Assembly (NCBI RefSeq): GCF_030505615.1
Contig: NZ_CP129992.1
Coordinates: 186,001-250,000 of the forward strand
Source of the DNA: Salinibaculum rarum
GTDB lineage: Archaea; Halobacteriota; Halobacteria; Halobacteriales; Haloarculaceae
Direction: 5' to 3'
Length of the DNA: 64,000 nt
Position 1 is the stretch's first letter, and every line of letters starts with the position of its first letter. A program made the position numbers and the translations under genes. Shown here piece by piece: positions 1 through 64,000 of this stretch. The notes under the pieces are model-generated. The model was given only the letters and a program-made list of their open reading frames with translations, searched no databases and was not told where the DNA came from.

Positions 1-1587
1 ATGGGGATTCGTGAAAACTGGCGCATCGTCGCGCTGGTCGTGCTCCTCGTGTTGAGTGGCATCTCCCTGTTTGCGCCCACGGGCACCGCCGGTGGGACGG
101 ACAACGTGACCCAAGTCGATGCAAACGAGACGCAACTCTCGGCCGATGGCGGGATAACGAATCTGCAGTACGGCCTCGAACTCTCCGGTGGGACGCGCCT
201 CCGCACACAGCTGGTCGGTCTGACCGCAGAGAACGCCGGTGTCGCAAACCAAGACACTGACGTGCGTGCGATTCGCCAGACCGTCTCCGGCGAACTCGGT
301 GTCGACGCCATCGACGTGAACGTCCGCCCAGAGTCGAACACCGTCGAAGTGTTCGACGCGAACGTCACGAAGGAGGAGTTTGCGGCCGCACTCGGCGAAG
401 CCGGACTCGACGTCTCGACAGACCAGATTCGTGACGGCGTGACGAGTGCGACCTTCGAGACCGCGGAGAACGTCCTCGACAAACGAATCAATAAAGGAGG
501 ACTGACCGGCGGCGACGCGTCGACCGTTCAGGCCGCGACCGGCGAAGATTTCCTCGTCATCGAGGTCCCCGGTGCCACCCGGTCGGAAGTGAAAGAACTC
601 ATCGGTGAGCCGGGTCGGGTCGAGATCGTCGCTGGCTACCCGGTCCAGACCGAGAACGGCACCGAGTACAGAAACGAGACGGTCGTCAGGCAGGACGGTA
701 TCACTCGCATCACACCGGTCCGCAGTCCCGACGGCGGCCGCCCGTATGTCGGTATCACGCTGACCGATTCGACGGCCGAGACCTACCGGCAGGTGTTGAT
801 AGACAAGGGGTTCACCAACGAGGGAGTCGGGCGATGCCGATGGCAACAAGAGCCCGAGAACCCGGGATATTGTCTTTACACCGTCGTCGACGGCGAGCGC
901 AGGTCCGCAGCGACGATGACACAGGACCTGGCGACGACGCTCAAAGACGAAGATGCGTTCATCAACAACCCCTCGTTCCGTATCACGACAAACAACCTCT
1001 CGGATGCACAGGAGATCAAACTCAACCTCGAATCCGGGGCACTACCGACGGAACTGGACATCCAGTCCGAGATGTACCTGGCGCCGAGTCTGGCACAGGA
1101 ATTCAAGCCACTCGCGCTCGTCACGGGCCTCGTCGCCTGGCTGGTCGTCAGCGGCGTCATCTTCTACCGCTACCGCGAGGCACGCGTCGCAGTCCCGATG
1201 TTGCTGACCGCCGGCGCTGAGGTGTTCATCCTGCTTGGCTTTGCCTCGGCGGTCGGGTTAGCCCTGAATCTCTCACACATCGCTGGACTCATCGCCGTGA
1301 TTGGGACGGGGGTGGACGACCTCGTCATCATCGCCGACGAGATATTACAACGCGGAACGGTGGCGACCGGGCGGGTGTTCGAGAGTCGCTTCCGCAAGGC
1401 CTTCTGGGTCATCGGCGCGGCCGCGGCGACGACCATCATCGCGATGAGTCCGCTCGCGGTCCTCTCGCTGGGGGAACTCCAGGGCTTTGCCATCGTCACC
1501 ATCGTCGGTGTCCTCATCGGTGTGCTCGTCACCCGGCCCGCCTACGGTGACGTGCTCCGGAACCTCCTGCTGGAAGAAGAAGAGTAG
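1..1587 (+). CDS. secD: Preprotein translocase subunit SecD
   Basis: SecD works with SecF beside the SecYE channel and helps drive protein export using the ion gradient. The 528-residue protein has an N-terminal membrane helix (about residues 8-25), a large extracytoplasmic domain containing the SecD hallmark LQYGLELSGGTRLR (about 56-69), and a block of hydrophobic helices from about residue 370 to 515 with a charged turn between helices, as in RND-type SecD. The frame opens with ATG at the first base of the window, so a longer N-terminus cannot be excluded, but MGIRENWRIVAL looks like a natural start. In haloarchaea secF normally lies just upstream, which would be outside this window. Family assignment is firm. 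Confidence 0.95.
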   Translation: MGIRENWRIVALVVLLVLSGISLFAPTGTAGGTDNVTQVDANETQLSADGGITNLQYGLELSGGTRLRTQLVGLTAENAGVANQDTDVRAIRQTVSGELGVDAIDVNVRPESNTVEVFDANVTKEEFAAALGEAGLDVSTDQIRDGVTSATFETAENVLDKRINKGGLTGGDASTVQAATGEDFLVIEVPGATRSEVKELIGEPGRVEIVAGYPVQTENGTEYRNETVVRQDGITRITPVRSPDGGRPYVGITLTDSTAETYRQVLIDKGFTNEGVGRCRWQQEPENPGYCLYTVVDGERRSAATMTQDLATTLKDEDAFINNPSFRITTNNLSDAQEIKLNLESGALPTELDIQSEMYLAPSLAQEFKPLALVTGLVAWLVVSGVIFYRYREARVAVPMLLTAGAEVFILLGFASAVGLALNLSHIAGLIAVIGTGVDDLVIIADEILQRGTVATGRVFESRFRKAFWVIGAAAATTIIAMSPLAVLSLGELQGFAIVTIVGVLIGVLVTRPAYGDVLRNLLLEEEE

Positions 1588-1713
1588 CCGACCACGCGGT
1601 TTGTAGCGCTTTTGAGTGCGTAAATAGCAGAGCGGTGCCAGAGGAAAGACACCCGTTCTCACGTCTCGGGAAGACTGGGGATTGTTAAAAAGTCACCTGA
1701 AGAACATTTACAC

Positions 1714-2037
1714 ATGGACCAAGACTTGGAAGACATCACCGGCATCGTCGTGCTTGCGCTTCTTGGCGTGGCCGTCGTCCTGGTCGCGGCTGGAATCGAG
1801 ACAGTGGCAGGTTTCGACGTACTCGCGGCAGGGGAGTCTGCCGTCGGCTACCTCGCTGCCGGAAACTTTACTGTCGGCATCCTCTCTGCCGGCATCTTCT
1901 CCGTGGGCGTGTTCTCTGCGGGGATTTTCTCCGTTGGCATCTTCGCTATCGGTATCTTTTCGATTGGTATCTTCTCCTTTGGTATCTATGCAGCGGGCTT
2001 TTACGCGGCACAAAAACACCTCAAAGAGACCGAATAG
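1714..2037 (+). CDS. Glycine-rich pentapeptide-repeat membrane protein
   Basis: Function unknown. The 107-residue product has a short acidic N-terminus, one clear hydrophobic helix (about residues 10-28), then about eleven tandem five-residue units from about residue 44 to 98 with the pattern small-Gly-aliphatic-Phe/Leu-Ser/Ala (for example AGIFS, VGVFS, IGIFS), and ends in a charged tail (HLKETE). The period resembles pentapeptide-repeat proteins, which form a right-handed beta helix, but Gly takes the usual Ala/Ser position and Ile/Val the usual Asp/Asn position, so the surface would be greasy rather than polar. It may be a membrane-embedded repeat structure. It stands alone between secD and a convergent epimerase gene. 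No family is recognised with certainty. Confidence 0.8.
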   Translation: MDQDLEDITGIVVLALLGVAVVLVAAGIETVAGFDVLAAGESAVGYLAAGNFTVGILSAGIFSVGVFSAGIFSVGIFAIGIFSIGIFSFGIYAAGFYAAQKHLKETE

Positions 2038-2084
2038 CGCCCCACCGGCTCTGGTCTCTCACTCGATAACAGAGAACTCGCGCG

Positions 2085-3065
2085 TCACTCGGCGAGTAAG
2101 TCGGTAACGGTCCCCTCGACAGACCGGGTCGGTTCCCAGCCCAGTCGCTCGCGGGCGCGCGACCAGTCGACGTCGAAGTCACTGACCAGCGTCTCGTTGC
2201 CCCGCGGGTTCTCGACGATTTCAACCGGTGGTCGCTGGGCCTGCTGTTCGGCAGCGACGTCGGCGACGAGTTCGGCCATCGCCTCGACACTCGGGTCCTC
2301 GTCGGTCGCAATCTCGTACTTTTCGACACCGGTCTCGCCGGCTTCGACCTGCTCGACGAGGCGTTCCGTGCTCCGGACGAACGCCCGGGCCACGTCGACG
2401 ACGTGGACGAAGTTCCGGGATTGGGTGCCGGGTTCGTACACGGTGAGCGTCTCCCCAGCGAGCGCCCGGTCGACGAAGAAGTTGATGACCGTCCCCTTCG
2501 AGATGTGCTGCCCGTCGATGGTGTGGTGCCCGTAGAGGTTCGAAATCATGAACTGGTGGGCCGGGAACGAGCCATCGGCGTAGGTCTCGATGCTGCGCTC
2601 GCTGAGGTACTTCGTTCGGCCATACCAGTTCATCGGGTCGCGCGGCTGGTCAGCGGTAATCGGGAACGACTGAGGGTCACCCAGCACGGCCATCGAGAAC
2701 GGGAACGCCATCGCCGTCTCGGTCTTCCGGCAGAACCAGGCGACGTTGTCGGTCCCCTGCACGTTGACCTCGTAGGCCAGGTCGGCCTGCTCCTCGCAGT
2801 CGTCGACCCCGGAGATAGCCGCAAGATGCAACACCACGTCGGCACCGGAGAGGGCGTCCTCCAGTCGGTCGCGGTTCCGGATGTCGACGTGCTGAACCTC
2901 GACATCCCCGATGGCGCGAACGTCACCGAGATAGAAGTTGTCGAGCGCGGTCACCTCCCAGTCTGGATGGGTCTCCTGCAGTTCTGCGACGACGCGGCTG
3001 CCGATATAGCCCGCTGCGCCAGTGACGGCGACATGGGGCGACGATGTAGCTTGTGTGTCAGTCAT
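2085..3065 (-). CDS. NAD-dependent sugar-nucleotide epimerase/dehydratase (downstream gene of pair)
   Basis: An extended short-chain dehydrogenase/reductase of about 326 residues acting on a nucleotide-activated sugar in the cytoplasm. Visible motifs are the Rossmann glycine signature GAAGYIGS near the N-terminus, HLAAISG, a serine region FSMAVLG and the catalytic YGRTK (Tyr-x-x-x-Lys). The ATG at 3065 is chosen because it follows the end of the upstream epimerase gene with an eight-base overlap (ATGACTGA), indicating translational coupling; a longer open frame beyond it only duplicates that gene's DNA. The neighbouring epimerase and the sulfoquinovose-synthase-like gene suggest a role in surface glycan or glycolipid precursors. 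Substrate unknown. Confidence 0.88.
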   Translation of the reverse strand: MTDTQATSSPHVAVTGAAGYIGSRVVAELQETHPDWEVTALDNFYLGDVRAIGDVEVQHVDIRNRDRLEDALSGADVVLHLAAISGVDDCEEQADLAYEVNVQGTDNVAWFCRKTETAMAFPFSMAVLGDPQSFPITADQPRDPMNWYGRTKYLSERSIETYADGSFPAHQFMISNLYGHHTIDGQHISKGTVINFFVDRALAGETLTVYEPGTQSRNFVHVVDVARAFVRSTERLVEQVEAGETGVEKYEIATDEDPSVEAMAELVADVAAEQQAQRPPVEIVENPRGNETLVSDFDVDWSRARERLGWEPTRSVEGTVTDLLAE

Positions 3066-3996
3066 GGATTTCGCTTCTGAACCGCTGTGCCAGGTCGCGC
3101 ACGCCCTCGCGGAGCGTCCACGCCGGCTCGAAGTTCGTCTCGCCCAGGCGGTCGAAGTTGACGTGATACGACGGCCCGGGGTGTTCGTCTTCGAGGTACG
3201 TGATGTCCACGTCGCCGACCTCCTCGCGGACGATAGCTGCCACATCTGCGACGCGGTAGTTCTCGTCGGTGTCCCCGACGTTGTAGACGGTCTGGGGCCA
3301 CTCGTCGGGATTGCAGGCGGCGTCGGCGTAGGCGCGTGCAGCGTCTTCGACGTGAATGAACGGCCGCCAGTTCGAACCGTCGCCGTAGACGGTCAGCGAC
3401 CGCCCTGTCAGCGCCCGGAACACGAAGTAGTTGACGACGAGATTGAAGCGGACACCCGGCGAGTAGCCGTAGTTTGTACTCATCCGGAGTGCCGTTCCGG
3501 TCATATCGCCGTCCGAGCAATAGTCAGCGAGCAGCGACTCGGCCTGGAGTTTCGTCTCCGCGTAGGGATTGATGGGGTCGGGGTCGACCGTCTCGTCGAT
3601 ATCGGTGCTCGTCGCCCGCCCGTAGACGTTACACGAGGAGGCGAAGACGACGTTCTCGACATCTAGTTTGCTTGCGGCCTTCAGGACGTTCTCGGTCCCG
3701 TCGAGGTTGATTTCGAAGGTCTCCTCGCGACGGTCGTGCGTGCTCGCTGCGCCGGTAATCGCGGCGAGGTGGACCACGGTGTCGACCTCCCGCATCACGC
3801 TCTCGACGTCGCCGTACTCGCGAACGTCGCCGCGGTGGAACTCGATAGAGCCGTCGAGTTGCCCGAAGAACACACGGGGCGATCCCGACGACAGGTTGTC
3901 GAGAGCGACGATACGGTCGACGTCCTCGCGCTCGCGCAACTGTGCGACGAGTTCGCTCCCGATGTAGCCACACGCACCGGTGACGAGGACGTTCAT
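3058..3996 (-). CDS. NAD-dependent sugar-nucleotide epimerase (first gene of pair)
   Basis: A 312-residue extended SDR resembling UDP-glucose 4-epimerase. It begins MNVLVTGACGYIGSELV with the glycine-rich NAD site, has VVHLAAITGA, the serine loop FASSCNVYG and the active-site YAETK. Its last codons overlap the start of the next epimerase by eight bases, so the two are probably co-translated, perhaps acting on successive intermediates or as a heteromer. An AT-rich stretch just upstream (3997-4030) is the likely promoter. The sugar substrate cannot be read from the sequence. Confidence 0.9.
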   Translation of the reverse strand: MNVLVTGACGYIGSELVAQLREREDVDRIVALDNLSSGSPRVFFGQLDGSIEFHRGDVREYGDVESVMREVDTVVHLAAITGAASTHDRREETFEINLDGTENVLKAASKLDVENVVFASSCNVYGRATSTDIDETVDPDPINPYAETKLQAESLLADYCSDGDMTGTALRMSTNYGYSPGVRFNLVVNYFVFRALTGRSLTVYGDGSNWRPFIHVEDAARAYADAACNPDEWPQTVYNVGDTDENYRVADVAAIVREEVGDVDITYLEDEHPGPSYHVNFDRLGETNFEPAWTLREGVRDLAQRFRSEIHD

Positions 3997-4073
3997 ATTG
4001 GTTTCTCCATCATCTATTATAAGTGCGCAAGTGAAACATCCCTGAAATCCGTTTCTCGGTCCGCTCGTCCATA

Positions 4074-4496
4074 TTAGACGACCTGTTCGAGTTCTGCGAG
4101 TAGTTCGTCGAAGTCGGCAAGCCGCTCGTCGTGGCTCGTGCCCTTCATCGAGTGCGAGGATGGAATGTCCTCGACAGAACCATAGAGGCAGATACCGTCT
4201 TCGAGTATCTCTCGTTTCAGGTCACCAGATGCCTGTGAGAACGGAACAGCATCGACGGCATCCGTTCCGAGTACGGTAGTGAGTCGCTCGATGAGCGCGA
4301 GTCGTGTGCGCGTCCGCTCGGCTGAGGACAACGACTCGTCGAACTCGACTGCAATATCAACGTCACTCGACGAGGTCTCTTCGCCTCGAGCGTAGGAGCC
4401 GTACAGAATAGCAACGGCTACTGACGACTCCGCGAGAACGTCAACGATAGCCTCGACGTCCAGCGCCGAAACCGAGGCATCGTCAAGTGTTCGCAT
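4074..4496 (-). CDS. MNT-type nucleotidyltransferase domain protein
   Basis: A small protein (about 140 residues) with the minimal nucleotidyltransferase signature GSYARGEETSSSDVDIA, that is GS-x-x-R with two metal-binding aspartates in the SDVD motif, a third acidic position being further on. Such MNT proteins usually pair with a HEPN protein as a toxin-antitoxin module, in which MNT AMPylates and silences the HEPN RNase. No HEPN gene is visible on either side, so this copy is an orphan or works with a partner elsewhere. The ATG at 4496 (MRTLDDAS) is preferred to one 17 codons upstream because the latter reaches into the neighbouring gene's 3' end. Confidence 0.8.
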   Translation of the reverse strand: MRTLDDASVSALDVEAIVDVLAESSVAVAILYGSYARGEETSSSDVDIAVEFDESLSSAERTRTRLALIERLTTVLGTDAVDAVPFSQASGDLKREILEDGICLYGSVEDIPSSHSMKGTSHDERLADFDELLAELEQVV

Positions 4497-4533
4497 ACGT
4501 CGATTGTACGAGAACGACTCACTTAACACTGTA

Positions 4534-5700
4534 TTACTCCAGTACACCCGGGAGGAAGCGGTCCTCGTGGGCCTCGATGACGTCCGCGTAGCGGGTCAGC
4601 GACGCGAGGACGTCGTCCATCGCCGCCTCGAAGGATTGTGCCTGCCCACCGATGACCTCCTCGTAGCGGTCGTTCTCGATTTCCATCTTGTGGGTCTCGT
4701 CCTCGTCGCGGGGGTTCTCGAAGTGCTCGACAGCCACGTCGAGGTCGTAGGCGTCACCAGCGTCGGCAATCGTCTCGGCGACTTCGACGATGCTGATGGC
4801 GCGAGTGACCTGATTGTACACCGTGAGGTCGTCCGGACGCTCGTCGGCGTCGGTGAGTGCAATCTGGGCCAGCCCCTCGACAGCATCTTCCAGCGAGATG
4901 AAGGGTTTACGCTGCTCGCCCTTTCCGTAGACGGTGACCGGGTAGCCCGCGACGGCCTGGGCGCAGAAGCGGTGAGCGACCGTCCCGAAGTAGTAATCGA
5001 AGTCGAAGCGAGTCTTCAGCCGGTCATCCTGTCGGGTTTCCTCAGTCTCGGTGCCGTAGGTGATTGCCGTTCGCACATCCGAAATCGGGATGCCGAACTG
5101 GGTGTTGGCCAGACGCATGTTCTGGGCGTCGAAGCCCTTCGTGGCGTGATACCAGCTCCCGCCCATGTTGGGGAAGGGCACCTCGTCGCGCTCGCCGTCG
5201 TTTTCCATGACTGCGCCGCCTTCGGGAATGGGGAACTCGGGGGCGCCGTAGACGCCGGTCGTCGTCGTCTCGATGAAGTGGGTGTCGGTGAGGTCGTGGT
5301 CGTCGAGGCCCCACAGCAGGTTCCGGGTAGCCTGGAGGTTGTTGTGCTGGGTGTAGTTGGCCCGCTCGCCGTTGATCTGGGAGTACGGCGCGGAGGGCTG
5401 GGCCGCGGTGTGGACGATGACCGACGGTTCGTGGACCGTCAGGAGTTCGTCGACGAAGGACTTCTCGGTGAGGTCACCCTCGGCAAAGGAGAGGTTCCGA
5501 ATTCCGAGCGTCTCCTCGGCCGCGTCGATACGCTCCTCGATGCTGGCGACGGGAATCGCGCTCACTGAGCCGACCTCTTCGACCCACTCACGGCGGGCGA
5601 AGTTGTCGACGGCGAGCACTCGTTCGTCGGTCCGGTCGGCGATGCGCAGGGCGGTCGGCCAGCCGATGTAGCCGTCGCCGCCTGTGACGAGTATCGTCAT
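4534..5700 (-). CDS. UDP-sulfoquinovose synthase-like protein (SQD1/Agl3 family)
   Basis: This 388-residue SDR matches the SQD1 family, which makes UDP-sulfoquinovose from UDP-glucose and sulfite. Family marks seen here: VTGGDGYIGWPTAL at the NAD site, PVASIEERI, the SAPYSQI and YTQHNN blocks, ETTTTGVYG, the active-site Tyr in SWYHATK, and TVYGKGEQRKPF. The length is typical. The archaeal member Agl3 feeds sulfoquinovose into N-glycans of Sulfolobus. The neighbouring epimerase pair on the same strand fits a surface glycan or sulfoglycolipid role. The start ATG at 5700 has an AT-rich promoter-like stretch behind it. Family placement is strong; the actual sugar product is inferred. Confidence 0.87.
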   Translation of the reverse strand: MTILVTGGDGYIGWPTALRIADRTDERVLAVDNFARREWVEEVGSVSAIPVASIEERIDAAEETLGIRNLSFAEGDLTEKSFVDELLTVHEPSVIVHTAAQPSAPYSQINGERANYTQHNNLQATRNLLWGLDDHDLTDTHFIETTTTGVYGAPEFPIPEGGAVMENDGERDEVPFPNMGGSWYHATKGFDAQNMRLANTQFGIPISDVRTAITYGTETEETRQDDRLKTRFDFDYYFGTVAHRFCAQAVAGYPVTVYGKGEQRKPFISLEDAVEGLAQIALTDADERPDDLTVYNQVTRAISIVEVAETIADAGDAYDLDVAVEHFENPRDEDETHKMEIENDRYEEVIGGQAQSFEAAMDDVLASLTRYADVIEAHEDRFLPGVLE

Positions 5701-5796
5701 TGGTTACTCACGTTCTGAGTAACTTCCCAGCGATAAATATCTTGTCGTCTCGACAGCGCAGCGGCTAGCCACGCAGCGACGAGAGAGTCAGTACAC

Positions 5797-6432
5797 TCAG
5801 AAATCGGAGAGCGAAGCCTGGTTTGCGGCCGCCAGCACGTCTTGGCTGGTCTGCCAGGACGTGCGCGCACACGCCGGCAGGCAGTCGTTGTCGGCGACGA
5901 ACTCCCGGAGGAAATCCCGGGTCGCCGGGTCGCTCGGATAGCCACTCCCCACGTCGCCGTACTCGGCACTGAGACGGGCGACGTGGGCGTCGCGGGTTAC
6001 CTTGGCGACGATGGAAGCCGCACCGACGATGGAATAGGTTTCGTCTGCACCGTGTTCGGCACGCAGGTCCACATCCGCGGCGACGCCGTCGCCGACGTTC
6101 TGCTCGAACCGGACGGCGTTGGTATCACCAGCGTCGACGTACGCCTCGTCACCATCGCTGGCGACCCCGGCGAGTGCCTCGACGTGCGCGGCGACGGTCA
6201 GAGCGTTCATGTCGGTTTCGGGGGCGTCGATGCGCTCGACGGGAATCTCGGCGACGGCAACCGTATCGGCCACCTCGTGGATGTCCAGGGACAGTTCCTC
6301 GCGGCGTGCTGGCGGGATGTCCTTGGAGTCGCCGACGTCGTTGGGCAGGCGCTCGGGGTCGGCACGCACCGCCGCGGCGAACATCGACCCCAATACGGGT
6401 CCCTTCCCCGCCTCGTCGACGCCGAGTTGCAT
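5797..6432 (-). CDS. rnhB: Ribonuclease HII
   Basis: Cuts the RNA strand of RNA-DNA hybrids, including single ribonucleotides left in DNA. The 211-residue protein opens with MQLGVDEAGKGPVLGS, the RNase HII Asp-Glu-Gly active-site motif, and carries the second family block SIVGAASIVAKVTRD followed by the GSGYPSDP motif near the C-terminus. Length is normal for archaeal RnhB. It is read toward the epimerase cluster but is separated by about 96 bases and likely has its own promoter. A small acidic gene and pus10 lie upstream on the same strand. Confidence 0.95.
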   Translation of the reverse strand: MQLGVDEAGKGPVLGSMFAAAVRADPERLPNDVGDSKDIPPARREELSLDIHEVADTVAVAEIPVERIDAPETDMNALTVAAHVEALAGVASDGDEAYVDAGDTNAVRFEQNVGDGVAADVDLRAEHGADETYSIVGAASIVAKVTRDAHVARLSAEYGDVGSGYPSDPATRDFLREFVADNDCLPACARTSWQTSQDVLAAANQASLSDF

Positions 6433-6488
6433 AGCTATCCGGTTCGTGCCCCGGCAAAAAACGATTGTGCTTGGTTGTCTGACGGCTG

Positions 6489-6644
6489 TCAGTCGTCAGC
6501 AATTTCTGGCTCTTCGAACTCCGAGGTCTCGATTTCCGGTTTGTCTATCTCTGGCAGGTCCAGTTCCTCGGCTGGCTCATCGTCCGCGTCGTCTTCGGCC
6601 AGTTTGTCCCAGTGGGCGGACTCGGGTTCGCGGAAGTGGCACAT
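6489..6644 (-). CDS. Small acidic protein of unknown function
   Basis: A 51-residue frame starting MCHFREPESAHWDKLAE and continuing as a highly acidic, Pro-Glu-Ile rich tail (repeated ELDLPE, IDKPEIE, FEEPEI). Codon use is the same as in flanking genes and the frame is closed cleanly between rnhB and pus10 on the same strand, which argues for a real gene. The tail looks disordered and negatively charged; the N-terminal Cys-His could bind metal but nothing more can be said. Function unknown. Confidence 0.65.
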   Translation of the reverse strand: MCHFREPESAHWDKLAEDDADDEPAEELDLPEIDKPEIETSEFEEPEIADD

Positions 6645-6713
6645 CGGAGGTCACCAGGTCATGGTATGTGCTACCACGCCAAGTGGGTTTCGCCGACCCT
6701 GTGACACCGCAGT

Positions 6714-8024
6714 TCAGTTCACGTCGTCGTCTAAAGGTTGCTCGCCGGTATCACGAAAGAACTCCTCGTCGGCGAAGGGTTCGTCCTCACCTTCGACATC
6801 CAGCACGTCCAGTGCGGTGACTTCGGCACCGACGCCAAGGAGGCCGGCGAGGCTTGGTTCGGTCCGGCCCTCGTCGCTGCTGACCAGTTCTTTCACGTAG
6901 AGCCCGCCCTCGCCGTGGACTTCGAGTTCAGCGGTGTCACCGTCGACGGTTCCGTCGATGCCGTAGACCGCTCGCGTGCGTGTCTTGCTCGCGCGCCGGT
7001 GGTCGACACGCTGGGGCGTGTCCTGGTAGATGGTCGCCCCGTCGAGTTCCGCGAGTGCGGCCTCGAACGTCTCCTGGTCGACGGGGTCGTCGAGTGCGAC
7101 GTCCATCCGATACGTTTTGCTGGCGTCGTGTTCCTTGACCCGTTCGACCATCTCGTGGGTCGCCAGGCGGAGTCCCTCGACTTCCGCTTTCCCGTCGGCG
7201 AAGTCGTTGATGTCCGCCTGGAGTTGGTCGGTGTCGACGTCGCGGACGTGAGGGTCCTCGATTTCGATGACGAAGGGGCGACCGGAGCCGAGCATCAGCG
7301 CGTCGACGTCCTCGCGGCCAGCGCCGTGGAAAGTGCCGCTGGCGCCGTCCATCGCCTCCTCGACGACCGGCGCGGTCAGTTGCTCGACGCTTTCGTCGTA
7401 GCGATAGCCCGTGCCGTCACAACCATCACAGAGTTCGTCGCGCTGGCGCCCGGTGCCGTTGCAGTCCCGGCAGGGCCACTTCGTCTGTGGGATATCTCGC
7501 TTCAGCTTCCGGTAGCGGCCGTAGACGAACGCGGAGTTGACCTGGACCTCGACCTCGTCGGTCGTGAGGTCGCAGTGGAGCATGATATCGGGGCGGCCGA
7601 AGTCGACTTCGGTGTCAGTCAGTCCGCCGAAGCGCTTGCCGACCTCGCGGTTGAACTCCGATTTGAGAAGTTCGCCGGCGTCCTCGTCGAGTCCCGCCTC
7701 CTCGCGGAGGAGCAAGTCGTTTTCCTCGATGAGCGGCGGCACGCGGGTGCCGACCTGGTAGGTCGCGAATTCGTAGCCTCGAACTGCGGCAGCGGCGTTT
7801 TCGGCCCACCAGTCGTAGCGGGCACACTCGCCTTCACAGACCCAACATTCCTCGTCGGGGTCTTCGAACGGCTCGTCGTCTTCGAGTGCGACGGCAACGC
7901 GGAGGCTGTGGCCGCGGTCGTCGTTGGTCAGCCCGAAGCTCCGGTCGGCGAAGAGACGGCCGAGACAGGCATCACAGAGCGGTCCCGTGGCGAGTGCGTC
8001 ACGGGCGGCCGAAAGCAGTGTCAT
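6714..8024 (-). CDS. pus10: tRNA pseudouridine synthase Pus10
   Basis: Makes pseudouridine 54 (and 55 in some archaea) in the T-loop of tRNA. The N-terminal part contains paired Cys motifs (CDACLGR, CWVCEGEC) and a central CRDCNGTG / CDGCDGTG zinc-binding segment, forming the THUMP-like RNA-binding portion. The catalytic domain shows GREDVDALMLGSGRPF, whose Asp is the expected nucleophile, followed by VIEIEDPH. The ATG at 8024 (MTLLSAARDAL) is chosen over one 19 codons upstream because homologues start with this helix and the upstream residues are not protein-like. About 436 residues, normal for the family. Confidence 0.93.
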   Translation of the reverse strand: MTLLSAARDALATGPLCDACLGRLFADRSFGLTNDDRGHSLRVAVALEDDEPFEDPDEECWVCEGECARYDWWAENAAAAVRGYEFATYQVGTRVPPLIEENDLLLREEAGLDEDAGELLKSEFNREVGKRFGGLTDTEVDFGRPDIMLHCDLTTDEVEVQVNSAFVYGRYRKLKRDIPQTKWPCRDCNGTGRQRDELCDGCDGTGYRYDESVEQLTAPVVEEAMDGASGTFHGAGREDVDALMLGSGRPFVIEIEDPHVRDVDTDQLQADINDFADGKAEVEGLRLATHEMVERVKEHDASKTYRMDVALDDPVDQETFEAALAELDGATIYQDTPQRVDHRRASKTRTRAVYGIDGTVDGDTAELEVHGEGGLYVKELVSSDEGRTEPSLAGLLGVGAEVTALDVLDVEGEDEPFADEEFFRDTGEQPLDDDVN

Positions 8025-8166
8025 TGTCGGATTCACGGCGGGCCGGCGTATTTCCCTTTCGAACCGCTGGACAGGACACACCAGTATCCCGCGTGGTCTG
8101 GGTAGAGGTTTTGATTATTACTAGATTATACTAACCATTAATAGGCACGGGAAGTACAGTACCGAT

Positions 8167-8832
8167 ATGCCATTCACAGACGACCTCGCAACCATCGGCG
8201 ACCCGATATGGGACGCCATCGTGGACCATCCGATGGTCGAGCAGTTGGGCGCGGGGACGCTCGACGAGGAGCCGTTCAAGTACTGGGTCCGGCAGGACTA
8301 CGTCTACCTCGTCGAGTACGCCCGCGTGTTCGCCTACGGCGGGGCGAACGCGCCCGACCTCGACCGGATGGGGACGTTCGCGGAGTTGCTGGATTCGACT
8401 ATCAACACCGAGATGGACCTCCACCGCGCCTACGCCGCCGACTTCGGCATCTCCGAGGCAGAACTGGAGGCGACCACGCCGTCGCCAACGACACAGGGGT
8501 ACACCGACTTTCTCGTTCGCACGGCGGCGACGGACACCTTCGGCGAGTTGGTCGCCGCATTATTGCCCTGTATGTGGGGATTCAACGTCACCGGCAAGCG
8601 CCTCGCCGAGCAGGGGATGCCCGACCACGAGGGGTACGCCGAGTGGGTCGAGATGTACGCCAGCGACGAGTTCACCGAACTCACGGAGTGGTGCAAGGAC
8701 CTGATGGACGACGTGGCAGCGGACGCGACAGCGACCGAGAAAGAGCGCTACCGGGAGCGGTTCCGGACCTCCGCCCGGTACGAGTACCTGTTCTGGGACG
8801 CCGCCTGGAACCAGCAGGGGTGGCCAATATGA
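8167..8832 (+). CDS. tenA: TenA family protein, cysteine type (thiaminase II-like)
   Basis: A 221-residue all-helical TenA protein. TenA enzymes salvage the thiamine pyrimidine by hydrolysing amino-HMP, and some cleave thiamine. The active-site Cys appears in LLPCMWGF (about residue 137), with the LRQD-like segment WVRQDYVYL near the N-terminus and the Glu region YEYLFWDAAW at the C-terminus. It therefore belongs to the Cys (TenA_C) branch. The stop overlaps the ATG of a second TenA gene (ATGA), and a symporter gene follows, suggesting a salvage-and-uptake cassette. Upstream (8105-8150) lies an AT-rich promoter region; I see no conserved TPP-riboswitch core there. Confidence 0.88.
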   Translation: MPFTDDLATIGDPIWDAIVDHPMVEQLGAGTLDEEPFKYWVRQDYVYLVEYARVFAYGGANAPDLDRMGTFAELLDSTINTEMDLHRAYAADFGISEAELEATTPSPTTQGYTDFLVRTAATDTFGELVAALLPCMWGFNVTGKRLAEQGMPDHEGYAEWVEMYASDEFTELTEWCKDLMDDVAADATATEKERYRERFRTSARYEYLFWDAAWNQQGWPI

Positions 8833-9617
8833 GCGACGACGACGCAGATACGGAAGCAGGAGACGTGCCAGAGTCCTACGCGCTGTATGCCTACGAACGG
8901 ACGGACGCACGATTTACCGACTGGGTCCGGGCTCGCGCCGAACCGTTATGGACCGAGGCAACGACCCACCGATTCACCGAGGAACTCCGAGCGGACACGC
9001 TGGACGACGACGTGTTCGGACGATATCTGATTCAGGACTACGCCTTCTTGGAAACGCTAGTCGGTGCGTTCGGTCATGCCGTCGCCGACGCGCCCACGAT
9101 GAGTGCGAAATCCCGACTCTCTGACTTTCTCGGCGTGTTGACCGCCGACGAGAACGACTACTTCGAGCGGTCGTTCGACGCACTCGGGGTCGACGAGGCG
9201 ACGTGCACCGACCCCGGCCTGACGCCGACGACGCGGGCCTTCGAGGACCTACTCGTCCGCGCCGCAGGCGAGGGCGGGTACGCCGAGACGCTCGCCGTTC
9301 TCGTCCCCGCAGAGTGGATATACCTGTCGTGGGCGACGCCCGAACCCGACCAGCGACCCGGTCGGTTCTATCTCGCGGAGTGGATCGACCTCCACGCGAA
9401 CGACGAGTTCGCTCAGTTCGTCGGGTGGCTCCGAGCAGAACTGGACCGTGAAGGAGCAGCGGCATCCACACGCCGGCAAGCACGACTGGAGCGACTCTTC
9501 CGCCGGACCGTCGAACTGGAGGTCGCGTTCTTCGACGCGGCGTACGACCCCGACACCGGAGCACCGGACGGCCACGACTCCGACTCACCGGTATCGGGAG
9601 GTGGTGAGACGTGGTAA
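8829..9617 (+). CDS. Second TenA family protein, lacking the catalytic Cys
   Basis: A 262-residue TenA paralogue translationally coupled to the first by a four-base overlap. It aligns along its length (LIQDYAFLE near the N-terminus, VELEVAFFDAAY near the C-terminus), but where the first has LPCMW this one has VPAEW, so the Cys is replaced and a Glu sits next to it. That fits the TenA_E branch, whose members are often acylated-pyrimidine hydrolases or have unknown substrates. It has an acidic N-terminal extension and a Ser/Gly-rich C-terminal tail. The pairing of a Cys-type and a Glu-type TenA with a transporter is unusual and suggests two steps on one imported compound or a heteromer. Confidence 0.85.
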   Translation: MSDDDADTEAGDVPESYALYAYERTDARFTDWVRARAEPLWTEATTHRFTEELRADTLDDDVFGRYLIQDYAFLETLVGAFGHAVADAPTMSAKSRLSDFLGVLTADENDYFERSFDALGVDEATCTDPGLTPTTRAFEDLLVRAAGEGGYAETLAVLVPAEWIYLSWATPEPDQRPGRFYLAEWIDLHANDEFAQFVGWLRAELDREGAAASTRRQARLERLFRRTVELEVAFFDAAYDPDTGAPDGHDSDSPVSGGGETW

Positions 9618-11143
9618 GCACCGCCGTCGCGCTGGGGCTGACTGTCGCGACGCTCGTGGTGTTTACCGCACTCGGCCTCTGGTACTCGCGAGGGTCGGTC
9701 CAGTCGGTGGAAGACCTCATCACCGCCCGTAATTCGGCGGGGAACGGGCAGATGACGGCAACGCTCGTCGCGTCCGTGATGGGCGTGTGGATACTCTTCT
9801 CGGCGCCAGAGGCAGGTGCCGGGTTCGGTATCGCCGCCGTCGTCGGCTACGCCATCGGCGAGGCCGCCCCGATGTTCGCATACTCGAAACTCGGCCCGCG
9901 CATCCGAGAACTCGTCCCCGACGGCCACTCGCTAACCGAGTACGCCCACGCCCGCTACGGCGACGCGATGTACGCCTTCGTCCTGCTCGTGAGCGCCCTC
10001 TACATGTTCGTCTTCCTCGCGGCCGAACTGACCGGCATCGCGGGCGCGCTCTCGCTGGTCGCCGGCGTCCCCCAGTGGCAGACAGCCGTTCTCGTCGGCG
10101 GCTTTGTGTTGCTGTACACCGGCTACGGCGGCCTCCGGGCGAGCATCTTCACGGACACCATCCAGGCGCTGCTCGTACTCCCCTTACTCGCCGTCGCCTT
10201 CGCCGGTGCGGTCGTCGCACTCGGCGGGAGCGGCGCCATCCACGCCGGCATCACGGCCGCCAATCCCGCACTCCTCGACCCCGGCTTCGCCGCCGGTCTG
10301 CAGTTCGGACTGGCACTCGCCTTCGCCATCCTCGGTGCCGAACTCATCAACCAGACCTGGTGGCAGCGCATCTACGCCGGGAGAGACAGCGAGACGGTCC
10401 GGCGCGGCTTCCGGAACGCGACCGTGGCCAACAGCCTCATCGTGTTCGTCGCTGCCCTCTTCGGTATCGTCGCCGTCGGCCAGACCGAGGTCGTCACGAC
10501 GCTCGGCCCGGAGTACAACGCCGACATCTCCCTGTTCCTGTTGCTCGACGCGGCGTTTCCCGAGTGGGTCGTGCTGGCAATCGTCCTGCTGGCGCTCTTA
10601 CTGGTGATGAGTTCCGTCGACACCCTGTTCAACGCGCTGTCGAGTATCGTCACTGCGGACCTCCCGCGCCTGCTCGCCGACCCCGACGACCGCACGCTCC
10701 GGCTGGGTGCCCGGACCCTGACGGTCGTCGTCGCCGTCGCCGCCATCTACGTCAGCCTCCGTGCACAGAGTGTCCTCCGGCTCTTCTTCCTAGCTGATTT
10801 GCTGGGTGCGGCCGTAGCCTTCCCGCTCGTCTACGGCCTCTACTCGCGGGGGCTGACCGGCCCCGGCGCACTCGCGAGCAGCGTCGTCGGGCTGGCTGTG
10901 GGACTGGCGTACTTCCCCGACTTCCGCGGCACCATCACTGCCATCCCAGTCGTCGGCGACCTGCTGCCGGCGGCCGACCCACTGTATCTCACCTCCTTTG
11001 GGGGTGCGTTCCTCGTCTCGACGGCACTGACGCTGCTCGTCTCCCGGTTGTCGGGCACCGAACAGGACCTCGATGCGCTTTCGGGAGAGACGAGTCGGCT
11101 GGACGACCCCGCCGTCGACGGCGGCACGGAGGTGTCTGACTGA
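9611..11143 (+). CDS. Sodium:solute symporter (SSS family)
   Basis: A 510-residue polytopic transporter with about 13 predicted helices, overlapping the second tenA by seven bases. The first helix VALGLTVATLVVFTALGLWYS is followed by the SSS-type loop SVEDLITARNSAGNGQMTAT, and later by the family blocks ELTGIAGAL, YTGYGGLRAS, TDTIQALLVL and LINQTWWQRIYA. SSS proteins import organic solutes with sodium. The substrate is not readable, but tight coupling to two TenA genes makes a thiamine precursor or breakdown product the best guess. Its stop overlaps the start of a small membrane gene. Confidence 0.9.
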   Translation: MVSTAVALGLTVATLVVFTALGLWYSRGSVQSVEDLITARNSAGNGQMTATLVASVMGVWILFSAPEAGAGFGIAAVVGYAIGEAAPMFAYSKLGPRIRELVPDGHSLTEYAHARYGDAMYAFVLLVSALYMFVFLAAELTGIAGALSLVAGVPQWQTAVLVGGFVLLYTGYGGLRASIFTDTIQALLVLPLLAVAFAGAVVALGGSGAIHAGITAANPALLDPGFAAGLQFGLALAFAILGAELINQTWWQRIYAGRDSETVRRGFRNATVANSLIVFVAALFGIVAVGQTEVVTTLGPEYNADISLFLLLDAAFPEWVVLAIVLLALLLVMSSVDTLFNALSSIVTADLPRLLADPDDRTLRLGARTLTVVVAVAAIYVSLRAQSVLRLFFLADLLGAAVAFPLVYGLYSRGLTGPGALASSVVGLAVGLAYFPDFRGTITAIPVVGDLLPAADPLYLTSFGGAFLVSTALTLLVSRLSGTEQDLDALSGETSRLDDPAVDGGTEVSD

Positions 11144-11268
11144 TGGCGGCCATCGGACCGACCCTCTTTGGGCTCTTGCTGTGGGGTGGCATCGTCGGCG
11201 TGTTCCTCGTGTTCTGCTACGAAGTCTACATCGTCGCGCGCGAAGCGGGCTGGCTGGTCGGTAACTGA
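11143..11268 (+). CDS. 41-residue single-helix membrane peptide, likely symporter subunit
   Basis: A frame of 41 residues starting at the ATG that shares one base with the symporter stop (TGATG). It is one transmembrane helix (about residues 9-29, LFGLLLWGGIVGVFLVFCYE) followed by a short basic-acidic cytosolic tail ending WLVGN. Small single-span partners are known for some sodium:solute symporters, and the one-base overlap implies stoichiometric translation. It is too short for default gene callers. A subunit role is inference from size and coupling. Confidence 0.7.
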   Translation: MAAIGPTLFGLLLWGGIVGVFLVFCYEVYIVAREAGWLVGN

Positions 11269-11337
11269 CCCCGAGCAGACTGGAGAATCTCGGAGCGAAT
11301 CCGACTGCTTTTCACGGCGGCCGCCGCTCTCCCGCAC

Positions 11338-12150
11338 ATGGTCGACTGGCTGGTCGCCGCCGTCGTCGGGCTGGTGCAGGGCTTGCTGGAGTGGATACCG
11401 GTCTCCAGCGAGGGCAGCGTCGCGCTCGCACTCACCGCACTCGATGCCGACCCCAGCGCCGCGACGCAGTTTGCCCTCTTTTTGCACGCCGGCACCGGCG
11501 TCGCCGCGACAGTGTACTACCGCGACGTGCTCGCTGACGTGCTCGCCGACGTTCCGAACTGGTACCCGAGCACTGCCTTCGACAGCGAGACGGCGGACCT
11601 CACCTTCTTCGCACTCGCGACAGCCGTCTCGGTCGTCGTCGGCTTCACCGGGTATCTCGCACTCGAAGAACTGGTCTCTGCCGTCGCGGGCGGTGCCTTC
11701 GTCGCACTCATCGGTGCACTCCTGGTGGGGACGGGGATTTTGATGCGCACAGCCGAATCGCGTGCGCACGCCACGCGTGGCCAGCCGGACCTGGTCGACG
11801 CCGTCCTCGTCGGCGCGCTCCAGGGCGTCGCGGTGCTCCCGGGCGTCTCCCGGTCTGGAACCACCGTCAGCGCGCTCCTGTTGCGCGGCCACGAAGGTGG
11901 CGAATCCCTCAGACTCTCCTTTGTTCTCTCGATTCCAGCCGCCTTCGGTGCGGGCCTCCTCGTCGTGTTAGACGACGGGTTGCCCGCAATCGACCCCTCG
12001 ACTGCGGCAGTCGCACTTGTGGTGAGTGGTGTTGTGGGCTATCTCACCGTGGACGCACTCACGCGCGTCGTCGAACGGGTGGCGTTCTGGAAAGTCTGTG
12101 TCGGATTTGGCGCGCTGGCAGTCGTCGGAGGCGGACTGCTGGTTCTGTGA
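11338..12150 (+). CDS. uppP: Undecaprenyl-diphosphatase-like lipid pyrophosphatase (UppP/BacA family)
   Basis: A 270-residue membrane enzyme with about eight helices. Both BacA signature regions are recognisable: LLEWIPVSSEGSVAL near residue 17-31 and PGVSRSGTTVSALLLRGH around 165. In bacteria the family recycles undecaprenyl diphosphate; in archaea the natural substrate is probably a polyprenyl (dolichyl-type) diphosphate freed during glycan transfer. The canonical STGH stretch is altered to SEGS, so activity on C55-PP cannot be assumed. The gene stands alone, convergent with the toxin gene downstream. Confidence 0.87.
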   Translation: MVDWLVAAVVGLVQGLLEWIPVSSEGSVALALTALDADPSAATQFALFLHAGTGVAATVYYRDVLADVLADVPNWYPSTAFDSETADLTFFALATAVSVVVGFTGYLALEELVSAVAGGAFVALIGALLVGTGILMRTAESRAHATRGQPDLVDAVLVGALQGVAVLPGVSRSGTTVSALLLRGHEGGESLRLSFVLSIPAAFGAGLLVVLDDGLPAIDPSTAAVALVVSGVVGYLTVDALTRVVERVAFWKVCVGFGALAVVGGGLLVL

Positions 12151-12180
12151 CAACCCTTTCTCGAAAAGCACACCAGAATG

Positions 12181-12537
12181 TCAGGCTGAAATATCGGTAT
12201 CGCTGGTGAGATAGGTCACACTCCGTCGGATGACTTGCTCAACGAACGTAGCCGTCACGCTACCCTGGACACTCACGACGGCATCGTGTTTGACCGTGGC
12301 AAGAACCCACGGTGAGCAGTACGACGTCTTCTCCGGATGTCGACCAGCAACCCAGTTCTCGCCGACTTCGAGATTGTCAGAAAGGTTACTCAGTGTGAGG
12401 CCGGCACAGATGTACTCTTCACCGGCAAACGGCAACGAGTCGGCAGCGAGGACGAGCCAGGGGCGAGGGTCACTGCCAGTGTTGTACGGATCCGGTGCCC
12501 AGACGACGGTGCCAGTGTCGTAGCGCGAATCACTCAT
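12181..12537 (-). CDS. MazF/PemK-like toxin
   Basis: A 118-residue protein starting MSDSRYDTGTVVWAPDP with the GxVVW beta strand and the RPWLVLAAD strand of PemK/MazF-type RNases, followed by LTLSNLSDN and SPWVLATVKHD. The ATG at 12537 overlaps the upstream winged-helix gene by eight bases, the arrangement of a type II toxin-antitoxin operon. Members of this family are mRNA interferases, but the usual (G/H)xEQxGxRP context is only partly kept (DPRP), so catalysis is not certain. Convergent with the uppP gene. Confidence 0.75.
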   Translation of the reverse strand: MSDSRYDTGTVVWAPDPYNTGSDPRPWLVLAADSLPFAGEEYICAGLTLSNLSDNLEVGENWVAGRHPEKTSYCSPWVLATVKHDAVVSVQGSVTATFVEQVIRRSVTYLTSDTDISA

Positions 12538-12904
12538 CGTCGCTTGTCCGTGGGTCGACAGCGTACTCCTGCCAGTCTTCGTACGAAGGTGTCTCGTCGT
12601 CGCTCTCGCGTTCGGCAAGCGTCTCCACAGCGTGTCCGGTGGCAGCATCGACGCTCTGGTCGTGGTCACTGATTCGCCAGTAGGTGCCACGATGGTCGAC
12701 GCGACCCCGTTCACGTAGTCGAACCAGCGTCGGCCCGACCGACCCGGATTTGACAGCCGTCTCTGTTGCAATCTCACTCTGCGTGAACGCCTGGTCCGGA
12801 TGCTCTCGCAGGAATGTGAGAATAGCCGCCGCGTTCGTTCCGGGGGACGGACCGTTCGAACTGTCCGACGAGATGCGCTCGAACCGGTCGCTACTGATTG
12901 GCAT
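12530..12904 (-). CDS. Winged helix-turn-helix antitoxin/regulator
   Basis: A 124-residue protein whose middle (about residues 25-78) is a winged helix: AAAILTFLREHPDQAFTQ, then SEIATETAVKSGSVGPTLVRL as the recognition part and GRVDHRGTYWRI as wing. The C-terminal third is acidic and flexible (DETPSYEDWQEYAV), suitable for wrapping a toxin. It overlaps the MazF-like gene, and three direct repeats in its promoter suggest autoregulation. The role as antitoxin is inferred from order, overlap and size. Confidence 0.78.
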   Translation of the reverse strand: MPISSDRFERISSDSSNGPSPGTNAAAILTFLREHPDQAFTQSEIATETAVKSGSVGPTLVRLRERGRVDHRGTYWRISDHDQSVDAATGHAVETLAERESDDETPSYEDWQEYAVDPRTSDDE

Positions 12905-12924
12905 ATCGTATCTTTGTACAGAAT

Positions 12925-12950
12925 TGTATTGAATGTATTGCTGTATTATA
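12925..12950 (-). promoter_or_regulatory. Promoter and direct-repeat operator of the toxin-antitoxin operon
   Basis: Three copies of TGTATT (starting at 12925, 12934 and 12942, spacing 9 and 8) lie 20-45 bases upstream of the antitoxin ATG. Read on the minus strand they are AATACA repeats and the outermost merges with a TATA-like ATTATAATA at about 12943-12951. Repeats placed on or just downstream of the TATA box would block transcription when bound, as expected for an autoregulated toxin-antitoxin operon. Seen directly; function inferred. Confidence 0.5.
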
Positions 12951-13080
12951 ATGCCCGCGTTTCAGAGGTGTCGAGACACAGACCAGACGACTTCCGGCTG
13001 AGACAGTAGTAACGGAGACACCCCGCCGATTCGTCAGCACTTATGTACGTCGGCCGACTAGCTCCGGACAACAACCGGCA

Positions 13081-13953
13081 ATGAGTGAGGGAGAACAGAA
13101 GCTCGTCGACACCTCCGGCGACTACCGCTACGTCGTCAAGGACGGCCAGCGACTCGACGACAGCGACTGGCGGTCCTGCCGGGTCGTGCTGACGAGCGAA
13201 CGGATGGTGCTGGCCACCAGCGGCGGCAAACAGGCCATCCCACACGCCCGAATTCTGGTCCCCAACGGCGAGGACGACCTCGTGCCGGACGACGTCGACA
13301 CCACGACGGCGACGCCGTTGCAAATCGGCGACAACATCATCCTCATCGACGCACAGGGCGTCGGTGACTTCGAATCGGAGTACTGCCGGGCCGCGCTCCA
13401 CGACGAGGTGATTCTGGTCAAAGACCAGGCCGTGGTCGGCGGGGTCATCCAGGACGACGCGTCGTGGTCGAAGTGCCGGTTTCGCCTCGACGACGACACG
13501 GTCAGCGTCGGCCTTCCCGGCGGTGAATCGCTCACCTTCGGCATCGAGGACGTCGGCACTATCGACACCGAAGACCAGCAAGTGATGGGCGAGAACCGCA
13601 CCGTCGTCAAGGTCGAACACACCGACGACGAGGACCGCTCGGTCGAGACGCACTTCTCGGGGATGAAGTGGCATTCCCGCGCGCTGGAGTCGCTCCTGGA
13701 GACGGTCATCGAAGACCGGCAGGACGACGACTACGAACTCTCCGATATGGAGAGTCAAGTGCTGATGGCGCTGTACTCCGGCGTTTCACCGTTTGAAATG
13801 TCCGATTTCGTCGGTATCGACGTCGACCAGGTCGAAGAGATTTATCAGAAGCTCCTGGAGGTCGGCGCGGTAGACGAGGTCCGCGTCCGGACCGAAGTGT
13901 CGCTGAACGCCCAGGGGCGGAACATGGCCAGCGAAGCGATGAGCGAGGAGTGA
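13081..13953 (+). CDS. cheF: Taxis protein CheF (first copy)
   Basis: A 290-residue CheF (DUF439) protein. In Halobacterium CheF proteins link the bacterial-type chemotaxis system (CheY, CheC, CheD) to the archaellum switch FlaCE. The N-terminal two thirds consist of two PH-like beta-rich units (DWRSCRVVLTSERMVLA and later WSKCRFRLDDDTV), and the C-terminal 70 residues form a winged helix (VLMALYSGVSPFEMSDFVG, VEEIYQKLLEVGAVDEV). A second copy follows 73 bases downstream. No other che or arl genes are in the window. Confidence 0.9.
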   Translation: MSEGEQKLVDTSGDYRYVVKDGQRLDDSDWRSCRVVLTSERMVLATSGGKQAIPHARILVPNGEDDLVPDDVDTTTATPLQIGDNIILIDAQGVGDFESEYCRAALHDEVILVKDQAVVGGVIQDDASWSKCRFRLDDDTVSVGLPGGESLTFGIEDVGTIDTEDQQVMGENRTVVKVEHTDDEDRSVETHFSGMKWHSRALESLLETVIEDRQDDDYELSDMESQVLMALYSGVSPFEMSDFVGIDVDQVEEIYQKLLEVGAVDEVRVRTEVSLNAQGRNMASEAMSEE

Positions 13954-14026
13954 GTAAGCGGAGACAGGCACCGTACTACCCGCAACGACTAATTGCACGA
14001 GTGGCTAACACTCGACAACGGCGGCT

Positions 14027-14887
14027 ATGAGCAACTCAGAGAAGAAAATCGAGGACACCCAGGGCAAGTACATGCGGGCCGTCAAGAACGGCCACGACAT
14101 CAACGACGCCTCTTGGCAGCAGTGCCGGGTCGTCCTGACCAACCAGCGCATCGCACTCATCGCCGACGGCAAGCTCACGATTCCGCTCGAAGACATCGAC
14201 GAGATGGGCGAGCGCTACGACGTCAACCAGGCGGCCTCAAGCGAGTCGAACTACTCGACGCTGTACGTCGGCGACGACATCTTCCTGCTCGCGACGGCCG
14301 ACCACGAGAACTTCCGGACGAACTTCTACCGGGCAATCCTCGACAACGCCGTCATCTACGTGCAACATCCGGCCGTCAAAGGCGGCGTCGTCCAGAACGC
14401 CGAGTGGCAGCGCGGCCGCCTCAAGGTCACCGAAGAGGCGGTGCGGATGGTCCTCGAAGACGGCCAGAAGTTCGCTATCGACCGCAACGACATCGGCGAA
14501 CTCGAAACCGACGAGAAGGTCGTCGCCGACGAGGAACGTGCGGTCATCGAAGTCGAACACTCGATGGACGGCGCAAGCGTCGAGACACACCTCTCCGGAC
14601 AGGAACACCACATCACCGTGCTCAAGCAACTCTTAGAGGAGGGTGCAGAGCAAAACCGCGCGAATCTGGACCTCGAACCGACCGAACGCCGCGTCATCAT
14701 GGCGCTGTACTCGGGCGTCTCGCCGTTTGGCATCTCCGAGTTCGTCGGCATCGACGTCGAGAAAGTCGAAGAAATCTACGACCGACTCATCGAACTCGAC
14801 GTCGTCGAAGTGGTCCGTGAGCGCAAGGAAGTCTCACTGACCGCCCAGGGACGGAAGGTCGCCGGTGAGGCGATGGGCGAGCGGTGA
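14027..14887 (+). CDS. cheF: Taxis protein CheF (second copy)
   Basis: A 286-residue paralogue of the preceding gene with the same plan: SWQQCRVVLTNQRIALI in the first beta unit, WQRGRLKVTEEAVRMVL in the second, and the nearly identical C-terminal winged helix VIMALYSGVSPFGISEFVG with VEEIYDRLIELDVVEVV. The two copies are collinear and probably arose by duplication; in Halobacterium one CheF is essential for taxis and the other has a minor role. The 73-base gap contains a likely separate promoter. Confidence 0.9.
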   Translation: MSNSEKKIEDTQGKYMRAVKNGHDINDASWQQCRVVLTNQRIALIADGKLTIPLEDIDEMGERYDVNQAASSESNYSTLYVGDDIFLLATADHENFRTNFYRAILDNAVIYVQHPAVKGGVVQNAEWQRGRLKVTEEAVRMVLEDGQKFAIDRNDIGELETDEKVVADEERAVIEVEHSMDGASVETHLSGQEHHITVLKQLLEEGAEQNRANLDLEPTERRVIMALYSGVSPFGISEFVGIDVEKVEEIYDRLIELDVVEVVRERKEVSLTAQGRKVAGEAMGER

Positions 14888-14929
14888 CCAACTCCCAGGT
14901 TTGAGCCAGCTGTTCGAAGGAGAATCGGT

Positions 14930-15091
14930 CTATTCGCTGTCCTCGTCGGCGGCAGGTGTCCCGTCGTGGGCCGAACCCGTCACCGACCGCGAGAGGTTCA
15001 CACCGAGTCCGGCTACGAATGCGAGCAGGGCCACGATGGCCAGCCAGCCGAGTGTTGGATGTTCGATACCGATGTGGAGTGGAGTCAGCAT
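14930..15091 (-). CDS. 53-residue single-span membrane protein
   Basis: A small frame on the minus strand between cheF and the hydrogenase operon. The product starts MLTPLHIGIEHPTLG, has one transmembrane helix (about residues 14-31, WLAIVALLAFVAGLG) and an acidic tail ending ADEDSE, an arrangement common in haloarchaeal small membrane proteins. Its start faces the hydrogenase promoter region, so the two are divergent and could share regulatory DNA. No family recognised. Confidence 0.65.
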   Translation of the reverse strand: MLTPLHIGIEHPTLGWLAIVALLAFVAGLGVNLSRSVTGSAHDGTPAADEDSE

Positions 15092-15160
15092 ACTGGAGGG
15101 GTCTGGCTGCTGATATTTAATTGCTGAGGGTCGTTACCACAGCGTGAGACTCGGGACCGT

Positions 15161-15193
15161 TACTCGCGAGTACTGTCGTCGGCTGAACAGCCG
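15161..15193. promoter_or_regulatory. Two palindromes upstream of the hydrogenase operon
   Basis: A perfect 12-base palindrome TACTCGCGAGTA (15161-15172) is followed by the inverted repeat CGGCTGaaCAGCCG (15180-15193). Both are in the 170-base divergent spacer between the 53-residue membrane protein gene and the hydrogenase operon, 38-70 bases upstream of the TATA-like element. They are good candidates for regulator binding in response to oxygen, hydrogen or another cue, but no regulator gene is adjacent to assign them to. Confidence 0.4.
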
Positions 15194-15230
15194 AGACAGT
15201 CAGCTCCCACGTGTTGAGAACGCGGCGTAC

Positions 15231-15239
15231 TTTTTATTT
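15231..15239 (+). promoter_or_regulatory. TATA-like box of the hydrogenase operon
   Basis: TTTTTATTT lies 24-32 bases before the ATG at 15263. Archaeal transcription starts about 25 bases after the TATA box, so the transcript would begin at or one to two bases before that ATG, giving a leaderless mRNA as is usual in haloarchaea. This decides against the upstream in-frame ATG at 15242, which would be upstream of the predicted transcript start. Confidence 0.5.
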
Positions 15240-15262
15240 GGATGCTAGGAAGATTGCCGAAT

Positions 15263-16474
15263 ATGGCACCGGCGACAGCAGCTGAGACCCCAGCGACTCG
15301 GCGGAACTTTCTGAAGCTCGTCGGCACTGCTGCGGCTGGCTCGGTTATCACGGATTACGGAACAGAGGTCGCAGCGGCGCTTCGACGGGCGACAGATGGG
15401 CCCAAAGAGGTCGTCTGGATTCAGGGACAGACGTGTTCGGCCTGTACGATGTCGACACTCCAGGGGACGGCACCAAGTTTAGAGGAGGCCGTCCACGAGT
15501 TCCAACTGGACGTAACGTACCATCCCGAACTGATGGTCGAGTCGGGGACAGACGCGATAGACGCGATGAGCAAGTCCCCGGACGTACTCATCGTCGAGGG
15601 GGCGATTCCGACGAAAATCCCGTCGGCGGCGACGTTCGGACGCACCGAGGACGGCCGGCCGAAGCCGGTCTACGACTGGGTGATGGAACTGGCACCCGAG
15701 GCAGAGTACGTGATGGCCGTCGGGACCTGTGCCTCATACGGCGGCTGGCAGTCGGCACAGAACGGCGCCCCGGCGGTCATGGACGACCCCGAAGAGGGAC
15801 CGTGGCTCGACGACAACGTGACCGGCGCGAAGGGACTCCAGTACACCCACCAGGACGGCGGCGACGGCGTTCTCGGCCCCGATTTCACCTCGAACGCAGA
15901 GTTGCCGGTCATCAACGTCCCGGGGTGTATGACCCACCCCGACTACGTGCTCCTCACCGTCGCGACGCTGCTCAACGGGCACGAACCCGACCTCGACGAG
16001 TTCAACCGTCCGACGGCGTTCTACGGGCCGCTGGTCCACGACCAGTGCTCGCGGCGGGGCTATTTCGACCGCGGGGAGTTCGTCGACCACGTCGGCGACG
16101 GCTCCGAGAAGTGTCTCTACAACGTCGGCTGTAAGGGACCGTACTGTCACTGTGACGACTCCGTCCGCCTGTGGAACGACGGAACCAGCGTCTGTCGGAA
16201 CGTCGGCGCGCCCTGCATCGGCTGTATGGAACCCGGCTTCTGGGACCAGATGACGCCGTTCTACGAGCCAATCGAGAAACAGGGACTCGGTCTGACCGAT
16301 GTCGAGACGTTCGGGAAGTTCGTCGTCGGCGGGACTGTCGCCGGTATCGGCGCCCACGCCGCCCGGAAGGCGATGGGCTACGGCGACGTCGACGAGGAGG
16401 ACGGCGAAACCGCCGAGGCACGCACCGACGGCTGTGGCTGTGGGAGCGGGTGTGACTGCAAATCCGACGAGTAA
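15263..16474 (+). CDS. [NiFe] hydrogenase small subunit, Tat-exported
   Basis: Electron-transfer subunit of a group 1 uptake hydrogenase. The N-terminus has a twin-arginine signal (TRRNFLKLVGTAAAGSV), so the dimer is exported folded. Iron-sulfur ligands are visible in order: CSAC and GTCASYGG and PGCMTHP for the proximal cluster, HDQCSRRGYF with CLYNVGCKGPYCHCD for the distal cluster, and CIGCMEPGFWD for the medial one. The residue between the first Cys pair is Ala, so the extra Cys used by oxygen-tolerant [4Fe-3S] enzymes is absent there. A hydrophobic stretch FVVGGTVAGIGAHA may anchor the C-terminus. An odd Cys-rich tail (CGCGSGCDC) ends the protein. The ATG at 15263 is chosen from promoter spacing. 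Confidence 0.93.
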   Translation: MAPATAAETPATRRNFLKLVGTAAAGSVITDYGTEVAAALRRATDGPKEVVWIQGQTCSACTMSTLQGTAPSLEEAVHEFQLDVTYHPELMVESGTDAIDAMSKSPDVLIVEGAIPTKIPSAATFGRTEDGRPKPVYDWVMELAPEAEYVMAVGTCASYGGWQSAQNGAPAVMDDPEEGPWLDDNVTGAKGLQYTHQDGGDGVLGPDFTSNAELPVINVPGCMTHPDYVLLTVATLLNGHEPDLDEFNRPTAFYGPLVHDQCSRRGYFDRGEFVDHVGDGSEKCLYNVGCKGPYCHCDDSVRLWNDGTSVCRNVGAPCIGCMEPGFWDQMTPFYEPIEKQGLGLTDVETFGKFVVGGTVAGIGAHAARKAMGYGDVDEEDGETAEARTDGCGCGSGCDCKSDE

Positions 16475-16476
16475 CT

Positions 16477-18042
16477 ATGCCAGAAATAGAAATCGACCCG
16501 ACAACACGCATCGAGGGCCACCACAGCACGACGCTGCACGTCGACGACGGCGTCGTCACGGAGGCCAAGAGCCACATGGACATGTTCCGCGGGATGGAAC
16601 TGGTCGTCCTCGACCGCCCACCATCAGACGCCCCTGTCTTCACACAGCGGGTCTGTGGCGTCTGTTTCACCGTCCACCGTTACACCTCCCTGCGAGCCAT
16701 CGAGAACGCGGCGGCGAAGGCAGGAGTCTTCGACGACATCCCGCCGACGGCAAAGCGCATGCGAAACCTGATGGAGGCGATGTTCACGCTGTGGAACCAC
16801 GCTGTCCACATGTTCGCGCTGGCCGGCCCGGACTACTCGACGGCCGTCATGGGCGAGGACGGCGTTGCCCGCCTGGACCCGATGGAAGGCGAGGGGTATC
16901 TGACTGCACTGGAGATGCAGCGGGAACTCCTCCAGGGCTTTGCCGAGTTCGGCGGGAAGGCACCGCACCCGCTCACGTACTCGCCCGGCGGGATGGCCGC
17001 CACGCCGACGATGGAGAAGATTCAGAGCATCCGCGACCAACTGGAGACGGTCAGCGAGTGGCTCGGTCCGACCGAGGCGGTTCCTGACGTCGTCGAAGAC
17101 GTCCGCAACGGCACTGTCGAAGCGAATTACGCGCAGGGTCTACACGACATCGTGGCGATGCTCGTCGCCGCAAAGCAGACGGGTGCCGACGACTTCGGCG
17201 TCGGCCCGGGGCGGTACTACTCCAACGGGAAGTACTACGACATGGACGGCGGGAAAGTGATGGACCCCGGCGTCTATCTCGACGGGACCCGACAGGTCAA
17301 GAGCAAAGACGAGATTACGTCGGCCATCACCGAGGACGTCGCTCGCGCGTGGTACACCGACGACTCGGGCGGGCCGCCGATGGACGAGACCCCGCCCAAA
17401 CCAGACCCCGAGAAGGCGGGTGCCTACTCCTGGGGGAAAGCACCCCGGTACAACGGCCAGAACATGGAGTGTGGGCCGCTGGCACGGCTGGTGCTGGCCG
17501 ACAGCGACCCGTTCGACCTCCGGGCGACGCTTGGCGGCGACACCACCAAATCGAGTACGCTCAACCGAATCATCGCCCGCGCACAGGAGTCGCTGTGGCT
17601 CCGCGACAAGGCCATGGAGTGGCTCGACGAAATCGAACCGCAGGGGACAGTCGGCCAGGAGTGGACCGACGACTTCACCGCCGAGGGTGTCGGCCTCTCG
17701 GAGGCATCGCGGGGCGCAATCTCTCACTGGGTCCGTGTCGAGGACGGCACGGTCACGAACTACCAGATTATCACACCCACGCTGTGGAACCTCGGCCCGC
17801 GTGACGCCGAGGGGACACCGAGTATCTTCGAAGGTGCCGTCGAAGGAATGAAAGTCGACGACGTCGAGAACCCCATCCACGTGTTGCGGACGGTCCGCTC
17901 GTTCGACCCGTGTCTCGCCTGCTCGGTCCACGTCGAGAGCCCCGACACAACGTACACCGAGGAAGTCACACCCGCCTCGCCCGCCGGCGCGATGGGCGGC
18001 GGCGACACCCCCTACGCCGGCCAGCGACCTGACGAGACATGA
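16477..18042 (+). CDS. [NiFe] hydrogenase large subunit
   Basis: Catalytic subunit that splits H2 at the Ni-Fe(CN)2CO centre. Both nickel-binding motifs are intact: RVCGVCFTVHRYTSLRA (about residues 57-73) and DPCLACSVH near the C-terminus. A 36-residue extension follows the final His, the expected substrate of the maturation protease encoded two genes downstream; it starts VESPDT. The length of 521 residues is slightly shorter than classic group 1 subunits. It begins two bases after the small-subunit stop and overlaps the cytochrome b gene by four bases. The lack of NAD- or F420-linked partner genes and the presence of cytochrome b point to quinone-linked H2 oxidation. Confidence 0.95.
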   Translation: MPEIEIDPTTRIEGHHSTTLHVDDGVVTEAKSHMDMFRGMELVVLDRPPSDAPVFTQRVCGVCFTVHRYTSLRAIENAAAKAGVFDDIPPTAKRMRNLMEAMFTLWNHAVHMFALAGPDYSTAVMGEDGVARLDPMEGEGYLTALEMQRELLQGFAEFGGKAPHPLTYSPGGMAATPTMEKIQSIRDQLETVSEWLGPTEAVPDVVEDVRNGTVEANYAQGLHDIVAMLVAAKQTGADDFGVGPGRYYSNGKYYDMDGGKVMDPGVYLDGTRQVKSKDEITSAITEDVARAWYTDDSGGPPMDETPPKPDPEKAGAYSWGKAPRYNGQNMECGPLARLVLADSDPFDLRATLGGDTTKSSTLNRIIARAQESLWLRDKAMEWLDEIEPQGTVGQEWTDDFTAEGVGLSEASRGAISHWVRVEDGTVTNYQIITPTLWNLGPRDAEGTPSIFEGAVEGMKVDDVENPIHVLRTVRSFDPCLACSVHVESPDTTYTEEVTPASPAGAMGGGDTPYAGQRPDET

Positions 18043-18902
18043 CGACATCAGAGTCACCGCCCGGGTCGGGAAGCGGTGCCGATTCCGACCGGGAAACGTC
18101 CGGTTCGCTCCGCCATCGACTGGTCGGACTCCTCCGGGAGCTACTCCGACGGCCGGACGAGGCCGACGAGCGGTACGGCCGCATCCACGCGCTGCGGGGA
18201 CGGGTCACCGTCCAGCGCCACAGCCTCGGCGCCCGCATCTCCCACTGGTTTCAGGCGCTCTGTATGTTGGTCCTGATGTGGACCGGGTTCGCCATCTGGA
18301 CGGGGAGTTACTGGCCGCTCAACATCGCGCCGTGGGACGGCTACTACATCGCCTTCGGCCTGCATATCTGGGCCGGCATTCTGTTGATGGCGCTGCTGTT
18401 CGTCCTCTTTCCGATGTACCACATCTACGTCGACGGCCATCGGCAACTGGCAGAACTGGCGGACATCCGCGAGGCCGTTCACATCGGCCAGGCCTTTGCC
18501 GGGCTGAAATCGTACATCCCGGGCTATCACGACGCCCGCCAGACCTACGACGAGGAGGAAGGCGACTGGGTCGCGTACCACCCGATGCAGAAGACGTTCT
18601 TCTGGTGGATTTCCATCTTCTTTGGCGTGCTCGTCCTGACCGGGTTCGGGATGTACGCCGAGATGCGGACCGACCCGATATGGTGGGTCGACCTGCTTGG
18701 CTTCCTCGATGGATACGTCGGCTTCATCCTCCTGAAGCAGATTCACCTGCTTACCTTCTTCATCGTCGTCGCGATGGTCATCGGCCACGTCTACTTCGCG
18801 ATCTTGCCGAGCAACCGCGAGACGCTCAAGTCGATGGTCTTCGGCGACATGGAGGCGTACGTCCTCGGCGACGAGGAGGGGGACGATGACGGCGAACGCT
18901 GA
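18039..18902 (+). CDS. Hydrogenase cytochrome b subunit
   Basis: A 287-residue membrane diheme cytochrome b of the HyaC/formate-dehydrogenase gamma type that passes electrons from the hydrogenase to the quinone pool. After a charged 60-residue N-terminus there are four to five helices with candidate heme His in RISHWFQALCMLVLMWTGF, FGLHIWAG, the MYHIYVDGH segment and KQIHLLTFFIVVAMVIGHVY. The long hydrophilic N-terminus is unusual compared with bacterial HyaC. It starts within the large-subunit stop (ATGA overlap) and overlaps the protease gene by 17 bases, so all three are one translational unit. Confidence 0.9.
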   Translation: MTTSESPPGSGSGADSDRETSGSLRHRLVGLLRELLRRPDEADERYGRIHALRGRVTVQRHSLGARISHWFQALCMLVLMWTGFAIWTGSYWPLNIAPWDGYYIAFGLHIWAGILLMALLFVLFPMYHIYVDGHRQLAELADIREAVHIGQAFAGLKSYIPGYHDARQTYDEEEGDWVAYHPMQKTFFWWISIFFGVLVLTGFGMYAEMRTDPIWWVDLLGFLDGYVGFILLKQIHLLTFFIVVAMVIGHVYFAILPSNRETLKSMVFGDMEAYVLGDEEGDDDGER

Positions 18903-19377
18903 GGAGGCCACCGACGCCGCCACAAGCACGACACAGGCCGTCGTCGGCGTCGGCAGCATGGTCATGTCCGACGACGGCGTCGGCTACCACGCCATCGAGG
19001 CGTTGCGCGAGCGGTCGACGCCCGCAGCGACGCTCACCCACGCCGGTACGACGGCGTTTCTCGCGCTGGAAGCGATGAGCGGGGCCGACCGCGCCATCGT
19101 CGTCGACGCGCTGGCACTCGACGCCGACCCGGGGACCGTCCGGGAGTTCAGACTCGACAAGCCATCCGAGGAGTCGCCGGAGGTCACGATGCACGATTTC
19201 AGTTTCAGCGACGCGCTCGCCGTCGGGTCCTCGGCCTACGACCTGCCCGAGGAGGTGCTGCTCGCTGGTATCGTTCCCGAGACCATGACGCCGGGCGTCG
19301 GCCTCTCTGAGGCCGTCGAGGACGCGCTCCCGGAACTGGTCTCGCGCATCGAACGCCGACTCGCGACAGACACATGA
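18886..19377 (+). CDS. Hydrogenase maturation protease (HyaD/HycI family)
   Basis: Removes the C-terminal extension of the large subunit after nickel insertion. The 163-residue protein shows the family N-terminal motif as GVGSMVMSDDGVGYHAI, where the usual Asn of GxGN is Ser but the nickel-sensing Asp-Asp is kept, then IVVDALALD and the His in TMHDFSFSDAL. A short acidic N-terminal extension precedes the fold. The start overlaps the cytochrome b gene and the stop overlaps the zinc-finger gene that follows. Confidence 0.9.
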   Translation: MTANAEEATDAATSTTQAVVGVGSMVMSDDGVGYHAIEALRERSTPAATLTHAGTTAFLALEAMSGADRAIVVDALALDADPGTVREFRLDKPSEESPEVTMHDFSFSDALAVGSSAYDLPEEVLLAGIVPETMTPGVGLSEAVEDALPELVSRIERRLATDT

Positions 19378-19550
19378 ACGGAACCTGGTACTGCACAGAC
19401 TGCGAACAGCGCATCGAGAAAGAAGACATCGACGACCACGAGGCCGATGGCCACCACGTCAAGGGCCGCTTCCAACCCGACCGGCTCCTCCCGGGCGACC
19501 CGGAGATGGTCGGTGCCGGCATGGACACCGCCGACGGGGGTGACCGCTGA
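19374..19550 (+). CDS. 58-residue zinc-finger protein embedded in the hydrogenase operon
   Basis: A small frame coupled on both sides: its ATG overlaps the protease stop by four bases and its stop overlaps the hypC start by one base. The product begins MNGTWYCTDCEQRIEKEDID and continues with a His-rich stretch (DDHEADGHHVKG), giving a CxxC plus His-x4-His/His arrangement typical of a single zinc site of the C2H2 or rubredoxin-like kind. The C-terminus is low-complexity and acidic. I recognise no Hyp family with this shape, though small zinc proteins occur near hydrogenases. A role in metal delivery, assembly or regulation is plausible from the tight coupling only. Confidence 0.75.
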   Translation: MNGTWYCTDCEQRIEKEDIDDHEADGHHVKGRFQPDRLLPGDPEMVGAGMDTADGGDR

Positions 19551-19888
19551 TGTGTCTCGGTGTCCCCGGCGAGATAACCGAAATCGACGGCCGTGAAGCC
19601 GTCGCGGACTTCTGGGGTGTCGAGCGTCGGGTCCGCCTCGACGTGGTCGGCGACGCCGTCGATGTCGGCGACTACATCCTCAACCACGCCGGCTTTGCCA
19701 TCCGGAAGATACCAGAACGGGAAGTCGAGGAGACGATGGCAGTCTACGAGTCGCTGTTCGGCGACAACCCCGAGGAAGCCCTCGAGGAGATGGGCGCCGA
19801 CGACGACGCCGACATCGACATCGGACCGGGAGGGCGTCGACGGCCGGCCACCCCGGACACCAACCGGGGTGAGGGCGATGGCGACTGA
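19550..19888 (+). CDS. hypC: Hydrogenase maturation chaperone HypC
   Basis: HypC carries the Fe(CN)2CO group with HypD and delivers it to the large subunit. The protein starts MCLGVPGEI with the essential Cys2, followed by a beta-barrel ending near residue 75. A 35-residue acidic and then Gly-Arg-Pro-rich C-terminal extension is not found in ordinary HypC (about 75-85 residues); the extension overlaps the hypD start by 11 bases and may simply serve coupling. Confidence 0.92.
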   Translation: MCLGVPGEITEIDGREAVADFWGVERRVRLDVVGDAVDVGDYILNHAGFAIRKIPEREVEETMAVYESLFGDNPEEALEEMGADDDADIDIGPGGRRRPATPDTNRGEGDGD

Positions 19889-20987
19889 CGCCGACGACCT
19901 GAAGTTCCGCGACCCCGAGACCGCACAGGAAATCGCCGCCGACATAGAGGAGCAGATGGCCCGCATCGGCCAGCCAGTCGAGATTATGCACGTCTGTGGC
20001 AGCCACGAGCAGGTCATCGCGAAGTTCGGTCTGCGGTCGATGCTTCCCTCGGAGCTTACGATTACGATGGGGCCGGGCTGTCCGGTCTGTGTGACCAACA
20101 TGCCGGAAGTCGACGAAGCCGTCGCGCTCGCCGAGGCCGGTAAGACGGTCGCCACCTACGGCGACATGTTCGAAGTACCGGGCACCACAAAGAGCCTCGC
20201 CGACGCTGCCGCCGAGGGCGCGGACGTGGAAGTCGTCTACAGCGCCAGCGACGCCGTCGAACTGGCCGAGGACAATCCCGACGAAGATGTGATCTTTTTC
20301 GCGACCGGCTTCGAGACGACCGCTGCACCGACGGCCGCCGTGTTGCAGGCCGACCCGCCGGAGAACTTCTACGTGCTCTCGGCACACAAGTACGTCCCGC
20401 CGGCGATGGAGGTCGTCGCGGAGATGCCGGCCACCAGCGTCGACGGCTTCCTCGCGGCCGGGCACGCGGCGACGATTACCGGCTACGGGCTCTTCGAGGA
20501 CTTTGTCAGCGAGTACGACCTGCCCGTCGTCGTCGGCGGGTTCGAACCCATCGACGTACTCTTCGGCATCCGAAAACTGCTCTCCTTTATCGAGAACGAC
20601 GAGGACGGCCTCGCCAACGCCTACCCGCGCTGTGTCTCCCGCGAGGGCAACGAGGCAGCCATGGATGCCATCGACGACGTGTTCGAACTCACGGCTGGCG
20701 AATGGCGCGGTATCGCGGACATCCCCGACGCGAACTTCGAACTCAGCGAGGAGTACGCCGACCACGCGGCCCGCCAGCAGTTCGACATCGGCGTCGTCGA
20801 CGGCGACGCCGACCCGCTGACCGAGGAGTGTATCTGCGGGGACATCATGGCCGGAACGGCCTCACCCGACGGCTGTGACCTCTTTGGCGAGGAGTGTACG
20901 CCAACAAACCCCGTCGGAGCCTGTATGGTCTCGGACGAAGGAACCTGCAAAATCTGGCACGAGTACGGAGGGCGACCGGACCTATGA
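19878..20987 (+). CDS. hypD: Hydrogenase maturation scaffold HypD
   Basis: HypD is the iron-sulfur scaffold on which the Fe(CN)2CO group is built. Motifs seen: MHVCGSHEQVIAKFGLR with the catalytic Cys, GPGCPVCVT, FFATGFETTAAPTA, VGGFEPIDVLFGI, and the C-terminal cluster ligands ECICGDIMAG, LFGEECTPTNPVGACMVS and GTCKIWHEY. Starting at ATG 19878 the protein has 369 residues, the usual length. It overlaps hypC by 11 and hypE by four bases. Confidence 0.95.
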   Translation: MATDADDLKFRDPETAQEIAADIEEQMARIGQPVEIMHVCGSHEQVIAKFGLRSMLPSELTITMGPGCPVCVTNMPEVDEAVALAEAGKTVATYGDMFEVPGTTKSLADAAAEGADVEVVYSASDAVELAEDNPDEDVIFFATGFETTAAPTAAVLQADPPENFYVLSAHKYVPPAMEVVAEMPATSVDGFLAAGHAATITGYGLFEDFVSEYDLPVVVGGFEPIDVLFGIRKLLSFIENDEDGLANAYPRCVSREGNEAAMDAIDDVFELTAGEWRGIADIPDANFELSEEYADHAARQQFDIGVVDGDADPLTEECICGDIMAGTASPDGCDLFGEECTPTNPVGACMVSDEGTCKIWHEYGGRPDL

Positions 20988-22012
20988 GCGAAGACGATGT
21001 CGTGACCGTCGCACACGGGTCCGGAGCCGGGCGAACCCGGGATTTCCTCGAAGAGCGTGTCGTCCCGCGCTTTGGCGGGGGAAGCGAGGACCTTCCGGTC
21101 GGGCTAGCTGCGCTGGACGACGGCGCTGTCCACGACCTCGGCGACCAATCGCTGGTCGTCACGACCGACAGCCACGTCGTCTCACCGCTCTCCTTTCCGG
21201 GCGGGGACATCGGCCGACTGGCCGTCGCGGGGACCGTCAACGACCTCGCGGTGATGGGCGCGACCGACCCGCTCGCGCTGACCTGTTCGCTCATCGTCGA
21301 GGCGGGCACGTCGACCGACCTGCTCGACTCGATTCTCGACTCGATGGAACGCACCTGCGAGGAAGCAGGCGTCGCAATCACGACCGGCGACACGAAGGTC
21401 ATGGGCAGCGGCGAAGTCGACGGCGTCGTCATCAACACGACCGGCGTCGGCGTCGTCCCGCCCGGCGAACACGTCTCCGACGGCGGGCTCTCGCCGGGCG
21501 ACAAAATCGTCCTCTCGGGGCCGGTCGGCGACCACGGTATCACGCTCCTGGCCGAGCGCGAGGGGTTCGACATCGACGGCGACCTCGAGAGCGACGTTGC
21601 ACCGGTCGCAGACCTCGTTGCAGCCGCGATGGACGCCGGGACCGTGACAGCGATGAAAGACCCCACACGCGGCGGGTTCGCCACCGCAATCAACGAGATG
21701 GTACGGAAAGCCGACGTGGGTGTCACGCTCGAGGAACCCACTATCCCGGTCCGCGAGGCCGTCGCATCGACCGGCGAGTTGCTCGGTATCGACCCGTTCG
21801 ACGTCGCCAACGAGGGCAAAGTCGTCTTCGGCGTCGCCGCCGACGATGCCGACGCCGTCGTCGACGCACTCAACGAGCACCCGATGGGCAGTGAGGCAGC
21901 CGTCGTCGGTGAGGTAACGGACGAAAACCGGGGCCGGGTGGTACTCGATACCGGCTTCGGCGAACGGTTCCTGAGCGAACCCGGCGGCGAACAACTGCCC
22001 CGAATCTGCTGA
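20984..22012 (+). CDS. hypE: Hydrogenase maturation protein HypE
   Basis: HypE converts the carbamoyl group received from HypF into cyanide, bound as thiocyanate on its own C-terminal Cys. The PurM-like ATP-binding fold is seen in VTVAHGSGAGRTRDF, TTDSHVVSPLSFPGGDIG, VAGTVNDLAVMGA, and DPTRGGFATAINEM. The last four residues are PRIC, ending in the required Cys. Starting at ATG 20984, which overlaps the hypD stop, the protein has 342 residues, typical of the family. Confidence 0.95.
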   Translation: MSEDDVVTVAHGSGAGRTRDFLEERVVPRFGGGSEDLPVGLAALDDGAVHDLGDQSLVVTTDSHVVSPLSFPGGDIGRLAVAGTVNDLAVMGATDPLALTCSLIVEAGTSTDLLDSILDSMERTCEEAGVAITTGDTKVMGSGEVDGVVINTTGVGVVPPGEHVSDGGLSPGDKIVLSGPVGDHGITLLAEREGFDIDGDLESDVAPVADLVAAAMDAGTVTAMKDPTRGGFATAINEMVRKADVGVTLEEPTIPVREAVASTGELLGIDPFDVANEGKVVFGVAADDADAVVDALNEHPMGSEAAVVGEVTDENRGRVVLDTGFGERFLSEPGGEQLPRIC

Positions 22013-22014
22013 CG

Positions 22015-22398
22015 ATGCACGAACTCAGCGTTGCCGAAGCGATTCTCGACCATGCCCGTGAGGCCGCCGCCGACCACGGCGCAAACACTGTCGACACGGT
22101 GACGATAGCGCTCGGCGCGGCGACCCACGTCAACCCCGACCAGCTCCGATTTTGCATCGAGACGGTCGCCGAGGAGACGTCGCTTGCGGGCGTCGAGGTG
22201 GCAATCGAGCGCGTCGAACCGCGGGCGACCTGTGACTGTGGCTGGGCGGGCGAGCCGCCGGCGTTCGAGGGGACGGCAGCCGTCGTCCCGGCCGCGCGCT
22301 GTCCGGAGTGTGGCTCGCAGACGGACTTTACACAAGGGAAAGAATGCCGGCTGGCCAGCATCGACATCCCAGACGACGCAGCGAGGACACACCAATGA
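22015..22398 (+). CDS. hypA: Nickel-insertion protein HypA
   Basis: HypA delivers nickel to the hydrogenase large subunit with HypB. The protein starts MHELSVAEAILDHA; Met1-His2-Glu3 make the nickel site. The zinc ribbon follows with CDCGW and CPECGSQ (about residues 72-104). Length 127 residues, slightly longer than most HypA. It starts two bases after hypE and overlaps hypB by four bases. Confidence 0.94.
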   Translation: MHELSVAEAILDHAREAAADHGANTVDTVTIALGAATHVNPDQLRFCIETVAEETSLAGVEVAIERVEPRATCDCGWAGEPPAFEGTAAVVPAARCPECGSQTDFTQGKECRLASIDIPDDAARTHQ

Positions 22399-23255
22399 CA
22401 CAGCACGTATCGACACCACTGCCGCATCGTTCGCCAATCGAGTCCCTGCTGTCGGGACTCTTTGACCGGGCAGCGCCGGTCGCCCGGACACACCGGTTCG
22501 GTCACGGCAACGACGGCCACGACGGCGAGGCCAGCGAGGACGACATACTCGCACAGTTTCGCCAGCAAGCGCGGGACCTCCACGAGCGCGTCGTCCACGA
22601 CCACGGCGTCTTCGTCGTCGAATTTCTTGGCGCGACCGGCGGCGGGAAGACGACGCTCGTCGAACGCCTCGTCGAGCGGGCACCCGACGACGAGCACATC
22701 GGCGTCATCGTCGGTGACGTGGCCGGGGACGACGACGCACGCCGGTTCCGCGAGCACGGCGTCAGCGTCGCGAACGTCACGACGGGCAAGGAGTGTCACC
22801 TCGACGCGAACATGGTCGAAGACGCCCTCAACGAATTCGACCTCGACGCGCTGGACCGTCTCTACGTCGAGAACGTCGGCAACATGGTCTGTCCGGCGGA
22901 TTTCCCGCTCGGGGCACAGGCCCGAATCCTCGTCGTGAGTACGACCGAGGGCGACGACGTCGTGCGCAAACACCCGCTGCTGTTCGAGGCCTGTGACGCC
23001 GCCGTCGTCAACAAGACCGACATTGCCGAAGCCGTCGGCGCGGACGTGGCGACAATGTGCGAGGACATCGCCGAGGTTGCTCCCGACATGGACGTCTTCG
23101 AGACGAACGCCCGCGCCGACGAGGGCGTCGACGCACTCGCTGACTTCCTCGCCGACGTGCGCGAGAGCGGCCACCAGCACGCTCACGACCACGACGAAAC
23201 ACAGGTACACGACCACGACGAGACCCACGCGCACGACCACGCCCACCACGACTGA
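22395..23255 (+). CDS. hypB: Nickel-insertion GTPase HypB with terminal His-rich tail
   Basis: A SIMIBI GTPase powering nickel insertion. The P-loop appears as FLGATGGGKTTLVERL, with later blocks VIVGDVAG, TTGKECHLDA (the Cys-His metal site at the dimer interface), YVENVGNMVCPADF and VVNKTDI. Many HypB proteins carry a His-rich nickel store at the N-terminus; here the His cluster is at the C-terminus (HQHAHDHDET and HDHDETHAHDHAHHD), about 25 residues long. It was probably added to buffer nickel. 286 residues. Confidence 0.94.
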   Translation: MTQHVSTPLPHRSPIESLLSGLFDRAAPVARTHRFGHGNDGHDGEASEDDILAQFRQQARDLHERVVHDHGVFVVEFLGATGGGKTTLVERLVERAPDDEHIGVIVGDVAGDDDARRFREHGVSVANVTTGKECHLDANMVEDALNEFDLDALDRLYVENVGNMVCPADFPLGAQARILVVSTTEGDDVVRKHPLLFEACDAAVVNKTDIAEAVGADVATMCEDIAEVAPDMDVFETNARADEGVDALADFLADVRESGHQHAHDHDETQVHDHDETHAHDHAHHD

Positions 23256-23257
23256 CG

Positions 23258-25528
23258 ATGCCCGACCGTACTCGTGCGGAGGTGCGGGTCACCGGCGTCG
23301 TCCAGGGCGTGGGCTTCCGGCCGTTCGTCTACCGGCGCGCCGTCGACGCTTCCCTCGACGGATACGTCCGCAACACCGGTGACGGAGTCGACGCCGTCTT
23401 CGAAGGCCCACAGCCAACTATCGAGACAGTCCTCGATGCCATCGAGTCCGACAACCCACCGCTGGCATGGGTCGACACGCTCGACCGGACCTGGACTGAA
23501 CCCACCGGACTCGACGGGTTCGAGATACGCGAATCAAGCAGTAGCGGAGCGACGGGCGTCCCGGTCCCGCCGGATACTGGCATCTGTGAGCAGTGTCTCG
23601 ACGACATCCGCGACCCAGCGAGTCACTACCACGACTACTGGGCGACCGCCTGCGTCGACTGCGGGCCCCGGTTTACCGTGGTGCGTGACGTACCCTACGA
23701 CCGTCCACGTACCGCGATGGACGAATATCCGCTCTGCGAGGAGTGTCGAGCGCGCTACGAGACGCCGACTGACCGGCGCTATCACGCACAGACGGTCGCC
23801 TGTGCCGAGTGTGGCCCGACGCTCCGGTTCGAGATGGACGGGGAGACACGTTCCGAGGGTCGGACCGCCATCCGGCAGGCGAGTGACCAGCTCGCCGATG
23901 GTGACATCCTCGCCATTCGAGGCATCGGCGGGACACACATCGTCTGTGACGCGACGAGACCGGCCGTCGTCGAGCGCCTGCGTGAGCGAATTGGACGCCC
24001 GAACAAACCGTTCGCGGTGATGGCACCATCGCTGGACAGCGTCGAGTCCTTTGCTGACCTCGGGGACGGTGACCGGGACGCACTGACGGACGTTCGCCGC
24101 CCTATCGTGCTGGCCGACCGAGGCGACACGGACTGGCTCAATGCTGTCGCGCCCGGCGTGCACACCGTCGGCGTCATGCTCCCCTACGCCGGGCTCCACC
24201 ACCTCCTGTTCGACGGCGTCGACGGGTCGCTCGTGATGACCAGCGCCAACAGGCCCGGCGAGCCGATGGTGACAACAGTCGGCGGTATCCGGGAGCGACT
24301 CGACAGCGTGGTCGACGGCGCGCTCGTTCACGACCGCGACATCGTCGCCCGCTGTGACGACAGCGTCGTCCGCGTCGTAGACGGCGACCGCCGCTTTGTC
24401 CGCCGCTCGCGAGGCTGGACGCCGGCCTCACTCCCGAATCCTGCGGCAGACAACGGGAACCAGCCAGTGCTCGCGCTCGGTCCGGAACGGGACGTGACGG
24501 CGGCCATCGCCGACGGCGACGGGGTCGTACTCTCACAGCACATCGGCGACGTGGACGACCCATCGACCCTAAAATTCCATCGCCAGGCTATCTCACACCT
24601 GACGGACCTGACTGGAATCGGCCCGGCCGTCGTCGCCTGCGACCAGCATCCCGATTTCTCGACGAGCGCCGAAGCGGAACGGTACGCCGAGGAGGGACTC
24701 GACGGTCCCGTCACAGTCCAGCACCACCACGCCCACGCCGCCGGACTGTGTGCGGAACACGGCGTCGAGCGGGCGATAGTCGTCGCAGCCGACGGGACTG
24801 GCTACGGTCCCGACGGGACCGTCTGGGGTGGTGAGGTCCTCGATGCGACGCTCGCAGACTTCGAGCGAGTCGGCGGCCTCGACACCTTTGGTCTCCCGGG
24901 CGGGGAAACGGCAGTCTGGTATCCGGCGCGGACACTGGCGACGCTCCTCGATGATGCAGATGTCGTCGACGAGCGACTGGTAGCCACCGGCGCAGTCGAC
25001 TCCAAATCCGACGCCGAACTCGTCCGGGAGCAGGCACGCGCCGGCGTGAACACGCCAGCGACGACGAGCGCGGGGCGATTCCTCGATGCCGTTGCTGCAC
25101 TGGTCGGCGCGTGTGACCGGCGCGACTACGAGGGCGAACCCGCACAGCGGCTGGAGACGCTCGCGGCGAGTGGCACGCCCCGTGAGCTGTCGGTGCCGAT
25201 GACCGACCGGGAGGGCACGACCGTAGTCGCCGTCGACGAATTGCTGCAGTCACTGGCGGAACTCGACGCGCCGCCGGCGGACGTAGCGGCTACGGCCCAG
25301 GACGCGCTCGCACGCGGGCTCGGGCAGTTGAGTGTGGATGCAGCCCGCGAGCGTGGTGTCGACATCGTTGGATTCACTGGCGGCGTCGCGTACAACGAGG
25401 CTATCTCGGAGCAGTTGCGCCACGTCGTCGAAGAGCGTGGGCTGGACTATCTCGTACCCGAGCGAATACCGCCGGGCGACGGTGGTATCGCGTACGGGCA
25501 GGCCGTCGTCGCGACTGCACGGCAATAG
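23258..25528 (+). CDS. hypF: Carbamoyltransferase HypF
   Basis: Makes the carbamoyl group that HypE turns into cyanide. The 756-residue protein shows the full domain order: acylphosphatase (TGVVQGVGFRPFVYRRA), two zinc fingers (CEQCLDD, CVDCGPRFT, CEECRARY, CAECGPT), a YrdC-like adenylation domain (IRGIGGTHIVCDA, RPNKPFAVMA, VMTSANRPGEPM) and a Kae1-like carbamoyltransferase domain (VQHHHAHAAGLCAEHG, DGTGYGPDGTVWGGE, GFTGGVAYNE). It is the last gene of the hydrogenase operon, two bases behind hypB. Confidence 0.95.
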   Translation: MPDRTRAEVRVTGVVQGVGFRPFVYRRAVDASLDGYVRNTGDGVDAVFEGPQPTIETVLDAIESDNPPLAWVDTLDRTWTEPTGLDGFEIRESSSSGATGVPVPPDTGICEQCLDDIRDPASHYHDYWATACVDCGPRFTVVRDVPYDRPRTAMDEYPLCEECRARYETPTDRRYHAQTVACAECGPTLRFEMDGETRSEGRTAIRQASDQLADGDILAIRGIGGTHIVCDATRPAVVERLRERIGRPNKPFAVMAPSLDSVESFADLGDGDRDALTDVRRPIVLADRGDTDWLNAVAPGVHTVGVMLPYAGLHHLLFDGVDGSLVMTSANRPGEPMVTTVGGIRERLDSVVDGALVHDRDIVARCDDSVVRVVDGDRRFVRRSRGWTPASLPNPAADNGNQPVLALGPERDVTAAIADGDGVVLSQHIGDVDDPSTLKFHRQAISHLTDLTGIGPAVVACDQHPDFSTSAEAERYAEEGLDGPVTVQHHHAHAAGLCAEHGVERAIVVAADGTGYGPDGTVWGGEVLDATLADFERVGGLDTFGLPGGETAVWYPARTLATLLDDADVVDERLVATGAVDSKSDAELVREQARAGVNTPATTSAGRFLDAVAALVGACDRRDYEGEPAQRLETLAASGTPRELSVPMTDREGTTVVAVDELLQSLAELDAPPADVAATAQDALARGLGQLSVDAARERGVDIVGFTGGVAYNEAISEQLRHVVEERGLDYLVPERIPPGDGGIAYGQAVVATARQ

Positions 25529-25593
25529 TAACTTTTCCGGGTGGTCGCCGGCCGGGCACTCATCTGGAGTCAACTTACCACTCTCGGATCGGT

Positions 25594-25613
25594 TAAAAGA
25601 TATTATTCTTTTA
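25594..25613. promoter_or_regulatory. Inverted repeat upstream of the winged-helix/TumE-like pair
   Basis: TAAAAGA and TCTTTTA form seven-base arms around TATTAT, ending 37 bases before the ATG at 25651. The centre is itself TATA-like, so a dimer bound here would cover the promoter. Because the next gene encodes a winged-helix protein, autoregulation is the simplest reading. Confidence 0.45.
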
Positions 25614-25650
25614 GAAAGGAATTATATGAGTTAAAGCCGTATCGGTGATT

Positions 25651-26181
25651 ATGCCCGGGACTGATACATCAGACAGTCCGCCCCCGTTCGACGACCCGTT
25701 CAGCAGCGGTGATGTCGAACAGCAACTCTACGCGACTGTGCTCCAGACGCGAAGTCCACGAACCGCGGGTGCCATCGCGGAAGACGTTGAGTGTGACCCG
25801 AAGACTGCACGGAAGTACCTGCGATGGTTCGCCGAGTTGGGCATTGTCACGGAACACGACGGCCACCCGACAACGTACGAGCGCAACGATGCGTACTTCG
25901 AGTGGCGGCGAATCAATCAGTTGGCCACAGAATACACCGCCGACGAGCTGATTCAGCAGGTGAACGACCTCACAACCACAATCGAGCAATACCAGCAGCG
26001 ATACGACGCAGAGACGCCGAGTGACGTAGATGCACTTGCCACCGCGAATAGCTCGGACGACCGGACGATAGACGACGTGTACAGTGACCTCGGAGACTGG
26101 GAAACGGTGCGTCGGGAGCGTCAACTCCACGAGCAGGCGCGCCAGCAACGAACCGGAGCGAGTGGGCGGGCGTCCGGCTAG
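25651..26181 (+). CDS. Winged-helix regulator (DUF7342-like), likely antitoxin
   Basis: A 176-residue protein. Residues about 25-85 form a winged helix (AGAIAEDVECDPKTARKYLR as helix-turn-helix, then VTEHDGHPTTYER as wing), followed by YFEWRRINQLATEYTADEL and a coiled-coil segment of about 25 residues, then an acidic C-terminus. Haloarchaeal proteins with this plan are often found directly upstream of small toxin-like genes. The next gene starts three bases downstream. The ATG at 25651 is preferred to a GTG two codons upstream. Confidence 0.75.
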   Translation: MPGTDTSDSPPPFDDPFSSGDVEQQLYATVLQTRSPRTAGAIAEDVECDPKTARKYLRWFAELGIVTEHDGHPTTYERNDAYFEWRRINQLATEYTADELIQQVNDLTTTIEQYQQRYDAETPSDVDALATANSSDDRTIDDVYSDLGDWETVRRERQLHEQARQQRTGASGRASG

Positions 26182-26184
26182 CCG

Positions 26185-26610
26185 ATGGTCCCTGCCGACG
26201 ACGGCGGCAGTCCCGCCCCAATCGACCGACCAGTGCTGGAACTGCTTCGGGAGCGACTGCTGGGGACGACACAGGTTTCGGCGGCGAGAATTACCGACGA
26301 GGACGGCCATCTGGAGTTACGGACTGTCCTGTCGGATGCGTACTACCCGACGGCCGTTGAGCGAGCAGTGCTGTCCGTTCGGTGGTACACGAACGACGAT
26401 TTCAAAATCCACTACCGGGAGGTTCGCGGCGACGACTGGCAGTGCCGATGGGATAGCCACCCCAACCCCCACAACTCGCGCGACCACTTTCATCCGCCAC
26501 CGAACGCCGAAACGCCCGGTGAGGATGCGTCGTGGCCCGACGACTACCGGGAAGTGCTGGCACTCGTACTCGAAGAAATCGAGGGGCGAATCGACGACAT
26601 CTGGCACTGA
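26185..26610 (+). CDS. TumE-like putative toxin
   Basis: A 141-residue protein whose C-terminal half resembles the TumE (DUF6516) toxin family: a beta-rich part with DFKIHYREVRGDDWQCRWD, then HPNPHNSRDHFHPPP, comparable to the RxDNxPHH...PHHxH pattern, and a final helix (YREVLALVLEEIEG). It follows the winged-helix gene at a three-base distance, so the pair looks like a toxin-antitoxin operon. The match is from memory of the pattern and is moderate; the protein could have another function. Confidence 0.55.
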   Translation: MVPADDGGSPAPIDRPVLELLRERLLGTTQVSAARITDEDGHLELRTVLSDAYYPTAVERAVLSVRWYTNDDFKIHYREVRGDDWQCRWDSHPNPHNSRDHFHPPPNAETPGEDASWPDDYREVLALVLEEIEGRIDDIWH

Positions 26611-26672
26611 CCGCCGGCCGCGAACGTTGCAGTTCCCAGAACGTTGAAATTCCCCGGCCGCCACCACCCGAT

Positions 26673-27866
26673 ATGAGCGTTCAGACTGCGGTCGTGCTGG
26701 CGGCCGGTGAGGGGACACGCCTGCGCCCGCTGACGCGCAATCGTCCCAAGCCGATGTTGCCAGCGGCGAACCGCCCTATCCTCGAACACGTCCTCGATGC
26801 ACTCGTCGACGCCGGGATAGAGCGCATCGTCCTCGTCGTCGGCTACCGCCGCGAGCGCGTCCAGGAACACTTCGGTCCCTCCTATCGCTCGGTTCCCATC
26901 GACTACGTCGTCCAGCGCAAACAACTGGGCAGCGGCCACGCCCTCCTCCAGGCCCGCGAGACAGTCGACAGCGCACACCTCGTCGTCAACGGCGACCGTA
27001 TCATCGAGGCTGCCGCTGTCGAGTCGGTCGTCGACGCCTTCGAAAACGACACCGCGCCAGCCGCACTCGCCGTCCTCGAACGGCCCGACGCCAGCCGCTA
27101 CGGTGCGGTCACCCTCCACGACCGCGACATCGACGAAATCGTCGAGAAACCCGACAGCGACACCTACCGACTCATCAACGGCGGCATCTACGCCTTCGAA
27201 CCGACGATTTTCGACGCGATCAACGAGACAGAACGCGAGGCGGGCGAACTCGCACTCACCGACACTATCGCCGGCCTCATCGACGAAAAACGGGTGCGGG
27301 GCGTCCGCATCGGTGGGCTCTGGGTCGACGCCACCTACCCCTGGGACCTCCTGCAGGTCGCCTCGGAAGTGCTTGCCCGCGGACGCATCAGTGAACCACA
27401 ACGCCGCGAGAGTATCTGGGTCGACGCCGACGCCAGCGTCCACGACGACGCGACGTTGCGTGGCCCGGTCGTCGTCGGTCCCGACTGTGAAGTCGCCCCA
27501 GGTGCGGTCATCGGTCCGAACGTCGCACTTGGCCGGAACGTGACCATTGGGCCAAATGTCACCGCCGAGCGGACGGTGTTGGATTCGGACGCTCGCGTCG
27601 ATGCGGGGTCGACGCTCCGTGATGCCGTCATCGGCCAGGACGTTCATCTGGGCGTTTCGACGACAATTCCGGGCGGCCCGAGCGACGTGCGCGTCAACCA
27701 GACGGTCTTCGAAGACCAGCGACTCGGTGCCGTCCTCGGAGACCGGACGCGCGCTCGCGGCGACGTGAGCGTCGAACCCGGGACGCTCGTCGGCCCGAAC
27801 GTCACGCTCGGAACCGGCGCACACGTCCGTGGGACCATCCCCGAAGGTTCGGAGGTGTTCCGCTGA
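26673..27866 (+). CDS. GlmU-like sugar-1-phosphate nucleotidylyltransferase
   Basis: A two-domain enzyme of 397 residues. The N-terminal nucleotidyltransferase has LAAGEGTRLRPLTRNRPKPM (nucleotide site), HLVVNGDRI and EIVEKPD; the C-terminal third is a left-handed beta helix of hexapeptide units (VVVGPDCEVAPGAVIGPNVA and similar). In archaea such proteins make UDP-GlcNAc from GlcN-1-P or activate glucose-1-P. The next gene, one base overlapped, is glmS, so UDP-N-acetylglucosamine supply is the likely role. The ATG at 26673 is chosen because the nucleotide-binding loop follows nine residues later. Confidence 0.88.
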   Translation: MSVQTAVVLAAGEGTRLRPLTRNRPKPMLPAANRPILEHVLDALVDAGIERIVLVVGYRRERVQEHFGPSYRSVPIDYVVQRKQLGSGHALLQARETVDSAHLVVNGDRIIEAAAVESVVDAFENDTAPAALAVLERPDASRYGAVTLHDRDIDEIVEKPDSDTYRLINGGIYAFEPTIFDAINETEREAGELALTDTIAGLIDEKRVRGVRIGGLWVDATYPWDLLQVASEVLARGRISEPQRRESIWVDADASVHDDATLRGPVVVGPDCEVAPGAVIGPNVALGRNVTIGPNVTAERTVLDSDARVDAGSTLRDAVIGQDVHLGVSTTIPGGPSDVRVNQTVFEDQRLGAVLGDRTRARGDVSVEPGTLVGPNVTLGTGAHVRGTIPEGSEVFR

Positions 27867-29659
27867 TGTGTGGCATCATCGGCTGTGTCGGCCGCGACGG
27901 CGAGACGCTGGAGACGCTCGTCCACGGCCTCTCGAAACTGGAGTATCGGGGCTACGATTCGGCAGGCGTCGCGCTGACTGGCACCGGGCAAAACGTGGAC
28001 ATCACGAAGCGTGCCGGCGAAATCGACGAATTGCGCAGTGCACTCGAAACGCACGCGCCCAGCGGAGAGGTCGGCGTCGGCCACACTCGCTGGTCGACCC
28101 ACGGCCCGCCGACCGACGAAAACGCTCACCCACACCAGGACTGTACCGGCGACGTGGCCGTCGTCCACAACGGCATCATCGAGAACTACCAGGCGCTGCG
28201 CGACGAACTCTCGACCAGCGGCCACACCTTCCGCAGCGACACCGACACCGAAGTCGTCCCCCACCTCATCGAGGACGCACTCGATGCGGGACTCGACCCC
28301 GAGGCCGCCTTCCGAGAGGCGCTCTCCCGCGTCGAGGGAAGCTTCGCGATTGCAGCAGTAATGGCCGGCGAGGACACCATCTTCGCGGCGCGCCACGACT
28401 CACCGCTGGTGCTGGGACTCGATGAGGACGCCTATTATCTCGCCAGCGACGTGCCCGCATTCCGCGACTTTACCGACCAAGTCATCTATCTGGCCGACGG
28501 TGAGTTCGCGCGACTGGACAGCGAGGGCTGGACTGTCACCGATGGGGACGGCGAGGTCGTCGAAAAGACCGTCGACACTGTCGACTGGGACCCCGAGGAT
28601 GCTGGCAAGAGTGGCTACGACCATTTCATGCTCAAAGAGATTCACGAGCAACCCCGCGCACTCCGGCAGTGTCTGCGTGGCCGCGTCGACGAACTCGCCG
28701 GCGAAGTCGACATCGAGGACCTCGGCGACCTCTCGCCGCCAGGCGTCCAGTTCGTCGCCTGCGGGACCTCTTACCATGCTGCGCTGTACGGTGCGCAACT
28801 GTTCCAGCAGGCCGGCATCCCCGCCCAGGCGTTTCTCGCCAGCGAGTACGCGAGCTCACCCCCGCCAATCGGCGACTCGCTCGTCATCGGGGTGACCCAG
28901 AGCGGCGAGACGGCCGACACGCTCTCGGCGCTACGGGAGGCACACCGGCGGGGTGCACGAACGATGGCCGTGACGAACACTGTGGGGTCGACAGCCGCCC
29001 GCGAGTGCGACCACGTCTTCTACATCCGCGCCGGCCCGGAAATCGGCGTCGCCGCGACGAAGACCTTTGCCTCCCAGCTGGCCGCGCTGAACCTGCTCGT
29101 GTTGGGGATGGCCGGTGGCAACGCACGCGACATCGTCCCCGCATTGCGTGACCTGCCCGGTGACGTGCAGGCGCTGCTGGACGATTCGAACGCTGCTGCC
29201 GTCGCCGAGACCTACGAGGATTCGTCGGCGTACTTCTTCATCGGCCGGGGCTACCACTACCCCGTTGCGCTGGAGGGGGCGCTGAAGATGAAGGAGATTA
29301 GCTACAAGCACGCCGAAGGGTTCGCTGCCGGGGAGTTGAAACACGGCCCGCTGGCGCTGGTGACTGCGGACACGCCGGTGTTCGCGATTGTGACCGGTGA
29401 CGGGGAGTCCGCCCGCAAGACCATCGGAAACGTCAAAGAGGTAGAAGCGCGCGACGCACCCGTCGTGGCTGTGACCGACGGTACTTCAGACGTCGAGCGG
29501 TACGCCGACCACGTCCTGAAAGTGCCCGAGACGCACCCGCGTGCAGCGAGCGTGCTGGCAAACGTCCAACTGCAGCTGGTGTCTTATCACGTGGCGAATC
29601 GGCTGGGGCGGTCGATCGACAAGCCGCGGAATCTGGCCAAGAGTGTGACTGTTGAGTAG
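27866..29659 (+). CDS. glmS: Glutamine-fructose-6-phosphate aminotransferase GlmS
   Basis: First step of amino-sugar synthesis: fructose-6-P plus glutamine to glucosamine-6-P. The protein starts MCGIIGCVG with the N-terminal nucleophile Cys, has the glutaminase blocks HTRWSTHGPPT and VHNGIIENY, and two SIS isomerase domains (VACGTSYHAALYG, GVTQSGETADTLSAL, ATKTFASQLAALNLL). The C-terminus ends with the sugar-site loop RNLAKSVTVE. Length 597 residues is standard. It overlaps the GlmU-like gene by one base. Confidence 0.96.
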   Translation: MCGIIGCVGRDGETLETLVHGLSKLEYRGYDSAGVALTGTGQNVDITKRAGEIDELRSALETHAPSGEVGVGHTRWSTHGPPTDENAHPHQDCTGDVAVVHNGIIENYQALRDELSTSGHTFRSDTDTEVVPHLIEDALDAGLDPEAAFREALSRVEGSFAIAAVMAGEDTIFAARHDSPLVLGLDEDAYYLASDVPAFRDFTDQVIYLADGEFARLDSEGWTVTDGDGEVVEKTVDTVDWDPEDAGKSGYDHFMLKEIHEQPRALRQCLRGRVDELAGEVDIEDLGDLSPPGVQFVACGTSYHAALYGAQLFQQAGIPAQAFLASEYASSPPPIGDSLVIGVTQSGETADTLSALREAHRRGARTMAVTNTVGSTAARECDHVFYIRAGPEIGVAATKTFASQLAALNLLVLGMAGGNARDIVPALRDLPGDVQALLDDSNAAAVAETYEDSSAYFFIGRGYHYPVALEGALKMKEISYKHAEGFAAGELKHGPLALVTADTPVFAIVTGDGESARKTIGNVKEVEARDAPVVAVTDGTSDVERYADHVLKVPETHPRAASVLANVQLQLVSYHVANRLGRSIDKPRNLAKSVTVE

Positions 29660-29747
29660 CGGCGCTAGTACCGTCGCCGTCACGTCGTCCTCTTTGCTAT
29701 CACACCTCAAACAACCTGAAAACCTTCCCCTCGCTATCTGGCACCGT

Positions 29748-31196
29748 ATGGCGATCGAACTGACCGGCGAGCACACGACCGCACGCGTACTGGTCGACGA
29801 CGAGACACTCGTCGAAGACGACTGCCTCAACCAGATTCAGGAGCTCATCGACCACCCGGCCTTCACCGAGCCGGTGCGGATGATGCCGGACACGCATCCA
29901 GGAGCGGGCGCGCCGATTGGCTTTACCATGCCACTTTCCGACCGTGTCGTCCCGAATATCGTCGGCGTCGACGTCGGCTGCGGGATGGCTGCGACCAACC
30001 TGGGTGCCGAACTCCCGCTTGCGAATTCCGAGCGCGAGCAGCGCGTCCGCGAGGCTGTCCCGATGGGGCGTGCGGTTCACGACTACGACGATGCACCCCA
30101 TCTCGTCGATGAGTTTCCCTTCGAGCGTGCGAACACTGTCTTCGAGCACTTTGCGGCCGCCTACGAGGAACGGTTCGGCCATGCCATCGACCCGCTCGAG
30201 TTTGACTTCGACGGCTACGACGGCGAATACTTCAAATCACTCTGTAAGCGCGTGCTCGCCGGGCAGCGCCAGGGGATGGGTCACGTCATCAAGAGCGCGG
30301 GCACGCTCGGCGGCGGGAACCACTTCGTCGAGTTCGCACAGGCCCGCGACTCGGGTGCGTACTGGCTGGTCATCCACAGCGGCTCTCGCTATCTCGGGAA
30401 ATCCGTCGCCGAGTACTGGCAACAGAAAGCCACTCAGTACCGCGAGGCCGACGCTCTCCGTGACGCGCTTCCTGCGGAGTACCACGAATACCTGAAATTC
30501 GACCCCGAGCGCGTGAGCGACGACGACCTCTTTGCGTGGGTCACCGGTGGCAAGGGAGAGTCACACCTCCGAAAAGCGCAGATTCGCGCTGATTTCGACG
30601 ACGAGACTGTCGACGAAGTGTTCCAGCAGCTCTCACGTCCGCGGAAAGCGATCGGGGACCGCAACGAGGACCTCGACTGGCTCGAAGGGCAGGAGGCCCA
30701 CGGCTACTACGTCGATATGCTGTTCGCCCAGCAGTACGCCCGCTGGAACCGCGAATTGATGAGCGATGCCATCTGCGAGGCACTCGGCATCGACCCAGTC
30801 GAGCGCTTCCAGTCGATTCACAACTACATCGACTTCCGCGACCTGACCATCCGGAAAGGTGCGACACCAGCCCGCGATGGCCAGCGACTGGTCGTCCCCT
30901 TCAACATGGCCGAGGGGTCGATACTCGCACGCGGGAAGGGCAACGACGCCTTTCACCAGACCGCACCCCACGGCGCTGGCCGCGTGATGAGCCGCCGTGA
31001 AGCCCACGAAACGGCGTCTATCGAAGCCTTCGAGCAAGCAATGGACGGTATCTACTCCGAGTCCGTCGTCGAGTCAGTGCTTGATGAGGCACCGATGGCG
31101 TACAAATCGGCCGAAGCGATAGCCGAGTCAATCGAACCGACCGCAAATATGATCGACTGGCTCGATGTCGTCCACAATCTGAAAGCAAAAAAATAG
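29748..31196 (+). CDS. rtcB: RtcB-family RNA ligase
   Basis: RtcB joins a 2',3'-cyclic phosphate or 3'-phosphate end to a 5'-OH end using GTP and Mn2+; it seals tRNA halves after intron removal and repairs RNA. Motifs seen in this 482-residue protein: PDTHPGAGAPIG, VGVDVGCGMAA (metal Cys), AGTLGGGNHFVEF, VIHSGSRYLG, and the guanylylation region APHGAGRVMSR with its His. The ATG at 29748 is used; an upstream frame extension is low-complexity. It lacks an archease gene nearby. The gene converges on an ATP-dependent RNA ligase. Confidence 0.9.
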   Translation: MAIELTGEHTTARVLVDDETLVEDDCLNQIQELIDHPAFTEPVRMMPDTHPGAGAPIGFTMPLSDRVVPNIVGVDVGCGMAATNLGAELPLANSEREQRVREAVPMGRAVHDYDDAPHLVDEFPFERANTVFEHFAAAYEERFGHAIDPLEFDFDGYDGEYFKSLCKRVLAGQRQGMGHVIKSAGTLGGGNHFVEFAQARDSGAYWLVIHSGSRYLGKSVAEYWQQKATQYREADALRDALPAEYHEYLKFDPERVSDDDLFAWVTGGKGESHLRKAQIRADFDDETVDEVFQQLSRPRKAIGDRNEDLDWLEGQEAHGYYVDMLFAQQYARWNRELMSDAICEALGIDPVERFQSIHNYIDFRDLTIRKGATPARDGQRLVVPFNMAEGSILARGKGNDAFHQTAPHGAGRVMSRREAHETASIEAFEQAMDGIYSESVVESVLDEAPMAYKSAEAIAESIEPTANMIDWLDVVHNLKAKK

Positions 31197-31232
31197 CCGA
31201 GACGGTTAATCGACAGCGACATTCCGCCACGA

Positions 31233-32315
31233 TTAGGACAGGTGCCGCCAGATGTCGGTTGGGTCTGCGTCGTTCAGTTCGGCGTTCGTCTCCATCTTCC
31301 GGAGTTCAGTGATACACCGCTTGGCGACGAGCGGATACATCTCGCTGGGCGTGAACGACCTGTCGAGCCCCATTAGCTCCTGCCAGTTCTCGGCCCAGAT
31401 ATCTTCGACGACGCGCTCGTGGAGGTCGTCGTTCAGGTGGAGGCCGAACTCGCGGTTCTCCTCGATGACCATTTCGCGCACCTGCTTGCGGATGCGTCCG
31501 GGCGTGCAGTACGTAGCGACGACGTACGCCGCGCCGGAGTTGGCTTCCTCGGGACGGGTACCGAACTGCTCGCGGTTCAGTTCCTCGAAGGCCTCCCGGA
31601 CCACTTTCACGCGCCGCTCACGGCTGTCACTGCGAACGATGACACCCTCAACGCGGGTCTCGTCAGCCAGTGACGAGGTGGGGAACTCGTAGTTCTTCGG
31701 GTCGAACGTGCTCCCGGGCTGCTCAAGTATCGTCGCCGGGACGAGGGCGTGCTCTCGTGGCGCGTCAGCGAGCCGAATACGGTCGAGGATGGTTTGCACG
31801 GCGTCGATATCGAGAAACCCCGCGTGGGTCTCCTCGTAGGGGTTGCCGTGGGGATTGATGTGCTCGATAGCGTCGCACGGGAGCACATCGAAGCCGATCA
31901 GCGCCGGAATCGCGCGCTCGGTGTAGCCGTAATCAAGCGTCGAGTAGACCATATTCTCGGCATACACGACGAGCGGACAGCCGTACTCGTTATGGAGAGT
32001 CCGGAGCGACTCGGTATCGACGCCCTCGCGGAGACAGCGCACAGCACGATGGAGTGCGCCGTCGATTTCCGAGAGGTCGTCCCGATGAGAGCCACGGATG
32101 CTCTTGCGCGTCCCGAAGACGAGACTCCCGTCGCCGTCTGCGTGTTCGGTGACCAGATTCGGATAGGCGTCCGCGTAGCGCTCGTCGTAGAGTGTGAACC
32201 GGAACGAACTCCCGTCGAACTTCTCAACGAGGACGAGGTCGTCGGTCTCGAAGTAGTCCTCCGGCACCACCGGATGGTCATAGCGTGGGATCTTCGGGTA
32301 GACCTTCACGGGCAT
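31233..32315 (-). CDS. ATP-dependent RNA ligase (Rnl5-like nucleotidyltransferase)
   Basis: A 360-residue covalent nucleotidyltransferase. The adenylation motif I is VEKFDGSSFRF (Lys-x-Asp-Gly) near residue 35, motif IIIa VVYAENMVY, motif IV EGVIVRS and motif V RRVKVVRE with its two basic residues. The C-terminal region beyond about residue 250 is all-helical and lacks a zinc or OB-fold signature, resembling RNA ligases of the Deinococcus Rnl5 type. Start taken at ATG 32315 (MPVKVYPK); an ATG five codons upstream is possible. It converges with rtcB across 36 bases, giving two RNA ligases of different end chemistry side by side. Confidence 0.82.
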   Translation of the reverse strand: MPVKVYPKIPRYDHPVVPEDYFETDDLVLVEKFDGSSFRFTLYDERYADAYPNLVTEHADGDGSLVFGTRKSIRGSHRDDLSEIDGALHRAVRCLREGVDTESLRTLHNEYGCPLVVYAENMVYSTLDYGYTERAIPALIGFDVLPCDAIEHINPHGNPYEETHAGFLDIDAVQTILDRIRLADAPREHALVPATILEQPGSTFDPKNYEFPTSSLADETRVEGVIVRSDSRERRVKVVREAFEELNREQFGTRPEEANSGAAYVVATYCTPGRIRKQVREMVIEENREFGLHLNDDLHERVVEDIWAENWQELMGLDRSFTPSEMYPLVAKRCITELRKMETNAELNDADPTDIWRHLS

Positions 32316-32426
32316 GGCTGATCCCCGCATGACAAGAACTGTTTTTGAGGTGTGTTAGCACGCTTAAATGAGGCTCGTAGGTGGGGGCTTGTACCCACCA
32401 CCACCGGCGGTGAGAAACACTTAATC

Positions 32427-32735
32427 ATGCATATGACCCACATACGAGTCATGACCGGGGACAAAACACAGGCCGCTTCAGACGCGCTCACTCCCCTCAT
32501 CAGAGACGCCTACTATGCCGGAAGATTAGATTTCGCTACCGTCGCAGCCGTCATAGGCACTGAACAGGCGATGCGAATGAGACTTCTCAAAAACACCGTC
32601 GACCGCGACCCGCCGCTACCGTCGGGCAAGAATGTCGCTCTACCTTTCGACGAAGCGTTTTACCACGGTAAAGTACCGACATGGACAGCAGAGAGAAACA
32701 CCGAAACAGACGCTCATAGTGATGACAGCGAATGA
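32427..32735 (+). CDS. Hypothetical protein
   Basis: A 102-residue product with no recognised family. It is moderately acidic at the C-terminus and has a helical middle (DALTPLIRDAYYAGRLDFAT, then AAVIGTEQAMRMRLLKN). Three in-frame ATGs lie close together (32427, 32433 and 32451); the first is given because an AT-rich promoter-like stretch precedes it, but the third starts the more protein-like part. It is divergent from the RNA ligase gene across about 110 bases. Confidence 0.55.
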   Translation: MHMTHIRVMTGDKTQAASDALTPLIRDAYYAGRLDFATVAAVIGTEQAMRMRLLKNTVDRDPPLPSGKNVALPFDEAFYHGKVPTWTAERNTETDAHSDDSE

Positions 32736-32790
32736 CAGGAGTCACTGAAAACCGTCGTAGACACAAACGCACTCCGACGTCCGGGTACAG

Positions 32791-33030
32791 TCACTCCGCA
32801 TCGGGAGGGATGTCGAACCCGTTCTCAATGTCGCTCAAGTCGCGCTCAAGACGGGCGACGTGCGCTTCGAGTTCGTCGATGCTCATCAGCGCGAGGCGCA
32901 GGAACTCCTCGTCGCAGTCGGGCATCAGCGGCAATTGACTCTCCATGTCCGGGTCGTCGGACGTCTGGGAGCGTTTGCGGACCAGTTCCTTACGAGCGGC
33001 GCGGAGTTCACGCCGGAGCAGTTCTGCCTC
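32791..33030 (-). pseudogene. Coding-like frame of 79 residues without a usable start
   Basis: The frame reads as a plausible acidic coiled-coil protein (EAELLRRELRAARKELVRK, then MSIDELEAHVARLERDL, ending IPPDAE) with normal codon use, but no ATG or GTG opens it. At its upstream end a TATA-like ACTATAAATGAGG places an ATG in the neighbouring frame, so a small indel at the start codon would explain the defect. An internal ATG at 32946 would give a 51-residue product. Function unknown. Confidence 0.45.
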
Positions 33031-33059
33031 ATTTATAGTATCACCACACCACCAAAATG

Positions 33060-33086
33060 CCGCCCGCTACGGCCCTAGGCGGGCGG
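33060..33086. repeat. GC-rich stem-loop
   Basis: CCGCCCGC (33060-33067) and GCGGGCGG (33079-33086) form a perfect eight-base stem around an 11-base loop. It lies between the start-less coiled-coil frame and the SWIM-protein gene and is followed by no T-run, so it may be a terminator hairpin, or an end of a palindrome-associated element such as those derived from IS200/IS605 in haloarchaea. No transposase remains nearby. Confidence 0.4.
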
Positions 33087-33183
33087 TCGCGCGGACAGCA
33101 CAGCGGTGGCGTGGTTTACCGACCAACGGCTGACGACGCATCGCCCTGCCACTTTGCGGCTCGTGATAAGTGCTTTCTGTCGG

Positions 33184-33987
33184 TTACTCTCCGGATTCGA
33201 GGTCGTCAAGTGCTTTCTCGTACCGCCGTGCGAGATAGTCGACTGCTTCGTCCACTCGTGTTTCGAGGTACTCGGCGTGCTCTTCGACTGTCGCCTCGTT
33301 TAGGTCAGCCGTAGAGATACACTCAACGTACCCATCGAGTGCGGACTGGAACGTCTGGGAGTAGTGGTCGTAGGCCCCGTCGACGATGTTCATGTGCTCG
33401 GCGATACCTTCAGAGAGACCACGGTAGACCGCGGCCGCTTGTTCGTAGTTGTCGTTCTCACGATAGCGCTCGGCGAGGTCAGTGAGGTGTGAGAAGTCGA
33501 TAGCGCCGGTGACGACTGGGTACTCCTGTGTGTGCTGGTCGAAGAGACGGTCGACCTCCTGCCGATACTCCCCGGGTGTGACCGTGGGTTCATCGCCGAA
33601 TTCCGCGAGGAAACGCTCGCGCATCTCCGGGTCGCGTGTGAGTTCCTCGGAGACGAACGTACGGAGATTCTCGGTTGAGATGTCCGCCAGTAGGTCGTCG
33701 ATGCGCTTGCTCTCGTCGTCAGGCATCTCGTCGGCAACAGCCAGCAGGACCGCGACGACGTGTTTACACTCACCGGGACCGCTGTAGGGGCAGGTACAGT
33801 GTGGGTCGAACTCGTCGCTGTCGAGATGGACGCGCGTCTCGTACAGTTCGGTGCCCTGCACGCGAGCCGTGACAGTCTTGCCGAAGCGGTCGAGCTGACG
33901 GATACGCCCCTCTTCGCGATACGTTTGTCCGCGCTCAAAGACAACATTGGTACACAATTCGTGGATGGTCGCTTCGTCGATAGTCAC
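33184..33987 (-). CDS. SWIM zinc-finger protein
   Basis: A 267-residue protein with an N-terminal SWIM domain: the metal site is CTCPYSGPGECKHVVAVLL (Cys-x-Cys-x7-Cys-x-His), preceded by the beta strands ETRVHLDSDEFDP. The remaining two thirds are helical repeats (TPR-like, for example NYEQAAAVYRGLSEGIAEHM). SWIM domains bind DNA or proteins; in haloarchaea such genes are common and mostly uncharacterised. The ATG at 33987 has a short AT-rich stretch upstream. Confidence 0.85.
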   Translation of the reverse strand: MTIDEATIHELCTNVVFERGQTYREEGRIRQLDRFGKTVTARVQGTELYETRVHLDSDEFDPHCTCPYSGPGECKHVVAVLLAVADEMPDDESKRIDDLLADISTENLRTFVSEELTRDPEMRERFLAEFGDEPTVTPGEYRQEVDRLFDQHTQEYPVVTGAIDFSHLTDLAERYRENDNYEQAAAVYRGLSEGIAEHMNIVDGAYDHYSQTFQSALDGYVECISTADLNEATVEEHAEYLETRVDEAVDYLARRYEKALDDLESGE

Positions 33988-34936
33988 ACTTCTTTAGCAG
34001 CTACGATGCGCAACAAGTTGGCTTCCCCGACTCTCGCTGCGCGGAGCACGGTCCCGTAATTCGTTGACTCAGATGCAATGGCTGCGGTCTAATCCCCCGA
34101 CAATGTTAATTTCACCTCTCGAAATTCAAATAATGACTGTGGATTGGTATTTTTACTTCGTTTCTGGAGACACAGTGGAACTGGTGTCCGCAGATGGCCG
34201 ATGTAGATGAATTTCGAGCGAGACGATGAGACTGGCTGCCGGACGGCCCACGGCTACAGGTCACACACCTCAAGCAGACTTAATACAATTGCCACGTTGA
34301 TACCAAATCGAAGTCTTCACAGGATACACTCGCAACGAGGTGCTCCCGCACGATGAACCGCACTCGCCACACGCCACGGCACGCTCTTTGCTTCGCCACA
34401 AGTCGCGTGTTCGGCGAGGGCTTACGGTACCACCGTGCGGAATCCATGGTCGACCGCTGGACCGACGCTGGTTTCGAATCCAACGGTCCGAACCAACCCG
34501 GCCTTGTCCGGACACCTTTGCCCGCATAACTCGGCCCCCACGCGGACTACCCGCCCGGGACTGGGGAACACGGGCCTGCCGCCTGCAACCACACAGCGAC
34601 GGTTCCGGTCAGTTCTGGTCGGGCCGCTGGCGTGTTGTTCGCGGTATACTGGTTCCTGCTCACGCTTGAGCGCGAGCGTACAGTGCGGTGTGTGCCGAAC
34701 ACACGGTGAGCGACTGGCAGACAATTACGAGGGATGCCCATCGAGGCAGGCAACGACTGTCGGTGTACGCCGATTCCACCGGCACTACTGAACCCGGAAG
34801 GGCCTGTAACCTGCATGAGCCGGTGTGGCATTCCCGGGACACCCCGAAGGACGCCCAGTGCGTGACCGGCAGTCATGACCGAGAGGGTCTGATGCCGGGT
34901 GCGCACGGAAAGGCACAGACACACCACCAACATCGC
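33988..34936. other. Gene-free structured region upstream of the tRNA genes
   Basis: No convincing protein gene. The first 250 bases are AT-richer (around 34090-34170). From about 34330 on the DNA is GC-rich and full of hairpins, including GTGTGT/ACACAC at 34688-34704 and a long stem at 34866-34898. Open frames on both strands here have Arg/Pro/Ser-rich, non-acidic translations unlike the rest of the genome. A fragment CCTGTAACC at 34804-34812 recalls the Alu domain of SRP RNA, but the S-domain consensus is missing; the conserved GAGGAAAGTCC of RNase P RNA is absent too. A non-coding RNA or a decayed element are both possible. Confidence 0.4.
34866..34898. repeat. Long imperfect hairpin
   Basis: CCGGCA/TGCCGG, TCA/TGA and GACC/GGTC stack into one stem with two single-base bulges and a GAGAG loop. 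It is 39 bases upstream of the tRNA-Met gene, and may be part of a structured transcript or of tRNA processing context. Seen directly; function unknown. Confidence 0.4.
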
Positions 34937-35009
34937 TGCGGGATAGGGTAGCGGTCCAGCCCGCGGGGCTCATAACCCCGAAGCCCAGGTTCGACCCCTG
35001 GTCCCGCAA
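34937..35009 (+). tRNA. tRNA with CAT anticodon (Met-like)
   Basis: A complete 73-base cloverleaf: acceptor TGCGGGA/TCCCGCA, D stem GGGT/GCCC with an AG-GG loop, anticodon stem CGGGG/CCCCG with loop CTCATAA, a four-base variable loop, T stem CCAGG/CCTGG with loop TTCGACC, discriminator A. There is no intron. The three G-C pairs at the base of the anticodon stem are an initiator mark, yet the first pair is U1-A72 instead of the archaeal initiator A1-U72, so assignment to initiator, elongator or lysidine/agmatidine-type Ile cannot be settled. CCA is not encoded. Confidence 0.85.
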
Positions 35010-35082
35010 TGGCGGGCAGTCCAGTGGAGTGGACGCGCCGCTGACGACGGCGAGAGCGCACGTTCGAATCGTGTTCCGCCAA
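35010..35082 (+). tRNA. tRNA-like gene with GAC anticodon (Val-like)
   Basis: It starts on the very next base after the CAT tRNA. All stems form: acceptor TGGCGGG/TCCGCCA (last pair G-U), D stem GTCC/GGAC, anticodon stem CGCCG/CGGCG with loop CTGACGA, five-base variable loop, T stem GCACG/CGTGT with loop TTCGAAT, discriminator A. Position 8 is C where almost all tRNAs have U, which would break the U8-A14 contact unless edited. Either an active but odd tRNA-Val or a decaying copy. The next gene begins 14 bases later. Confidence 0.65.
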
Positions 35083-35096
35083 TTGAGGTGAGAAAA

Positions 35097-35501
35097 ATGG
35101 GACTGTTTGACACAGTCAAACTGTACGACGACGTTCGCCTGCCCGAGTACCCCGACGGCGTGCCGCCAGCCGACGAGGTTGCGTGGCAGACGAAAGGCAT
35201 CGACAGACCGGAAATGGGGACGTTCCGGATCACCGCCAGTGGCCGACTCCTGAAAGAGGAGTGGCACTCCGAGGAGGTCCCACCGGAAGACCGCGAGTAC
35301 GCAAGCCGTGACGATGTCGACGAAGACGACCCGCTATACATGGCCGGTTGCCTCCGAACGGTCCACGACGGCTGGATCGAACGCGACGACTTCCACGGTC
35401 GCTTCCAGATCACGTCCTCGTTTGAGAGTGTTGACCCGGTCGTCACCTACGAAGTGACGTTCACGCACGGCCAACTCGAACGGTTCGAGCGGGTTCGATG
35501 A
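35097..35501 (+). CDS. Hypothetical protein (MGLFDTV family)
   Basis: A 134-residue acidic protein starting MGLFDTVKLYDDVRLPEYPD, beta-rich, with no membrane segment. Its N-terminus resembles small plasmid- and virus-borne proteins of haloarchaea and phages that begin MGLFD. The ATG at 35097 is preceded by GAGGTGAG, a ribosome-binding site, and the gene lies directly behind the two tRNA genes, so it may be read from the same promoter. Function unknown. Confidence 0.75.
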   Translation: MGLFDTVKLYDDVRLPEYPDGVPPADEVAWQTKGIDRPEMGTFRITASGRLLKEEWHSEEVPPEDREYASRDDVDEDDPLYMAGCLRTVHDGWIERDDFHGRFQITSSFESVDPVVTYEVTFTHGQLERFERVR

Positions 35502-35586
35502 GAGACACTGTAATTAAACCAGACCAGCACAACGGACGCTGAAGAATACTTACCTACCGAGTCGATATTGAGTCGTAACGAAACCG

Positions 35587-35871
35587 ATGCCCCGTATTCA
35601 GACCGATATTCCTGAAGAGGACTACGAGCGACTCCAAGAGATCGTAGAGCAACGAGGACTCTCGATTCAACAGGCAATACAAGAAGCGATGAAAGTCTGG
35701 TTGAGAGAGCAAGCTATCGTCACTCCCGATGACGCGCTGTTCACATCGGTCAAGGACTGCAGAGATGGAAACCGTCGCGACGAGCAGACGAACGTCTTGG
35801 AAGCAGACGACATCGTCGAAGACTGGGAGGGTGACCCTAAGACGGTCTCGTTAGCCGACCCCGAAGAGTGA
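35587..35871 (+). CDS. Ribbon-helix-helix antitoxin-like protein
   Basis: A 94-residue protein. The first 45 residues are a ribbon-helix-helix domain: strand PRIQTDIPEEDYERL, then helices LQEIVEQRGLSIQQAIQEA and MKVWLREQAI. The C-terminal half is acidic and disordered, ending SLADPEE, as in VapB-type antitoxins that wrap a PIN-domain toxin. The stop is overlapped by a GTG that opens only a 25-codon frame, so the toxin gene expected there has been lost or truncated. Confidence 0.78.
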   Translation: MPRIQTDIPEEDYERLQEIVEQRGLSIQQAIQEAMKVWLREQAIVTPDDALFTSVKDCRDGNRRDEQTNVLEADDIVEDWEGDPKTVSLADPEE

Positions 35872-36027
35872 CAGGCGTGGATGAATTCGAGTCCAACCGC
35901 GAACTGTTCGACCTGACAACACATCTCATGCTCAAATATTGCTGATCTTCTCGGAACGCAAGCAGTGTAGTCTGAGTATCACGCATGCCGTGGCCGTGAC
36001 AGACGTTCACGACGCAGCGCCGTGAGC

Positions 36028-36049
36028 TCGGGAGAGCTTGCTCTCCCGA
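36028..36049. repeat. Perfect 10-base inverted repeat
   Basis: TCGGGAGAGC and GCTCTCCCGA flank a two-base centre (TT). It lies in the 255-base gap behind the ribbon-helix-helix gene and about 78 bases upstream of the next ATG. Options are a terminator hairpin for the upstream gene or an operator for the downstream pair. A tRNA-like GTTCGAATC follows, but no matching acceptor stem exists. Confidence 0.5.
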
Positions 36050-36126
36050 TGTTCGAATCGTCTCTCGTGTATCGGAGCGTCGCCCGTGGTCTGTCCGCGG
36101 CGGCGTTCCACAACGGAGGTAGTAGT

Positions 36127-36411
36127 ATGAAACTCACAACTGACAAAACCGAATCGACAGCGACTGCTATCGTCGCCGTCCGAGTCCCACGTGACTCGGG
36201 GGCCGACGTTGTGACCGCCACCGAACGACGTATCGTACGGGCCGACGGTGTCACGGAGGTGACCATCGACGGCCTCCGTGGCATGGAACCGCGCCTCTCG
36301 GCGACAATCGTGACCGTCGCTGTAACGATTCGAACGAGCGACAGTACAGCCATCGTCGACCGACTGACCGAGGTTCACGGCATTGAGTCCGTGGACCACT
36401 CAGACCAGTGA
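36127..36411 (+). CDS. Hypothetical protein with ferredoxin-like fold pattern
   Basis: A 94-residue protein starting MKLTTDKTESTATAIV behind the ribosome-binding site GGAGG. The alternation of strands and helices (AIVAVRVP, DVVTATERRIVRADGVTEV, ATIVTVAVTIRT, AIVDRLTEVHGIESV) suggests a beta-alpha-beta, ACT- or ferredoxin-like fold. It overlaps the next gene (GTGA), so the two form an operon. No function can be assigned. Confidence 0.65.
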   Translation: MKLTTDKTESTATAIVAVRVPRDSGADVVTATERRIVRADGVTEVTIDGLRGMEPRLSATIVTVAVTIRTSDSTAIVDRLTEVHGIESVDHSDQ

Positions 36412-37055
36412 CTGGCGACCAAACAGAGTGGACGACAGGACCACGAGCAGACACAAACGCGCAGGTGGCAGCATTCGAGGAGCGGTACGGTTTCAGACCA
36501 CCAGATACCTACTGGAAGGACATCGGATACGATGTGCTGCTAAATGCTGACGCAAAGCTGTCGCCGTCGATTCCAGCGGAACGCAAAGACCAATTGCTCG
36601 TCATCTGGTTCCGGAAGCAGTTCGATTTCGCGGTCTTCATACCCCGAGAATCGGGAACGATTGTTCGCCACCAGACCGACGGTAAACTCATGAAACACCC
36701 CGAAATGGAAGGCACGCTCGTTCCGTTGGACCCACCGGCAGACCCGCGACTCCCGGACGCTTGGGGGACACCTGCCGAGTACGACCCACGAGCGCCGTGG
36801 GCGGAAATCAAGTCGTGGTTCCCCTTCGAGTTTGAGGACGTGCCCGCACCGGATGGCCTCGCACAGAATCAGGAGGGAATCCGCTGGATTCAGGTGGTAG
36901 AGATTCACGATAGTGCCTACGCAAGCGGTCCACAAATCGACGAGAGCGGAGAGGTTGTTGGCATAGACGAGCGTTACCGTCTTATATCTCCGTGGCAGTG
37001 GCTCGATATGGCGGCCGAACAACGGGTCGCGCTGTTCTATCAAAACTGCGACTAA
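36408..37055 (+). CDS. Hypothetical protein, coupled to the preceding gene
   Basis: A 215-residue soluble acidic protein starting from GTG at 36408, which overlaps the upstream stop. It carries several Trp and Pro-rich loops (TYWKDIGYDVLL, WFRKQFDFAVFIP, WAEIKSWFPFEFEDVP, ISPWQWLDMAAEQRVALF). No catalytic motif, membrane segment or known domain is recognised. Confidence 0.65.
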   Translation: MTGDQTEWTTGPRADTNAQVAAFEERYGFRPPDTYWKDIGYDVLLNADAKLSPSIPAERKDQLLVIWFRKQFDFAVFIPRESGTIVRHQTDGKLMKHPEMEGTLVPLDPPADPRLPDAWGTPAEYDPRAPWAEIKSWFPFEFEDVPAPDGLAQNQEGIRWIQVVEIHDSAYASGPQIDESGEVVGIDERYRLISPWQWLDMAAEQRVALFYQNCD

Positions 37056-37183
37056 GAGGGGTTGGACGAGCGATACTCAGAGGACAGATTGTAGCGGTGG
37101 AACTCAGTATCGTTGTACCGTCAGAATTCCCGGTAGTCGAAACGCCCTCGCTAACGACTCTGTCGAAGCAAAATATCGCGTGA

Positions 37184-37444
37184 TCACTCGTCAGTCATCG
37201 TGATCCGCTCGAACTCGCGGATTTTCTCGCCTGTCGCTGCAACGAACTCATAGAGCGGCGCCGCGGTGGCAGCACCCGGCATCGCGCCGTAGCCATCCCA
37301 CTCCCGAGCATACCGGACGACTATCCCAGTTGTTACACCCTCGTCTGCCGCCGTGTCGTACGATTCGTATTGGCGATCAATCCCCAAGACTAGCACCTCC
37401 CCCTCTTCTTGATGCCGATAGATACTCTCTGCTTCGAGGTCCAT
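37184..37444 (-). CDS. Hypothetical protein
   Basis: An 86-residue acidic protein starting MDLEAESIYRHQEEGEVLVLGI. It has a short beta-rich N-terminal half and a helix at the C-terminus (EFVAATGEKIREFERIT). AT-rich DNA upstream (37445-37480) looks like a promoter. Convergent with the gene pair before it. Function unknown. Confidence 0.6.
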   Translation of the reverse strand: MDLEAESIYRHQEEGEVLVLGIDRQYESYDTAADEGVTTGIVVRYAREWDGYGAMPGAATAAPLYEFVAATGEKIREFERITMTDE

Positions 37445-37538
37445 GGTATACGGTTTTTCGGCGCAATATTAAGTCACCCTGCGGTGGAACAGTATTGCAT
37501 TACCTCGAATACCACTGATGACCACGCTGACAGCGGCC

Positions 37539-38174
37539 TTAACGTTCTGAATCACTGTCTGATTTGTTCGATTCCGGTGGCTCTGGTGGTTCGAGTGCAG
37601 CAACGAGATACCGATACGTTACCGATTCAGTACACTGCTCCCACGAGAGGCGAATACGAGTCCCAAGTGCCGCGATAACAAGAACGAGCAGTCGGAGACC
37701 GAATGCTGTTGATGAGAGTGTCCCCATGGTAAGTGAGACGGCGATTTCAGTCAGGAGCGCACTGACCGCGACGAGTGAGACGGTTCGAATCGGATGTGCA
37801 CGGAGTGCGTCGGTAAGCGTCTGTGCGAGCGAGCCCGTACCGGCAGTCTGCCAGGCATTGACCAGGGGCGTGATAAGCCGGTCAAGAAGCGCGAGAATCG
37901 GGCCAACGGTGTACGTCTCGCGCAAGTCGATGACAATCACCTCCGGATCAGGTTCGGCCGTCAGCCAGCGATACAGGAACGAATGTCGTGTCCAGTTAGC
38001 GAGTCGTCTGCCGAGAGTCGCTAATCCCGATGAGTGGACCGCACGCTGGAGATACGATCCGGCGCGCCGGAAACGGGTCATCACCCACGACTGCTCCGCA
38101 TGTGATACTGCCAATAAGAACCTCCGCCAGACGGCAACGACCGCGGACGTGTCAGTGGGCGACCGGTTACTCAT
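37539..38174 (-). CDS. Hypothetical membrane protein
   Basis: About 211 residues. After a basic N-terminal third (VWRRFLLAVSHAEQSW, FLYRWLTAEPDPEVIVIDLR) come an amphipathic helix and two to three membrane helices around residues 135-185 (VSLVAVSALLTEIAVSLTM, GLRLLVLVIAALGTRI). The start at ATG 38174 is preferred to one 40 codons upstream because AAAATAAG, a TATA-like box, lies just behind it and the upstream residues are Cys/Arg-rich. No family recognised. Confidence 0.65.
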   Translation of the reverse strand: MSNRSPTDTSAVVAVWRRFLLAVSHAEQSWVMTRFRRAGSYLQRAVHSSGLATLGRRLANWTRHSFLYRWLTAEPDPEVIVIDLRETYTVGPILALLDRLITPLVNAWQTAGTGSLAQTLTDALRAHPIRTVSLVAVSALLTEIAVSLTMGTLSSTAFGLRLLVLVIAALGTRIRLSWEQCTESVTYRYLVAALEPPEPPESNKSDSDSER

Positions 38175-38760
38175 AGATGTACTTATTTTGCGGCCCCTAA
38201 TGAGTTTCCCGGAGCGGACTAGCCAGTGACATTCTCCGCATCGTAACCGGAGAGGGTCAAATATCTCACAGGCCACCGAGCATAGCCCAACCACGACGCG
38301 GCTTCTCTACAGAGACATACCGGTTATCAATCGGCAGTGAGATTCCAGGCCGATCTCTCAGCGTCATCTGCTAAGGTAGGCTCTGCTCAGTGGGTTGAAC
38401 GTACTCGAGCAGAATCCAGCCTTCATACTTTGTCTTCAACACAGTTCTGCAACCGTGAATCGCCTCGGGGTCAAGCCCCAGGGCATTCGCCCCGAGCGCC
38501 TGTAAACACCCAAAACTTCTCTGATAACAAAACCAAACCGTTCGGCCAGAAAATCGAATTCACACCTAGTTCAATGTATCTACACCAGTTTCAGCCAATC
38601 ATTTGACTAGTCTGACCAGAGCTGGATTTCCAATTACGTACCGGTTCACTAACCCAAACAAAGCAAACTGGCCGAAACAGACATCTCCTCATTGAACCGT
38701 TATTCCATACCTCGGCGAGGAACGACAATATACGCCTCTGAGTGAGGGCATTGGAGCCGT
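38175..38760. other. Intergenic region without a recognisable gene
   Basis: Nearly 600 bases of mixed composition with the promoter of the membrane-protein gene at its left edge. A 90-codon open frame at about 38337-38606 has Ser/Gln/Phe-rich, non-haloarchaeal composition and no ribosome-binding site, so I do not call it. Nothing else is seen. Confidence 0.5.
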
Positions 38761-39235
38761 TTGCGGAGGGTGGTAGTGGCGGGTCGTGGGTGGTGGTTGG
38801 TAGGTGATAGGTGGTGGGTGGATGGGGGGTAGAGGTTTGGTTGTGTGTGGGGTACGGTGTGGTGTGGTTGGGGGTGGTGTTTGGTGTGGTGGGTTTGTTG
38901 CGGTTTGGTCATTGGGGGTTGTTTTGGTCGTTGGTATGTCGGGTCGGATGCGACGCGTTTTGAGTTCTTTTTCTGTGCGGGGTGTCTCATAGTAATGGTG
39001 TTTTTGGGGTTTGTTGGGGAGTTAGAAGTGTTTTGATTGGTGGGGTGTTATTTTGGGTTTGCGTGCTTTCGTCCTCTCTTACTGCGGGTGGGTTTTCTCG
39101 TTGGTGCTGCTGTGGTTTTTCGTATTGTTCATGGCGTCGTTTTTTCGCTGCTGTAGAGATGAGTGATAGGTCTCGTCGTTGAGCGGAGGGGGGAAGGAAA
39201 GGGGTATGAGGGGGGAGGGGGGTGTTTCCGGCAAA
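38761..39235 (+). repeat. G/T-only strand, low-complexity region
   Basis: For almost 480 bases the plus strand is made mainly of G and T (for example GTGGGTGGTGGTTGGTAGG near 38788), with very few C and A. Neither strand carries a credible gene; the minus strand would encode a His/Pro/Thr-rich artefact from CCA and CAC triplets. Such skew favours R-loops and G-quadruplexes, and is unlike anything else in the window. It ends just before a decayed toxin gene and an insertion sequence. Origin and role unknown. Confidence 0.75.
39188..39222 (+). repeat. Canonical G-quadruplex motif
   Basis: Four G-runs of 6, 4, 6 and 6 bases at 39188-39193, 39201-39204, 39210-39215 and 39217-39222, with loops of 7, 5 and 1 bases. 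This satisfies the usual G3+N1-7 rule with margin. It sits at the right end of the G/T-rich region. Confidence 0.7.
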
Positions 39236-39346
39236 CTAGTCAGCGAGCGTGTGCTGAAACGAGGTTTGTGGGCGTTATTTCACCAGGTGTTGGTTGAATT
39301 ACGCGGTCAGTAGGCGGTGAGTTGAGTGGTGTCGGTTGTGAGTGTT

Positions 39347-39545
39347 CTACTGGCACCGCGCGTGAAAATCGTTTGCTCTACACTGTTCGGCGATTGATTG
39401 GAGTGTCCCGGATGGGATGTCGTCTGCTGGTTTCAGAGGAATTGTCACGATGCGTACGTCGTCTGTGTCGGTGATTCGGAGTGGAGTTGTAGATGGTTAC
39501 CACTGCGGTCCGTTCGGTAGCCCGTTGCACGCTTTCGAGATTAGT
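39347..39545 (-). pseudogene. Decayed HicA-like toxin gene
   Basis: In one minus-strand frame the segment 39347-39496 reads TDTDDVRIVTIPLKPADD then PSGTLQSIAEQCRANDFHA, matching the second half of haloarchaeal HicA mRNA interferases (strand VRxVTVP, helix GTLRSIAxQxGxxDFxAF). The first half is in another frame, where GYRTDRSGNHLQLHSES carries the HicA active-site pattern G-x-H (usually GSH). One frameshift and a stop therefore break the gene. No HicB remains beside it. The insertion sequence begins about 40 bases away. Confidence 0.5.
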
Positions 39546-39581
39546 TCAGACCCATCGTCTAGCGTTCACTACCGATAGAAA

Positions 39582-41263
39582 TAGTCACTTTCACTAGACT
39601 AGAAGTCGGATTCAAGGTATGTCCAATACCGAATCCGACACTGACCAGAACACAGTTGATTCTCATAAGACTGCCGTTCGTGAGTACCTTCGAACCCACG
39701 GAGAGGTCGCCTCGAAACAAGAGCTCCGCGCCGGCACCGACGTGCCGGCGTGGTACATCACCCAGATCGCCGCTCAAGACGCCTTCTACACCTCGTTGAA
39801 CCACAACAGCGAATACGTCGCCAGTAAGCACGTCGTCGGTCACCGCTCTACCCACGACGGCTTCTGGCGTCCCGAGGTGGATGACGGCCAAGCCGTCTTC
39901 CACCGCAAGGAAACCACTAAAGCTACTCTCAAGCATCTCGCGTTCTGCCGTCCATCTGGACTTACCGCACCCGAAGCAAACGATCTACTCGGTCGTCGCT
40001 GCTACCGGCCACTCCAGAAACTCGCCGACCAAGGCGAGGTTCACGCCGCTGACTGGGAAGATACCACCGTCTACGCCCACAGCTGGCCGTCCCGACGGGA
40101 CGACCAGCTGACTCAGCGCGAAACCGACCAGCCAACCGATGTCACGCCAGACGATCCGGCTGACGACGGCTACCTCTACCGAGATGAACTCGTTGCGACG
40201 TTCCTTTCGGTCGCAGTCTCACAGATCCAGTCCATCACGCCGGAACGAGCTGCTGCACTCGTGTTGCGGCAGTTCGAGGGCGACTCATTCGACGCCCTCG
40301 AACGCCGTCTCCGGCGCAACCACTCTTTCCGCGAAGCACTGGAGTATACCGAGCCAGAGGATGTCCCCGACGGGACATCCCTCTGGCGGGCCTTCGACGA
40401 GCTTCAGCCAGAGGAACTCCGTGACTGCCTCCAGTCGATGTGTTGCGAACTGCTCGCCGATCACGACCATGCTGGCGAGTTCGTCGTGATCGACGGGACA
40501 CACATCGCCGCCTGGGCAAATACGCGCGAGGAGATCGAAAACGGCGACGTTGAAGGCGCAAGCTGGGGCAAACACGAAGGCTCGTTCTACGGGTACAAGG
40601 TATATCTCGTCGTTGATGCAGCGAGTGAGTTGCCGGTCGCCATCACGATGGAGACCGGCAAGCGAAACGATACTGCGGCGTTTGAACCGCTCATCGAGGA
40701 CTTCGATGAGCGGTACGACACCGACGATCTTCAGGCGGCGCTGGCCGATGCTGGCTTCGACAGTCAGGGCAATCGTGAGTTCTGCCAAGACCGCCTTGAC
40801 TGTCCGTTGCTGACGGCGATCAATCCCCGCAGATCGTCGCCGTTAGCGACGATCAAGGAAGAAATCAAAGAACTGTTTGAGGAACACGGCGAGGAGATCG
40901 AGAGCCCATACGACGCGCTGGAGCGCCTGCCGCAAAACCTTCTCTCGGAATACGGCGTTGAGGCAGGGAGCGTTGAGGAGACGTACATTTTCCAGGCGAT
41001 CAAAGAGCGGATGCATCGACACCTGCGAGCAGGTGTCGAGCGGGTCTTCTCGCGGCTGAAGTCGTTCACTGGCCTTGATCGCGTCCGCGCACGCAAGGAG
41101 AACAACGTCGAGACACACGTCGTTCTCTCCGCGGTTGCGCTGGTTGCGGCGTCACTAACCGCACAACGCCACGACAAACCAGGACTGATACGATCTCCAA
41201 GCCGCCTCATCTGACCGGTTCGGTATCCGCGCGGATGCCGCCGCCTGAGAGGCATAGTGACTA
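39582..41263 (+). mobile_element. Insertion sequence with IS4/IS5-superfamily transposase
   Basis: Candidate terminal repeats are TAGTCACT at 39582-39589 and AGTGACTA at 41256-41263. A nine-base direct repeat ACTAGACTA is also found near both ends (39593 and 41260), so the exact borders and any target duplication remain open. The only gene inside is the transposase. The right end abuts the neighbouring IS630-type element. Confidence 0.6.
39619..41214 (+). CDS. DDE transposase with N-terminal winged-helix domain
   Basis: 531 residues. The first 170 form helix-rich DNA-binding units (AVREYLRTHGEVASKQELRA, GLTAPEANDLLGRRCYRPL). The catalytic domain has VVIDGTHIAAWA (first Asp), YGYKVYLVVDAASELPVAIT, ALADAGFDSQGNREF (second Asp) and the Glu region GVERVFSRLKSFTGLDRV. 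Frame intact, so the element may be active. The large N-terminal extension is unusual for the IS4/IS5 superfamily. Confidence 0.85.
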   Translation: MSNTESDTDQNTVDSHKTAVREYLRTHGEVASKQELRAGTDVPAWYITQIAAQDAFYTSLNHNSEYVASKHVVGHRSTHDGFWRPEVDDGQAVFHRKETTKATLKHLAFCRPSGLTAPEANDLLGRRCYRPLQKLADQGEVHAADWEDTTVYAHSWPSRRDDQLTQRETDQPTDVTPDDPADDGYLYRDELVATFLSVAVSQIQSITPERAAALVLRQFEGDSFDALERRLRRNHSFREALEYTEPEDVPDGTSLWRAFDELQPEELRDCLQSMCCELLADHDHAGEFVVIDGTHIAAWANTREEIENGDVEGASWGKHEGSFYGYKVYLVVDAASELPVAITMETGKRNDTAAFEPLIEDFDERYDTDDLQAALADAGFDSQGNREFCQDRLDCPLLTAINPRRSSPLATIKEEIKELFEEHGEEIESPYDALERLPQNLLSEYGVEAGSVEETYIFQAIKERMHRHLRAGVERVFSRLKSFTGLDRVRARKENNVETHVVLSAVALVAASLTAQRHDKPGLIRSPSRLI

Positions 41264-42367
41264 GACTAACTTATTGAGATAGTTGTCAAGATGATTCTCG
41301 ATCCACGAGGAGGCGAAGCTAAGTTGGTTGGTCAAATTTCCGAACAGTTCTGTGATTCGTCTTCGATACTCATCTCCACCTTCGACAATGAATGGCGAAG
41401 ATTCCCACTTGAGACTCTTCCAAACTGGCTCGATCGGATTGAGATCGGGCGATCCCACTGGAAGAAATATCAAATCTATCCCGAGTTCGTGTGCTCGCTT
41501 GCGCGTGTACTTACACACGTGTGACGAGAAATTATCCAACACGAGCAGAATCCGCTTGCCAGGATTCTGCTCGCGGACCTTCTCGAAACACCCGCAAATC
41601 TTCTCTTTCTCCTGATTCGGTGGAAACGACAGGACACTCTCACCGTTGAGGGCGTAGAATCCAGCTGCTGGTGTGTCGATCTTCACCAACTTCCGCTCAA
41701 TGTGTGGCTCATCAACCGTATACATCCGCTGAGAATTGTCCCACGGTTGTGGGTGAGAGATATCGAAGAATCCGACAACAGCGCCTCCGTCTGTTCGGAT
41801 ATCCTCGTCGCGGTCCCAGTCTTCGTCGTCAGTATCATCTTCGCGTTTGTTGTGAGGTTGCTCAAGAGCCTCCTCGTCGAACGCGTACCTGACGCGTTCG
41901 TCGAGGATTTCTTCGGCGTTCTCTGGTCGCTTAGGGCGTTTTGTTCGAGGAATGGCGTAGTGGAGGCCGAGTTTATCCAGAAACGTTGGGAGGTAATGTG
42001 GGTGATATTCGACATCGAACTCCTCGTTGAGAAGATGCTGAATCTCTTGTTTCTTCCAGGGCTGTCCCTCACGGAGGCGTGCAATGAGTTGTTCTTGTTC
42101 TGCTTCGTCGAGCTTCGGGGGCCTGCCGCCCCCGAAGTTCGGCGTCAGTTTTCCGAGTCCACCTTCGTTCCACCGTGTCACCCAGTTACTTGCCGTTCCT
42201 TGTGAGATCCCTATATCTTCGGCAGCAGTTGCCAGCGTTGCACCATTGTAGAGCCGTTTGAGAAAGGTGAGGCGTTTGTATTCCTTTATGTCGTCTGCCT
42301 CAGCCTGTAATCGGTCAAGTTCTCCCTCACTCAGATGTTTGACGACATTTCTCTCACGGCCAACCAT
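41261..42367 (-). CDS. IS630-family transposase
   Basis: 368 residues, intact. N-terminal helix-turn-helix (GATLATAAEDIGISQGTASN, then a second one with PWKKQEIQHLLNEEF) and a DDE domain: VVGFFDISHP, LLVLDNFSSHVCKY (second Asp) and the NPIE motif SPDLNPIEPVWKSLK (Glu). The stop codon lies at the junction with the other insertion sequence. The element probably spans about 41264-42418 between TA dinucleotides, but terminal repeats are weak by eye. Confidence 0.85.
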   Translation of the reverse strand: MVGRERNVVKHLSEGELDRLQAEADDIKEYKRLTFLKRLYNGATLATAAEDIGISQGTASNWVTRWNEGGLGKLTPNFGGGRPPKLDEAEQEQLIARLREGQPWKKQEIQHLLNEEFDVEYHPHYLPTFLDKLGLHYAIPRTKRPKRPENAEEILDERVRYAFDEEALEQPHNKREDDTDDEDWDRDEDIRTDGGAVVGFFDISHPQPWDNSQRMYTVDEPHIERKLVKIDTPAAGFYALNGESVLSFPPNQEKEKICGCFEKVREQNPGKRILLVLDNFSSHVCKYTRKRAHELGIDLIFLPVGSPDLNPIEPVWKSLKWESSPFIVEGGDEYRRRITELFGNLTNQLSFASSWIENHLDNYLNKLV

Positions 42368-42609
42368 ACACCGTCCAACTCACGCCAGCTTCACAAAAGC
42401 TTCCCTGAGATACTAGCGGAGACCATCCCTGGAGAAATTCAATTAGCCCTTGCTGAGGGTACATATCCCTCCGATTGGTCGCCTGTTACGAGATAGTGGC
42501 GAAATTCATCGGGGCTAAACACGTACGTGAAATATATAGGAGATTCGGCCAATTCTTGGGTCTTTCCCGAGGCGAAACTTACTGGTAGCGCGGTCAGAAA
42601 CACCACACT
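42368..42609. promoter_or_regulatory. Spacer with promoter of the first glycan-locus gene
   Basis: The left part is the end of the IS630-type element. AAATATATAGG at about 42530-42540 is the likely TATA box region for the gene starting at 42610, though the distance (about 70 bases) implies a short leader. No small gene seen. Confidence 0.35.
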
Positions 42610-43965
42610 ATGACAGGCGACCCGTCGGGTGGACAACCGAATATCTTACTGGTCACTATTGACTCTTTGCGGGCAGATCATGTGTATTCTAACGCCGCCG
42701 AGACGCCGTCGCTTGACAGACTCGTTGAGCGTGGACGTAGCTACAGCACAGCGTTTGCACAGGGCCCGTTCACGACGTTCTCAATGCCGTCGCTTTTTAC
42801 TTCCCAGTATCCCAGCGACCTCCAGTATACCGAACTCACCGAAAGCACGATTGGAGTCTCTATCGGGGACAATCCGACGATAGGGACTGTCCTATGCGAG
42901 AATGGATACGAGACAGCGGGCTTTCATTCGAACCCTCTGTTGTCGAACCTGTTTGGCTTCGATCGCGGGTTTGATGTCTTCGACGCTCGTCTACCGATGG
43001 ACGGTATTGACGCACTGTCGGGCCGTACAAAGGTCCTGGCAGACAAGCTCTTGCGCCTCGTCCGAAAGCACCCCTATCTCCCGGCAGAGAAGTTAACTCA
43101 AAGAGGTCTGGATTGGCTTGACAGCCGCGACGGCGACGAACCGTTTTTCCTCTGGTTGCACTATATGGACGTCCACGGACCCTACCAGCCCAAGTCTGGT
43201 AATTCCTACTGGAACAAGTACCGCGGCGAGCGACTATGGCGAAAGGCTGTCACCAGTCCAACCGAAATTACCGACGACGAGCGGGAGACGCTTCGGGCAT
43301 GGTATCGCGAGGAGGTTACCTACACCGACCGCTGTCTCGGGCGGTTCCTTGACGGCCTCCGCGAGCGCGACCAGTTCGCCGACACCGTCGTCGCCGTCAC
43401 GGCCGATCACGGCGAACAGTTCGGCGAACACGGAACGTACTCACACCCCCACCAGCTCTACGACGAACTACTTCACGTGCCGCTTGTGTTTGCTGGACCG
43501 GACTGCGACTCGACGACAGTTGACGAGATCGTCGAACTGACGGACATCGCACCAACGCTCGCGACAATGGCCGGCTCGTCAGTTCCTGACGCGTTTGTCG
43601 GCGATCCGCTACCCGGATTCGACGATCGTGGACACGAACCAGCGGACGACCGAACCTCGGGTGACGGGGTCGCCATCGCCGAAGCCAACCTCGTGCCCGA
43701 CTACGCCGGTTGTGTGCGTACCGACCGGTGGAAGTACATTCGAGACGGCGACAGCGAACTCCTGTTCGACCTCTCAGCCGACCCGACCGAACAGACAGAT
43801 ATCGGCGACGACGAGGAAGCGCGGCGCGCGGAGCTCGCGGAGCACCTCGACGACCATCTCGCCGTTGACGGCCGGTCAGCAGGATCGGATGGGTCTGTCG
43901 CCACAGTCGATATCGACGGTCAGGGGACGGAAGAACGGTTGAAGGATCTGGGCTATCTGGAGTGA
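42610..43965 (+). CDS. Sulfatase-fold enzyme (alkaline phosphatase superfamily)
   Basis: A 451-residue cytosolic or surface-linked hydrolase/transferase. The metal site appears as ILLVTIDSLRADHV, the nucleophile loop as TTFSMPSLFTSQYP, and the C-terminal metal residues as VVAVTADHGEQFGEHG and SHPHQLYDELLHVPL. True sulfatases need Cys (or Ser) in CxPxR for formylglycine; here it is S-M-P-S without Arg, so Thr or Ser is the nucleophile and phospho-transfer (as in phosphoglycerol transferases) is as likely as sulfate hydrolysis. No signal peptide. First gene of the glycan locus. Confidence 0.85.
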   Translation: MTGDPSGGQPNILLVTIDSLRADHVYSNAAETPSLDRLVERGRSYSTAFAQGPFTTFSMPSLFTSQYPSDLQYTELTESTIGVSIGDNPTIGTVLCENGYETAGFHSNPLLSNLFGFDRGFDVFDARLPMDGIDALSGRTKVLADKLLRLVRKHPYLPAEKLTQRGLDWLDSRDGDEPFFLWLHYMDVHGPYQPKSGNSYWNKYRGERLWRKAVTSPTEITDDERETLRAWYREEVTYTDRCLGRFLDGLRERDQFADTVVAVTADHGEQFGEHGTYSHPHQLYDELLHVPLVFAGPDCDSTTVDEIVELTDIAPTLATMAGSSVPDAFVGDPLPGFDDRGHEPADDRTSGDGVAIAEANLVPDYAGCVRTDRWKYIRDGDSELLFDLSADPTEQTDIGDDEEARRAELAEHLDDHLAVDGRSAGSDGSVATVDIDGQGTEERLKDLGYLE

Positions 43966-44010
43966 AAGGCAGTCCTTCGATGGCAAAAAGGACGACGCTG
44001 ACCGCGTCGC

Positions 44011-44937
44011 TTACAGGTAATACTCGACTGTCTTATCCAGTCCGTCCTCAAACGACCACTCCGGTTGCCACCCGAGTGCGTCGGTCTTGGTGGTGTCGAG
44101 CGCGTACCGCTGGTCGTGGCCTGGACGGTCTTCCACAAACGTGATCTGGTCTTCGGTGCCGCCGACAGCGTCGAGAATCGCCCTAGTGACTCCAAGAACG
44201 CTCCGCTCGTCTCCGGACCCGACGTTGTAGATATTCCCAGGATCACCCTCACGAAGGACTATATCGAGGGCGCGACAGTTGTCCTCAACGTAAATCCACT
44301 CGCGGATATTGGTCCCGTCGCCATACACCGGAAGATCCGCACCTTCAGCGGCTTTCTGGATGAATTTCGGGATGAGCTTTTCCGCGTGTTGTCGGGGGCC
44401 GTAATTGTTGCAGGTGCGAGTGATGAGAACCGGAAGACCGTGCGTCATCTGGTAACTCATTGCGAGTAGGTCGGCACCAGCTTTCGTCGCAGCGTACGGA
44501 TTTCTTGGCATCAGTCGGTCGTTCGCGCTGAACTCTCCGTCGATGACCTGACCGTATACCTCGTCAGTCGAGATCTGGAGGAAGCGGTCAATCTCGGCGT
44601 CAACGGCGGCTTCGAGCAGTGTCTGGGCACCCCCGACGTTCGTTCTGACGAACGACTGTGCGCCCTCGATCGCCCGGTCGACGTGTGATTCTGCTGCAAA
44701 GTTGACGATGGCGTCAACGTCCGTAACGAGTTCGGAAACCAGTTCGCGATCACAGATGTCCCCCTCGACAAACTGGTGGCGCGGGTGGTCAAGAACCCCA
44801 TCAAGGTTCGACCGCGATCCAGCGTACGTCAATGCGTCGAGCGTGACGATTTCGTCATCATCGTGTTCGTATAATACATGCTGGACGAAGTTCGACCCGA
44901 TGAACCCGGCACCGCCAGTGACGAGAATACGCATCAT
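44011..44937 (-). CDS. rmlB: dTDP-glucose 4,6-dehydratase
   Basis: Second step of dTDP-sugar synthesis, making dTDP-4-keto-6-deoxyglucose. The protein begins MRILVTGGAGFIGSNFV, has FAAESHVDRAI, ISTDEVYGQV (catalytic Asp-Glu), YAATKAGAD (Tyr-x-x-x-Lys) and ITRTCNNYGPRQHAEKLIP, all typical of RmlB. About 309 residues. It is the last of five genes on the minus strand (glycosyltransferase, RmlC-like, RmlA, zinc ribbon, RmlB). Two adjacent ATGs are possible starts. Confidence 0.94.
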   Translation of the reverse strand: MMRILVTGGAGFIGSNFVQHVLYEHDDDEIVTLDALTYAGSRSNLDGVLDHPRHQFVEGDICDRELVSELVTDVDAIVNFAAESHVDRAIEGAQSFVRTNVGGAQTLLEAAVDAEIDRFLQISTDEVYGQVIDGEFSANDRLMPRNPYAATKAGADLLAMSYQMTHGLPVLITRTCNNYGPRQHAEKLIPKFIQKAAEGADLPVYGDGTNIREWIYVEDNCRALDIVLREGDPGNIYNVGSGDERSVLGVTRAILDAVGGTEDQITFVEDRPGHDQRYALDTTKTDALGWQPEWSFEDGLDKTVEYYL

Positions 44938-44986
44938 CACCGAGATTTGCGATACCTATTTACAATACTGTCGGAATGCGGTGCCG

Positions 44987-45169
44987 TTAGGACAGCTCGT
45001 ATCGGCCTCGATTGTCGAGGAAATGGTCTCGTGCGTCGGCGGGGAGGTCCTCGAAGCGGAGCAATTCCCGGCAGTCGAGCCCGGGGCAGTTCATCACGCG
45101 ATTCGCTTCGAGTTCGTTTGCGGCGATGATGGTGCCACATGCAGGACAGGTGAGTGTGATGATTCGCAT
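44987..45169 (-). CDS. 60-residue zinc-ribbon protein
   Basis: Starts at ATG 45169, MRIITLTCPACGTIIAANEL, with a second Cys pair in MNCPGLDCRELLRF, so four Cys can hold one zinc. The C-terminus is an acidic helix (LPADARDHFLDNRGRYEL). It lies between rmlA (two bases away) and rmlB in one operon. Not a known Rml component. Function unknown. Confidence 0.75.
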   Translation of the reverse strand: MRIITLTCPACGTIIAANELEANRVMNCPGLDCRELLRFEDLPADARDHFLDNRGRYELS

Positions 45170-45171
45170 TA

Positions 45172-46245
45172 TTAGAGTTTGAGCTGGGAGTTCTCTCCGA
45201 CGACAAGACGCCGCCCTTCGGGCAAGTGATCGTCCGCGCTCTCGACATTCGTGCACCGACCAAGCAGGCTGTCGACGATACGGCCCGAAGCTGTGAGAGT
45301 GGAGTCACCGATCACGACACTGTTCTCGATGTGGATCCCGTCGAGAGTCGAGTTCGGACCGAGTGAGGTGTAGGGGCCGACGTATGTCCCGCTTTTGACA
45401 ACGGTGTCGTCGGCGATCGAGACGGGGCCACGGACGACGGCACCGTCTTCGATGACAGCCGACTCGGCAAGTTCTATCCGGCCCTTCGTTTCGGCCCCAT
45501 CCTCGACGGTACCTCGACGCTCAAGCGTCGTCTCTTCAAGAACGAGACGGTTTGCTTCGAGAATGTCCTCCGGTTTCCCAGTGTCTTTCCACCAGCCAGT
45601 GACGACGTGTGAGTCGATCTCGTAGCCATCGTCGAGGAGGAGATGGATCGCATCCGTGATCTCGAGTTCGCCGCGCCACGACGGTTCGAGTCGCTCGATG
45701 GCGTCGAAGATGGCTGGCGAGAAAACGTACATCCCGATTAGCGCGAGGTCCGTCGGCGGGTCATCGGGTTTCTCAACGAGTCCCGTGACGTTCTGGTCGT
45801 CATCGATGTCAACGACGCCGAACTGTCCCGGATAGTCGACCGCCTGCAACGCGATCCCCGCCCCGTATTTTCCCGCTTCGAAGCTCTCGACGAGGTCCGA
45901 GATCCCCTCGTTGAGAATATTATCTCCCAGATACATGACGAAGTCGTCGCCGTTGACAAAATCCCGGGCACACCCGGCCGCGTGAGCGAGTCCAAGCGGA
46001 TTCCCTTGCACAATATACGTAATGTCCACACCGTATTCCGAGCCATCACCGAGTAGTTCCTGAATCTCCTCGCGACCCTTGTTCCCGAGTACAACACCAA
46101 TCTCGGTGATGTTCGCTTCCTTGAGGTCCTCGATCGCGTATTCGAGGACCGGTTTATTCGCGACTGGAACCAACTGTTTCGGACCGGTGTGTGTTATCGG
46201 GCGGAGCCGCGAGCCCGTCCCGCCCGAGAGAAGGACGCCTTTCAT
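45172..46245 (-). CDS. rmlA: Glucose-1-phosphate thymidylyltransferase (long, StrD/RmlA type)
   Basis: Makes dTDP-glucose. The N-terminal domain has GVLLSGGTGSRLRPITHTGP (nucleotide site), PKQLVPVANKPVLEYAIED, YLGDNIL, GLVEKPDDPP and GWWKDTGKPEDILEAN. Unlike the short bacterial RmlA, a C-terminal left-handed beta helix follows (AVIEDGAVVRGPVSIADD and similar), as in archaeal and StrD-like enzymes. Start at ATG 46245, five bases after the RmlC-like stop; a GTG at 46257 is an alternative. Confidence 0.92.
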   Translation of the reverse strand: MKGVLLSGGTGSRLRPITHTGPKQLVPVANKPVLEYAIEDLKEANITEIGVVLGNKGREEIQELLGDGSEYGVDITYIVQGNPLGLAHAAGCARDFVNGDDFVMYLGDNILNEGISDLVESFEAGKYGAGIALQAVDYPGQFGVVDIDDDQNVTGLVEKPDDPPTDLALIGMYVFSPAIFDAIERLEPSWRGELEITDAIHLLLDDGYEIDSHVVTGWWKDTGKPEDILEANRLVLEETTLERRGTVEDGAETKGRIELAESAVIEDGAVVRGPVSIADDTVVKSGTYVGPYTSLGPNSTLDGIHIENSVVIGDSTLTASGRIVDSLLGRCTNVESADDHLPEGRRLVVGENSQLKL

Positions 46246-46249
46246 CTGT

Positions 46250-46720
46250 TCACCCACTTGCTTCTTCGTCCCAGTTCAAAGGGATTTCGTCTGTATCATA
46301 GGGGAGCCGTTCCTCGTCGGGGTTCTCGTAGTCGTAGAGGTTCGTCGGGAAGTTGACGAGCATCGCCGGCTCGTCGCCAATCGCTTTGAACCCGTGCCAA
46401 CAGTCACCCGGAATGCGAACGACCGCTTGGTCGTGTTCACCGACAACGAGTGTGTCCAGTTCGCCGTCCGTGGGTGACCCGTCCCGATCGTCGTAGATCC
46501 CCACCTTGATCCGGCCTTTCGGACAGACGAAGTGGTCAACCTGCCCTCTGGTGTGACGGTGCCAGGCTCTGGTGATCCCCGGGTAGGTCATTGAGTAGTA
46601 GCTCATCGCCGGGTTGGAGTCGTATTCTTCCCAGTCTTCACGAAAGATCTCAACGAGATGGCCACGCTCGTCGGCGTTCACCTGGAGATCGCGGACTTCC
46701 ACGTCGTGGATAGTAGGCAT
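46250..46720 (-). CDS. RmlC-like dTDP-sugar 3,5-epimerase (cupin)
   Basis: A 156-residue cupin of the RmlC family, somewhat shorter than standard (about 180). Seen: ADERGHLVEIFREDW, the catalytic His in ITRAWHRHTRGQVDHFVCPKG, KVGIYDDRDGSPT, and VRIPGDCWHGFKAIG, then NFPTNLYDYENPDE. The usual RGLHxQ is altered to RAWHRHTRGQ. Acts on dTDP-4-keto-6-deoxyhexose; no RmlD reductase is nearby, so the final sugar may not be rhamnose. Confidence 0.83.
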   Translation of the reverse strand: MPTIHDVEVRDLQVNADERGHLVEIFREDWEEYDSNPAMSYYSMTYPGITRAWHRHTRGQVDHFVCPKGRIKVGIYDDRDGSPTDGELDTLVVGEHDQAVVRIPGDCWHGFKAIGDEPAMLVNFPTNLYDYENPDEERLPYDTDEIPLNWDEEASG

Positions 46721-46837
46721 GAACGGTTAATCGATATCACACGACTTGAAGCTACTTATCGGCAGAATCGACTCCGTTCGGAACCCGGTGACTGCTCGCC
46801 CGGACCGCGAACCCGTGGGAGTTGATGTCGATCGCGA

Positions 46838-47746
46838 CTACGGGTAGGGACCTTTGCCTGTTTTTCCTGCGAGTCCATCGAATGCACCTCTGAGGAGTGC
46901 AACCAGTCCGGCGAATTCCGCGTGATAGACCCGTCTCGCGGTCTGGTAGCACAGGTACCGGAGGATGTGTGGGTAAAACGATGCGCTGTCGACCAAGGTA
47001 GGGAAATTCCGGGCAAAGATGAACCGGTTTCGCATGTTGTAATACGAGCGGATTGGTGCGATGGAGCCACCGCTGGTATTGCTGACACCGTGATACACCC
47101 GTCCCGGAAGGTACGTTTTGATCGCAAAACCTGCACGGGTTATCCGGGTACAGTAATCTAGGTCCCCGTAGTACATGAAGTATTCCTCGGGGTATAGGCC
47201 GACCCTCTCGAACACGGCTGGCCGGATCAGTGCAGCGATAAACGGCACGTAGTCATTGTCGATGAGGTCGGAGCCTGCTTCGACGGGTGGATACTCGTAG
47301 TCCGGCGTCGCCGTCTCGTGCCGGATTACCCCGCGACGGAAGTGGCATTCCCTACCCTCCAGACCCGTGTACACCTGCGGCGTGAGTATGCCGATATCGG
47401 GGTCGGCCTCCATCGTCTCAACCAATCCTTCGAAGAGCTGGTCGGTCGAAAACGTAACGTCGTTGTTCACCATCATGACGTAATCGGCACTGCGTTCAGT
47501 CGCCCACCGAACGCCACGGTTGTGACCGGGACCGAATCCCAAGTTTTCATCCAGAAATAGTGTCGAGATTTCCGGAAACTCCTTTGCCAGCCTTCGACCG
47601 GAGTCGTCCATGGAGCCGTTGTCAACGAGTAACACCTCCAGATTCGGATACGTGACGCCAAGCAACGATTCGATACACTCTCGGGTATCTTCGTAATTAT
47701 TCCAGTTCAGAACACTGCAGACAATATACGGCTCCGTTTCGCTCAT
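46838..47746 (-). CDS. Family 2 glycosyltransferase (rhamnosyltransferase-like)
   Basis: About 302 residues. The GT-A fold shows VCSVLNWNNYEDTRECIESL, EVLLVDNGSMDDS, GFGPGHNRGVRWA and the metal site MMVNNDVTF, followed by FIAALIRPAVFERVGLYPEE and a C-terminal membrane-associated helix region. The ATG at 47746 (MSETEPYIV) is chosen; the frame upstream is Ser/Thr-rich without haloarchaeal character. First gene of the dTDP-sugar operon. Acceptor unknown. Confidence 0.88.
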   Translation of the reverse strand: MSETEPYIVCSVLNWNNYEDTRECIESLLGVTYPNLEVLLVDNGSMDDSGRRLAKEFPEISTLFLDENLGFGPGHNRGVRWATERSADYVMMVNNDVTFSTDQLFEGLVETMEADPDIGILTPQVYTGLEGRECHFRRGVIRHETATPDYEYPPVEAGSDLIDNDYVPFIAALIRPAVFERVGLYPEEYFMYYGDLDYCTRITRAGFAIKTYLPGRVYHGVSNTSGGSIAPIRSYYNMRNRFIFARNFPTLVDSASFYPHILRYLCYQTARRVYHAEFAGLVALLRGAFDGLAGKTGKGPYP

Positions 47747-47838
47747 GACGATACTCGACTGATGAATCCCGCTTCTCTTATAAGAACGGGTCGACGACCG
47801 ACGAGTCATTCCATTGCGGGTTAAGGAATGGATTGATG

Positions 47839-48767
47839 TGCTCTGTTGAATAGATTCTGAGTTATGGTTAGAGCGGCTCACAAAGAGATTCTATGTTGAT
47901 GATGGCGAACATGAGGACGATTTCACGGAACTGTCGATACCAGCCCAGCGCTCGCACGGCGTCGCCGAGCGAGAGCTTCGTTGTCGAGTAGGAGGTTTCC
48001 GCCATCCAGCGCTGAGAGTCCCCTTTTGACCGAATGAGCGCGTTATTCGCAGTTGCATTCAGTGACGAACCACGGTAGTGAACGAGGTTGTCGAGATCCA
48101 GTGCAGCAATCTCGTATTCAGTGTGCCAGTCTTGGAACCCGTTGTCAGCAGCCACTGAGAGCAGGTCGTCCGCTGGAACGCGGACGACCTGCGGGCCGGT
48201 CTTGGTATCGTGTTGCCAGCGTGCTGAGATATGTACATCGAGTACGGCAAGCGATTCCACATCGGTTAATTTCGTCACTTTCAGCGTCTGAACAGAGTTT
48301 CCAGAGCGTTGGCGGTAATACGATGACGAGATGCGGCGGTCGAAGAACGTGCTATCGAGTGCTGCATGATCGGACTGCGGGTGTTGCTGCGCTGAAACGC
48401 GCAGCAACGCCCGCCAGACCCACATCTTCAGCCGGTCAAAGGATTTGTAGATCGTCGTGTAGTCCGGGAGATCGTCTTGATCAAGATCAAGAGCGTCACG
48501 GAGTTCCGACATGTATTCCAGCCGATTCGGCGTTACACGGTAGCTGTGGTCTTCTTCGAGGCGAAAACAGTGCAAGACGACGTGAACCCAGCGGGCGAAC
48601 CCGCCGCTGGCGGGCTCGCCCGCGTGCTTCCCTAACGCTTGTTTGGCTAGGTGCCGACACTGCTCAACGAAGTCGAGGATATCGATCTCCATAGGCAGAG
48701 TCGAATTCCTCGGCTTCACCCTTCTACTCGGTGGTATCTGCCGATTAGATCGCTATTCAACACGGCA
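47839..48767 (-). mobile_element. IS5-type insertion sequence (ISH1-like group)
   Basis: Terminal inverted repeats TGCTCTGTTGAATAG (47839-47853) and, reading inward from the right, TGCCGTGTTGAATAG (48767-48753), 13 of 15 matching. Flanks GATTGATG (47831-47838) and GATTGATT (48768-48775) look like a seven- to eight-base target duplication. Length 929 bases. It separates the glycosyltransferase promoter from the aminotransferase gene. Confidence 0.8.
47868..48719 (-). CDS. IS5-family transposase
   Basis: 283 residues, intact. DDE residues are seen in HAALDSTFFDRR (first Asp), LLSVAADNGFQDW (second Asp) and MAETSYSTTKLSLG (Glu and Lys seven apart). The N-terminal half is helical DNA-binding. 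A start nine codons later (48692) is also possible. Confidence 0.87.
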   Translation of the reverse strand: MKPRNSTLPMEIDILDFVEQCRHLAKQALGKHAGEPASGGFARWVHVVLHCFRLEEDHSYRVTPNRLEYMSELRDALDLDQDDLPDYTTIYKSFDRLKMWVWRALLRVSAQQHPQSDHAALDSTFFDRRISSSYYRQRSGNSVQTLKVTKLTDVESLAVLDVHISARWQHDTKTGPQVVRVPADDLLSVAADNGFQDWHTEYEIAALDLDNLVHYRGSSLNATANNALIRSKGDSQRWMAETSYSTTKLSLGDAVRALGWYRQFREIVLMFAIINIESLCEPL

Positions 48768-48891
48768 GATTGATTAGTTCTCAAGGCTCGTATCGTCGCA
48801 ACCCGCCCGCCGTAGAGACCGGAGATACACTCGAAGAAACCCACACACGCTGTTCGAAAACCTATTGAAACCGGACACCAAGTATTGCAAC

Positions 48892-50001
48892 ATGATTCCT
48901 GTCTCCCGTCCCGACGTCGGTATCGCCGAACTGAGAGAGATAGCAGAAGCGCTCGAGACGGGGTGGATCGGTTTCGGACCGAAGGTCGACGAGTTCGAAT
49001 CCGAATTCGGGGACAGGTACGAGTATGAGAATGTCATCGCGACGAACGCCGGGACGTCCGCGCTGGACTTGGCGATCAAAGCCAGCGACCTATCAGGGAC
49101 CGAGATACTGGTACCACCCATTACGTGGATTTCGACAGCGCACGTCGCGCGGTACAACGACTACGAAGTCGGCTTCGTTGACGTGGATCCGGAGACGCTG
49201 AACATGGATCCCAGCGTTCTGGCGGACCGAATTTCGGAGCAGACAGCCGCAGTGATCCCAGTACACTATGGCGGGCAACCGGTGGAGATTCCCGAGATTG
49301 TCGAAATCGCCCACGCACACGACGCTGTGGTCATCGAGGATGCGGCCCATGCCGTCGGCGCCACCTACGAGGACGAGTTCATCGGGACGACCGGCGACGT
49401 CGGGTGTTTCAGTTTCCAAGCGACGAAGCCGCTCACGACCGGCGAGGGCGGAGCACTCGTGACCGACGACGATGAACTGGCTAGGACAGCCCGACGGTTG
49501 AGCAAACTTGGGGTCGACAAGTCAACCCACGAACGGTCAGACGACGAGGGCTATGACTGGTATTACGAGGTGACCCACGTCGGGTACAAGTATTTCATGC
49601 ACGACATCTCGGCGGCGATGGGGCTGGTCCAACTCGAACGCCAGCCCGATCTCAGGGCCAAACGGCACGCGGTCGCGGACCGTTACGACAACGCGTTCGA
49701 GCGAATCGAAGAGACGACGCCGTTGCGCACGAAAGACCACGTCACACACGCCAGATACAACTACACGATGCGCGTTCCGGCGACAGAGCGTGACGCCCTG
49801 ATCGCACACCTGAACGAACGTGACATCGGGGCGAGCGTCCACTATATGCCGCTGTACAAACACCCGGTCTTCGAGAGACACGACCCCGACCTTCCGACGA
49901 CAGAAACAGTCTGGGAGGAACTGGTCACCATCCCCATGTCCCCGACACTCACGCCCGCGGAAGTCGACAGCGTGATTTCGGCTGTCGAGTCCTACGAGTG
50001 A
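48892..50001 (+). CDS. DegT/DnrJ/EryC1 sugar aminotransferase
   Basis: PLP enzyme adding an amino group to a keto sugar nucleotide. 369 residues from ATG 48892 (MIPVSRPDVG). Family marks: ETGWIGFGPKVDEFE, TNAGTSALDLAI, VIEDAAHAVGATYED, the Schiff-base Lys in FSFQATKPLTTGEGGALV, HDISAAMGLVQLE and the C-terminal YMPLYKHPVF. With RmlA/RmlB making dTDP-4-keto-6-deoxyglucose in the same locus, a 4-amino-4,6-dideoxy sugar is a reasonable product. An upstream in-frame ATG (48865) is less likely. Confidence 0.92.
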   Translation: MIPVSRPDVGIAELREIAEALETGWIGFGPKVDEFESEFGDRYEYENVIATNAGTSALDLAIKASDLSGTEILVPPITWISTAHVARYNDYEVGFVDVDPETLNMDPSVLADRISEQTAAVIPVHYGGQPVEIPEIVEIAHAHDAVVIEDAAHAVGATYEDEFIGTTGDVGCFSFQATKPLTTGEGGALVTDDDELARTARRLSKLGVDKSTHERSDDEGYDWYYEVTHVGYKYFMHDISAAMGLVQLERQPDLRAKRHAVADRYDNAFERIEETTPLRTKDHVTHARYNYTMRVPATERDALIAHLNERDIGASVHYMPLYKHPVFERHDPDLPTTETVWEELVTIPMSPTLTPAEVDSVISAVESYE

Positions 50002-50095
50002 CAATGGGTCGACGCAGTCACTCCCCACGGTCCGGCGTCGACGACCGGGCTCGGCCGTTTCGCGCCCGCCCGTCGGATGACCGAGGTGACAGTCG

Positions 50096-50848
50096 ATGAG
50101 CGACATCATCGGTAAGATCCGAAAAGCCTACCGTTCAGGTGGACTGTCCACCGTCATCGCCAAGGGTTGTCCGTACCTGTACAATCAGTCGATTCGTCCC
50201 CGGTTGCCACGGAAGCAGACCACCTACAACGGTATCCCAGTCCGGGCGGCACGCTGGTTCGATTCGATCGTCCCGTGGACGATGTCACCGGAACGTCCAC
50301 ACTACGAGTCCGGGTTAATCGACGCTCTCCGGCGATACGTTACAACGGGGGAAACAGTGGTGATAGTCGGTGGCGGCTGGGGTGTGTCAGCCGTCGTCGC
50401 GGCAAAGCTGGTCGGCGAGAACGGGTCAGTAATCGTCTTCGAAGGGGGCGCGACGAAAGTGGAACACGTCAGGGAAACAGCCCGGTTGAACAATGTCGCC
50501 GACCGAATAACTGTCCACCATGCCATTGTCGGCGATAAAATCTCCCTCAACGCCCGGGGCGGCAGTCCTCGTCAGCTCCCCGCATCCGAACTCCCGTCTT
50601 GTGACGTCCTTGAACTGGACTGTGAGGGAGCAGAAATCTCGATTCTGGAAGATCTGTCGGTGCGGCCAGCCGTGATTAACGTCGAAACGCACGGGTTCTT
50701 GGGCGCGCCCGCAACAGATGTCGCCGACCGACTGGAGGCGCTGTCTTACGAAGTTGTCTCAAAGGTGGTCGCGGAACAGGACCAGGCGACCCTCGCCAGA
50801 GAACACGACATCTACGTCCTGACAGCCGTCGATATCTCCGACAGGTAG
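50096..50848 (+). CDS. FkbM-family methyltransferase
   Basis: A 250-residue SAM-dependent methyltransferase. The SAM site is ETVVIVGGGWGVSAVVAAKL, then VIVFEGGATKVEHVRET, and the FkbM motif CDVLELDCEGAEISILEDL. Such enzymes O-methylate sugars in surface glycans. The first 60 residues are basic and may bind the membrane or glycan. It follows the aminotransferase on the same strand at a 94-base distance. Confidence 0.86.
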   Translation: MSDIIGKIRKAYRSGGLSTVIAKGCPYLYNQSIRPRLPRKQTTYNGIPVRAARWFDSIVPWTMSPERPHYESGLIDALRRYVTTGETVVIVGGGWGVSAVVAAKLVGENGSVIVFEGGATKVEHVRETARLNNVADRITVHHAIVGDKISLNARGGSPRQLPASELPSCDVLELDCEGAEISILEDLSVRPAVINVETHGFLGAPATDVADRLEALSYEVVSKVVAEQDQATLAREHDIYVLTAVDISDR

Positions 50849-50877
50849 ACGCCTTCACAGGGTCACTCCGTTGCGTG

Positions 50878-52158
50878 TCAGCTGTCCTGTTCTTTGACCA
50901 TGTCGGCGTAGCCAAGGTTATAGAGACGGTCGGAAACCTCCCCGGCAACATCCTCGCGGTGTTCTCTGGTCACGGACAGGTCAACGTCACGGTAGTCGAT
51001 CTCGCAGATCAACGCGTCGGCGACTGGTTCACCGACGTACGCTCGCGGGACCGGTCGCCCCGACAGCGCCACTAGCGTCGGCGTGATGTCCTCAAAGGCG
51101 ATGTCAATCTTACCCCAGTCCCGGATGTCAGGTCCAGCCATAGCCCAAGCGGCCGGATTGCGGTGGCCACCGCTCAGTCTGTCCAAGTCCGACAGGTCGA
51201 CCTCGGTCTCCGATTTCAGGAATCGATGATAGAGGCTTTTCAGTTGGAACGGGACCGAGACGTAGCTGTCGACCAGCGACCCCACCGCGTGGAGGCGACC
51301 GGACGCGGGGTCTTTCCGCGGGCCGAACCCATGGTCGCTGAAGACAACGAGATTCGCGTCCGGTTGCGTCTCACGGATCCACCCGACCAAGTCGTCTACC
51401 TTCCGATAACACTCCAAAATGGTGTCGCCGAACGCGGGGTCGTCCCGATCCATGTGGGCCCAGAATGCGTGCTGGACGATGTCCATCGTCTTCAACAACG
51501 AGTAGAGAACGTCGAGGTCTTTCGACTTGATCGCGTATTTCGTGAAGGCTATCCGCGCCTCCAGCACGTCGAACATGTCCTCGCGCAACGTCGCCAGGTC
51601 GATCTCGTTGTCTTCCAGCAGTGCGTCGTCCAGGAACCCGTAGGGACGGTCACCGTACCGAACATCGATCTGGTAGCCGAACTTGTCGAGTTCGGACTTC
51701 ATCGACGAGGGGAAGACGATCTTGTCGGCGTCGGGTGGCGTGATCATACCCGCGATACAGAACCCGCCGTCTAACTCTAGCGGCGGCCAGATCGGAAGCG
51801 GGTTGATCAGACCGACGGCGAGGCCATCCTCCGAGAGGAGTTCCGGGTAGGTCTTGACTGCGATGTCGGTCGTGGTGATGAGCTTGCGGTGGTCGATGGC
51901 TTCCTTTCTGAATGGGTTTTCAGTGGAACCGGTATCCTGCTCGTTGGCAGTGACGAAGTCGGTCACACCGTGGCGGTCCGGCGAGACGCCGGTGAAGTGT
52001 GTCGTCCACTGAGTAGCCGAGATCAACGACGAGCAGTTCGCGCGGCCGAACGCGCCCGCTTCCTGGAGGGATCGAATGTTGGGGAGCTCACCAGCGTCTA
52101 CCCAGCGCTCGCGCAGCGTGGGGTCCATGCCGTCAACGCCGAGAGCGATTGTTCGCAT
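50878..52158 (-). CDS. Type I phosphodiesterase-like enzyme (alkaline phosphatase superfamily)
   Basis: 426 residues. The metal/nucleophile region is TIALGVDGMDPTLRERW and SATQWTTHFTGVSPDRHGV, in which Thr is the probable nucleophile; LVVFSDHGFGPRKD gives the C-terminal metal ligands. It belongs to the nucleotide pyrophosphatase/phosphodiesterase branch, distinct from the two sulfatase-like enzymes of the locus. No signal peptide is visible, so it may act on sugar nucleotides or phosphoglycans on the inner face. Confidence 0.85.
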   Translation of the reverse strand: MRTIALGVDGMDPTLRERWVDAGELPNIRSLQEAGAFGRANCSSLISATQWTTHFTGVSPDRHGVTDFVTANEQDTGSTENPFRKEAIDHRKLITTTDIAVKTYPELLSEDGLAVGLINPLPIWPPLELDGGFCIAGMITPPDADKIVFPSSMKSELDKFGYQIDVRYGDRPYGFLDDALLEDNEIDLATLREDMFDVLEARIAFTKYAIKSKDLDVLYSLLKTMDIVQHAFWAHMDRDDPAFGDTILECYRKVDDLVGWIRETQPDANLVVFSDHGFGPRKDPASGRLHAVGSLVDSYVSVPFQLKSLYHRFLKSETEVDLSDLDRLSGGHRNPAAWAMAGPDIRDWGKIDIAFEDITPTLVALSGRPVPRAYVGEPVADALICEIDYRDVDLSVTREHREDVAGEVSDRLYNLGYADMVKEQDS

Positions 52159-52252
52159 TACCTATCGATCCTCGCTCGGGTGTATAAATTTCGCGTTCGG
52201 AACCCGTAAGTGAATCTGATAATCCGGTACTGTCTCCTGCGGGAAAACGATT

Positions 52253-53449
52253 TTATTTAACCGGGTCACTCCAATGTGGCGTCGCTGCGTACTTTTCGAT
52301 ATACTTGGTGTCCACAACACCGTCAGGAACACCACCGTCGTTTGCGACAATGCTCACGAGTTGCTCCATACGCTGGTGATAGTTGTGGTCTCTCTTCGCT
52401 CGCTCGTGTCCCTGCTCTGCAATTCGGTTTCGTTTCTCGTCATTGTTGAGGTAGTATTCGACGGTATCTCGCATCTCTTCGGGAGTTTCGACCGAAACAA
52501 TCTCGTCACCTTCCTCGTACCAGTCCGGGTCATAGGTATCTACGATCTGCATCGTCCCCGCCACTGGTATCTCGAACAGGCGCATGTTACCGCCGTAACC
52601 AGAGCACCGGTGATGAACGTTGAGTGAAATCTTGGAATTATATATCGCCTTGATCCGCTCTTTCCCCCACGCCTCGCCTCGATGATACTCAGCCAATGGT
52701 GTTTCGTCCCAGCCGGGGCCGTAGAGAGCCACATCAACGTCTGGTAACTGTTCGAAATACATCACACGGCGGGGATATGGCTGCCCGACGAAAGAGACAT
52801 CAGCAGTGAACCGTTCGTCGGTCTCCTTTACGGCCTTGGCAAACGCTGGCGCACAGCCCGATACCGGAAGCTGGACCGCGTTGACCCCGAGCGCTCGCCA
52901 CGCCTGGGTGCGGTGGCTGGTGTTCGTGAAAGCGAAGTCGTAGTATTTGACCGCTATTTCCCGCTCACAGGCGTTCGAATAGTCAAACGGACCGACACCA
53001 CACGTCCCGGCAATCGTTGCCCCAGTGACTGCTTTGATCCGTTCGATCGTGTGGGGAAACAGCTGCGTGTATCCGCCGGTTATTAAGACCAACTCTGGGT
53101 CGGCCGCGATGGCATTCGAAACGATCCGCTCGTTTCTGGCCCTTATCTCAGGGTTCAGCCGCTGTGGGATCGATCTGGATCCTTTCCGATACGCGGCAAA
53201 CCCCAGCGAGGTCAGCCCTTTCAGCTTGCGATCGAATGCCGCACGCCGCTGTGGTGACACCAACTGACTGTCGGTATAACGCTCAACGGTGACTTGGTGG
53301 CCGTTGTCACGAAGTGCCTCGACCCAGAAATGCTGGGACTGCGTCGTGGGCAGTTCTGGCACTTCGTCGCTCCCGCTCACTTCATTCAAATAAAAGTCGT
53401 TCTCCGAAAGTCGATTCATTCCCGTGCGGGTGATCAGAAGTATGTTCAC
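52253..53449 (-). CDS. CgeB-like glycosyltransferase
   Basis: 398 residues starting from GTG at 53449. The C-terminal half is a GT-B nucleotide-sugar domain: YNSKISLNVHHRC, GNMRLFEIPVAGTMQIVDTY, and EEMRDTVEYYLNNDEKRNRI followed by ERAKRDHNYHQRMEQL, typical of the Glyco_trans_1_2/CgeB family. The N-terminal half is Rossmann-like (ADPELVLITGGYTQLFP). Donor and acceptor unknown. Confidence 0.85.
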   Translation of the reverse strand: MNILLITRTGMNRLSENDFYLNEVSGSDEVPELPTTQSQHFWVEALRDNGHQVTVERYTDSQLVSPQRRAAFDRKLKGLTSLGFAAYRKGSRSIPQRLNPEIRARNERIVSNAIAADPELVLITGGYTQLFPHTIERIKAVTGATIAGTCGVGPFDYSNACEREIAVKYYDFAFTNTSHRTQAWRALGVNAVQLPVSGCAPAFAKAVKETDERFTADVSFVGQPYPRRVMYFEQLPDVDVALYGPGWDETPLAEYHRGEAWGKERIKAIYNSKISLNVHHRCSGYGGNMRLFEIPVAGTMQIVDTYDPDWYEEGDEIVSVETPEEMRDTVEYYLNNDEKRNRIAEQGHERAKRDHNYHQRMEQLVSIVANDGGVPDGVVDTKYIEKYAATPHWSDPVK

Positions 53450-54037
53450 TGTTGGATCAGGGCTCCTGAGGTGTTATTCCGTTACGTACTGCAACCGAGT
53501 AGAACACCATCAAGCTTTTCTCACTACGTGGCTTCGGTGGCCAAATCGCATCGAATTTATTAATATTTTGAGTGTTAACTGAATGTTCCATCTGTTGGTC
53601 TATTTTTGCAGCGATAAATATATTTCCGGACTTGTCTGGTATCGATTCGAGATCCCACACCTCGAAAAGGATGTTGAGTTTGAAATATCGAATTATGGAA
53701 TTCTTGACCATTCTGGGCTAACTTCTGGTTGGTATTGTATTAAACATTTAACTATCGCATAAATAGTCAACTGTATCCAGCGTTGCTAGTCGCCATTACC
53801 AATTAGCTCGATGACGATTTCTACGACCGGGTTTAAATTGCTACATTTCAAACCAGTGTTAGACAACGATCGACTGGACACTAACACCCTATCTCAGAGC
53901 CTTTCAGCTCCGCCGTGAATCTACAGAAAACCAGGTGACGAAGCGCTCAAACATGCTCTTGACGCCCCCTCTGAAATCAACAACGGCCTTCACAAGAGCG
54001 AACAACCTTACCCCATTTGGCAGATCTCCGACCGTCC
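53450..54037. other. AT-rich gap without an intact gene
   Basis: Nearly 590 bases, distinctly AT-richer than the locus average around 53560-53830. An 84-codon minus-strand frame (53457-53711) has Lys/Asn/Ile-rich translation and no start context, so it is at most the remnant of a foreign gene. Otherwise nothing recognisable. Confidence 0.5.
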
Positions 54038-54751
54038 TCATCCCAACTTTCGATAAATACGCCTGCCAGCGGGGAAAACAATATTTTGCCATAGAGCTAA
54101 TACCCACTGCTGGATTTGACTTCTATTTTCAGGATTATGTATGTTACGTATCTCTTGTATTAGTATCTGTTTTTCACTCTGTGGGACTGCAATAATGTGC
54201 CCTTCAAACACTACTACATGATACGAATCAGAAATATCCTCAATAGCATGTATTATGTCCTGAATAGTTGGAAACTCATCTGGAGGGAACGGACGAGGTG
54301 GTGGCTGTAAGAAATGTATAACATCGTCAATGATGATAATGTGTTCGCCAGATGAGTGTTTAGAAAGTTGTTCTAATTCCGCAAGAAGAGGATTGATATC
54401 TTCAATATCATCGCTGACTTCGAAGTTATCTTTAGCCTTTTCAACACCATACCCACAATGAGCATCTAAATAGAACGTTGCTGGCGAGTTAAGAGTAGGT
54501 AGGATTTGAGACAAAATCTCTGCTGAATCTCCATGTCTGAATTCAATATTATCTGCATCTGTATTCTCTTGTGCTTCATTTAATAACCCGCGATCAATTT
54601 CTATTGTTACTACTTCCTCAAAATTTTGGCTTGCCCATCTAGCGGTTACACCATATAGTGTTCCAGTTTCAATAAATTTCTCAACCGACTTTGATCCACT
54701 TATAGATAAGATTACTTCAGCTAAGTTAGGGCCAAAGTTCTGACCGGTCAT
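54038..54751 (-). CDS. SAM-dependent methyltransferase-like protein, AT-rich gene
   Basis: 237 residues, class I methyltransferase fold: KSVEKFIETGTLYGVTARWA (SAM loop), VVTIEIDRGLLNEA (acidic ribose-binding end of strand 2), IEFRHGDSAEIL, TFYLDAHCGYG and HIIIIDDVIHFLQPPPRPFP. Similar proteins occur in glycan loci. Codon use is AT-rich (many ATA, AAT, TTA), unlike its neighbours, pointing to recent transfer from a lower-GC genome. Specific substrate unknown. Confidence 0.8.
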   Translation of the reverse strand: MTGQNFGPNLAEVILSISGSKSVEKFIETGTLYGVTARWASQNFEEVVTIEIDRGLLNEAQENTDADNIEFRHGDSAEILSQILPTLNSPATFYLDAHCGYGVEKAKDNFEVSDDIEDINPLLAELEQLSKHSSGEHIIIIDDVIHFLQPPPRPFPPDEFPTIQDIIHAIEDISDSYHVVVFEGHIIAVPQSEKQILIQEIRNIHNPENRSQIQQWVLALWQNIVFPAGRRIYRKLG

Positions 54752-54994
54752 TAATAAGTGGGCCTTCTCCAGAACTATGAATAAGACTTTTGAATTCGTC
54801 TTCAGTTTAGTTCTTTGTGGTCGGTTACATGACAGTAGAAGCAGTTTCTGGAGGGTTTTCTATGTCACACTGATGAACAGATCAAGAAGGGGCAATGGTG
54901 AGTCCCCGAGGTAGTCATCCGGTCGATTAAAGAAAATGGGCGTGAATTCAAAAGATAGGTATTCCACACAGAATCTTCCAATTAGAGGCCAGTA
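54752..54994. other. Spacer without a gene
   Basis: 243 bases, AT-rich near 54752-54830, which is the likely promoter of the methyltransferase gene on the minus strand. No small frame or repeat stands out. Confidence 0.4.
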
Positions 54995-55870
54995 TTAGTT
55001 ACGCTTAATTACATACCTGTATATATTTCTGAATAAATCTTTCAGAATAAATTTGGTTGCGAATCCGAACTGTTCGCGGGTACTCACGGGATAGTAGTCC
55101 CCCAGTTCAGTGGGGCCGTACGATTCTAGCGCGTTCTGTTGCACTCGTTCGAGGCCTTCGGGGAGCATATCGATCTTGAGATCGGCAATCTCGCTCATGA
55201 GATCGTCGTACGTGTGAACGTCTGCAGTTGTAGACGAGAAGAGAACTACCTCCCCGCCGTCGATAGTGTCTGTCAACCGCTGTAACGTCACGGTAATCTC
55301 GTCGTCCCCGTTCACGAACATGAGGGTAGGGCCCAGCCCCCGATACGTGCGAATATCGGCCGGATGGAAGCTCAACACGCCGTACTCCGTAGCCGTCAGT
55401 ATGTCGCCGGTGACGAGTCCGAACCCGAACCGGACGATGACGTCCGTCTTTTCTTCGAACGAACTGACGACCTCCGACGGGAAAGTCACCCAGTTCTCGT
55501 CCATTTCGGTCGGCTGGCAGTACTCCAGCTCCGCCCGGTCGAAGACCGACAGCTTCTCAACCGGTTTCCGTTCGTGATGCGAGTGAAACCGGGGGTTTCC
55601 GAACAGTCGTCGCATCAGCCTGCGTTCGAAATTGATGAGCGACCACCCTCCGTGTTCCCAGAGCGATCTGCACTTCCGAGCGAGTCTCCCACTCAGAGAC
55701 GACCTAGACCGCTCCCGGGAGGCCGACTCGTCGTCGAGTTCGCGACTGTCCACGACGACGTAGCTGATCTCGGCGTTCATCTCTGTGAGGGCCGCCCGGA
55801 GTGCCTCAGCACGGTAGGCTTCGACGTACGGGTCGGTGAGAACACCGATACGAACCCCTTCGGAACTCAC
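54995..55870 (-). CDS. Formyltransferase-domain protein, probable sugar N-formyltransferase
   Basis: About 291 residues from GTG 55870 (VSSEGVRIGVLTD); no ATG opens the Rossmann strand, and the one 40 codons upstream is preceded by unlike sequence. The formyltransferase core is DVIVRFGFGLV, GVLSFHPADIRTYRGLGP and RLTDTIDGGEVVLF. The His and Asp of the catalytic triad are present, but the Asn of N-x-H is Ser here. In this locus, which makes 4-keto and probably 4-amino dideoxy sugars, N-formylation of the amino sugar is the natural role. The C-terminal 90 residues are extra. Confidence 0.78.
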   Translation of the reverse strand: MSSEGVRIGVLTDPYVEAYRAEALRAALTEMNAEISYVVVDSRELDDESASRERSRSSLSGRLARKCRSLWEHGGWSLINFERRLMRRLFGNPRFHSHHERKPVEKLSVFDRAELEYCQPTEMDENWVTFPSEVVSSFEEKTDVIVRFGFGLVTGDILTATEYGVLSFHPADIRTYRGLGPTLMFVNGDDEITVTLQRLTDTIDGGEVVLFSSTTADVHTYDDLMSEIADLKIDMLPEGLERVQQNALESYGPTELGDYYPVSTREQFGFATKFILKDLFRNIYRYVIKRN

Positions 55871-56058
55871 TACACGGCACCTCCCGGAGGACGGTGAATA
55901 TAGGTTTCGATATGCGCCACTTCGGTCGCTCTTGTACCAACGAGACCACAGGTGAAGTGGTGCTGTGATCTCTGTATTGACCGGCCCCACATCGTTCCAC
56001 GCGGACTACTTCGTGACCGCTTATACACGCTTATTATTTCCCGTCACGACGAGGAGAT

Positions 56059-57210
56059 ATGATCGGCGATTCGCTTCGGGCGCTCCCCGAGGTCGACAAC
56101 GTCTTCATCTACGTCGCGGATTCCCTGCGATACGACTCGCTTCCCGAATCAGTGAGCGAACGCGGCGTGTCCGTCAAAACGGTCGCGCCGGCGCTCGCCA
56201 CGTACATGAGTATGCCATCGATAGTCACCGGCCTGTCACCGCGCCATCACGGTGTCCGCAGCTGGGGCGGCAAGATCCCGAAACAGCGCGACTTCCTCCA
56301 CGACCCCGACGTCGAGACGGCCTATCCCGGCGACCCTGACGACGTCCACCACGAGATGTTACGCATGGACGAGGCGCGGGACCTCGACAACCTCGATTCG
56401 CCCTGGTTTTGCTACGTCCACTCGTATCTCTCGCATCTCCCCTACGAGATCGACGACCTGGAGGAGTTCGTCGCCGAGACCGCCGGCGACGTTGAGCGCA
56501 CCCGGGAGCTGTACGATCGCGCGGTCGAGAGTGTCGCCGCGGATTTCAAGGAGCACTACCGGGCCGTCCGAGAGCGGGACGAACTGGAGGAGACCCTGTT
56601 CGTCTTCACGGGCGACCACGGCGAGTATCTGGGCGAGAGCGGACTCGTCGGTCACTCCTCGCCGATACGGCCCGAGGGCGTCTACGTCCCGACCGTGTTC
56701 ATCCATCCGGATCTTCCGGACGCCCAGGCGGACGGTATCGTCCGGAGCGTCGACATCTATCCGACTGTGGTGAGCGCGACCGGGGACTCGGCGCCGGAGC
56801 GGATCGACGGGACGGACCTGTTCGCCAGCCAGCCCGAGTACGGCTACACGGACGCGCTGGCGAAACTGAACAACGAGACGGCGCTGTGGGACGCCGCCAG
56901 TGTCTGGGACGAAGGGGGTGGGTACGTCCAGGTCGATTCAGGGCTGGGCAAGCGACTCGCCACGGTGGCGGGCAAGGTCGGCAAGCCGTCGGGCTGGCAG
57001 GCGAAACATCTCCGGCGACGACCGCAGGACATCCCGGCATTCGCCCGCCACTACCTGCGCGGCTGGCAGACGTTCGGGACACCAGCAGTCACCGAACAGC
57101 GGGCGCGGCAGTTGCTCGCGGAGTACCGCGACCAGACCCCTGTCGAACCGGAACGGGAGGAGCTGACGGAAGCTCAGCGGGAGAACTTACAGGAACTTGG
57201 ATACCTGTAA
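56059..57210 (+). CDS. Sulfatase-fold enzyme (alkaline phosphatase superfamily)
   Basis: 383 residues, relative of the enzyme at 42610. Motifs: NVFIYVADSLRYDSLP, ATYMSMPSIVTGLSPRHHGV (nucleophile loop with Ser/Thr and no Cys-x-Pro-x-Arg), VFTGDHGEYLGESGLVGHSS and VPTVFIHPDLPD. The end motif NLQELGYL is shared with the 42610 protein (RLKDLGYLE), a mark of archaeal sulfatase-like enzymes of glycan loci. Substrate unknown; sulfate or phosphate esters on the glycan are likely. Confidence 0.85.
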   Translation: MIGDSLRALPEVDNVFIYVADSLRYDSLPESVSERGVSVKTVAPALATYMSMPSIVTGLSPRHHGVRSWGGKIPKQRDFLHDPDVETAYPGDPDDVHHEMLRMDEARDLDNLDSPWFCYVHSYLSHLPYEIDDLEEFVAETAGDVERTRELYDRAVESVAADFKEHYRAVRERDELEETLFVFTGDHGEYLGESGLVGHSSPIRPEGVYVPTVFIHPDLPDAQADGIVRSVDIYPTVVSATGDSAPERIDGTDLFASQPEYGYTDALAKLNNETALWDAASVWDEGGGYVQVDSGLGKRLATVAGKVGKPSGWQAKHLRRRPQDIPAFARHYLRGWQTFGTPAVTEQRARQLLAEYRDQTPVEPEREELTEAQRENLQELGYL

Positions 57211-57272
57211 CTCGAACCGGATAGGCTGTCGGTCAACAGGCAATGCAACCGGTAAGATGCCTTCCATGCCGG

Positions 57273-58781
57273 TCACCGCCTTGACTCGTATTTCGCACGG
57301 AGGGCTGTGAGAAACTGTTTGTCGATCTCTTCCAGACCGAGCAGATAGAGCGCCCCTCCAAAGACGAGCGAGCCGAAAATCGCCCCCACGGCGACAGCGG
57401 GGCCCGTTGGTAGAAGCTGCCGGACCGCGAGCAGCGTAGTGATCGTTACTCCGCCCGCGAGTATCGGCTTCAGAAACGCCACAGAATACGGGAATAATCC
57501 CTCAAGGTACCAAATTTCCACCACTCGTACCTGATTTATTAATATTCTTGTTGTAGCTGTTGCAATAGCCGCACCGAGAATATCGAACTGAAGTATGAGA
57601 ATGTAGTTCAAGACTATATTCAGGGCAGCAAGTAGGAACTGGTTGATCAAAAGCAGATACTGGTGGTCGGTCATCATTAACACGTAGCCACTTGGTCCGG
57701 CCGCGGACCTGACTAGATAGCCAGCGGAGAGTACCACCACAGACGCGCCACCGATGAGGAACGAGGCGCCAAATAGCGAGAGGATCGTCTCTCGATAAAC
57801 CGCAATTCCGATCGCCGGAAGAAGTGTGATGATCAGTCCCCATCGCGAAGCGGTACCGTAAATTGACTGTATCTGATCGAAATCTCCTGCTTTGTAGAGC
57901 CGTGAAATGATCGGTGGGACGAGTTGATTGATACCACGCAGGGGAAACAAAAGCACCCCAGACAGTAGCACAGCGATGTTGTAGATGCCAACGTCCGGGC
58001 CGGTAAGCAGGAACCCGATCATAAGAATGTCGATCCGCGTGACAATCAACCCTCCCACGTCTTTTATCGCGAGTGGAAACGAGAAATTATAGTGGGGGCG
58101 TAGCCGAGTGCGATAGCCCTCTATTGTCGGGTAAACTCCGGATCTCGATATTAGAAGGTAGCCCGTATAGGCGAAAATCAGCAGCACAGTGACTGCGATC
58201 GCGGCTACGACTCCGATCAGTGTCGCACCGATCAGTATGGCGATTCCCGTCGTGAGTAACTTGATGATCGGATTGAGGATGTCCCGGACGAAGACTTGGT
58301 ACTCCAGACGCTCTTGGCTCCGGAAGACGCTCAGAATCACGTCGGTCAATGCGTGAAATGGAACGAGAACAGCGAATATCCGGACTACGTCCGTAAACAG
58401 CGGCGAGTTGAGTGTCCGCTCCGAGAGAACGGGAGCTAACCAAAAGAGCACGGCCGCAATAGCGCTACTCCCCACCAGTGCCGTTACGACCGAGATGAAT
58501 AAGGTGACACTTCCGTTTCCTTCTCCCTCAGTCTCTGTTGGCAAAAATCGAAGGATGGCCCGGTCCGATCCGAGCGTCCCGAAGTCCGCCAGTATCGTCA
58601 GTATCGTGTAACTGAACGCATACACCCCATACATAGCGGCCCCCAGAGACTGGGTGAGGACGACATTCAGGACGAAACCGAGCGCTTTCGAGAATCCCGA
58701 GCCGGCTATGAAGACGACTGCGCCTCGCGAAAGTGACTGGAGCGATTCGACCAGTGAGTCCTGATCCGACTGTGATACCAT
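57273..58781 (-). CDS. Oligosaccharide flippase (Wzx/MVF superfamily)
   Basis: 502 residues with about 14 membrane helices, starting MVSQSDQDSLVESLQSLSRG before GAVVFIAGSGFSKALGFVLN, the typical first helix of polysaccharide-exporting MATE-like flippases; YGVYAFSYTIL and GSDRAILRFLP follow as in archaeal Wzx proteins. It would move the lipid-linked glycan across the membrane. Read opposite to the upstream sulfatase-like gene. Confidence 0.9.
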   Translation of the reverse strand: MVSQSDQDSLVESLQSLSRGAVVFIAGSGFSKALGFVLNVVLTQSLGAAMYGVYAFSYTILTILADFGTLGSDRAILRFLPTETEGEGNGSVTLFISVVTALVGSSAIAAVLFWLAPVLSERTLNSPLFTDVVRIFAVLVPFHALTDVILSVFRSQERLEYQVFVRDILNPIIKLLTTGIAILIGATLIGVVAAIAVTVLLIFAYTGYLLISRSGVYPTIEGYRTRLRPHYNFSFPLAIKDVGGLIVTRIDILMIGFLLTGPDVGIYNIAVLLSGVLLFPLRGINQLVPPIISRLYKAGDFDQIQSIYGTASRWGLIITLLPAIGIAVYRETILSLFGASFLIGGASVVVLSAGYLVRSAAGPSGYVLMMTDHQYLLLINQFLLAALNIVLNYILILQFDILGAAIATATTRILINQVRVVEIWYLEGLFPYSVAFLKPILAGGVTITTLLAVRQLLPTGPAVAVGAIFGSLVFGGALYLLGLEEIDKQFLTALRAKYESRR

Positions 58782-59146
58782 CTGTAACGGGCTCAGAGGT
58801 ACCCGAGTGCTTCAACGTGATCACGTTTCTCGGAGGAGTTTTGTCCCATGAGATCCACTGTGGTGTCGATCCTGCTCTCTCCAAAGGCCTGAACGATGGA
58901 TATGTGTTTGATTATTTCAGTGCGCGCCCCCGGCGCGAAAGCGATAATCGTCACTAAAGAAACACTCGGTTAATCACTTTCAAATCATTTAATATTCACA
59001 CATACAGCTGGGGCTGTACGAGACATCGTTCCAATGAAGAGGGAGCATGTGCTGTATACGTCCCCATAGAACTGATTGGATGCTAATAAGCGTATCCATG
59101 ACCCAATTGACTATGTTTATACCTGTCGCGCTTTGTCATCAGATTC
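58782..59146. other. Divergent spacer between flippase and dehydrogenase genes
   Basis: 365 bases. The right half is AT-rich (CATTTAATATTCAC near 58985), the left half holds the flippase promoter. A short plus-strand frame at 58733-58957 overlaps the flippase gene and has no start site, so it is not called. TTTATACC at 59114 is the TATA box of the next gene. Confidence 0.4.
59114..59121 (+). promoter_or_regulatory. TATA box of the nucleotide-sugar dehydrogenase gene
   Basis: TTTATACC lies 26-33 bases before the ATG at 59147, the spacing for a leaderless haloarchaeal transcript. Confidence 0.5.
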
Positions 59147-60394
59147 ATGGAAGGGCTTGCGGTCTTCGGTCTTGGTTATGTCGGTCGAGAGGTCGCTGCT
59201 CTCGCTCTCGATCGTGGTATCGACGTGTATGGGGTTGACATTGACGAATCGGTCGTTGCTGCGGTCGAATCTGATTCACGTTTCACAACCGCTCCGGGCA
59301 CGATTCAGGTGTCGACAGATGGGGACAGTGTGATAGACAACGTGCAATTTGTCGTCATCGCAGTCCCTACTCCCTTATCTTCGAAATCTCTCGTCGATTT
59401 GACGCCGCTCAAATCGGTGTGCCGGGATATTGCTGATCAAGTCACGTCACGCGATACGCCACTTTCGGTTGTGGTGGAATCGACGATCCCACCGGGAACG
59501 GTCTCTGACGTCGTGATACCGATATTCGAGTCCCAGAACCTAACCATCGGCGAGGACGTGTATATTGCACACGCACCGGAACGGATCGACCCCGGGAACA
59601 ACGAGTGGCCGATCGAATCACTTCCCAGAGTCGTCGGAGCAGTGTCCGAAGACGGCGCGAACGCGATCGTAGGATTCTACGAACGGTTGCTTGATGCCGA
59701 GGTACACCGGGTCGAGAATCCATCAGTTGCAGCAGCTTCGAAGATCATCGAGAACACGTATCGAGATATCAATATTGCCTACGTCAACGAAATCGCCCTC
59801 ACCCTAGATCAGCTCGATATCGACGTCGAGGATGCGCTGGATGCCGCGGAAACAAAGCCGTTCGGATTCACCCGATTCTCACCCGGCGCGGGGGTCGGGG
59901 GGCACTGTATCCCGATCGATCCGTACTTTCTTATCGAAAAGGCCAGCGACAACGGCTTTGAGAACCGATTTCTGAACACAGCACGGGACATCAACAACCG
60001 TATGCCGAAATACGTCGCCCAGAAAACGATTCGGTCGCTCATTCAGGAGGAAACTCTTCCACAGAATGCGAAAGGATTGCTTCTCGGAAAAGCGTTCAAA
60101 CCCGGTGTCGAAGATACCCGCAACAGCCCGTATTTCAAGATTCGAGACGAGTTGAAATCGTACGACATGGCGATCGAGACCTACGACCCACAACTCCCGA
60201 GTGAATCGACGGCCGACAGTGTTTATACGAACGCCGACGTGGCGGTTCTCGTCACTGCCCATCCGGAGTTTCGCAATATCGATTTCGATCATCTCGCAGA
60301 GAACAATACCAGACTGTTAGTCGACGGGAGAAACATCTACAACCCAGCAGCAGTCGAGGAGGCGGGAATCACATATGTTGGAATGGGAAGATAA
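59147..60394 (+). CDS. Nucleotide-sugar dehydrogenase (UDP-glucose/UDP-ManNAc dehydrogenase family)
   Basis: Oxidises a UDP-hexose to the uronic acid. 415 residues: NAD site LAVFGLGYVGREVAALA, FVVIAVPTPL, VVVESTIPPGTV, IAHAPERIDPGNN, NTYRDINIAYVNEIAL and the catalytic Cys in AGVGGHCIPIDPYFL. The ERIDPG and GHCIPIDP blocks match the WecC/UDP-ManNAc dehydrogenase branch better than UDP-glucose dehydrogenase. Supplies an acidic sugar, common in haloarchaeal surface glycans. Confidence 0.92.
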   Translation: MEGLAVFGLGYVGREVAALALDRGIDVYGVDIDESVVAAVESDSRFTTAPGTIQVSTDGDSVIDNVQFVVIAVPTPLSSKSLVDLTPLKSVCRDIADQVTSRDTPLSVVVESTIPPGTVSDVVIPIFESQNLTIGEDVYIAHAPERIDPGNNEWPIESLPRVVGAVSEDGANAIVGFYERLLDAEVHRVENPSVAAASKIIENTYRDINIAYVNEIALTLDQLDIDVEDALDAAETKPFGFTRFSPGAGVGGHCIPIDPYFLIEKASDNGFENRFLNTARDINNRMPKYVAQKTIRSLIQEETLPQNAKGLLLGKAFKPGVEDTRNSPYFKIRDELKSYDMAIETYDPQLPSESTADSVYTNADVAVLVTAHPEFRNIDFDHLAENNTRLLVDGRNIYNPAAVEEAGITYVGMGR

Positions 60395-60733
60395 GATTCC
60401 TCCATTCGAAATTAAAATATCTATATCTGATTAAAATAGATGTTAGGTGTTAGTACGAGTAGATGAGTGTACACTTGTGATATATGATTGCAGAATGGCG
60501 TATTTGTGTCGCATAAATTCACTCGCTTCACTGCTTGAGTTGTTTCGCTTGCTCGCTAAGCCGAAGTCGGCGAGCCAAATCTAGCGTTCCAAGACGGTAA
60601 CTGCGGCTATGCAGACTGTGTTATCGTGCTGATTCGCGGTTTCCGAGAGTACCTGAACTTTCACGTACTGATGGTTGCTAGACGGACTCCAAGAGATGCA
60701 CGGTATCGTCGTTCGGCGAAGTCACGCGCGTCC
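60395..60733. other. Intergenic region without a recognisable gene
   Basis: 339 bases between convergent genes. The first 100 bases are AT-rich and may hold a terminator for the dehydrogenase gene. The remainder is of average composition; no intact frame, clear repeat or IS end is visible. Confidence 0.45.
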
Positions 60734-62161
60734 TTACTTGGCAATCGAAGCGCGACGGCGAACCATGTAGTGGGAAAAATATCTGACGGTGTAAAAGACG
60801 AATGCAAAAATAATTGTCCGCATAAGCAGTGCCCGGGTCGTCCGAGTGTTCACTGACCAAAGACTGTACATGTACCACACGTTGGTGGCGTGGAAAGCTA
60901 CAACCCACATGTTATCCGTATGGTCGTCCAAGAGTTCTGTCCAGATTCGAAAAATAACCCCCATTATAATGATCCCGACAACGATTCCAATGAGATGGAA
61001 GTTCAGATACCAAGATCCGAATGCGCCGAGGGACGCTGTCGTGTTCTCACCAATGAACCGAGCAAGTTCTGGCGGGATATTATTTTTGAGGAGAATATTC
61101 GTGTAGTAGCCACCGGCGAAGTAGGTGTCTCCACCGCCGACTGTCTGCGGAAGCAGTTTACCAATAAACGCCGGATATTGCCGGCCGAAAAGCAGATCTA
61201 CTTCTCCCGCATTAACGAAGTATATGACCGTGACGAACGACTCGAACGGTGAGAGCCGTGCGATAACGTTGTTAGCAAATAGCGACGGAAACGTAATGAT
61301 CATTCTGACAAACGACTCCTGAATACGTTCGAGTAGCGGGAGCGTCGAGCGAAGTCGATACTGTTTCCCGAAGATTGCAATCGCCACGAAGACAGTACCG
61401 AACTGAACGATGTGCAGGAGTTTTAGCTTCCGATACAGGAAATGATAGCACACCATCAACCCGAGGACGGGAACGATAACGTACGAGAGGTGGCCGTCCA
61501 GTAACAATACAGCGATGGTCCCGAGCGCCGCGGCGGTGGGCCAGCCTAGCACGCCCTTATCGTATACACCGACAACGAACAAAAGCGGCAAGAGCGCGTA
61601 GAGAAAATTTCGAGCGACAACAAAGAGAGGACCACTGAACTCTAATCCGAGAAACGCCAGCGTCACTCCGAACAGCAAGAAGGGGATCAGGACGTATTTC
61701 GCCAACGTTTGCTCGGTCTTGGTGGTGGTTGGCGGATCAGGGACCCTCGCAGCGAGAGTAGGCCCGAGTTGCGAATAGAACGTTATAATGAACAGTAAGT
61801 TCGCGCACGCAACGATCACCAGAGCTCTGAGGATCAGCGCTTTCGGGAGCGGCGCCGGGAAATACAGTCCCAAAATAAAGGGATTGCTCCCGTGGGTCCG
61901 GAAGAACAGTAACAGTGCGTTCAGTGCCGTCATCGAGAAGAAGATCGCGATCCCCATATCGGGATAGAGCGGAACGAAATCGCCCCGACGCTTGGCCTGC
62001 GCGTAATAGAAGAGCGTGTTTATCGACAGAATGACGGCGGCTGTGAAGACGGTTGCGACAGTCACCATGTTGGTCTTCGCCAGCAAGGCACCTCCGAGCG
62101 CAACCAGACTCGCGAGCGACAGGGCGAGAAGGAGTCGCCGTACCTGTATATTGTCAGTCAT
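60734..62161 (-). CDS. Wzy-like oligosaccharide repeat-unit polymerase
   Basis: About 475 residues, 10-12 membrane helices, starting MTDNIQVRRLLLALSLASL. A long extracytoplasmic loop near the end (FIGKLLPQTVGGGDTYFAGG, then NNIPPELARFIGENTTASL) followed by three helices is the plan of O-antigen polymerases; the GxWYLNFHLIG segment fits too. Sequence conservation in Wzy is low, so the call rests on topology, loop and position next to flippase and glycosyltransferases. Confidence 0.75.
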   Translation of the reverse strand: MTDNIQVRRLLLALSLASLVALGGALLAKTNMVTVATVFTAAVILSINTLFYYAQAKRRGDFVPLYPDMGIAIFFSMTALNALLLFFRTHGSNPFILGLYFPAPLPKALILRALVIVACANLLFIITFYSQLGPTLAARVPDPPTTTKTEQTLAKYVLIPFLLFGVTLAFLGLEFSGPLFVVARNFLYALLPLLFVVGVYDKGVLGWPTAAALGTIAVLLLDGHLSYVIVPVLGLMVCYHFLYRKLKLLHIVQFGTVFVAIAIFGKQYRLRSTLPLLERIQESFVRMIITFPSLFANNVIARLSPFESFVTVIYFVNAGEVDLLFGRQYPAFIGKLLPQTVGGGDTYFAGGYYTNILLKNNIPPELARFIGENTTASLGAFGSWYLNFHLIGIVVGIIIMGVIFRIWTELLDDHTDNMWVVAFHATNVWYMYSLWSVNTRTTRALLMRTIIFAFVFYTVRYFSHYMVRRRASIAK

Positions 62162-62364
62162 TTTCGACTCTGTCCGAGCCGGACTCATTCGCTTCCGTGC
62201 GTCAAGTAGTAGTGGTTTGCGTATTTAAACCCGGTGAGTGTCGCCTGCTTAAAAGCGGCAGTCATGATCTCGCGTTGACGGCATCCGTGGTACATGTCAG
62301 GAATAGCTGACCGGTAGATTGAACCGGCCCGGTACACGAACGGAACAGTAATCGATTTCGAACA

Positions 62365-62990
62365 ATGGAGACCGACAGCCCGTTCCGGGATCCAGCGTTT
62401 CGAGAGTACATTCTGTCCCGTTACACTCTCGGTCTCCTACTGCTCTTGGTCGTTCCGTTCGCGTTGAACTGGCGGTTAGTGCTGGTGGCACCACGGAACC
62501 AAGTTCACCACTGCTGTGACTTTCCGATCTATCACTATCCGGCGTACCTCGAGGGGCAAGCGTGGCTGAGCACAGGTACGTTCCCGCAGTGGTTCCCCCC
62601 TGGGAACCTCGGGAGAAACATCTGGTAGCCGACCCGCCACGCGGGTTCCTGTATCCGCCAAACTGGCTAGTCTATGGCGTCGAAAGCTTCACCGGACCCG
62701 ACTCTACCTCCGCGTCGTGTATGCTTTCCTTGTCGCCCACGTCGTCGTCGGTGGGATCGCGACGGCGCTATTCGCGCGGTCGTTCGCCGGCCTGGAGTGG
62801 CGATTCGCCATCTATCCGGGCTAACTTTCGAGACCGCGGGATTCATCAATGTGTACATCGTCGGTCCGCCGCATATTATCGGATTTACGCTGGCGCCGGC
62901 AGTACTGTACGCGTGGCACCGGAGTCTGCAACGTGACGACGTGCGGTTCACCGGCGTCGCGTCAAAAACGCACGCGGAGTCAGACAGGCG
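62365..62990 (+). pseudogene. Frameshifted remnant of a large polytopic membrane protein (YfhO/GT39-like)
   Basis: The start is intact (METDSPFRDPAFREYIL, membrane helix LGLLLLLVVPFALNW, then CDFPIYHYPAYLEGQAWL), but the frame ends at about 62628. The sense continues in a second frame (DPPRGFLYPPNWLVYGVE), then in a third (AFLVAHVVVGGIATALFA), then after another shift FINVYIVGPPHIIGFTLAP, before the insertion sequence cuts it off. The pattern DxxxGxLYPPxWL is that of YfhO-type membrane proteins that modify glycans. At least three frameshifts plus truncation. Confidence 0.72.
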
Positions 62991-63673
62991 GTGTTAAGTT
63001 AAGAACGAGGCGGTCGGTGGTTCGAATGGTCTATGTCCGAATCCAACCGCCTCAGCGAGTCTACCGAGTGGATCGACTTGGAGTTTGTGGAGCGAGAGCG
63101 GACACCCCGCGAGATCATTGAAACGGGTATTCGCTACCACCTCGCAGGATTATCACTTTCGAATACAGTTGTGCTTCTTGAGGATTTGGGTGTCGAACGG
63201 AGTCGCGTCGCTGTTCACAACTGGGTGCAGAAAGCGGATTTACAGCCCGCTGGCGGTGAAAGTCCGGATCGCGTTGCGGTCGATCAGAAGGCTATCCGAG
63301 TCAATACCGAGCAGTACTGGCTGTACGCCGCCGTCGATCCTGAAACAAACAGAATCCTCCACTCGCGGCTGTTTCCGACGTATACGATTCCGATTGCTCG
63401 GGAATTTCTCGCCGAGCTGGCCGAGAAACATGACGTCTCTGACGCCGTGTTTCTCGTCGATGACGCCGATGACCTCATCGGCGGACTCCGCCGAGAAGGA
63501 TACAGCTACCGCGTCCAACAACACGGCTTCAGAAACGCAGTTGAACGTGTCTTTAGAGAAGTACAACGCCGAACCTCTTCGTTCTCAAACTGTTTCAGCC
63601 ATGTTGATCCAACGACCGCTGAAACCTGGTTACAAGCTCACGCCGTCTGGTGGAACCATGCCTAAGTTAACAC
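62991..63673 (+). mobile_element. IS6-type insertion sequence
   Basis: Terminal repeats GTGTTAAGTTAAG at the left (62991) and, read inward, GTGTTAACTTAGG at the right (63673). 683 bases. The flanks do not form a direct repeat next to the ends and belong to two different broken genes, so the copy marks a deletion or recombination between insertion sequences. Confidence 0.75.
63033..63665 (+). CDS. IS6-family transposase
   Basis: 210 residues, intact. Helix-turn-helix GIRYHLAGLSLSNTVVLLED; DDE residues in VAVDQKAIRVN (first Asp), FLVDDADDLIGGL (second Asp) and NAVERVFREVQRRTSSFSN (Glu), with the usual Lys of the IS6 motif changed to Gln. Starts MSESNRLSES. Confidence 0.85.
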   Translation: MSESNRLSESTEWIDLEFVERERTPREIIETGIRYHLAGLSLSNTVVLLEDLGVERSRVAVHNWVQKADLQPAGGESPDRVAVDQKAIRVNTEQYWLYAAVDPETNRILHSRLFPTYTIPIAREFLAELAEKHDVSDAVFLVDDADDLIGGLRREGYSYRVQQHGFRNAVERVFREVQRRTSSFSNCFSHVDPTTAETWLQAHAVWWNHA

Positions 63674-64000
63674 GACCGTCAGACATCGAATATCCAGAGT
63701 TCCGGACAGTTCTCAACCGTGGCTACACATGGATGATCCGTATCCTCTTTTCGCGGGATGTCGGTGACCCACAGACAGGGATGAAACTATTCAGTCGGAC
63801 CCCATTGGAAGAGTGTCTCCCAGAATTGAAGACCACCGGGCTCGCGTTCAGTGTTGAATTGCTGATTATCGCGCAACGTCACGGGTATCACATCGAGGAA
63901 GCACCGATCTCTCTCGACTATAGCGGCAATATGAGCGGCGGACTTTCAACAATCAGTAACATGTTCATCCAAACTGTGCAGCTGTTTTTCGAGTATCAAA
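63674..64000 (+). pseudogene. C-terminal part of a GT2 (dolichyl-phosphate-mannose-synthase-like) glycosyltransferase, 5'-truncated by the insertion sequence
   Basis: An open frame runs from the insertion-sequence end to the window edge. It reads SDIEYPEFRTVLNRGYTWM, then the family block GDPQTGMKLFSRTPLEECLP, AFSVELLIIAQRHGYHIEEA and PISLDYSGNMSGG, as in DPM1/AglJ-type enzymes that load a sugar onto a polyprenyl phosphate. The catalytic N-terminal half is missing. The frame can be opened by an ATG inside the insertion sequence at 63658, but a functional enzyme is unlikely. The gene continues beyond the window. Confidence 0.75.

Follow-up and report, generated by a model that had tools for sequence, protein, structure and literature searches.

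Operon structure and gene content

The window, the 64,000-nucleotide stretch of the Salinibaculum rarum genome that was analysed, contains a hyd-hyp operon at 15263-25528 on the forward strand. The operon is one compact, uninterrupted block of eleven intact orfs, encoding in order the small subunit (SSU) and large subunit (LSU) of a [NiFe] hydrogenase, a b-type cytochrome, a maturation protease, a protein of 58 residues, HypC, HypD, HypE, HypA, HypB and HypF. These genes and the associated features are as follows.

15231-15237, + strand: putative TATA-like promoter element TTTTTAT with leaderless-type spacing, from the sequence and the similar spacing in Salinibaculum litoreum (L033)
15263 (or 15242)-16474, + strand: hydrogenase SSU (PF14720, 1.3e-29; PF01058, 5.8e-24; TIGR00391, 195.1 bits against a cut-off of 179.5; alignment)
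16477-18042, + strand: [NiFe] LSU (PF00374, 4.3e-91; alignment)
18039-18902, + strand: b-type cytochrome membrane subunit (PF01292, 1.4e-18, above cut-off; TIGR02125 is the best NCBIfam match, below cut-off)
18886-19377, + strand: hydrogenase maturation endopeptidase (PF01750, 6.7e-18; TIGR00072, 116.5 bits, above cut-off)
19374-19550, + strand: 58-residue C2H2 zinc-finger-like protein of an unnamed family (no Pfam or NCBIfam family; conserved in relatives; predicted beta-beta-alpha fold)
19550-19888, + strand: HypC (PF01455, 3.1e-23; TIGR00074 above cut-off)
19878-20987, + strand: HypD (PF01924, 1.3e-128; TIGR00075 above cut-off)
20984-22012, + strand: HypE (TIGR02124, 1.4e-110)
22015-22398, + strand: HypA (PF01155, 4.2e-25)
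22395-23255, + strand: HypB (TIGR00073, 9.5e-71, above cut-off)
23258-25528, + strand: HypF (TIGR00143, 6.1e-232)
25645-26610, + strand: DUF7342 (winged-helix-like) and TumE-toxin-like pair (PF24033, 1.4e-25; PF20126, 1.3e-4, just below cut-off)
14888-26618, no strand: block missing at the corresponding S. litoreum site, where about 234 bp separate CheF2 from glmU

The Pfam E-values of the operon proteins (1e-17 to 1e-128), the match of HypF to its NCBIfam model (6e-232) and the recurrence of the identical gene order in relatives exclude a chance origin of the operon. The original prediction placed the structural genes, cytochrome b, protease and six Hyp factors in one operon, and the Pfam and NCBIfam matches bear out every named gene, intact and in that order; the eleventh, the 58-residue orf at 19374-19550, had been left unnamed. 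The predicted pattern of overlaps, here of 1-17 bp, or gaps of 2 bp extends to the interval from the protease gene to hypC because the 58-residue orf fills the space between them. The predicted SSU start at 15263 is a better choice than the longer reading from the ATG at 15242, since the TATA-like element lies about 30 nucleotides upstream of 15263, a spacing similar to that in S. litoreum.

Directly upstream of the operon are two adjacent paralogues of the archaeal chemotaxis gene cheF (13081-14887, PF04283). Downstream, the DUF7342 and TumE-like genes are likely to be a toxin-antitoxin pair. They belong to the inserted block that is absent from the empty site of S. litoreum; their homologues are on replicon C2 of S. 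litoreum, and distant ones are found near the hydrogenase of L050 (450-1193). Farther along the window, two transposase genes (IS5/IS1182-like and IS630, 39619-42367) lie between a tRNA-Met/tRNA-Val pair (34937-35082) and a sugar-nucleotide/glycosyltransferase-like region (about 42-64 kb) of lower G+C content, down to 0.445 at 53-55 kb.

A zinc-finger-like gene of haloarchaeal cassettes

The orf of 58 codons between the protease gene and hypC overlaps both neighbours (ATGA and TGATG). Its product has the motifs CxxC and HExxxH and a conserved RPDRLLxxDP tail, and an alignment of relatives shows invariant residues at C7, C10, H22 and H27, among others, and in parts of the tail of RPDRLL type. 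The predicted model has the beta-beta-alpha arrangement of C2H2 fingers, with block-mean pLDDT of 80-90 for residues 1-30 and low confidence in the tail. The protein matched no Pfam or NCBIfam family, no convincing match was found among families, solved structures or folds, and a fold search with the model returned nothing better than weak hits to zinc fingers of eukaryotes (best E 0.83).

With a profile built from 19 homologues, 26 of the 28 Halobacteria genomes that carry the hydrogenase were strongly matched (E below 1e-15), against none of the 364 that do not carry it. The two carriers in which the gene is missing (G319 and G089) have no hyp genes beside the hydrogenase either. The gene was found in every complete haloarchaeal hyd-hyp cassette examined, and was not detected in Archaeoglobi or other outside carriers. 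Its position and its co-absence with the hyp genes suggest that the protein is a factor that aids maturation of the hydrogenase or controls its expression. In haloarchaeal cassettes the gene is no less constant than the hyp genes but has been assigned to no named family, and so represents an annotation gap.

Weak matches to the profile in other haloarchaea (1e-4 to 1e-8) were rejected as homologues; those inspected are different small zinc fingers that have no RPDRLL tail and are not beside hyp genes. Four loci (L111, L112, L114 and L131) encode a separate small haloarchaeal zinc-finger family (WYCKDCSEYIDERMASWHESQGH) in a context unrelated to hydrogenase.

Features of the hydrogenase

The SSU has a Tat signal (RRNFLK), three Fe-S clusters, a C-terminal hydrophobic helix and a cysteine-rich tail (CGCGSGCDC); the combination of Tat signal and C-terminal Fe-S domain (PF14720, with TIGR00391 above cut-off) is a trait of group 1. 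The LSU likewise has the group 1 ligand motifs (RxCGxC..H as RVCGVCFTVH, DPCxxCxxH as DPCLACSVH) and a cleavable C-terminal extension of about 36 residues, and the protease gene is adjacent. The encoding of a cytochrome b together with SSU and LSU is also characteristic of group 1 (PF01292 is above cut-off; the TIGR02125 equivalog cut-off is not reached). The prediction of a Tat-exported, cytochrome-b-linked uptake hydrogenase of group 1 type with a complete maturation set is thus well supported, and the earlier deduction of quinone-linked H2 uptake from the cytochrome b and the Tat signal agrees with the motifs and families, from which the enzyme would be expected to consume H2. A [NiFeSe] enzyme was considered and rejected: the Ni ligands have cysteine codons, and the flags of one TGA inside the LSU of several relatives are stops at the true C-terminus.

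At the medial cluster, the SSU has cysteine at the position that is proline in [3Fe-4S] medial clusters, as in low-potential [4Fe-4S] enzymes. The first medial-cluster cysteine is shifted by two residues (PYxHCDD) in all main-clade haloarchaeal SSUs checked and in the MAG L053; the alignment places no such shift in the SSUs of Archaeoglobi or E. coli Hyd-2. At the proximal cluster, an extra cysteine pair (Cys19/Cys120) is the signature of O2-tolerant group 1d, and the aligned SSU has CSAC and GTCASYGG at those places, without the pair. A CAC sequence near the proximal cluster was rejected as a marker of O2 tolerance: it occurs in most of sub-clade A (described below) and also in some Archaeoglobi, and is absent from the window and from S. 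litoreum.

Phylogeny, distribution and comparison with known systems

The LSU tree unites all haloarchaeal LSUs of group 1 type, apart from the distant L031, in a single clade (100/100); the Archaeoglobi fall outside it. The window LSU joins the haloarchaeal and Archaeoglobi sequences strongly, with E. coli Hyd-1/2 and HoxG further out, in a tree that has one group 2 outgroup and some long branches; scores against solved structures of group 1 and of group 2a overlap. The tree agrees with the published grouping and with the HydDB results that assigned clade-mates to sub-group 1a (PMC6176080). L031 belongs to a haloarchaeal genome without COX1 (G129), and its LSU (38% identity) groups with L072 outside the main clade.

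The haloarchaeal clade splits into three sub-clades. Sub-clade A includes the window and Salinibaculum, Halovenus, Haloplanus, Halohasta, Halonotius, Halorussus, Halobiforma and Natronomonas LN261; sub-clade B includes Halodesulfurarchaeum, Natrarchaeobaculum, several Natrialbaceae MAGs and others; the sub-clade C loci examined (L042, L043, L051, L052, L055, L168 and L169) have no cytochrome b gene adjoining that of the LSU. In several sub-clade C SSUs the C-terminus is a long hydrophobic tail of another kind.

The hydrogenase family is present in 28 of 392 sampled Halobacteria genomes (7%), a count that leaves out G129; Haloferax volcanii, in the control set, gave no match to PF00374. The statement that H2 oxidation is known in only a few haloarchaea was therefore an understatement, and the cassette had already been described: papers from 2017 and 2018 (PMC5437934, PMC6176080) reported haloarchaea that grow with H2 and the HydABC-HydD-HypA-F suite, including growth of Halodesulfurarchaeum and Natrarchaeobaculum on H2 and sulfur with homologous cassettes, classed as O2-sensitive group 1a, and specifically growth of Natrarchaeobaculum sulfurireducens AArc1 on H2 with sulfur (PMC6176080). 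Haloarchaea were already known to have this type of enzyme, and the window adds another member: hydABC, hydD and hypCDEABF are adjacent, with the 58-residue orf before hypC, as in the defined haloarchaeal hyd-hyp cassette.

The closest counterpart is the operon of S. litoreum HD8-45 (CP046866, 146-156 kb), which has the eleven genes in the same order, an LSU 90% identical and about 80% DNA identity to the window from end to end, but is located at a different chromosomal site with no shared flanks. N. sulfurireducens AArc1 (plasmid pAArc1-02) and Halodesulfurarchaeum formicicum HTSR1 have the same subunits as the window and belong to the same clade. The gene order on pAArc1-02 is also the same, including the 58-residue gene as a "hypothetical protein" (WP_117362505.1), and the AArc1 LSU is 57% identical. 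In contrast to those of AArc1 and HTSR1, which are in another sub-clade, the window cassette belongs to sub-clade A and is chromosomal rather than on a plasmid, and its SSU has the cysteine-rich tail and an extra cysteine in the PYCHC loop. The nearest well-sampled LSU relatives outside the haloarchaea are the group 1 hydrogenases of Archaeoglobi (40-43%), which differ in having the first medial-cluster cysteine at the usual position and no detected 58-residue gene. The membrane-bound hydrogenase operon of Cupriavidus necator (hoxKGZ and following genes, pHG1) resembles the window in its quinone linkage and its layout of SSU, LSU, cytochrome b, protease, accessory and hyp genes, but belongs to O2-tolerant group 1d and has accessory hox genes, among them that for the rubredoxin HoxR, which are all missing from the window.

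Relocation of the cassette

In a comparison of 164 kb around the window with the 160 kb that surround the S. litoreum operon, alignment at length was confined to 15294-25518 of the window (80%). The S. litoreum counterpart of the window site, at 2.076-2.082 Mb, consists of bacA, CheF1 and CheF2 followed by glmU and glmS, with a gap of about 234 bp between CheF2 and glmU and no hydrogenase. Reciprocally, the flanks of the S. litoreum operon are about 255 bp apart in this genome (1.556-1.561 Mb), with no hydrogenase between them. The operon is in a contig of 2.93 Mb with flanks homologous to S. litoreum, in a genome with contamination given as 6.28%. The S. litoreum empty site (L163, about 2,078.8 kb) contains a small zinc-ribbon-like reverse-strand orf and the window contains another, different one at about 14.9-15.1 kb, which marks the intergenic spot as variable.

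Divergence from S. litoreum at 4-fold sites is similar in the operon (0.44) and in the flanks (0.47), and for this reason one ancestral operon, common to both and relocated in at least one of the lineages, is more likely than two gains independent of each other; transfer among close relatives may be an alternative route. Across genera, flanks are essentially not shared except at two Halovenus loci. The gene tree conflicts with taxonomy: the sub-clade A sequences from Haloarculaceae do not form a group of their own (AU p = 0.003), and Halovenus is found in all three sub-clades. No IS ends and no long direct repeats, or none beyond chance, were found at the cassette borders; no relative was found among viral contigs, and a plasmid search gave no match above 60% identity. 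The suggestion that the self-contained layout would allow transfer as a unit gains from the reciprocal empty sites, the unshared flanks and the tree conflict, which support movement of the cassette as one unit. The reciprocal empty sites are a clear example of how a respiratory module of several genes can relocate whole.

Electron acceptors and function

No protein of the Mo/W-pterin oxidoreductase family PF00384 was found in this genome, although control genomes including that of Haloferax volcanii were positive, and therefore the genome has no CISM-type reductase for sulfur, thiosulfate, DMSO or nitrate and no such formate dehydrogenase. The original prediction, sound in reading the operon as an uptake hydrogenase, had overlooked the missing sulfur, DMSO and nitrate reductases, the kinds of Mo-dependent enzyme that serve the haloarchaeal H2 oxidisers studied earlier. 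Three COX1-family genes are present, two for heme-copper oxidases and one of the size of qNor, as is NirK (397.6 bits, above cut-off). The genome thus appears to be equipped for respiration of O2, and perhaps nitrite, only.

PF00384 and COX1 were surveyed in 29 genomes, and NirK in this one. Two of the six other sampled sub-clade A genomes (Halovenus aranensis G302 and Halonotius aquaticus G066) also have no PF00384, the remaining four have it, and it is absent from two sub-clade C genomes (G300 and G124). Of the 28 family genomes, 26 have COX1-family genes; the Halodesulfurarchaeum-type G001 and G007 do not and, unlike the window genome, have 9-10 PF00384 genes. As far as gene content indicates, in some carriers at least the sub-clade B acceptors cannot receive electrons from H2. 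Because this genome has heme-copper oxidases, NirK and qNor but no PF00384, its H2 electrons would most likely go to O2 or nitrite, not to sulfur or DMSO. O2 is the simplest candidate and nitrite/NO its main rival; the SSU has no O2-tolerance cysteine pair of the 1d type, which tempers the case for O2.

On balance, the locus is probably a complete and self-contained respiratory module for H2 uptake, facing outward, passing electrons mainly to O2 with nitrite/NO as an alternative, and relocated as one cassette. The SSU and LSU would fold in the cytoplasm, where HypA-F would build and insert the Ni-Fe(CN)2CO centre, with the 58-residue zinc-finger protein most likely aiding this maturation or controlling its expression, and the protease would remove the LSU C-terminus. 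The heterodimer is predicted to leave the cytoplasm via Tat, with the SSU tail and cytochrome b as its anchors. H2 would then be oxidised outside the membrane, with electrons passing through the three Fe-S clusters and haem b to menaquinone, and from there mainly to O2 via the heme-copper oxidases or alternatively to nitrite/NO via NirK and qNor. The whole block would have been inherited and relocated as a single cassette.

Aerobic use is countered by the SSU itself, in which the missing Cys19/Cys120 pair and the medial-cluster cysteine typical of low-potential [4Fe-4S] enzymes count against this account, and by the homologous AArc enzymes, which were classed as O2-sensitive group 1a and did not use H2 aerobically (PMC6176080). 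A proton-reducing or purely nitrite-linked role may be considered. The same missing pair, the reported O2 sensitivity of sub-clade B relatives (PMC6176080) and the presence of NirK and a qNor-like gene would fit an O2-sensitive enzyme of micro-oxic or anoxic brine only, coupled to nitrite/NO and silent or inactive when cells are fully aerated. Such an enzyme is a less likely but credible reading; H. aranensis and H. aquaticus of sub-clade A have heme-copper oxidases and no PF00384, which by these two markers indicates an aerobic setting for several members.

[NiFe] hydrogenases are reversible, so the enzyme could in principle evolve H2 as a valve for excess reductant from the quinone pool or from fermentation; however, group 1 hydrogenases with Tat export and cytochrome b are outward-facing enzymes of H2 uptake. 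Relatives also grow on H2 (PMC5437934, PMC6176080), and a valve is very improbable. Equally improbable is a decaying or non-functional passenger, a reading favoured by the case of H. formicicum HSR6, which carries the genes yet does not use H2 (PMC5437934): all eleven orfs are intact with their ligands conserved, and amino-acid identity to S. litoreum is 73-90% at a 4-fold-site divergence of about 0.44, from which purifying selection on the operon follows.

If the preferred account of an aerobic uptake module is extended to the relatives, sub-clade A might tentatively be regarded as an aerobic branch, more doubtful than the account of this operon: a lineage classed as O2-sensitive 1a that uses O2, with a zinc-finger maturation factor, a displaced medial cysteine and a single relocating cassette. 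In ordinary aerobic haloarchaea, its members might possibly oxidise H2 down to trace levels. Until now, haloarchaeal H2 use has been linked with anaerobes, strict or facultative, whose respiration runs on sulfur or DMSO. The present cassette is complete, is maintained by selection and belongs to a genome with equipment for O2 and nitrite/NO respiration alone; with it, aerobic H2 oxidation by archaea common in salt lakes becomes a testable proposition.
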